Positions 1 through 28,068 of a stretch of 28,068 bases of DNA are shown one piece after another (the stretch's first letter is position 1; each line of letters starts with the position of its first letter). The stretch comes from a virus. The stretch lies in IMG/VR virus record IMGVR_UViG_3300014911_000022, positions 1 through 28,068 of that record; one strand, written 5' to 3'. Below the pieces are notes generated by a model. The model saw only the letters and a list, made by a program, of their open reading frames with translations, made no database searches and was not told where the DNA came from. The position numbers and the translations under genes were made by a program.

Positions 1-1080
1 ATGGCGGATGACACTGATGAATTTAATAAAAGTGTTTCAAAAATAATTGGCGGCAGAGCCGAGAGAGTAGCAGAGGAAGCAACTGATTCATTCAATATGG
101 TTAAAAAGAGCTGGGGTGATGTTGCTCTTACGTGGAATGATTTTCTTGGAAAGAAATCAGAGACAGAAAAAAAGAGTTACTGGGAGCGGACGAAGGATAT
201 AGCAGCGGTTGCAAATGAGGGCATAGAACTAATTCTTGATACTCTTGATTCTCTTGAAACATTTTTAAATGCTATAGGAGTTCAGGATTTTTATTGTTGT
301 ATTGTTGTCAGGTTATTTAAGATAGGAAGTGACAGCAGGGGTCTGAAGTATTTAAAACTTCTGAAGGCCGGTTTATATCTCTCTATCAGGGGATTAACAA
401 TAAATTTGACTGATTTGGCTAATAGCGCGATTGGACTGTATAATTCTATGCTTATCGCGATTTTGACTACCATAGTAACATATATGCAAACTATTTTTGA
501 AGCTGTTATAGAGAAGCTTGAGAAGATGACGAATGATCTTTTTGCAAAAAGTGACTGGATAAAAGACTGTACGCCACTGGTTGCTCTGGTTGAGATGGTT
601 AAAGAGCTTATTGCCGAACTTGAGGATTTGATAAGTGATTATATAGTTGATCTATACAAGCTTTTTTATGTAAGCTCGGTTCACTGGAAAGATCTTATTA
701 ATCAGAGTTACAAGAGTATGGTTTTAAAGAAGATGTTCAGGCTTGTAGATAAGATAATAGATGCAATAGAGAGCGGAGATTGTGTAACTGACACCAGTGA
801 AGCTGATACATCGAAGGTAACTGCCAGTGATCTTCCGTCTGGTATGACACCGGAGGGCATTGTAAAATTTTATACTGATTATCTTGGATTAAGCAGATCG
901 GAAATAATGAAAATAATGAAAGATGAAGGCATAAAAACGAAGCGGGACATTGAGGTTGAGACTGAAGAGTTAGAGGATGAGGCTATTCTTAAACATGTGG
1001 ATAACTGTATGAAGGGAAAGCTTTCACCGTCAGTTATTGAAGAAATCAACAGCAGAATAAGGAAGTGGGGGTTAGAATAA
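1..1080 (+). CDS. Hypothetical helical protein upstream of portal
   Basis: A 359-residue frame opening with ATG at the first base of the window. Upstream sequence is missing, so the start has no visible ribosome site and could be internal. The protein is predicted to be mostly alpha-helical, with an amphipathic to hydrophobic middle (about residues 115-240, rich in Ile, Leu, Val and Tyr) and an acidic C-terminal part. I recognise no domain. Its TAA stop overlaps the portal ATG by one base, so the two are translationally coupled. Its place just before the portal, where terminase or head-assembly genes usually lie, suggests a structural or assembly role, but that is inference from position only. 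Confidence 0.75.
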   Translation: MADDTDEFNKSVSKIIGGRAERVAEEATDSFNMVKKSWGDVALTWNDFLGKKSETEKKSYWERTKDIAAVANEGIELILDTLDSLETFLNAIGVQDFYCCIVVRLFKIGSDSRGLKYLKLLKAGLYLSIRGLTINLTDLANSAIGLYNSMLIAILTTIVTYMQTIFEAVIEKLEKMTNDLFAKSDWIKDCTPLVALVEMVKELIAELEDLISDYIVDLYKLFYVSSVHWKDLINQSYKSMVLKKMFRLVDKIIDAIESGDCVTDTSEADTSKVTASDLPSGMTPEGIVKFYTDYLGLSRSEIMKIMKDEGIKTKRDIEVETEELEDEAILKHVDNCMKGKLSPSVIEEINSRIRKWGLE

Positions 1081-3260
1081 TGTTTGAAATTTTTGGTAAC
1101 ATACCGGACACTCCAAGAACTGCTCCTGCTAGCAGTTATAACGATGTCTTTAAGGGAATGAAAAAGAAAAATCAGCTTCAGCCGATAAAATCTTTCGGTG
1201 TAGTTTATCCTGGCGTAGACGGAGGATTTAACAGAAACTCGTTCAGAGCTTCTGAATATAATCTGACAGATGTGGCAAATGCAATAGATACGGAATCTTT
1301 TTTAAGTCAAGCTATAAATAAATATGTATCTCAGATGTTCAGGAGCGGATATCTTTTTATAGGGAAGAATAAAAAAGCTGTTGACTATATAAAGAGAAGG
1401 TTTGAGCAGATAGAGATGGTCACGAAATACCCAATTGATCTGTTTTTCAGAGATGTGGCGAAACAGTTAGTCGGATTTTCTAATGCATTTATTATTAAGC
1501 GACGTTCTTCCGGTGCCAGTACTGGGTATACATATAGGAATGAGTTCGGAAAGTTGTATAAGCCCATAGCCAGGTATGATCTGGTTGATGCTGCTACTAT
1601 GCAGTTGAGCAGAGAGGATAATGGAAAAGTTTTGAGATATAAACAGGAGATACCCGGAGTCGCCCGTTCTCCTGAGTGGAGTGCCGATGATGTTATACAT
1701 ATTTTTTACAACAGGAGGGTCGGAAATGCGTTTGGTACTCCGATAGCCGCTAATGTGCTGGATGATATAAGAGCACTTAGAAGAATGGAGGAGGCAATAG
1801 AAATTCTTGTATGGACCAATGCAGTTCCATGGATACATGTTAAAGTCGGGTCAGAAGATAGGAGCGCAGATGATTCTGAAATTGAGATGATACAGGCTAG
1901 GATACAGAATATGGAACCGGAAGGCGGTATAGTTACCGATGAACGCTGTGATATAGATGTTATCGGGGCAGGTCGTGAAGCACTGAATGCCGAGCCGTAT
2001 CTTGATTACATGAAAAGAAGAGTCTGGGCAGGACTGGGAGTATCTGCTGTATCCTTCGGTGAAGGTGATACAGCCAACAGAGGAACGGCTATTACTATTG
2101 AGAAAGTTTCGCTTAATCAGACGATAGAATTTGTTTCCACTCTGAAGTTTTTTATTGATTATTATATGATCAGGGAACTTTTGATGGAAGGTGGTTTCAA
2201 ATGGAATGAGATAGATGATACAAACAAAGTTGAAATGCACTTTCCTGAAATAGATTTTGAGACTCGTATGGAGAAGGCTAATCATGGGATGGCCTTATAT
2301 CAGGGACATATGATAACTGAAGATGAAGCAAGGATGGATTATTTAGGCCGTGAACCAATATCTGATGATGCAAGAGCCCGCATGTACTTTGAACTGATTC
2401 AAAAGCCACAGGCCATAATAAGGGCTGTTGATGAGCCATATTTATCGACTTCTCCCGAAAATGCAACCAGGAATAAAAACCAGCCGGAGAATCAGTATGG
2501 GAAAAAGAACGCAAAAACTCAGCCGGTTAATGCCAGAAGACATGGAGAGGATATGCTGGATAGTGATGTTAGTGATGCCACATCCAGTTCGCATAGAGAT
2601 TTTGTAAGAGCAAGAATTAGAAGTGATATCTATGCTTCTTCTCTGATGAATCATTATGATGCGTTCATAGAAGATGTTCAGGAACTCGTTAAATCCAGGT
2701 TTGGTGCGACGGTTTTAGGAAAGGATGATTTAGCGCTTATAATGTCTCTTACAGCAGAAGGGATGAAAAATGATGCATCGGTTTTTATACTTGATGCATT
2801 TCGATTTGGCGTCGAAGATGCATGTACGCAGATGGGTATAGATCCAGAAGGTATTTTTATATCGGAGTCTCTAACTTTTCTTAGGACGAAGGCGGAAGGG
2901 TATATTGATAATCTTCTGGATGATATAGCAAGAAGATTTGTGAGGGACATAAATGATACAGATACTGTAATGGATGCATTATGTCTGGTTGCAGGCATAT
3001 TCGAGTCCGAGAGATACAGAATTGATTTTCAGGCTAATGCGGAGCTGTTGAGGGCATATAATTTCGGTCTGCTTAAGGCATTTACTGCCGGCGGTGTGCC
3101 GGAGGTGGCAGTTCTCCCTCATCCGAACCCGGCTGATTTGTGCAAACCTTTTGAGAATAAAGTATTTGATTTGCGTCTAATTGTTGATTATGATGAATTG
3201 CCGCCTTATCATGGCAAATGTACGCATATCATAGGCATACCAAATAAGGCAAAAAGTTAA
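1080..3260 (+). CDS. Phage portal protein with C-terminal MuF-like minor head domain
   Basis: Product of 726 residues. The portal is the dodecameric ring at the capsid vertex through which DNA is packaged and the tail attached. Residues about 40-430 have the look of a portal core: a segment around the motif ADDVIHIFYNRR, a long helix with DDIRALRRMEEAIEIL, and a wing and clip region leading to LGVSAVSFGEGDTANRG. The last 220 or so residues resemble the phage Mu gpF family of minor head proteins: RAYNFGLLKAFTAGG, then C-x-P-F-x-N-K-V-F and PPYHGKCTHI, equivalent to the family's usual HPNCRC-like end. Portal and MuF are usually separate adjacent genes, so this is a fusion. I chose the ATG overlapping the previous stop; a GTG at 1065 in the same frame would add five residues. 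Confidence 0.85.
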   Translation: MFEIFGNIPDTPRTAPASSYNDVFKGMKKKNQLQPIKSFGVVYPGVDGGFNRNSFRASEYNLTDVANAIDTESFLSQAINKYVSQMFRSGYLFIGKNKKAVDYIKRRFEQIEMVTKYPIDLFFRDVAKQLVGFSNAFIIKRRSSGASTGYTYRNEFGKLYKPIARYDLVDAATMQLSREDNGKVLRYKQEIPGVARSPEWSADDVIHIFYNRRVGNAFGTPIAANVLDDIRALRRMEEAIEILVWTNAVPWIHVKVGSEDRSADDSEIEMIQARIQNMEPEGGIVTDERCDIDVIGAGREALNAEPYLDYMKRRVWAGLGVSAVSFGEGDTANRGTAITIEKVSLNQTIEFVSTLKFFIDYYMIRELLMEGGFKWNEIDDTNKVEMHFPEIDFETRMEKANHGMALYQGHMITEDEARMDYLGREPISDDARARMYFELIQKPQAIIRAVDEPYLSTSPENATRNKNQPENQYGKKNAKTQPVNARRHGEDMLDSDVSDATSSSHRDFVRARIRSDIYASSLMNHYDAFIEDVQELVKSRFGATVLGKDDLALIMSLTAEGMKNDASVFILDAFRFGVEDACTQMGIDPEGIFISESLTFLRTKAEGYIDNLLDDIARRFVRDINDTDTVMDALCLVAGIFESERYRIDFQANAELLRAYNFGLLKAFTAGGVPEVAVLPHPNPADLCKPFENKVFDLRLIVDYDELPPYHGKCTHIIGIPNKAKS

Positions 3261-3277
3261 CTTTTTTGGCGTTTTGG

Positions 3278-3306
3278 TTGTTTTTTTAGATTTTTTTTGA
3301 TATAAT
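3278..3306 (+). promoter_or_regulatory. Sigma-70/sigma-A type promoter with extended -10
   Basis: TTGTTT (3278-3283), a 17-base T-rich spacer, then TATAAT (3301-3306) preceded by TG one base upstream, giving TGATATAAT. This lies in the 67-base gap between the portal and the protease/scaffold gene, 21 bases before its ATG. The leader is therefore short and has only a weak ribosome site (GCGGTGAT). A near-identical extended -10 occurs before the gene at 18025. Confidence 0.75.
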
Positions 3307-3327
3307 TGTAATAGCGGTGATATTTTT

Positions 3328-5685
3328 ATGCCATATACTTTAAATAATCCGCCAGCTATAATAAAGAATTTGCCCAAGAAGGCAAAAGAGATATGGATAA
3401 AAGCTTTTAATAATGCACTTAAAACGTATAATAATGATGAGGAAATAGCAAGAAGAGTGGCATGGTCGGCAGTAAAGAAGGCCGGCTACAAGAAAGGAAA
3501 GGATGGTAAATGGCGTAAGGAGGGGGATGCAGTGAAAACAGAAAACGGTTTAGTGATCGAAGACGGCGAAATAAATGTAATAGACAGTGTTTTTTATGAG
3601 CTTCCCAGGTTAGATGATGGAAAGCTTAAGAATTTTAAGGATGCACTGGGGGACGCAGACTCAAATAATGGAATAATAATAGTTATAGATGCATCTCACA
3701 TAGGATTTGTTAATAAGAATGGTTATTTTTATACTCCTGAGTCGGTAAGGAGTGCTGTATCTTCATGGACTACGCCATATCCAAAACCAATTCTAAGGAA
3801 TCATGACGAATATTCTGATCCTATTGGCAGAGTAGTTATGAGTGAGTATGTAGAACCCTTTGTTCCATTGACTGGTGATACATCAGATACTGATCCACTC
3901 TTCGTTCCGAAAGGTGTTATTCGTCTAAATGCAAGGATACTTGACAAAGCATCCATTAATAAGATATTGGATGGAAGATATTTAACAGTTTCAACAAGGC
4001 AAAAGGCAACGAGTGTTGTATGTTCTATCTGCAACCAGAAAATAGAGGGCATAGATAGTATGTGTGAGCATGAGAGAATGAAAGTTTATGACAAGAAACT
4101 TTGTTTCTGGTATGTAGATATTAAGGAATATGTTGAATGCTCTTTCGTCAATAGACCTGCCGATGAATATGGCCAGGTTGTCAGGATAGAAGGCCAGGGC
4201 TTATATAGCGGGGATAAAAAGGATAATATAGTTATTCCCAATGAGTATGTTAGAATTATAGGTTGTGTTGGCGATGAGCTTATGGATCTTCAAGCGGATG
4301 GAGCGAGAGTTTCGCCGCTTGATAGCATAGGTGTGGAGGAATTCAAATCCTTGTTGGTTAGTGACAAAGATGGCAATGAATGGCTTTCGGCCAATGATGT
4401 TTATTTGTCTAAACTGAAAGATGAGGGGTTTTTTGATGGGTTGGATGTCCCTATGTCTGATGTTTCAAATGAAATGTTCTGCGGTCTTGGTCGGACGTTG
4501 CCGGTTGTCAATCCCGAACAAGGAAGGCTTTTGCTCGATACTCTAGGAGATATGTCACTTTCTTCTACGCAGAAGCGCGATGTTCGTGAAAACCTCTATG
4601 CCTTATTTTATAAGCAGGGATGGGATTTCCATACTGCTTACACATCTGTTACGAAAGGAGGAAAGCAAAAGCCTATGGACTATAAGGACAATGATATTTA
4701 CGTATGTCCTATCGACGGTGAGGATGAATATACGTCAGACTTTCCTGAAGACAAAAAACTCACATATGCTGAGAGAAAACGCTTGCCGGATAGCGCATTT
4801 TGTCTGATTCAGAAAGTTGATGGAAAGGTAAGACGTAGATTTCCTGCACATGATGCTGCTCATGTCCGCAATGGTTTGGCCAGACTTCCCCAGGCAAAAG
4901 ATCTGTCTCCCGCGGAGCGGAAGAAGGTCTACAATTGTCTGGTTAGGCGGGCAAAGAAATACGGAATAAAGGTGTCTCCGAAGAAAGGTGATGCCGACGA
5001 TTTGCCTGAGAAGATAGAAGTCATTGATATCAAACTTTGTGAGGCAACGCTTGATGATATTCTGGCGCTTGAAATAGTTCAGGATTATATCAGGCAATTG
5101 GAAGATAAGTATGCGCAGGAAAAGAGGGATGCAGTTTCTCAGGCTATTGATGAACTGGATAATCCCGAAGCTGTTTCTATCAAAGATATGAAGCAAGGCT
5201 ACGAGGATGCATTGAAAGAATTGTCCAAGGCTAAGGAGAATCTTCAGAAAGAGGTTAATGCGCTGAAGGATAGTATCAGAGAGAAGGATAAAGATATAGA
5301 AGCTATTCGCAGTGAGAATAAAACTATGGCCACAAGGCTTCATAGAAATCTTGCGGAGAGGATAGTAGATATCAGAGTCCTTCTTAAGAAACCTGATACC
5401 TCTGAAATTCTCAATGCGGCCAGTTCTGATCTTAAAGCTGAGGCCAGGAAAAAGCTGGTTGAAAGTTTTGCTGCACGCCGTACAGATAGCTTGGAGGATA
5501 CTTTAAGGGATTTGTCTCTTGAATTGGGTAATATTTCGTCCGATATTTCTGATGATAATGATGATGTTGCCGGCGATGATCCAATTGTGGGGGACGATGA
5601 CATAAAGAGTGGTAAAAAGGAGGAGCTTACGGAAGATGAAGTTGTTGCACTTGTTGCAAGACTTTTATCTGGCCGGAGATCCTAA
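3328..5685 (+). CDS. ChaB domain - prohead protease - scaffold fusion
   Basis: Product of 785 residues with several parts. Residues 1-65 match the ChaB fold (LPKKAKEIWIKAFNNAL, then ARRVAWSAVKKAGY and a K-rich end with a Trp). Residues about 80-330 look like a capsid maturation protease: PYPKPILRNHDEYSDPIGRV carries a candidate catalytic His159, and TVSTRQ carries a candidate Ser222. Next comes a probable zinc knuckle (Cys232, Cys235, Cys246, His248) and ECSFVNRPADEYG. Residues about 480-555 (LTYAERKRLPDSAF, HDAAHVRNGLARL, LSPAERKKVYNCL) match a module I associate with DUF6582, often found on phage proteases. Residues about 590-720 are coiled coil, and the tail is acidic, as in scaffolds. Inferred role: it assembles the procapsid, then cleaves itself and other head proteins. 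Assignments are by eye; the protease call is firm in type, while the catalytic residues are tentative. Confidence 0.85.
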   Translation: MPYTLNNPPAIIKNLPKKAKEIWIKAFNNALKTYNNDEEIARRVAWSAVKKAGYKKGKDGKWRKEGDAVKTENGLVIEDGEINVIDSVFYELPRLDDGKLKNFKDALGDADSNNGIIIVIDASHIGFVNKNGYFYTPESVRSAVSSWTTPYPKPILRNHDEYSDPIGRVVMSEYVEPFVPLTGDTSDTDPLFVPKGVIRLNARILDKASINKILDGRYLTVSTRQKATSVVCSICNQKIEGIDSMCEHERMKVYDKKLCFWYVDIKEYVECSFVNRPADEYGQVVRIEGQGLYSGDKKDNIVIPNEYVRIIGCVGDELMDLQADGARVSPLDSIGVEEFKSLLVSDKDGNEWLSANDVYLSKLKDEGFFDGLDVPMSDVSNEMFCGLGRTLPVVNPEQGRLLLDTLGDMSLSSTQKRDVRENLYALFYKQGWDFHTAYTSVTKGGKQKPMDYKDNDIYVCPIDGEDEYTSDFPEDKKLTYAERKRLPDSAFCLIQKVDGKVRRRFPAHDAAHVRNGLARLPQAKDLSPAERKKVYNCLVRRAKKYGIKVSPKKGDADDLPEKIEVIDIKLCEATLDDILALEIVQDYIRQLEDKYAQEKRDAVSQAIDELDNPEAVSIKDMKQGYEDALKELSKAKENLQKEVNALKDSIREKDKDIEAIRSENKTMATRLHRNLAERIVDIRVLLKKPDTSEILNAASSDLKAEARKKLVESFAARRTDSLEDTLRDLSLELGNISSDISDDNDDVAGDDPIVGDDDIKSGKKEELTEDEVVALVARLLSGRRS

Positions 5686-5714
5686 TTTTGAAGTAAAGGA
5701 GGATGAGTGAATAG

Positions 5715-6773
5715 ATGGCTGGACCTCAATTCAGTTTGAATGCTAATGCGAGGGGCAGAGGAATTAGAACGGCTCCCGCAAAATTTCTGACATCCAAACT
5801 GAGACCCAACATCGAACAGAATGAAGGTGTACGTCCACCCGAACCGGTTCTTCCGAATCGATATCTGCCTGTGCGGTTTATTGATGTGGAGACTGCTGAG
5901 GGTGTAGTTATTCCTTTGGGTACGATTGTATCCTTTGAATCGATGACGACACCGGATGCTTCGGGAAGTATTTATGTTGGTCAGAATATGCTGGATGCCA
6001 ATAATGCTGTTCAGGCCAATATAGATGACAGCTACTATGGATATCCGGATCCAATATGCCAGCTGGTTACTATAGCCAATGGTGGGACGGATGTTGCAGG
6101 TAATCATACTCTCGAAGATTATTCCAGTCTTGATGTTCAGGTAGGAACCATGAAGAATGATGGTACGCTTGCTGCTGATGGCGATGCATCGCCGGGCAGA
6201 AGTGCCAATTATCCTGTCGGAGTTGCTATGGCGGATATATATCAGGATATTCGCGGTAAATACCTGAACTATGATGGGGTCTTCCGTTTGGCTGATGCAG
6301 TTCTTTGTGATTATTATATTAGTGTGCCGTTTTATATTCAGAATGACGATGATGATGTTGCATTTAACGACGAGAGCGATGCTGGTTATGCTCTTGTTGT
6401 TAATGAGCATGCTTATCTCTATCAGTACACAGGAAAAACTCTTGCTGTGGGTCAACTTCTGAAATCTGATATGTTCGGGAAGTTCATACCGCAACACGGA
6501 GCGATATCGAGTGGAAATGATGTTGAATATAAGACAGCACAAACTGTAGGAAGGTTGTTTGCTCTGGATTGTAGATATCCCAAGCAGATGCTTGATGTGG
6601 TAGATACGTATCCGGGAAGTCAGATGCCTGGTACAGATACGGGAGGACTTCCGTATGCGCTGTTTAATTTCCTTTATGCTTTGTATGGAGGAAACAAGAC
6701 GCTGGCGGAAATGCTCCACACTGTCAGGAAAGGTTATGCTGGAACTGCCAGAATACAATTGCTGGCTTCTTAA
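5715..6773 (+). CDS. Probable capsid decoration or head structural protein
   Basis: Product of 352 residues, probably mostly beta-structured and rich in Gly, Asp and Tyr, with no signal peptide or membrane segment. It sits between the protease/scaffold gene and the major capsid gene, where many phages encode the cement or decoration protein. I do not recognise its family, so the role is inferred from position. AGGAGG at 5697-5702 is a strong ribosome site but lies 12 bases from this ATG. A four-codon frame (ATG at 5703, stop TAG at 5712-5714) fills the gap and could couple initiation. A long antisense open frame covers the whole gene and is rejected as a shadow. Confidence 0.75.
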   Translation: MAGPQFSLNANARGRGIRTAPAKFLTSKLRPNIEQNEGVRPPEPVLPNRYLPVRFIDVETAEGVVIPLGTIVSFESMTTPDASGSIYVGQNMLDANNAVQANIDDSYYGYPDPICQLVTIANGGTDVAGNHTLEDYSSLDVQVGTMKNDGTLAADGDASPGRSANYPVGVAMADIYQDIRGKYLNYDGVFRLADAVLCDYYISVPFYIQNDDDDVAFNDESDAGYALVVNEHAYLYQYTGKTLAVGQLLKSDMFGKFIPQHGAISSGNDVEYKTAQTVGRLFALDCRYPKQMLDVVDTYPGSQMPGTDTGGLPYALFNFLYALYGGNKTLAEMLHTVRKGYAGTARIQLLAS

Positions 6774-6798
6774 TCCCATTTAAAGGAGGAAAAGACGT

Positions 6799-8028
6799 AT
6801 GGAACTTAATGATCTTGAAATTAAATTTAAAGCTACATACGATGCCTGGTTGAATGGGACAGAGGTGGAGCCAGATAAGGAACTAACAATGAAGGATCTT
6901 GTGACAACCAAACATGCCACGAGATTTGTTCCTAAGGTTGTGCAGACTGTTGTTAGGGATGCACTAGAACCTTCACTTCTGGTTGTTCCCAACTTGTTTC
7001 AACCAATTCGTATGAAAGCCGGACGTACCATCGAGATAGGTGCGCTTGGCGCATTGACAGCCGGATACATTGCAGAAGGTCAGGAATATCCTCAAAGAGA
7101 TCTTTCGATGGATGGTGGAGACATGGTTTCTGTCAGCATTCGAAAGGCTGGTCTCATGGTAAATGTGACCGATGAGGTTATAGAAGAAAACCTTTTTGAT
7201 GTATTTGGTCTTTGGTTAAGGTTAGCGGGTAATGCCCTTGCCAGACTTAAAGAACAGACGGCCATAAGATTGTTAAACGAAATGGGTATAGTCTATTTCG
7301 ATAATGCTAATCCTGGCAATGCTGTTAGAGGATCGACTACTGGTCGGGACGTAACGGGTGCATTCAATGGTTCTATGACACTGAATGACATATTTGATAT
7401 GTTCTCATTTATGGTGCTGAATGGATTCAATCCTGACACACTGATAATGAATCCCCTGGCGTGGGCCATGTTTGCCACTGACCCCGATGTTAGAGAAATA
7501 GTCCTGAAAGGTGCAACACTTGGTTCAAGGAGACTTCCGAATGGTTCTCCGAGTCCAGGATGGGGCACCAGCCATGGAGGATGGGGACTTAGAACGACTG
7601 CTACCGGTTCTGGTACTCCTGATCCTGTGCTTGGTAAAGTAGGGGCCAATCCGTGGGTTCTCAGCACGAATCCTCTTGCTGCTACATTTAATGTGCAGCC
7701 TGAGTATTTGCCTGGTCCGCTCAAAGTTCTCGTATCACCGTGGGTGCCGTATAATTCTACGGATGAAACTACAACGGTAATTCTTGCTGATTCCAGCAGA
7801 GCTGGCGTAATAGTGATCAAGAATGAAGTTCAGACCGAGGAATTCGATGATCCTGCCAGAGATATCAGGAATCTCAAGATAAACGAGAGATATGGGTTTG
7901 GTCTAATGGAACAGGGCAAGGGTCTGGTTGTGGCCAGAAATATAGTTGTAGCCAGAAATTACAACTTCGAGAACCGGAATATGGTTTCGAATCTTCCGGC
8001 CATAGATCAGTCTCAGTCTCGTCCATAA
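6799..8028 (+). CDS. Major capsid protein (HK97 fold)
   Basis: Product of 409 residues that forms the capsid shell. The N-terminal 50 residues are charged and helical, as in the delta/N-arm region removed or refolded on maturation. The pattern that follows is typical of HK97-fold capsid proteins: RFVPKVVQTVVRDALEPSLL, a beta-rich segment with GRTIEIGALGALTAGYIAEG, SIRKAGLMVNVTDEVIEE, and a spine helix with LARLKEQTAIRLLNEMG. The P-domain/A-domain region follows with NPLAWAMFATDPDVREI, and the end has RDIRNLKINERYGFGL. AGGAGG stands 9 bases before the ATG. Its place after protease/scaffold and decoration genes fits. A strong hairpin follows the gene. Confidence 0.85.
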   Translation: MELNDLEIKFKATYDAWLNGTEVEPDKELTMKDLVTTKHATRFVPKVVQTVVRDALEPSLLVVPNLFQPIRMKAGRTIEIGALGALTAGYIAEGQEYPQRDLSMDGGDMVSVSIRKAGLMVNVTDEVIEENLFDVFGLWLRLAGNALARLKEQTAIRLLNEMGIVYFDNANPGNAVRGSTTGRDVTGAFNGSMTLNDIFDMFSFMVLNGFNPDTLIMNPLAWAMFATDPDVREIVLKGATLGSRRLPNGSPSPGWGTSHGGWGLRTTATGSGTPDPVLGKVGANPWVLSTNPLAATFNVQPEYLPGPLKVLVSPWVPYNSTDETTTVILADSSRAGVIVIKNEVQTEEFDDPARDIRNLKINERYGFGLMEQGKGLVVARNIVVARNYNFENRNMVSNLPAIDQSQSRP

Positions 8029-8061
8029 ATGATCAGGGATTGCACTGAGTTATAAGTAGTC

Positions 8062-8090
8062 CAGGGAGGACGGAATTTCCGTCCTCCCTG
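8062..8090 (+). other. Strong hairpin after the capsid gene
   Basis: Near-perfect palindrome: CAGGGAGGACGG (8062-8073) pairs with CCGTCCTCCCTG (8079-8090) around AATTT, which can itself be closed further by AA/TT pairs. No run of T follows, so it is not a standard intrinsic terminator. It lies 34 bases after the capsid stop and before the ribosome site of the next gene. It could stabilise the capsid mRNA, mark RNA processing, or weakly attenuate transcription. Confidence 0.7.
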
Positions 8091-8116
8091 TGATGAAAAC
8101 AAGGGGGCTTAAAATC

Positions 8117-8638
8117 ATGGAAGAAAGAAAGAAATATGTGGTACTGAATGTCAGCGTATCAAAAAAGTTTGAAGATCCCGACAGTGGGATCAATTTGTCT
8201 ATTTGGGGGGATATTGCTGCAGATTATCCAAAGAAGAATACAGACAGAGTTGATGAAGCCATTAGACTAGGAATACTTCGGGAGGCGGACAGTACAGATG
8301 AGATAGAGCTTAACACCACTTCTTTATCATCTGTAAGAGGATATCCGAAATTTATTGAACGCAGCATAGAAAATGATATAGATTTTATAGAGCGATCTGA
8401 GAATTTAGATGTGCTCAAAAAGATGCTTGCAGAAGAGAGAATGAGGACTAAGGATGAGAAACTTATGCGGGAAGATGTAATAGCTCATCTTGAGGAAAAA
8501 ATAGAAGATTTGGTCAGAAGGAGGGGCGGCGTTACGGATGCATCCTTCATTGAGGAAGAAGAAGATGAACCGCCATCCACTGACGAGAAAGGTAAAGTTG
8601 GTTCTGATGAAGTTAGTTCTGATGATGTGGGGGGTTAA
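8117..8638 (+). CDS. Hypothetical acidic head-neck protein
   Basis: Product of 173 residues of unknown family. The N-terminal half has mixed strands and helices (KYVVLNVSVSKKFEDP, WGDIAADYPKKNTDRVDEAI). The middle is a charged helix, likely coiled coil (LKKMLAEERMRTKDEKLM through LEEKIEDLVRRR). The last 40 residues are Glu/Asp/Ser-rich and look disordered. I chose the ATG at 8117 because AAGGGGG ends about 9 bases upstream. The in-frame GTG at 8090 would start on the last base of the hairpin and lacks a ribosome site. A position between the capsid and neck genes suggests a head-completion role. Confidence 0.7.
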   Translation: MEERKKYVVLNVSVSKKFEDPDSGINLSIWGDIAADYPKKNTDRVDEAIRLGILREADSTDEIELNTTSLSSVRGYPKFIERSIENDIDFIERSENLDVLKKMLAEERMRTKDEKLMREDVIAHLEEKIEDLVRRRGGVTDASFIEEEEDEPPSTDEKGKVGSDEVSSDDVGG

Positions 8639-8644
8639 GGCGAA

Positions 8645-8785
8645 TTGTTTACCTTGTTCGATTTGATCACGATGAAGGGAATAACAAGGGGGCTGCCTAT
8701 ACGGAAGGTTAATTTGTCGGCACTGCCTGTAAATTATAAAATAAAGACGAGCAAATCCAAAAAGTCCAGAAAGAAAAAGAGGTAA
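8645..8785 (+). CDS. Tiny basic protein
   Basis: A 46-residue frame from a TTG codon; a shorter version of 37 residues starts at ATG 8672. It is in the same frame as the previous gene, directly after its stop. The first part is hydrophobic (FTLFDLITMKGI). The C-terminus is extremely basic (KTSKSKKSRKKKR), as in proteins that bind nucleic acid or an acidic partner. A G-run at 8629-8634 is a plausible ribosome site for the TTG start, while the ATG has none. The frame fills the gap exactly up to the next gene. It matches no family I know. Confidence 0.5.
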   Translation: MFTLFDLITMKGITRGLPIRKVNLSALPVNYKIKTSKSKKSRKKKR

Positions 8786-8790
8786 TATAG

Positions 8791-10044
8791 GTGGCTGCTA
8801 TAACTAGACCCGAAGTTCTTAGTACTAATCCTGTTGATGGTGCTACTGATATATCAGTTACTACTACGATTACTGCTTCTTTTTCTGAGCAGATGGATCC
8901 AGATACCATCAATAGTACCAATATATTAGTATTTGCGCCTGATTATGAGACAATATCAGGAACAGTAACGTATGATCAAGTTACATATACTGCGTATTTT
9001 ACTCCGTCAGTATCTTTGCCATATGGTAAAGAAATAAAGGTTATAATAGTCGGGGATATAAATGATGCAGATGATTTAAATACCGGAGTTAAGGATATAT
9101 ATGGTAATACAATGTCCGGGAATTTTTCGTGGACATTTACTACTGCGGGAAGCGGAGTTGACGAACCAGATTATCCCACAGAGGGCGAAACGGATGATGG
9201 TGAAACTGCTGCTGACATAACGTATATGAGTGTAGTTTCTACCGATCCCAAAAATTATGACACCAATTTAGATCCTGATTTACTTGGTGTAATTACTATC
9301 AATTTTAATGATAATATAGCAACTAAGGATTTGGAGAATTATGTAACAGTTGAGAATGGCCACGTTCTGGGTGATCCTGCATATGAGTATGATTCTGTAG
9401 AATATGACTTAACCAGCAGCGGTCCTGTGTTAACTATAACGCCGAGCGGTTATGAGGAAGCCAATGAATATTTGATTACTATTTTAGCGGGTATAAGCGG
9501 AGCTGCTGCATATCCGATGACTACTGATTATTCATTTATGTTTACGACGAAGATGTCTCCTATGTATTCGTCGTCAAAGATAGTCAGATTAAATATTGGT
9601 CCGTTTATTAAATCGGTGCCGGATGATACTTTGAACAGGCTGATATATGAAAACAGTCTTCTTGCTGCGAATTTATCGTCCAGCGCTATTCCATCGGGGA
9701 ATGTGCCATATTATGTAAAGCAGTATGTTACCTGCAAGTCCAAGCTGGATGCCCTTGATGCTGCACAGCTTCAGAGATCTGCCAGTGCGGGAGTTAGAAA
9801 ACGTTTGGCTGATTTCTCTATAGAGTTCGACGACAGGAACAGGTCGTTAGCACCAATAAGGAATAAATTTGAGAAGTGTGTTGAGGAAATGGAGAAGCTT
9901 CTGACTACTGGTGGTTATGGTACATCATTTGTGCCATTCCAGATAGGGAAGTACTCATCCAGGCGGCCTACATGGAGAAGATATCCGTTTAAAGAACGGG
10001 TTGACAGGCCGGATGTAACTGATGTTGATTTCAGTGAGTATTGA
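8791..10044 (+). CDS. Neck/head-tail connector protein with two Big_5-type Ig-like domains
   Basis: Product of 417 residues starting at GTG, with AGAGGT just upstream. Residues 1-110 (TRPEVLSTNPVDGATDISVT, FSEQMDPDTINSTNI, LPYGKEIKVII, DIYGNTMSGNFSWTFTT) match the SbsA-type Ig-like fold (Big_5), common in surface proteins. Residues about 145-255 are a second, diverged copy ending YSFMFTT. The C-terminal third (about 260-417) is different: IVRLNIGPFIKSVPDDTLNR, then YYVKQYVTCKSKLDALDAAQ, helical and ending basic then acidic. It looks like the virion-anchoring, connector-like part. The Ig-like copies could be exposed on the neck for weak surface binding, as such domains are in other phages. The role is inferred. 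Confidence 0.75.
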   Translation: MAAITRPEVLSTNPVDGATDISVTTTITASFSEQMDPDTINSTNILVFAPDYETISGTVTYDQVTYTAYFTPSVSLPYGKEIKVIIVGDINDADDLNTGVKDIYGNTMSGNFSWTFTTAGSGVDEPDYPTEGETDDGETAADITYMSVVSTDPKNYDTNLDPDLLGVITINFNDNIATKDLENYVTVENGHVLGDPAYEYDSVEYDLTSSGPVLTITPSGYEEANEYLITILAGISGAAAYPMTTDYSFMFTTKMSPMYSSSKIVRLNIGPFIKSVPDDTLNRLIYENSLLAANLSSSAIPSGNVPYYVKQYVTCKSKLDALDAAQLQRSASAGVRKRLADFSIEFDDRNRSLAPIRNKFEKCVEEMEKLLTTGGYGTSFVPFQIGKYSSRRPTWRRYPFKERVDRPDVTDVDFSEY

Positions 10045-10057
10045 GGAGGGATTAATT

Positions 10058-10225
10058 ATGCCAGGAAGAGACGGTACTGGTCCGTTGGGAAGAGGTCCGA
10101 GAACAGGAAGAGGATTAGGTCCATGTGGCAGCGGAAGAAGGAGAGTTTCATCTGCCAGACCAAGGCTGGGTCGCATTGGCCGCGGACGCAGGGCAGGAGG
10201 AAGAAGAAGAGGTGTTAGGAGGTAA
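10058..10225 (+). CDS. Small Arg/Gly-rich protein, DUF5320-like N-terminus
   Basis: Product of 55 residues with a perfect GAGGAGG ribosome site that includes the stop of the previous gene. The start MPGRDGTGPLGRGPRTGRG strongly recalls the DUF5320 signature (M-P-x-x-D-G-T-G-P-x-G-x-G-P-x-T-G-R-G), known from small bacterial and archaeal proteins. The rest is nearly all Arg, Gly and Ser, with one Cys. Such a polycation may bind DNA or the acidic surfaces of neighbours during head-neck assembly. That is inference; the family has no clear function known to me. Its TAA overlaps the next ATG. Confidence 0.7.
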   Translation: MPGRDGTGPLGRGPRTGRGLGPCGSGRRRVSSARPRLGRIGRGRRAGGRRRGVRR

Positions 10226-10794
10226 TGAGTGTAGATCTGTATCCGGGTTCCTTTTCAGATGCAGGAAACGACACCAATGTCAGTCTTTGGCCGTATGCGG
10301 GCGGACTGGCAGGTGAGATAGATCTTCGCAATGAGTTTCACAAATTTCTTTATGGTGATGGTGTTGTACCTCCAAGGGGTCACTGGATTGTATTGAGAAA
10401 AAACGATACATCTAAAAAATCGGAATACTGGGATGAGGAATACAGAGAAGCTGTTGGCGGTCCGGCATATGAGTACACAGACTACCTTATGAGAGCAAGA
10501 AAGGTTGTGGTTACGAGTGCTGGCGCATTGGCTTTTGCGGAGCAGAAAGTTCCTCCTGGTATAATAGAGGTTCCATTTGTGGTTTTCTATATAGAGCACA
10601 TGTGGAATCCGACCACATCTGATGAAATTTTTGAATTTGAAGGAGGCAATACTTCATCGGCCATAACTACAGTTGATGAATCACAATACAAGGATAGGTA
10701 TAATATTACGCTTCCCATACCTCATTTTGGGGATGAAGGAGGGCGTATAGAGTATTGGAGAATATTCTGTAAAAGGGAGCTTAGCAAATGGTAA
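10225..10794 (+). CDS. Probable head-tail connector/neck protein
   Basis: Product of 189 residues, with no signal peptide or membrane span. The N-terminal region has RGHWIVLRK and YWDEEYREAVGGPAYEYTDY, followed by an apparently beta-rich core. It starts at the ATG overlapping the previous stop, with AGGAGG two bases upstream, which is short but reinforced by coupling. It ends 7 bases inside the next gene. Gene order (after capsid and adaptor, before sheath) fits a head-closure or neck protein, but I cannot name the family. Confidence 0.75.
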   Translation: MSVDLYPGSFSDAGNDTNVSLWPYAGGLAGEIDLRNEFHKFLYGDGVVPPRGHWIVLRKNDTSKKSEYWDEEYREAVGGPAYEYTDYLMRARKVVVTSAGALAFAEQKVPPGIIEVPFVVFYIEHMWNPTTSDEIFEFEGGNTSSAITTVDESQYKDRYNITLPIPHFGDEGGRIEYWRIFCKRELSKW

Positions 10795-11549
10795 CTGGCG
10801 GAACGAATCCTCCTCCATCGGGATATTTGGAGGGCTGGGTTAATGAAGATACTATAAGAGAATATATTAATATATATGGTTATAGAGTTCCAGATCCCAG
10901 TGTTATTACAGGAGATATACCGATTCCGCAACGGAATCAGGCGGAGGGCAGTTTATCGATAGATGAGCTTTTCACTTTGATGTTTGATACCATAAAGATA
11001 GTTAAGCCAGATATAATATTTTGCCCTGCTTATCCTGATTACGTTACTACAAGGTTAAGTGGTGTTGAAGGATCTCCAACGCCGACATTTGTTGACACTA
11101 TAACATACAAAATAGTAAGAAGAGAGCCCGGATCTCTTGACAGGCATTTCTTCGACAACAGGAAAGAGATAAAGCCCAGGATACGGGATGAATATCCGCA
11201 TCCAACCAATGAAGGCGAAATAATACAGATGTATGGCCAGTGGTTTGATAATCTGGTCCAATTTGATTGCTGGTGTAAAACCAATAAGGAAGCAGTTGCT
11301 TTGATCAAGTGGTTTGAAGATTTTATGTATCAATACACTGGTTTATTTATGAAGTATGGACTCCAGCAAATGATTTACTGGGAAAGGATAATAGATGACA
11401 CTATAACATCGTGGAAGAGTTCTATAGCGGTAAGGAGTGTGAGATACGGAATAAGGACAGAAAAATTAGTTCCCGTTTATAGCGGAATGATAAAAGAAAT
11501 AGGTATTCGGCTTCTTGATATGCAGACGCCGAGTGAACTAAATACGTGA
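10788..11549 (+). CDS. Probable tail completion/terminator protein
   Basis: Product of 253 residues overlapping the previous gene by 7 bases. The N-terminal 50 residues are Pro/Gly-rich. The rest mixes strands and helices (LFTLMFDTIKIVKPDIIF, FDNLVQFDCWCKTNKEAVAL, IKWFEDFMYQYTG, YWERIIDDTITSWKS). The pattern of a loop followed by a helix bearing KTNKEAVALIKWFEDFM and a tyrosine-rich segment resembles tail-completion proteins that cap the tube end at the neck. The place immediately before the sheath gene supports this. The family is not firmly identified. Confidence 0.7.
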   Translation: MVTGGTNPPPSGYLEGWVNEDTIREYINIYGYRVPDPSVITGDIPIPQRNQAEGSLSIDELFTLMFDTIKIVKPDIIFCPAYPDYVTTRLSGVEGSPTPTFVDTITYKIVRREPGSLDRHFFDNRKEIKPRIRDEYPHPTNEGEIIQMYGQWFDNLVQFDCWCKTNKEAVALIKWFEDFMYQYTGLFMKYGLQQMIYWERIIDDTITSWKSSIAVRSVRYGIRTEKLVPVYSGMIKEIGIRLLDMQTPSELNT

Positions 11550-11565
11550 GATGTATTTAGGAGGT

Positions 11566-11606
11566 GAAACATCCAACCCAACTGATAATGGAAACATCCA
11601 ACCCAA
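11566..11606 (+). repeat. Short tandem direct repeat before the sheath gene
   Basis: GAAACATCCAACCCAA occurs at 11566-11581 and again at 11591-11606, a 25-base period. It lies in the 87-base gap before the sheath ATG, beside AGGAGG at 11559-11564. A GTG-started frame of 15 codons (11564-11611) runs through both copies. No function is known; it may be a recent tandem duplication of the leader. Confidence 0.8.
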
Positions 11607-11636
11607 ATTGAAGTGAAAGGAGTGTGAGCGTCCGTA

Positions 11637-13898
11637 ATGGCAACCACAAATTTGCCTGCTGTAATTAGTGATTTTAAAGATGGTAACCTGACGGTTACTA
11701 CTCCAGCGAAAGGCGGAGAATCTGTGCTGTTAATAGGCACGGCAGATGATGGACCTCTTTATGAGCCTGTCAATATAGACGTCATAGAGGATGCCAAAAC
11801 TGTTTTTGGTTCTCCTACTGCTGGTACTCTTATCAGAGGCATTTATGAGGCCTATAATGGATCTCTTGGCAGGAAAGACATTCGAGGGGTTCGTATAGGT
11901 AACGCTAAAACGGCTGTCGCTTACGTGATGCCAAGTGGTGTAGAAGATCCATCTGGCTCTTTCCCGCCGGCAAGCGGGTGGGCCATGAAGCTTGAAGGTC
12001 GCTATCCTGGTGATAAATATAATACCATACAGTTTAGCAGATCTTTGGACACCATAACCATTGCTGGACTTCCGGATGATACAGGCGAAGGTATTACATC
12101 TGTAACATTCAGATATCATCCTGATCTGAGCAAAACCACTGATTATGATGTCCATGACAATGCTGAAATAGTAGATGCGATCAACGCCAATGTTTATACG
12201 TCCAAGTATGTAGTAGCAACTAATAACACGCCTAGGGCAGACTGGTCATATACTATTGGCAGTGAAGACAATCCTGAAGTTGCTAGTTCTTTGGCAAAAG
12301 ATATTCACTATACAACTGTTGATGGAACTGATAGTACGCCGGTTACGGCTATTAATCTTCTCAATATCCATCAAGATGTTGCTGATGGCAGTGAACCTGA
12401 TGCCAGTGTTAGCAACCACGATGATGCTGCAGGGTTTATGCTGCTTTATGAGTTAGATGCTATTACTGCCACTGTTAGCAAGACTGAGAATATACCGGCT
12501 GGAACGAAGACATTCAAACTTAGTTTTGTGCCTGCAAATCCCAGCACGGCCGTATTCAAGGATGCTAATGGTGACACTATATCTATGACATGGGTTAGTA
12601 CTCTGTCCGAGTTGTCACAGCCCGAGCATGCGTATGATACCCATTATTTCATAAGTGGTCAGACGTTAACCTTTGGTGCTACAACCACTGAGAACAGAAC
12701 CATTACGTACACTTATGAGTATACGTTTGTAGAGGGAAGCGATGTTGAGATCAACGAGACATCAACGGTAACGGCCATTAAAGATGTCAACAAAGCATAT
12801 GAAGGCAATAATGACTTGACGCTGGGTGATCTCCGTTGTGTAATAAACTTCATCAATCCTGATACAAGACCAAGTGTTGGTGACACACTTAGTTTATCGT
12901 ATACATATCAAGAGTGGACAGCTGGCAACGGGACTACTGACACTCTGAGTGGCGGTACTGATGGAACAAATATGAGCACATATCAGCTTTATAATGAGCT
13001 TGACACTCTTTATGAGCGTCTTGAGAATTATATAGTTGATTGTGTAGTTCCTCTTGGTGTTTACCTTGATGATACCAAAACAGAATATGATCCCAATGAT
13101 GGGACGACCAGCACGGTTAATGCCGGTTTCCATGGGCAGTTGGATGCATTCTTGAAGAATGTTTCAGTTGCCAACAATGAAACATATGGCATAATTGCTG
13201 TTAGACCACCGGAAAACAGGGATGCTGTTTCTGTTAATCAATGGGTAAACGATCTTACTGTCACGACAGGGTCATCTACGGATCTTAGAGCGGCTAATAT
13301 AATGAATGCTTTTGATTCATTCTATGTTAGTGTAGTAGCTATGAATCCGTGGGTATCTAACAGTGAGTTCCCGATTTATAGTTCGGACGGTGCGGCTCTT
13401 TATGCTGGGAGGATATGTACGCTTCAGCCTCATAGTTCGCCGACTAATAAAGTTGTTGGCGGTGTAGTAGATCTCAGATTCGATTTGTCTAATGCACAGC
13501 TTGAGGCGTTGACAGAAGCAAGATATGTAACTCTAAGGCGAAGGGCCGGTAGGGGTATAGTTGTAACTGATGCAATGACTGCGGCTAATTCATCTAGTGA
13601 TTTCACGAGACTTAGCACTGTCAGGATCGCATTTGCTGCGATGGATGTAGTGAGGTTCGTTGCTGAGCCATTTATTGGTGAGCCAAACACACCACAGCAG
13701 AGGAATGCTCTTGATACGGCGGTCAGCGAGGGACTTGCGGCGATGGTTGAGAAAGGTGCACTACAGGATTATGATTTTGTAGTGACTGCGACCGATGCTG
13801 ATCTAATTAATGGAGACATGGTAGTTGAAATGATATTAGTTCCGGCATTTGAGACGCGCAGAATACGAGTAACAACCAAGCTCGCATTTGCCATATAG
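11637..13898 (+). CDS. Contractile tail sheath protein
   Basis: Product of 753 residues. Sheath subunits polymerise around the tube and contract to drive it through the host envelope. The N-terminus (ESVLLIGTADDGPLYEPV, EDAKTVFGSP, LIRGIYEAYNGS, VRGVRI-like IRGVRIGNAKTA) is typical of sheath proteins. The C-terminal 180 residues are the conserved polymerisation core: NKVVGGVVDLRFDLSN, RAGRGIVVTDAMTAA, STVRIAFAAMDVVRFVAEPF, IGEPNTPQQRNALDTAV and a beta end RRIRVTTKLAFAI. At 753 residues it is longer than many sheaths (often 400-650). The extra length is a beta-rich, Thr/Asp-rich insertion at about residues 150-450 that probably faces outward. AAAGGAG lies 13 bases before the ATG. Confidence 0.92.
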   Translation: MATTNLPAVISDFKDGNLTVTTPAKGGESVLLIGTADDGPLYEPVNIDVIEDAKTVFGSPTAGTLIRGIYEAYNGSLGRKDIRGVRIGNAKTAVAYVMPSGVEDPSGSFPPASGWAMKLEGRYPGDKYNTIQFSRSLDTITIAGLPDDTGEGITSVTFRYHPDLSKTTDYDVHDNAEIVDAINANVYTSKYVVATNNTPRADWSYTIGSEDNPEVASSLAKDIHYTTVDGTDSTPVTAINLLNIHQDVADGSEPDASVSNHDDAAGFMLLYELDAITATVSKTENIPAGTKTFKLSFVPANPSTAVFKDANGDTISMTWVSTLSELSQPEHAYDTHYFISGQTLTFGATTTENRTITYTYEYTFVEGSDVEINETSTVTAIKDVNKAYEGNNDLTLGDLRCVINFINPDTRPSVGDTLSLSYTYQEWTAGNGTTDTLSGGTDGTNMSTYQLYNELDTLYERLENYIVDCVVPLGVYLDDTKTEYDPNDGTTSTVNAGFHGQLDAFLKNVSVANNETYGIIAVRPPENRDAVSVNQWVNDLTVTTGSSTDLRAANIMNAFDSFYVSVVAMNPWVSNSEFPIYSSDGAALYAGRICTLQPHSSPTNKVVGGVVDLRFDLSNAQLEALTEARYVTLRRRAGRGIVVTDAMTAANSSSDFTRLSTVRIAFAAMDVVRFVAEPFIGEPNTPQQRNALDTAVSEGLAAMVEKGALQDYDFVVTATDADLINGDMVVEMILVPAFETRRIRVTTKLAFAI

Positions 13899-13911
13899 GA
13901 GGTGAGGTTGT

Positions 13912-14091
13912 ATGGCTATAACGCTTAGTTCTTATACGCGAACGTACACCTCGTACTCCGGGGTTGATATAGTCGCACATATAGAGAGTGTAGTTCTTGG
14001 GACCATACAGGGATTATCCTATTCGGTCACAAGAGAGAAAGCACCTATTTATGTGATGGGTTCACCTGATCCCATAGCATTTTCCAGAGGT
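13912..14091 (+). CDS. Tail tube protein, exon 1
   Basis: First 60 codons of the tail tube gene, ending exactly after a complete Gly codon (GGT, 14089-14091). Without splicing, translation would run into the intron and stop at 14107-14109, giving a 65-residue fragment. The encoded text LSYSVTREKAPIYVMGSPDP then FSRG is the N-terminal half of a tube fold. It is recognisable in the paralogue at 15907-16773 (LSYSIHRDKSPVITLGRT). A strong ribosome site (AGGAGGTGAGG) precedes the ATG. Joined to 14969-15454, the product is 221 residues and begins right after the sheath gene, the standard position for a tube gene. Confidence 0.85.
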
Positions 14092-14968
14092 AATGATTTT
14101 GCCTCTTAATTTCGCTAAAAACGGTGGAAGTCCGTAAGGATGACACCGTGGGCAAGGATATTTAATCCAATGCCCGTACAGACTTGAGGTGAATAATATG
14201 GAATATAATTTGAGCCTAATTAAAAAAGATAATGAATTTAAATATTATTTTTTAGGCTTTGTGGCGGGCGATGGTTATATCAGCCGTAAGTCCAACAGGA
14301 TAGAAATAGTATTGAAAGAAGATGATATAGCATTGCTGAGGATGTTCAGAGACATGTTGGCGCCGCATTTAAAGATAAAAAATAGATTGATAGGCGGTAA
14401 ATATAAAGCTTACAGGCTTACTTTTGAGAACAAGGAATTGAAGAAAGAGGTAATGCGATATATCAATACTTCTAACAAAACGAACTCTTTAATTTTCCCC
14501 TACGGTATACCCGATAATTATGTAAAGGATTTTGTAAGAGGATATATAGATGCAGATGGTAATATCGGGGTAAAGAGAGGTCAAAGACTTGTTGACGGAA
14601 ACATAAGATATTATTATGGATTGAGATTAAGAGTTCTTGGGACAAGAGCTTTTCTGCAAGGTTTGACTATGAATTTAAAGAGGTTGTGTTATGATAAGAT
14701 AATGGTTGTTCCACATAAAAAAGGCAAAGAGAATGTATACTATATAGAGTTTGGGTTCTCTGCAGCACAGAGAGTTCTAGACTATATTTATGATGGGGCA
14801 ACATATTTTTTAGAGAGAAAACGTAGGGTATTTGAATATATTAAAACCTCAGATAGCAACGTTCTTGCAGAGAACTATGGGAAACCAGATGGTTGCTATA
14901 ATACGCGAAATGCCGGGTTAGCTTTGGCAAGCTAATTTGGTAAAGATATAGTCGGTTATATAATAACG
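14092..14968 (+). ncRNA. Group I self-splicing intron in the tail tube gene
   Basis: 877 bases. P1: exon end AGAGGT (14086-14091) pairs with GCCTCT (14101-14106), giving the required U-G pair at the 5' splice site. Core helices: ACGGTG (14121-14126) with CACCGT (14144-14149); GGGCA (14150-14154) with TGCCC (14171-14175), extended by GGAT/ATCC, like P6. P7: CAGACT (14179-14184) with the canonical 3' strand in AAGATATAGTC (14943-14953). A TTAGCTT/AAGCTAA hairpin (14918-14935) is a P8 candidate. The homing endonuclease gene lies between the two P7 strands. The last intron base is G14968, giving an in-phase junction SRG|KRGIAGSL that fits the paralogues. Confidence 0.88.
14198..14935 (+). CDS. 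LAGLIDADG homing endonuclease (intron-encoded)
   Basis: Product of 245 residues, a single-chain LAGLIDADG enzyme. It would cut the intronless tube allele at the insertion site and so spread the intron. Two catalytic helix motifs are visible: FLGFVAGDGYIS (about residue 18) and FVRGYIDADGNI (about residue 110). Each ends in the acidic residue that binds the metal (Asp in GDG and DADG), so the enzyme looks intact. GAGGTG lies 8 bases before the chosen ATG; an in-frame GTG at 14189 is part of that ribosome site and less likely. The 3' end of the gene, including its stop, overlaps the intron's P8-like hairpin. It may also assist splicing as a maturase, which cannot be judged here. Confidence 0.9.
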   Translation: MEYNLSLIKKDNEFKYYFLGFVAGDGYISRKSNRIEIVLKEDDIALLRMFRDMLAPHLKIKNRLIGGKYKAYRLTFENKELKKEVMRYINTSNKTNSLIFPYGIPDNYVKDFVRGYIDADGNIGVKRGQRLVDGNIRYYYGLRLRVLGTRAFLQGLTMNLKRLCYDKIMVVPHKKGKENVYYIEFGFSAAQRVLDYIYDGATYFLERKRRVFEYIKTSDSNVLAENYGKPDGCYNTRNAGLALAS

Positions 14969-15454
14969 AAAAGGGGAATTGCAGGCTCTCTTATATTTAC
15001 GGTGTTTGACAAGGCAGCGCTTTCTGAAGTTAAGGCTGGGACGAGATATGTTAGCCATAACAGGGAGGTTATAGGAGAGACTAACAGGAATGCTACAGGA
15101 AGTGATGAACAAATAACTCCAGGAAAAATGGTCGCTGCTAACATACAAGGTACCTACTTAGAAGAGCTTGAAGGAACGGTCATTAATCCTGAGTATGCTG
15201 ATCAGATACCACCGTTCAATATAACTCTTAGTGCTACCAATGAGATGGGCAACGCATCTTACATGAGAGTGCTTGGAGTAGAGATATTGAATGAGGGTTC
15301 AGGCGTATCCGTTGATGATATGGTGCTTGAGAGTCAGATGACTTTTGTATGTCGCAAAATAGTTAACTGGAAACAAGTTGAGGGTAGTCATATCGATGTT
15401 AAGAAGTTGGCTCCCGAAGAAAGTGGCTCTGGTACAGGGGGTATAGCCGTCTAA
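14969..15454 (+). CDS. Tail tube protein, exon 2
   Basis: The remaining 161 codons of the tube gene, read in phase 0 from AAA at 14969: KRGIAGSLIFTVFD, then KAGTRYVSHN, PPFNITLSATNEMGNASYMR, GVEILNEGSGVSVDDMVLES and MTFVCRKI. The region from 15002 on could look like a separate gene starting at GTG, but it has no ribosome site and lacks the tube N-terminus, so it is the intron's 3' exon. Homologous blocks in the two later paralogues are GSMIFAVFD, GVEINDEG and NFTARDI, and VRILSFGQ and TFIARDM. Tube subunits stack as rings inside the sheath to make the DNA channel. A GC-rich hairpin follows the gene. Confidence 0.85.
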   Translation, partial: KRGIAGSLIFTVFDKAALSEVKAGTRYVSHNREVIGETNRNATGSDEQITPGKMVAANIQGTYLEELEGTVINPEYADQIPPFNITLSATNEMGNASYMRVLGVEILNEGSGVSVDDMVLESQMTFVCRKIVNWKQVEGSHIDVKKLAPEESGSGTGGIAV

Positions 15455-15487
15455 TTATGGTGATGACTATTTTGTGATTGTTATTAC

Positions 15488-15512
15488 GGGGGGCCCTCTC
15501 TGAGGGCTCCCT
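15488..15512 (+). other. GC-rich hairpin after the tail tube gene
   Basis: GGGGGGCCCTC (15488-15498) pairs with GAGGGCTCCCT (15502-15512) across a TCT loop, 11 pairs with two G-U. No T-run follows, so it is not a standard terminator. It lies 34 bases after the tube stop, the same spacing as the hairpin after the capsid gene. Both follow genes of the most abundant virion proteins. Confidence 0.65.
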
Positions 15513-15532
15513 CGTACATAAAAATAGAAGAG

Positions 15533-15892
15533 ATGAATGAATACGACTTTCAGACAGATGCCGAACTTCATGCAAAACTTGACATTGCAGCGAGGCGTAT
15601 CTTGGGCGTATCGGATGACGCGAATATTGAGGAAATCAAGACTGCATTCAGGAAATTGGCCAAAAAGTATCATCCTGATGTGGTGTCGGACTTGGACTCT
15701 GAGTATCTCTTCAAGAATATTGTAAACGCATACGAGTTCCTGACAAAGGGGAAAAACGGCCATTTCAACTTTTTGCGAAATGCTTTGCAAAACAACAATG
15801 CAACAGAGGAGCATTCGCAATTTCCGGAAGATGATTATAATCTGGATAATCTATGGGGTTATTTTCTTTCATGGAGAGATAGATTTTTTTAA
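15533..15892 (+). CDS. J-domain (DnaJ-like) protein
   Basis: Product of 119 residues. Residues about 18-65 are a J-domain: [20 protein letters not shown], then [10 protein letters not shown] with the diagnostic HPD tripeptide that triggers ATP hydrolysis by Hsp70 (DnaK), and a following helix [11 protein letters not shown]. The C-terminus has Asn-rich then aromatic text ([13 protein letters not shown]) and may bind a client. There is no zinc-finger or Gly/Phe region, so it is a minimal J-protein. The ATG has only a weak purine stretch upstream. It sits between two tube-fold genes, so it could recruit host DnaK to tail folding or assembly. That role is inference. Confidence 0.85.
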
Positions 15893-15906
15893 GAGGGGTA
15901 GGAATT

Positions 15907-16773
15907 ATGGTAGATCGGGTCAGGGTAGAACGCATAAAGAAAGAAATAGAACGCACGGAAGAACTTATTAATGAATGTAAAAGTAAATTAATAGAATATA
16001 AATTATCTGAGGATGCTGCACTACGAAGAGGAGATCAGGGTGACTATCTTGAATGGCGCAAGTTCTATGATAATACCGATAGGAAATATAGATGGTATAT
16101 TTCTCTTTTGAAAGATTTGAAGAAGGAATTGTCTGCATATACCGACATTGGTCATATAGTAGAGGAGACTGCAAGAGAGTATGTTGGCAGTGGTGCTAAT
16201 GCAGAGCTTCATTCGCATAGTGGTTGTGATATAGTAGCAGGGATAATGCTTCCGGGTGATACAAGTTTTAAGCCATTTGGAAACATATTAACACTTTCAT
16301 ACTCTATACATAGAGATAAGAGTCCTGTTATTACACTGGGAAGAACAGTTCCTAAAGGATATACGAGAGGGTGGCGCACTATTGCTGGTTCTATGATTTT
16401 TGCTGTGTTTGATACAAGGGTATTGAATGAAATACCTGATGCGCTTGCCAAGGCCAGTGCACAACGTACAAACTCTGAATCATATATATCACCGCCAGAT
16501 AAAGAAAGAGTTCTTCCTGATATGCTTCCCCCATTTACAGTGGTCTGTACTTTTCTTAATGAGTATTCTATTTATCATTTGCGGGGAGCCAAATTAGTTA
16601 TTTATGGTGTTGAAATAAATGATGAGGGCCAAACACATTCTGTTGATGATATGATGACAGAGAACGTTATTAATTTTACAGCAAGAGATATTCGATTGCT
16701 TCAGCCGGTTGAAATGGAGCATAAAAAACCAGGTAGTATTTCTCAGGGCGGTCGGAGGTCAACCCAATGGTAG
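15907..16773 (+). CDS. Second tube-fold tail protein with N-terminal coiled coil
   Basis: Product of 288 residues. Residues 1-85 are a charged, heptad-like coiled coil (VERIKKEIERTEELINECKS and further). From about residue 120 it parallels the spliced tube protein: LTLSYSIHRDKSPVITLGRT, YTRGWRTIAGSMIFAVFD, PPFTVVCTFLNEY, LVIYGVEINDEGQTHSVDDM and NFTARDI. It is therefore a tube-fold paralogue with an added N-terminal helix, suited to a tube tip, tube initiator or baseplate hub-proximal ring. No intron is present at the matching site. A purine-rich ribosome site (AGAGGGGTAGGA) precedes the ATG. It ends 18 bases before the converging - strand gene. Confidence 0.85.
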   Translation: MVDRVRVERIKKEIERTEELINECKSKLIEYKLSEDAALRRGDQGDYLEWRKFYDNTDRKYRWYISLLKDLKKELSAYTDIGHIVEETAREYVGSGANAELHSHSGCDIVAGIMLPGDTSFKPFGNILTLSYSIHRDKSPVITLGRTVPKGYTRGWRTIAGSMIFAVFDTRVLNEIPDALAKASAQRTNSESYISPPDKERVLPDMLPPFTVVCTFLNEYSIYHLRGAKLVIYGVEINDEGQTHSVDDMMTENVINFTARDIRLLQPVEMEHKKPGSISQGGRRSTQW

Positions 16774-16791
16774 ATATTTTTAATATCATCT

Positions 16792-17781
16792 CTACTTTTT
16801 CTGTTTTTTCTTCTTCTTGGAACTTTCCCAAAAATCTTTACAATCTCTCATATATTGGGGTTCTTCCTTAATTCCATGCTCTTTCCTGAACTTTTCAGCT
16901 TGGTCTATTAGGTACTGTATCTGAAGCAGTTCTACTGCTGCCCGAAATCTATCTGGATTATTCAGCCATTCGCTTTCTATTTTTATTAAATATTCTTCTC
17001 TGAATCCCAGGTCTCTGCTTTCTTTTTCCCACTTATCATATGCTTCATAAACATAAGCAGGCGCGCCATCGAGTGCCGGCTGAAGGATTTCTGTTCCAAA
17101 GATCATGTCTTCTTTTAATGGGTCCCATCCTGTCGTGCAGTTATGTAATGCAATATAACTATCTGTAATATCATCTACTTTAATGCCCGCTTTGTTGAAA
17201 TAATCCAGTATTTCCTTCTCTTTGTTGAGTCTTTGAGCTCTTTTTTCTGGTGTTATTCCTCCATGGTTTTCTATAGAATAATATTCTTCCAGAAATTTAT
17301 CACGGTTTACAATTATCACGTAATCTATTCCATATATCCTATTTAACACATCGTAGCAATATGCGCTATATAGATTTTTTATGTTTGTTTCTTCTTCCAG
17401 GAATCTTGAAGATCTTCTGCCCATCAATGCTTCTTTGATAGCTTTGTGGCGTTTGGAAAAGGCCATGACTTTGGTACCATCAAGTGTTGCAGGATGTTTT
17501 TTATTTTTGTAATTGGTTAAACCACAAAAAGGATCCATCCCAAATGTTGGTGTCCAGTATGCAACACTTCCATTGACATACATTATCATGTCTTCTTCTA
17601 ATGCATCGAAGATGTAGGCATATTTTACCCTGAATGGGCAATATGGCGCCAGGGTGGGTCTTTTTTCTACTATATATGTTTCTGCTGATGTAGATAGAAC
17701 GTTTGCGAAAATGTTTGCAACTAAAAGGATTAGACATGAGATTCTGATACTTTTTATTCTGGTACTTTTTCTTGTAATCAT
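16792..17781 (-). CDS. Secreted protein of unknown function, antisense to the tail cluster
   Basis: Product of 329 residues. The N-terminus has basic residues, then a hydrophobic stretch (CLILLVANIFANVL) and a likely signal-peptidase site after STSA, so the protein is predicted to be exported. There is no lipobox. The mature part is rich in aromatic and charged residues, has several Cys (YCPF, DPFCGL, AYCYDV, HNCTTG, RDCKDF) that could form disulfides, and ends in a Lys-rich tail (KKKKKKQKK). No family is recognised. AAGGAGG lies 7 bases before the ATG, and a perfect consensus promoter lies 70 bases upstream. This independent unit breaks the tail operon, the hallmark of a moron gene acquired by transfer and possibly expressed outside the lytic late phase. 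Confidence 0.85.
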   Translation of the reverse strand: MITRKSTRIKSIRISCLILLVANIFANVLSTSAETYIVEKRPTLAPYCPFRVKYAYIFDALEEDMIMYVNGSVAYWTPTFGMDPFCGLTNYKNKKHPATLDGTKVMAFSKRHKAIKEALMGRRSSRFLEEETNIKNLYSAYCYDVLNRIYGIDYVIIVNRDKFLEEYYSIENHGGITPEKRAQRLNKEKEILDYFNKAGIKVDDITDSYIALHNCTTGWDPLKEDMIFGTEILQPALDGAPAYVYEAYDKWEKESRDLGFREEYLIKIESEWLNNPDRFRAAVELLQIQYLIDQAEKFRKEHGIKEEPQYMRDCKDFWESSKKKKKQKK

Positions 17782-17850
17782 AGTGTAGCCTCCTTTTTTC
17801 TGATGTTACCAAGTAATGAGAACCGATTAATTACTCCCCTTTCATTATAA

Positions 17851-17879
17851 ATTATACCACTTTAGGCATTATTTGTCAA
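17851..17879 (-). promoter_or_regulatory. Perfect consensus promoter for the antisense gene
   Basis: Read on the - strand: TTGACA (17879-17874), a 17-base spacer, then TATAAT (17856-17851) preceded by TGG, an extended -10. Both hexamers match the housekeeping sigma consensus exactly and the spacing is ideal. It drives the gene ending at 16792, whose ATG lies 70 bases downstream. Confidence 0.88.
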
Positions 17880-17933
17880 GTTAGTTTTGCTATATAAATA
17901 AGTTAATTTTCCCTTTAATTTTTCTTTTTATTG

Positions 17934-17962
17934 TTGGATTTCTGGGATTTTTATGATATAAT
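17934..17962 (+). promoter_or_regulatory. Sigma-70/sigma-A type promoter with extended -10
   Basis: TTGGAT (17934-17939), 17 bases, then TATAAT (17957-17962) preceded by TG, giving TGATATAAT as at 3301. It faces away from the antisense promoter 55 bases to the left, making a divergent control region in the 243-base gap (17782-18024). It restarts + strand transcription for the third tube-fold gene and what follows. The leader also holds a 12-codon frame (17997-18035) overlapping the next start. Confidence 0.75.
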
Positions 17963-18024
17963 AATAGTAGGAGTGCCACATAGTTCACAGTTTCTGATGA
18001 CAAACTTCGAAGAAGGTGTTATAG

Positions 18025-18969
18025 ATGGCTACTAATGGTAATGATATAGAACGATTAAGGAAAGAACTTTTTAAAGCACAGAGAGACGGAGATGATGACA
18101 GATATAACTCATTGCTTAAAAGACTTCGCGAAGCAGAGTTGAATAAGAGGGTTAAAGTTCGATGGAATAATAAGACTTATTTGGCTCCGTATGGTGAAAT
18201 ATATCCGCTTGATTACTATGCTGGGTCTAATGCAGCTATATATTTGGGCAGTCAGTGGATAGATGATATAGTTAGTATACAGTTTACTGGCACTCAGGCA
18301 AAGGCTCCTATCTATGGATATAATTCCACAACATGGGATGGTGTGGCAAGAGGTACCTTTGTTGTCCAGGGAAGTTTTTCTATAGCATTCAGAGAAGTTG
18401 GCTATTTGTATAATATATGGCAAAAGGCTAAAAATAAGGATGGGAAGGAAAAGCTCATGGATTTTTTTGAGAAAGCATGGGAGAATAATACAACTGACAC
18501 TATGCAAGTGCGAACTGATGGAAAGAATAATGATGCGCCTTATATTGATCTTACAGCGGAGGTATTGAAAAAGAGGATTGAGTCATACAAAGATCAGATA
18601 ATGGACAGCAATGTCTTGGATAATATTGATGTGTGTGAGAAATATTTAATGAACAAGTATTGGGGAAATGGAAATACGGAAGGAAAAAACTATCTTCCCA
18701 GACCAGATGAATTTGATAAAGATGCAAATACCAAGGGAAACAATTTTGATATACTTATAACTTATGGTCAGGTAGGTGAACCGGGATCTCGAAGTACGGT
18801 TAAAGCGCTGGTTGATGTAAGGATTTTATCTTTTGGGCAGGTTATACAGCCTACTTCGGATTTTATACAGGAACAGTATACATTCATAGCGCGGGATATG
18901 GACGGAAGGGCGACGAAGCATTTGAGTAGTAATGAATCAGGCTGTAACAAAGGGGGTGAAAACAAATGA
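18025..18969 (+). CDS. Third tube-fold tail protein
   Basis: Product of 314 residues. The N-terminal 40 residues are a short charged helix (DIERLRKELFKAQRDGDDDR). Then come YAGSNAAIYLGSQWIDDIVS, AKAPIYGYNSTTW, VARGTFVVQGSFSIAFRE and, after an insertion of about 90 residues, an end block with ALVDVRILSFGQVI and EQYTFIARDM. These match in order the blocks of the two preceding tube-fold proteins, so it is a third, more diverged copy, probably in the baseplate-proximal tube or hub. The insertion is charged and helical. GAAGGTG precedes the ATG. Its stop overlaps the next start (ATGA). Confidence 0.8.
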   Translation: MATNGNDIERLRKELFKAQRDGDDDRYNSLLKRLREAELNKRVKVRWNNKTYLAPYGEIYPLDYYAGSNAAIYLGSQWIDDIVSIQFTGTQAKAPIYGYNSTTWDGVARGTFVVQGSFSIAFREVGYLYNIWQKAKNKDGKEKLMDFFEKAWENNTTDTMQVRTDGKNNDAPYIDLTAEVLKKRIESYKDQIMDSNVLDNIDVCEKYLMNKYWGNGNTEGKNYLPRPDEFDKDANTKGNNFDILITYGQVGEPGSRSTVKALVDVRILSFGQVIQPTSDFIQEQYTFIARDMDGRATKHLSSNESGCNKGGENK

Positions 18970-19322
18970 GTGAAGAGGTTAAACCTTTAGGCGAAAAAGG
19001 GCCGACGCAAGAATGGATTAACGATGTTAAATCCAAGTATGGTGATATCTACTATGTTTACTTTGATGATGAGCCGGTTGTTTTTAGAACTATAACACGT
19101 AAGGAGTATATTGAAATTATGCAAAGTAGCATACCTACTCCGGACAACCCCGGCGACGATATAGGTGAATCAGAGAATAGACTGGTAGATATGTGCACAC
19201 TATGGCCCGAAAACTATAAGGCAGCCGAAGAGAAGAAAGGCGGCCGGGTTAGCGGCATAGCCCAGTATGTGTTGTATTATTCCGGATTTAATTTCCAGGA
19301 TATTATGCCGCAAAAGCTGTAA
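18966..19322 (+). CDS. Tail assembly chaperone-like protein 1
   Basis: Product of 118 residues overlapping the previous stop by 4 bases, with AAAGGGGGTG upstream. The region KYGDIYYVYFDDEPVVFR, then TRKEYIEIM and CTLWPEN aligns with the N-terminal 85 residues of the next gene's product, so the two are paralogues. A pair of small acidic proteins lying between tube genes and the giant tail gene is the classic place of tail-assembly chaperones, which coat the tape measure before tube assembly. Function is inferred from place, size and pairing, not from a recognised domain. The frame of the next gene overlaps its end from 19261 to 19322. Confidence 0.75.
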   Translation: MSEEVKPLGEKGPTQEWINDVKSKYGDIYYVYFDDEPVVFRTITRKEYIEIMQSSIPTPDNPGDDIGESENRLVDMCTLWPENYKAAEEKKGGRVSGIAQYVLYYSGFNFQDIMPQKL

Positions 19323-19331
19323 CGAAAAGTA

Positions 19332-19365
19332 CCTAAAGAGGGGGCAGAGATGCCCCCTTTTTAGG
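19332..19365 (+). terminator. Terminator-like hairpin between the two chaperone genes
   Basis: Left arm 19332-19346 (CCTAAAGAGGGGGCA) and right arm 19351-19365 (TGCCCCCTTTTTAGG) form 15 pairs with one G-U around a GAGA tetraloop of GNRA type. The stem is GC-rich at its top and its right arm includes five T, as in an intrinsic terminator whose U-tract can also pair. It begins 9 bases after the chaperone 1 stop and partly covers the ribosome site of chaperone 2. It may therefore attenuate transcription, damp translation or stimulate frameshifting. Confidence 0.65.
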
Positions 19366-19380
19366 AAGGAGTTTGAAATT

Positions 19381-20151
19381 ATGGATGATACTTCTCAAGA
19401 TATTCTAAATCTTCCAAAAGACTTCCCTGTTGACATAATAGTAAACATACATAAATGGAAGACCGAATATGGCGCTGTAAACTATGTTAAGTATGAAGGG
19501 ACATACTATGTATACAGAGATTTAACCATGAGAGAGTTTGCAGCACTAATGAGAATGCAGAATTATCCTGAGATTTACATGGAGGATTCTGTATGCAGGG
19601 CATGTGTTTTATATCCGGATGAATCTGTGTGGTCAGCGGGTCTGCCCAAGTTTTTGTCTGCAAAGATAATAGCATCTTCGCCGTTTCAGGAACCGGAAAA
19701 GCTTAAGAATGCGGTGAATAGCGCCAGGGATATGGCTAACTATACTATTATGGACCAGATAGTGGAGCTGATATGTTCTGTTTTCCCATATAAACCGGAA
19801 GAAGTAGAATCTATGCCTATAGAGGTACTTTTCAGACGGCTCGCCATGGCAGAGAGGATGAGTGGCAATATGGTTAAGTTTCCCAGTGATATTTTGTCGG
19901 CAAAAGAGAGAGAGGATGAGCTGATTAGACGACTTCAGAGTGAGGATATAGCAATTCCGGCTCCGCCTGCATCAGCGTTGGCAAATAATATGAAGTCTGA
20001 GTATACAATAGATCAGCTCAGGGATGTCAGTGCGAAGCAGGCATCAAGATCTCTTGCCAAGGCTGTAAAAGAGGGTAAAGAGGGAAAGGCGGTAAAAATA
20101 AATCCGGATTTGGAGCGGGCAATTTGTGAGACAATTGAGGAGAGAGGATAA
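19381..20151 (+). CDS. Tail assembly chaperone-like protein 2
   Basis: Product of 256 residues. The N-terminal part (EYGAVNYVKYEGTYYVYR, TMREFAALM, ACVLYPDE) is a paralogue of chaperone 1. The rest is helical: NAVNSARDMANYTIMDQIVE, then a Met-rich stretch and a charged C-terminus with Lys/Glu repeats. The ATG is preceded by GGAAGGAG at a good distance. The frame is open upstream to 19261, overlapping chaperone 1, but the upstream text has no ribosome site and looks non-coding. Its stop is two bases before the giant gene's ATG, so expression of the pair is coupled. The C-terminal extension could be the part that binds the giant protein. Function inferred. Confidence 0.78.
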   Translation: MDDTSQDILNLPKDFPVDIIVNIHKWKTEYGAVNYVKYEGTYYVYRDLTMREFAALMRMQNYPEIYMEDSVCRACVLYPDESVWSAGLPKFLSAKIIASSPFQEPEKLKNAVNSARDMANYTIMDQIVELICSVFPYKPEEVESMPIEVLFRRLAMAERMSGNMVKFPSDILSAKEREDELIRRLQSEDIAIPAPPASALANNMKSEYTIDQLRDVSAKQASRSLAKAVKEGKEGKAVKINPDLERAICETIEERG

Positions 20152-20153
20152 GG

Positions 20154-23100
20154 ATGCCATTTGGTCCATATGATAATGATATACGATCTCAATATGATGA
20201 AGCCCACCAGGAAGAGCTTTATGCTCCGGAGAGTGCTGGAAGCATACTAGGCTCTGTTTTCAAACAGACGCTTAATCTTGCTATTGGGATGGTAGCATTC
20301 CCCATTATTACCAGCGTAGCAGGTACTGCACAACGCTATGTTGGCGGAACCATACTTCGTGGTCTTAAAGCAGTTACGAAAGGCACTGCACTGGGCGCTA
20401 AATTCCAGGCGGCGGCTCAATTACAAAGAGTTAATGCAGCGGCAGGAAAAGTTACAGAACGTCTTGGTGCGACGCTTCTTGAAGTAACGGGAGTGAGAAA
20501 AGTTACTGAAAAGCTGGGAGCTGCGCTGGGTAATCCCATTGCGGCATATGAAAGATGGCGCAAGGCGCAGGCATCTGCTGCTCCATTCCAAAGACTTGGC
20601 TCTTTTTTTGCGGGCAAGGACGTGGGGACACGTATTTTAGGCAAGGCGGGCCACTGGCTGAAGAATTATGCATCCATGTATCCTGCTTTTTGGGTTGGCG
20701 AGAAGATAATGGGGATGGTTGGGTTTGGCACGCAGGAATCCAGCGAGGAATCCCCGCCATGGTATAATATACCGGCACAGGCGATAGATTTTGGCAAATC
20801 TGCTGTTCTTTCTGCTCCATCGTTTGCGATATGGGGCGGAGGGTTTTCCTTTGCTACGTCTCTTTTGAGTGGATCTTCGAGTCTGACTACCAGGCTTGTA
20901 AAGAGGATGTCTGGAACAAGGTTTATGAGGAAGGTGAAGGAGAATGCTGAAAGGGGTCTTGCTTTTGTCAATGATTTAACCAGAAATGTTACAGCGTTGT
21001 CTGAGGGAATGGATTATTGGCTGGAATACAGAAATGAGTTAAGGGGAAGAATACCGACTATCCAGAGAGTTCAGAGTGAATTAAGTCTTTTCAGGGCCGG
21101 GTGGAGCAAAGGAGTCCGTGTTCCAAGGAGAATTCGTTCTCTTACTCCTGCCGAAATGGCGCTTCAGGATATGGAGCATTTTAAAGCGAGACTCTCCAAG
21201 GGGATGAAGAATGCGTTTGATTTGGAGACTGATCAGGGCAGGTTAAAGTTTTTAGAGGATCTGGATAAACAGAGAAGATGGCAGATATTCAGGGAAACAA
21301 ATAAGAATGAGAGTTTTCTTGAACGGGCGCTTGGTTTGGAGCGTGCTCGTATAGAGGGTGAAGAGCTCAAAAAGTTTATTGGGAACATTGATCTCCAGCG
21401 TGGTCAGGAAATGACGCATGGAAAGGGTGTATATAGGCTGTCATCCAAATATGCCGGACAGCTGGTTGATATAAATAGATTTAGACCCAGAAATATTTTA
21501 GCAAGTGTTTTCAGGGCCATTGGCAATATCAGGGTATCAGGAAAGTGGAAACCTCCGGATCTCGGAATGTTTAGAACGTGGGCGCAGATACTTCATCCAA
21601 GGGGGATAGGTTTATGGCAACCGGGAGAGAACTTGAGGCTTGGTTATCCGTTTAATTTGGAAGAAATTTATGGTGATACATTGACTGAAAAAATTAAATT
21701 GGATGGAACAGCAATGCGCAGGCTGAAAGCTAAGGCTTTTTCTGGTATATATGAGGTTCAGCCAGGTGAGGCTGTTGCTATGAAAGGTAAGAAACTTTAC
21801 AGAGTAAAGCCTGGCGGAACTACAGTAGAGATATCTACACCGCTGGCATATCATTTTATAGCAGACGGAAGAGGGACTTTAATTGATAAGGCTGCATCTG
21901 TTTACTATAATGATGTAAGGAATTTAGCTTATGAACATATTCCTGCAGATCAGGGTCATTTAAAATCTATACACAGAATTGCCCTTGAAAGAAAGTGGGC
22001 TACACTGAACGGAACACAGTTAAAGTATCTTGATCGGAGAAAATCGCTGAAGGGGAAAATCTTAAAGGTGGCAAGGTTTGCTGAAGTTGGTGGCGGCCAT
22101 GGGGGAATTTCGATAATGAGAAGGGCTATAAACTGGGTTGATAAGTTTTTTAATCCCAGATCTAAGCTTCGAATGTTCTCTAAAGGAGGTACTCTTGAGA
22201 GTCTTTATAAAAAGGATTCTAGACTCAACGCATACGAGAGGTTTGGAAGACCCAAAAATCCGGAGGAACTTTATGAAATACTAAAAAGGACCGGGAGATA
22301 TTTAGATGATATTTCTTATCCTGCTATAAGACAGATATTGAAAGATAAACAGGCACTTAGATCATTAGGTATAGGGGTAAATATTGCTGATCCCCACGAA
22401 GTCGTAAGATATCTTAATGAGAAAGTTCCCAACATTTCACGTCCAACAGAAATACAGAGAATAATAGAAAGAATAGAGTCTGAGATGGCTATAAGTAAGA
22501 AGATGGGAGGAAAGCTTTTTGATAAGCGTCTCAGAGGATTTCTCCAGAAGCCTGTGAGAAAGAGAATGGGCTGGGATTTAACCAATCTGGAATTGCTCCA
22601 GAAGTTTATGATAGAACACAAAATACTGGAGAAGGTTGCTCGCGGAGAAGATCGCAAGATAGACAAGGAAGCGCTTTCTGCTATTATTAGAAAAGTTGCG
22701 CGTCCGAAAGCCCGCGAGGCAATAGAAAATCTTACTGTTTCTTCAGCGTTTCAGAATGCTCTGAATAGAATAAGCAGGGGCAATAATAAGTTTGAAACCA
22801 TAGAAGAGTTATTTAATGTGAGTGGAGGTTTCAAACTGGGTGAAGGGGTAGGAGCCGGGAGCATGCCCGAACTTGCGGAGGCAATTGCGCCGATATTTGA
22901 GGGGATTGTAATTCCCAATACAAGGGTATTCAGGAACATAGCAAGAAAAGGCATCTTGAAAGAATTTCCTGATTACAGTTCAGTAAAGCTTCCGGAATGG
23001 GAGAAAATAGATTTAATGGGTGGTACAAGAGACATAATAGTACCTACGGTAGACTCGGTATTTCAATGGCGCAAAAATATATTAAAGGGTCTACAGACAA

Positions 23101-26100
23101 TGGCATCTGATGCGGGGAAATCGGATGAAGAGGCAGCAGCAGCAGCGGATATACTCACGAACAAATGGAGACCATGGCGTTTAATATTTCCGAAGATAGA
23201 GAAGAAGGGTGCTCCTGAAGGATCTGGCGGCATTGGTGTTCATCCGCTTACTATACCTGCGGCCATGACGTATTCGCTTTTTAATAAGTTGAACCGTTTG
23301 GGTGAATTCTTTGGCCTGGGAGTTAATCCTGCAACCACAAGGAATTTGCAGCAGCTTTTATTCAACAAGATATTTCTCAAAAGATATTTGCTGGGAGGCG
23401 GAATTGTTGCAGGTCTTTCATATTTAGACTATCAGATAGATGATGGTTTGTTGTCTCCTCTTTTTGAAAATACTGCATTGGACGAGGGTTTATTTGTTGC
23501 TGGAGCAGAGCAATATGTGAAGGCCAAGCTTGCTGTGAAATATCTTCAAGATAAGGTCGGAATGGTCAGTGCTGCGCAATACCTGGAGGGATTGTTCCCC
23601 GGGATGGTAAACAGTCCTATGTCAAGGGTTGTACAGGCTGTAGGTCCGCCGCTTCTTGGTGCATATGCTGGAACTGCAATGGGTGGTCCTGTTGTAGGGG
23701 GAATTGGTGCACTTGCCGGGGTAGCCATCAGCGGAGTTACAAGTGGATTCGGTATGTGGGATATGACCAAAAGTTATGAGGAAGAACGTGACATTTATGC
23801 GGGGCGACGGGAAGTAGCAATCAGAAAAGGGCGCTGGTGGGAAATGGGACGTTGTGTTCCTCCTCATACTATTATACTTAGAGGCAATGGAGATGTAGTA
23901 AAGGCTGAAGATATTGCTGTTGGCGATAAGCTTTTGACTCATACAGGTGAATTAAAGAGGTGCAAGAGAGTTTTCGTCAGGGAGATGGACGAGGGTGAGA
24001 AGGTTTACAGATTTACGATAGCTACAATAGAAGGACTTCCGTTTGAAGTTACCGAAGAACATCCTCTGTTGGCGGTTAAAGGTTCGATACAGACAGATCC
24101 GGAATGGATTCCTGCAAGATATATTGCCGAGGGAGATTATTTAGTGATGGATCTTCCGGATTTGTCGGGCGGCGAAGATATTTCTTATCTGGATTATCTC
24201 AGAGATATATCTGATCATGATGACTGCTCTGAAGGTCGTATAATAAACATATTGTCACCGGAACTGAGTATTATTAATACGATAAGAAGTATTTTGCTGT
24301 CATACGGTATAGTATCTCACATTATATCTCATAACGCAGGGGAATTCAACGGATGGAGGATATATATTGGCGGCGAAGATGTAAAAAGGTTTAATGATAT
24401 TATTGTTGGTAATATTCCATCTGATTCTTTCTCTGATGCACCCGTATCTCCCGGTGAATATTTTATCTATAATGGAAGATTGTACACACAGGTCAAGAAG
24501 AAAGAAATATCGGATTATAAAGGTAAAGTTATAGACTTCGAAGTTGAGGATGATCACACATTTTGTACTATTGGTGTTGTGCTTCATAATTCTCCCTATC
24601 AGGGCTGTTTAACACCAGATTCAGAGATATGGGTCAATGGTGAATATAAGAGGATAGATCGAGTTAAAAAAGGTGATATAGTAATTAATAGATATGGCAA
24701 AAAAGTGAGAGTTTTAGATATAAAAACTCGCCACGTAGAAAATGAAAAGGTATATGGTATAGTTCCCTCTCATGATAGAACTGAGAAGATTTGGTTAACT
24801 GGCAACCATCCCGTTTTATGCGTTAGATTGAAACCATCTCATGATTATGAATGGATACCCGCCGAAGAACTTACAGATGAAGATTTTTTGGTTTATCCAA
24901 AGTATTCCGAGATTAGTGGCGATGATATTGTGGGGGCGATTGACAGGATTGAGACCAGAGAATATACTGGACTTGTTTATGATATAATGGTAGAGGAAGG
25001 AGAGAGTTTTATTGGGAGAGGGATGGTGTGCCACAATTCGCGGGTTTCGTACTTTAGGCCTGGATGGTTTAGTCGTCTCAAAAGTCAGTATAAATTTACC
25101 CCCACTTTATATGGTAGCAAATCTGAGGCTTGGAGTCACATCCCTCATAACTGGTGGGGCGGATTGGGCACTGTTGCTGATTTAATTATAAATCCCATAG
25201 ATTTTTGGAATAATAGAACATACTGGCAAAGGAAGCATTATTATTCTCGCCCGTATCCCATTACTCAGACTGAATTCCAGAATGTTCCTATATTGGGCAA
25301 TATTTTGGCTGGGCCGGCTGAGCGAATGCATGTTGCTGAGCTGGAAGCTATTTACAGTCAGCCTCCGGTTGCTGCCGGAGATATGATCGGTGGACCTAAA
25401 AGCATGAGTGCAGATTTTCCATCTGTTCCAATAAATCCATACATGGGAGGCAGGATGAGGTATCCTTCACCAAGGTCTCCGGGAGATTTAAGTTATAGGA
25501 TAGGCGAGGCATGGTATAGGGGGATAACGGAACCATGGGGTTTACATGGATTTGCTATTGCTTCGTTGAAGGAAGCCATAACTGGGACTCCGGATCTTTT
25601 CGATAAAATGCCAGTTCTGGAAAATGCCGCCAGGATGACATCGACAGAGCGAGCTTACTGGGACAAAAATTTAGGGGGGATGATGGGCTGTTTAACTCCA
25701 GACATGAGAGTTTTAACAGGAAGAGGGTACGTCAAAGTTACTGATTTGGTTCCGGAAAAAGATTACGTTTTATCCAGTGATGGTAAATTACATGAGCTGC
25801 TGAATTTGATACCAAGAGAGATGGACAACAAGGAGCACGTTATATCCGTTAAGATGATGGGAATGCGACATAGGTTAAAATTGACGGAGGATCACAAAGT
25901 TTTAGTATATAGGAAATGTTCTTTGAGGTTAGAATGGTTGCCCATAAAGGATGTTCAGGAAGGCAACTATTTGGTTTTTCCTGTCCCAGAATATAAAGAA
26001 AGGTTTGTTCCTGATTCTGGAGGTATTAGTATCTATGATGGATTTGTATTACACAAAGTAACGGATAAAACTATAGATAGTTATAAAGGAACAGTTTATG

Positions 26101-28068
26101 ATTTGAGTGTAAAGGATGTTCACGACTTTGTGGTAGAGGGCGTAATAGCTCATAACTCTACAGAATTGTGGAGAAGATATTTCCCCCATCAGCGGAGGCA
26201 GATAGAAAGAGTTAATGAGATACCTAACTTAATGCCGAGTTGGCTTCCAGGAGAAGAGAGTTATTTCGTGGGATACCGAACAGGGGATCCATTTGTGAAA
26301 ATTCAAGAGGGTGAATTAAGGGTCCCTGGCGCAGCCTATGAGGCACTTCATGATGTTAAAATTACATTTCCGCTCAGTGCCAGCAAACTGGGAATGAGCT
26401 ATGGTGATATGGTAAAGTATATGCTGGGGATGTCTACTCCTGCTGAAGTGGAGGAAGAAATGCACATGAAGAGAGGCACACGCCTTCATGAGCAGATACA
26501 GGGGATGTTAGCCAGACAGAATATACTGGAAAAAGCCGAGGCGAAAGTGTATGATCCATATAGTGATGTATCGGGAAGTGTTGATGCAATACTACGGAGA
26601 GGAAATTTGAGAACGGCACTAGAAATAAAGACTACTACCAGCGACAAATTCAATGCTCTCCATTCACCTAAACCCAATCATATGGTGCAGCTAAACTTCT
26701 ATTTATATGCAACCGGTATTAGACATGGAATGTTGCTCTATGTCAATGCGGATGATCCTTCTCAGACTAAAACATTTGATGTTGCGTTTGATCCTGCGAG
26801 GCTGAAAAGGGACTTTGCCAAACTCCGCCGGGCAAGAGACCATGCGACTAAATTACTTCATCAGGGCATAGGACGAACAGTTGTGGGATATTCAAGAGTT
26901 GACAGGCTGAGGGTCATTGGAGATCTAGCACCATTTTCTCAGGATTACAAAGAAGAGCTGGCGAAGGTAAGGGCCCAGATGAGAGCAGGTTTGTTGACAG
27001 AAAAAGAAATAGCTGATGTTAAGGAAACAGTTAGGCAGACCAGAATACAAAAACTGCGCTATGAGATGCACCCATACAGATTTTTAAAGAATGAACCGCC
27101 GGCAGCTCCGGCTGAGTGGAATAGGTACCAGAAGAACAAGTCTGACTACAATGTTGTAGAGAGGACACTGGGTGCGGGATGGGAGTTTGTTACACATCTA
27201 CCAACCCCCCTTCACTCCAAGCTTTTGAATATGCGTTCTCCAATAGAACAGTATAGAAGAACCCAATTGTACGGAAGAGAATGTGTAACGGGGGATGTCT
27301 TGATTGTTACCACCAATGGACATAAACATGCATCGGATATAGAGGTAGGGGATGAAGTTCTAACCAGGTCTGGAGAATATAAGCGAGTAGTGGCGGTTGA
27401 TCCAAAACATATCAGCCAGACAACGGCGAAAGATAAGATATGTCTTATATATGTGGATAATATAAAGTATCCTATTAAAATTACATATAACCATCCAATT
27501 TTGGTTAAGGATATTTCCAGCCCGGATGGATGTGCATGGAAAGATGCAGGTAAAATAACGCTTGAAGATGAGATTGCTTATGTTTCAAGTTCTATAGATG
27601 GCATAATATGGTTGCCTGTTAAGAGAGTAGGTATGGAGAAGTTTGATGGCATAGTCTACGATTTTGAGGTGGAAGATGAACATTCGTTTACTGTTTATGG
27701 TTGCGTGGTACATAATAGTGCGTTCTGGAACAAGCCGTTCCAGGATTTCATACAGCCGTATGTACACTCTTTCCTCGGCTCCGATTCGCCGGTTACAGGT
27801 GCAGTCAGGGGAGCAGAGGCAGGATTTCTTTTAGGTGGTCCCACTGGCGCGATGATTGGTGGTGTTACCGGCACGCTCTGGGGAACCGGCCATGCAGCGT
27901 TCCAGAATGTTACAGGAATAGCATATATACCGGGATACAGGAAGGGAGAGAGGGAGATTTATCAGTATTTTGACAGACTCAAATATATTAAGAACAAGCG
28001 CTTATATGAGCTTACGGGAGAAGAGAAGTACAGGAAGGCATACGAGGGGACGATGGCCGGCGTTAATA
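20154..28068 (+). CDS. Giant virion protein with PD-(D/E)XK nuclease domain and four inteins (3' end missing)
   Basis: An uninterrupted frame of 2638 codons that runs off the right edge. GAGGAGAGAGGATAAGG leads into the ATG. Removing four inteins (residues 1234-1479, 1485-1628, 1846-2001, 2377-2521) leaves 1947 visible extein residues. The N-terminal 1200 are basic, helical and Gly/Ala-rich with hydrophobic patches (about 30-60 and 1160-1200). The extein after intein 3 holds STELWRRYFPHQRRQ, GEESYFVGYRTGDPF, then a PD-(D/E)XK nuclease (about 2100-2240). Two glycine-zipper segments (about 1163-1200 and 2547-2580) are each followed by a Y-rich ER-x-IY or ERE-IY motif. Size, place after the chaperones and membrane-active segments suggest a tail or DNA-ejection protein that enters the host; a tape-measure role is also possible. 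I do not recognise the family. Function is inference; the frame is certain. Confidence 0.9.
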   Translation, partial: MPFGPYDNDIRSQYDEAHQEELYAPESAGSILGSVFKQTLNLAIGMVAFPIITSVAGTAQRYVGGTILRGLKAVTKGTALGAKFQAAAQLQRVNAAAGKVTERLGATLLEVTGVRKVTEKLGAALGNPIAAYERWRKAQASAAPFQRLGSFFAGKDVGTRILGKAGHWLKNYASMYPAFWVGEKIMGMVGFGTQESSEESPPWYNIPAQAIDFGKSAVLSAPSFAIWGGGFSFATSLLSGSSSLTTRLVKRMSGTRFMRKVKENAERGLAFVNDLTRNVTALSEGMDYWLEYRNELRGRIPTIQRVQSELSLFRAGWSKGVRVPRRIRSLTPAEMALQDMEHFKARLSKGMKNAFDLETDQGRLKFLEDLDKQRRWQIFRETNKNESFLERALGLERARIEGEELKKFIGNIDLQRGQEMTHGKGVYRLSSKYAGQLVDINRFRPRNILASVFRAIGNIRVSGKWKPPDLGMFRTWAQILHPRGIGLWQPGENLRLGYPFNLEEIYGDTLTEKIKLDGTAMRRLKAKAFSGIYEVQPGEAVAMKGKKLYRVKPGGTTVEISTPLAYHFIADGRGTLIDKAASVYYNDVRNLAYEHIPADQGHLKSIHRIALERKWATLNGTQLKYLDRRKSLKGKILKVARFAEVGGGHGGISIMRRAINWVDKFFNPRSKLRMFSKGGTLESLYKKDSRLNAYERFGRPKNPEELYEILKRTGRYLDDISYPAIRQILKDKQALRSLGIGVNIADPHEVVRYLNEKVPNISRPTEIQRIIERIESEMAISKKMGGKLFDKRLRGFLQKPVRKRMGWDLTNLELLQKFMIEHKILEKVARGEDRKIDKEALSAIIRKVARPKAREAIENLTVSSAFQNALNRISRGNNKFETIEELFNVSGGFKLGEGVGAGSMPELAEAIAPIFEGIVIPNTRVFRNIARKGILKEFPDYSSVKLPEWEKIDLMGGTRDIIVPTVDSVFQWRKNILKGLQTMASDAGKSDEEAAAAADILTNKWRPWRLIFPKIEKKGAPEGSGGIGVHPLTIPAAMTYSLFNKLNRLGEFFGLGVNPATTRNLQQLLFNKIFLKRYLLGGGIVAGLSYLDYQIDDGLLSPLFENTALDEGLFVAGAEQYVKAKLAVKYLQDKVGMVSAAQYLEGLFPGMVNSPMSRVVQAVGPPLLGAYAGTAMGGPVVGGIGALAGVAISGVTSGFGMWDMTKSYEEERDIYAGRREVAIRKGRWWEMGRCVPPHTIILRGNGDVVKAEDIAVGDKLLTHTGELKRCKRVFVREMDEGEKVYRFTIATIEGLPFEVTEEHPLLAVKGSIQTDPEWIPARYIAEGDYLVMDLPDLSGGEDISYLDYLRDISDHDDCSEGRIINILSPELSIINTIRSILLSYGIVSHIISHNAGEFNGWRIYIGGEDVKRFNDIIVGNIPSDSFSDAPVSPGEYFIYNGRLYTQVKKKEISDYKGKVIDFEVEDDHTFCTIGVVLHNSPYQGCLTPDSEIWVNGEYKRIDRVKKGDIVINRYGKKVRVLDIKTRHVENEKVYGIVPSHDRTEKIWLTGNHPVLCVRLKPSHDYEWIPAEELTDEDFLVYPKYSEISGDDIVGAIDRIETREYTGLVYDIMVEEGESFIGRGMVCHNSRVSYFRPGWFSRLKSQYKFTPTLYGSKSEAWSHIPHNWWGGLGTVADLIINPIDFWNNRTYWQRKHYYSRPYPITQTEFQNVPILGNILAGPAERMHVAELEAIYSQPPVAAGDMIGGPKSMSADFPSVPINPYMGGRMRYPSPRSPGDLSYRIGEAWYRGITEPWGLHGFAIASLKEAITGTPDLFDKMPVLENAARMTSTERAYWDKNLGGMMGCLTPDMRVLTGRGYVKVTDLVPEKDYVLSSDGKLHELLNLIPREMDNKEHVISVKMMGMRHRLKLTEDHKVLVYRKCSLRLEWLPIKDVQEGNYLVFPVPEYKERFVPDSGGISIYDGFVLHKVTDKTIDSYKGTVYDLSVKDVHDFVVEGVIAHNSTELWRRYFPHQRRQIERVNEIPNLMPSWLPGEESYFVGYRTGDPFVKIQEGELRVPGAAYEALHDVKITFPLSASKLGMSYGDMVKYMLGMSTPAEVEEEMHMKRGTRLHEQIQGMLARQNILEKAEAKVYDPYSDVSGSVDAILRRGNLRTALEIKTTTSDKFNALHSPKPNHMVQLNFYLYATGIRHGMLLYVNADDPSQTKTFDVAFDPARLKRDFAKLRRARDHATKLLHQGIGRTVVGYSRVDRLRVIGDLAPFSQDYKEELAKVRAQMRAGLLTEKEIADVKETVRQTRIQKLRYEMHPYRFLKNEPPAAPAEWNRYQKNKSDYNVVERTLGAGWEFVTHLPTPLHSKLLNMRSPIEQYRRTQLYGRECVTGDVLIVTTNGHKHASDIEVGDEVLTRSGEYKRVVAVDPKHISQTTAKDKICLIYVDNIKYPIKITYNHPILVKDISSPDGCAWKDAGKITLEDEIAYVSSSIDGIIWLPVKRVGMEKFDGIVYDFEVEDEHSFTVYGCVVHNSAFWNKPFQDFIQPYVHSFLGSDSPVTGAVRGAEAGFLLGGPTGAMIGGVTGTLWGTGHAAFQNVTGIAYIPGYRKGEREIYQYFDRLKYIKNKRLYELTGEEKYRKAYEGTMAGVN
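23853..24590 (+). mobile_element. Intein 1, with decayed endonuclease region
   Basis: 246 residues (host positions 1234-1479). Starts Cys (CVPPHTIILRGNGDVVKAED), has block B VTEEHPLLAV with the T-x-x-H motif, block F VIDFEVEDDHTFCTIG and block G GVVLHN, followed by Ser. All splice residues are present, so it should be active. About 90 extra residues lie between blocks B and F. The stretch INTIRSILLSYGIVSHII, then WRIYIGGEDVKRFNDIIVG resembles the C-terminal half of a LAGLIDADG (DOD) endonuclease, but no LAGLIDADG helix is left, so it appears inactive as a homing enzyme. Confidence 0.92.
24606..25037 (+). mobile_element. Intein 2 (mini-intein)
   Basis: 144 residues (1485-1628), no endonuclease. 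Starts CLTPDSEIWVNGEYKRIDRV; block B is IWLTGNHPVLCV (T-x-x-H kept); block F is VYDIMVEEGESFIGRG; block G is GMVCHN, followed by Ser. The usual block F His is replaced (EEGESF instead of a D-x-H type), and a Cys precedes the terminal His-Asn. Only five extein residues separate it from intein 1. Splicing is likely, perhaps with altered kinetics. Confidence 0.9.
25689..26156 (+). mobile_element. Intein 3 (mini-intein)
   Basis: 156 residues (1846-2001), no endonuclease. Starts CLTPDMRVLTGRGYVKVTDL; block B is LKLTEDHKVLVY; block F is VYDLSVKDVHDFVVEG with its His; block G is GVIAHN, followed by Ser. It sits at GGMMG/STELWRRYF, upstream of the nuclease domain. All splice residues are present. Confidence 0.92.
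26460..26880 (+). other. PD-(D/E)XK nuclease domain (RecB/Cas4-like) within the giant gene
   Basis: Extein segment of about 140 residues with the full motif set: RGTRLHEQIQ (His2112), VSGSVDAIL (Asp2144), ALEIKTTTS (Glu2157-x-Lys2159) and a QLNFYLYATG helix (Gln2179). Order and spacing match the RecB/Cas4/PDDEXK_1 type, in which Asp and Glu bind the metal and Lys acts in catalysis. This is expected to cut DNA. It lies between inteins 3 and 4. Confidence 0.87.
27282..27716 (+). mobile_element. Intein 4 (mini-intein)
   Basis: 145 residues (2377-2521), no endonuclease. Starts CVTGDVLIVTTNGHKHASDI; block B is IKITYNHPILVK; block F is VYDFEVEDEHSFTVYG with its His; block G is GCVVHN, followed by Ser. 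It sits at LYGRE/SAFWNKPFQDF, downstream of the nuclease domain. All splice residues are present. Confidence 0.92.

Follow-up and report, generated by a model that had tools for sequence, protein, structure and literature searches.

The stretch of DNA that was analysed (hereafter the window) is an IMG/VR record of 28,068 bases, taken whole, from an uncultivated virus related to jumbo phages. Gene calls and family profiles identified a myovirus structural module, which includes the following features:

1065-3260, portal-like gene
3328-5685, ChaB-domain protein
6799-8028, major capsid protein
11637-13898, sheath
starts at 13912, 15907 and 18025, tube paralogues
18966-20151, chaperone-like overlapping frames, upstream of the gene with four predicted inteins

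The frames at 18966-20151 form an overlapping and similar pair and look like the tail chaperonin that phage 0305phi8-36 encodes in two genes. Two of the tail-tube paralogues flank a gene for a DnaJ-domain protein (15533-15892, PF00226 E=7e-15), and one minus-strand gene (16792-17781), whose product starts like a signal peptide and matched no family in the profile search, stands alone inside the plus-strand tail module. The last gene of the window encodes a precursor whose frame is still open where the contig ends, with its 3' end beyond, and its parts are listed below:

20154-28067, plus strand, precursor gene of a large virion (tail) protein, identified by homologues, with four predicted inteins; ATG start, 2638 codons
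20154-23852, plus strand, extein 1, 1233 aa; MTATph1, ME3 and KLEB27-3 align to the C-terminal part
23853-24590, plus strand, intein 1, 246 aa, site J1 (GRWWEMGR/C...HN/SPYQG)
24183-24404, plus strand, putative LAGLIDADG homing endonuclease remnant in intein 1, from PF14528 (E=0.0012) and predicted secondary structure
24591-24605, plus strand, extein SPYQG, five residues between inteins 1 and 2
24606-25037, plus strand, intein 2, mini-intein of 144 aa, site J2 (SPYQG/C...HN/SRVSYF)
25038-25688, plus strand, extein 3, 217 aa, homologous to KLEB27-3 gp31 and MTATph1 CDS0026
25689-26156, plus strand, intein 3, mini-intein of 156 aa, site J3 (GGMMG/C...HN/STELWRR)
26157-27281, plus strand, extein 4, 375 aa, holding a Cas4/RecB-like nuclease domain insertion
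26343-26888, plus strand, Cas4/RecB-like PD-(D/E)XK domain, within extein 4 and not an intein (phrog_1706 E=2.4e-21)
27282-27716, plus strand, intein 4, mini-intein of 145 aa, site J4 (LYGRE/C...HN/SAFWNK)
27717-28067, plus strand, extein 5, 117 aa up to the contig end, which truncates it, with homology to MTATph1 and KLEB27-3 gp33

The original prediction, made from the DNA letters alone, placed four class 1 inteins in this frame, at residues 1234-1479, 1485-1628, 1846-2001 and 2377-2521 of the 2638 codons, and the blocks with their diagnostic residues were borne out exactly. All four begin with Cys and end with His-Asn followed by Ser, and block B reads T-E-E-H, T-G-N-H, T-E-D-H and T-Y-N-H in inteins 1 to 4, respectively. 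The block F Asp is present in every one of them; the block F His is found in inteins 1, 3 and 4 and is replaced in intein 2 (EEGESF), while the other J2 alleles (L093 and L132; L-numbers label the loci of relatives) are both without it too. The block F His is not absolutely required by class 1 inteins.

The intein N- and C-terminal profiles proposed as a check matched as well. PF14890 (Intein_splicing, Pfam) recognised four stretches in the whole protein (E=7.1e-33) and the single blocks with E=8e-7 to 1.5e-11; TIGR01445 (intein_Nterm) matched all four blocks (E=1e-6 to 1.5e-3), with only block 3 exceeding the curated cut-off, and TIGR01443 (intein_Cterm) was above its curated cut-off for blocks 2, 3 and 4. 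Chance or low complexity as the source of the blocks is ruled out by these scores. A profile built from the four inteins found, by sequence search, the PDB inteins Pho RadA, KlbA, PI-PkoII and Spl DnaX. According to the AlphaFold2 models, inteins 1 and 2, the two that were modelled, are predicted to adopt the Hint fold. The model of intein 2 (mean pLDDT 90) has inteins and related Hint domains as its best PDB matches (Foldseek), and that of intein 1 (pLDDT 80), which matches inteins including PI-SceI and PhoVMA, consists of a Hint domain and a single helix-strand-strand-helix unit. The PF14528 match in intein 1 is weak, spans profile positions 26-81 of 82 and contains no LAGLIDADG helix, and the modelled helix-strand-strand-helix unit is read as a decayed LAGLIDADG half. 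None of the four inteins in the window carries a complete endonuclease, since inteins 2-4 are mini-inteins and intein 1 has a half domain; they cannot home by an endonuclease of their own.

While profiles, residues and predicted fold all back class 1 inteins, the decisive evidence comes from homologues that lack the blocks and have contiguous exteins. A tblastn search with the joined exteins found Moorella phage MTATph1, Bacillus phage KLEB27-3 and Acinetobacter phage ME3, none of which has the blocks and all of which run on without a gap across the four junctions. The J1/J2 region (GRWWEMGR/SPYQG/SRVSYF) corresponds to GRYWLFGSRTPWWGSKVDYY in MTATph1 and NRWWVMGGNSWEGSHTKFF in ME3, the J3 region (NLGGMMG/STELWRRYFPH) to NIGGLGGELSEIGRRFLPH and NLGDMAGMGEFQRKIL, and the J4 region (QLYGRE/SAFWNK) to RVYGKDGGDWTRP and QLGGTDAAVWTN. 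The length in ME3 equals that in the window at each junction (NRWWVMGGNSWEGSHT, GDMAGMGEFQRK and LGGTDAAVW), and the sites are empty in an alignment of 16 homologues. The five-residue extein SPYQG aligns to TPWWG, SWEG or TPWQG in homologues without inteins, and the exteins sum to 1947 residues up to the contig end versus 1949 in MTATph1. Blocks conserved as extein in related phages, which would have spoken against inteins, were thus not found.

The host protein had been expected to be a structural or ejected one, and a place in the virion is supported. The homologues in KLEB27-3 and ME3 are annotated as structural, and the gene lies between tail chaperone-like and tape-measure/hub genes. The record of ME3_35 notes homology to a virion protein of 0305phi8-36, and in the 0305phi8-36 paper a single structural gene separates the tail chaperonins from the tape measure; this gene is probably gp145, with numbering taken from accession order. 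By homology and gene position, the host is thus assigned as a virion structural protein of the 0305phi8-36/ME3 type. That the host protein is the tape measure is not favoured, since ME3 and KLEB27-3 have, after its gene and before the hub, a further long gene that matches orf146 (tape measure) of 0305phi8-36. Extein 1 had no match in Pfam or PHROG, and extein 5 is a glycine-rich hydrophobic segment. The Cas4/RecB-like insertion (motifs GSVDAI, EIKT and QLNFYLY) is present in L050, L062 and L083, of the same sub-clade as the window, and absent in MTATph1, KLEB27-3 and L007-L010; a Cas4/RecB-like domain is also located at the N-terminus of the tail-protein homologue in L132 and L092.

Occupancy of the sites was followed in IMG/VR by three alignment-based scans (14, 77 and 77 loci, overlapping sets), and merging near-identical proteins left about 82 distinct homologues, a few of them partial. 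Only alignments led to relatives; direct scans with individual sequences from the window turned up no close one in the collection, and a scan using the four inteins alone returned unrelated inteins only. Fourteen of the about 82 homologues hold 20 inteins at ten sites, with intein ends placed by eye at Cys and His-Asn/Ser or Thr, and with the L083 intein based on its LAGLIDADG domain and ends by eye rather than on a Hint profile match. Sites were equated through a multiple alignment, and the protein evolves fast; J1, J2 and J3 lie within its well-conserved stretches. J1 is filled in seven genes (the window, L009, L037, L079, L082, L089 and L095), J2 in three (the window, L093 and L132), and a C-terminal site, C1, in three (L048, L081 and L089), while J3 and J4 are each filled in the window only. 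The remaining sites are single cases: one codon downstream of J3 (L089), positions 1502 (L083), 1517 (L082) and 1801 (L050), and, in L032, a second C-terminal site. The four inteins of the window are the maximum seen per gene, followed by three in L089 and two in L082. As the +1 residue, Ser follows 19 of the 20 inteins and Thr that of L083; in empty genes the same position is mostly Thr, Gly, His or others (at C1, His in 42). A similar +1 Ser pattern has been reported for haloarchaeal MCM-d (PMC10643990). Since relatives hold inteins at ten places in it, this particle-building gene, and not a usual DNA-copying gene, is by its aligned sequences an intein hotspot across this virus group.

J1 and J2 lie five codons (15 nt) apart, and the window alone has both filled; with seven and three occupancies, this one case of co-occurrence is statistically not informative. 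LAGLIDADG enzymes as a rule recognise sites longer than 15 bp, so that an intein at J1 or J2 should disturb homing into the other. Interference between neighbouring inteins has been described previously (PMC10643990).

Several stages of the homing cycle are preserved in the family. At J1, four alleles (L009, L082, L089 and L095) are full-length, with LAGLIDADG domains and 375-378 aa, the decayed copy of the window has 246 aa, and mini-inteins have 151 and 166 aa; at J2, L093 and L132 have LAGLIDADG domains. In the splicing-domain tree, which has moderate branch supports and long branches, the six J1 inteins other than that of the window group together (91/98), as do the three J2 inteins (88/87) and the three C1 inteins (99/100). 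A single clade for the four inteins of the window is disfavoured at AU p=0.038 (not rejected, at p=0.24, in an earlier run without L132), and so is, by this comparison, their origin through duplication within the gene. A common group of the window's intein 1 and the remaining J1 alleles is neither supported nor rejected (AU p=0.19). The carriers are scattered over the extein tree (10 changes among 78 rows), and L041, the sister of L009, lacks an intein. The C1 inteins of L048 and L081 share 95.8% nucleotide identity (dS 0.17, dN/dS 0.08) versus 72.8% for their exteins (dS 1.6), and identity around the intein drops stepwise on the downstream side only, which is the signature expected of a recent lateral transfer with co-conversion. 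The elements had also been predicted to be still active. As regards homing, this does not hold for the copies in the window (three mini-inteins and one decayed endonuclease), while homing in relatives is indicated by alleles that keep LAGLIDADG endonucleases and by the one recent lateral transfer.

Taken together, we consider it highly probable that four class 1 inteins were inserted separately into a tail protein of the 0305phi8-36/MTATph1/KLEB27-3/ME3 type, and that each should excise itself. In each intein, an acyl shift at Cys1 would be followed by attack of the downstream Ser, and Asn would then cyclise with the help of the penultimate His, after which a peptide bond would join the flanks. 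Splicing would take place four times per chain, including at the two inteins that lie five residues apart, and would leave a mature protein with 1947 residues or more. The four would represent independent homing arrivals instead of copies made inside the gene, and have lost their endonucleases, leaving three mini-inteins and one decayed half. Splicing, its need for the virion and the arrival route of these copies are what we infer from sequence. Splicing activity of all four is likely, because the catalytic positions are intact except for the block F His of intein 2.

It is unlikely that the inteins are retained as a regulatory switch, in which conditional splicing times tail assembly, and are not passive parasites. 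The persistence of four inteins without an endonuclease in one gene would fit such a role, and other inteins do splice conditionally (PMC7156551 reviews the stimuli and proposes conditional splicing for a phage terminase). However, the patchy occupancy (L009 versus its empty sister L041) and the recent lateral transfer fit parasites, and inteins are rarely lost precisely, so they can persist without conferring a benefit. That conditional splicing, notably of the pair five residues apart, gates maturation of the tail protein and serves as a timing device for virion assembly appears quite unlikely.

It is highly improbable that one or more of the inteins are splicing-dead, giving partly unspliced or cleaved protein, or that the contig derives from a defective phage. 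The missing block F His in intein 2 and the decay seen in intein 1 could be taken in this sense, but all four retain Cys1, T-x-x-H, His-Asn and the +1 Ser, and the frame stays open over 2638 codons. Loss of the block F His need not be a sign of decay, because the other J2 alleles, which have LAGLIDADG domains, also do without it, and its absence looks like a property of the J2 lineage.

BIL domains have no conserved +1 nucleophile or C-terminal Asn, and their removal does not restore the host protein. The chance that the blocks are another kind of Hint domain (BIL, pretoxin-HINT or Hedgehog-type), as conserved parts of a processed protein, is negligible and this reading was rejected: weak matches to the Hint_2, PT-HINT and Hint models were obtained and BIL and Hedgehog structures are also among the Foldseek matches, but the best overall score belongs to the intein splicing model, every block has the C-terminal Asn and +1 Ser (HN/S), the flanks are contiguous in homologues, and full-length LAGLIDADG alleles occupy the same sites.

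Other mobile elements were also identified in these phages. The tail-tube gene at 13912-15454 (phrog_9206) is split by an element of 877 nt (about 14092-14968), which holds a LAGLIDADG ORF (14189-14935, 9 kb upstream of the inteins) and a group-I-like AAGATATAGTC at 14943, and joining its flanks restores SRG-KRGIAGS. The element had no Rfam match and is classed, by reading of the sequence, as a putative group-I-like intron. In L093 (2577-4943), the homologous tube gene has an intein (RGQR/C...VHN/TIAGSMIF) about two codons away from where the window has its intron, which suggests that intron and intein target the same conserved motif. The tail gene itself is split by a group I intron of about 1.1 kb in L016 (8239-9404; RF00028 E=2.6e-8, below the gathering score), and in KLEB27-3 (L004, 16038-17136) it is split after MPDW by about 1.1 kb with an HNH-like ORF (RF00028 E=0.025 only). 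Inteins are also found in the class II ribonucleotide reductase, RecA and terminase of L141, L142, L143 and L147, so that the tail gene comes on top of the usual targets in these phages. In related records the class II ribonucleotide reductase has 1658 aa with three LAGLIDADG stretches, and one terminase ORF contains two inteins.

The splicing chemistry is ordinary; the novelty lies in which gene is the host and in how many sites it has. The usual pattern of inteins in replication, nucleotide-metabolism and terminase genes feeds arguments on their spread and persistence, and here a late structural gene without an enzymatic site carries four, with ten sites in the family. Its empty, full-length (endonuclease-bearing), decayed and mini stages of the homing cycle form a natural set for studying site choice by selfish elements, the interaction of neighbours at 15 nt, and the tolerance of a virion protein for four splicings. 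The divergent mini-inteins (144-156 aa) are possible tools for protein engineering, and for annotation the locus is a warning that intein-bearing tail genes hide as 'hypothetical' giants.

Our search of the open-access literature, with subscription papers outside it, returned no account of a phage tail gene with several inteins, and the phage inteins in the publications covered are located in terminase, reductase, polymerase, helicase, PhoH and dCTP deaminase genes. The original statement that multi-intein genes are rare is fair, in view of these phage cases in terminase and DNA-metabolism genes and of the number four being equalled, as far as the account in PMC1635734 goes, by the ribonucleotide reductase of Trichodesmium erythraeum (Liu 2003, via PMC1635734). 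The latter likewise has four class 1 inteins in one gene, but according to that account it is a bacterial DNA-metabolism enzyme, whereas the window has a phage tail protein. The haloarchaeal MCM (cdc21) helicase (PMC10643990) shares neighbouring sites, LAGLIDADG alleles, patchy occupancy and +1 Ser dependence, but is a replication gene with four sites, compared with ten in the tail gene family. The terminases of cyanophage Mic1 (PMC7156551) and the TerL of the crAss-like Delta group (PMC7886860) are likewise phage late genes with several inteins, but they are packaging ATPases with two at most, unlike the tail protein with four. Virion genes are targeted as well in Cluster J capsid and tail genes (PMC3706429), crAss-like MCP genes (PMC7886860) and a tape measure gene (PMC10448857), but by introns in the former two and HEGs in the last, not by inteins. 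Finally, ME3_35, KLEB27-3 gp31/gp33 and MTATph1 CDS0026 encode the homologous extein protein at the same gene position without any intein, and KLEB27-3 has an HNH intron-like interruption in place of inteins.
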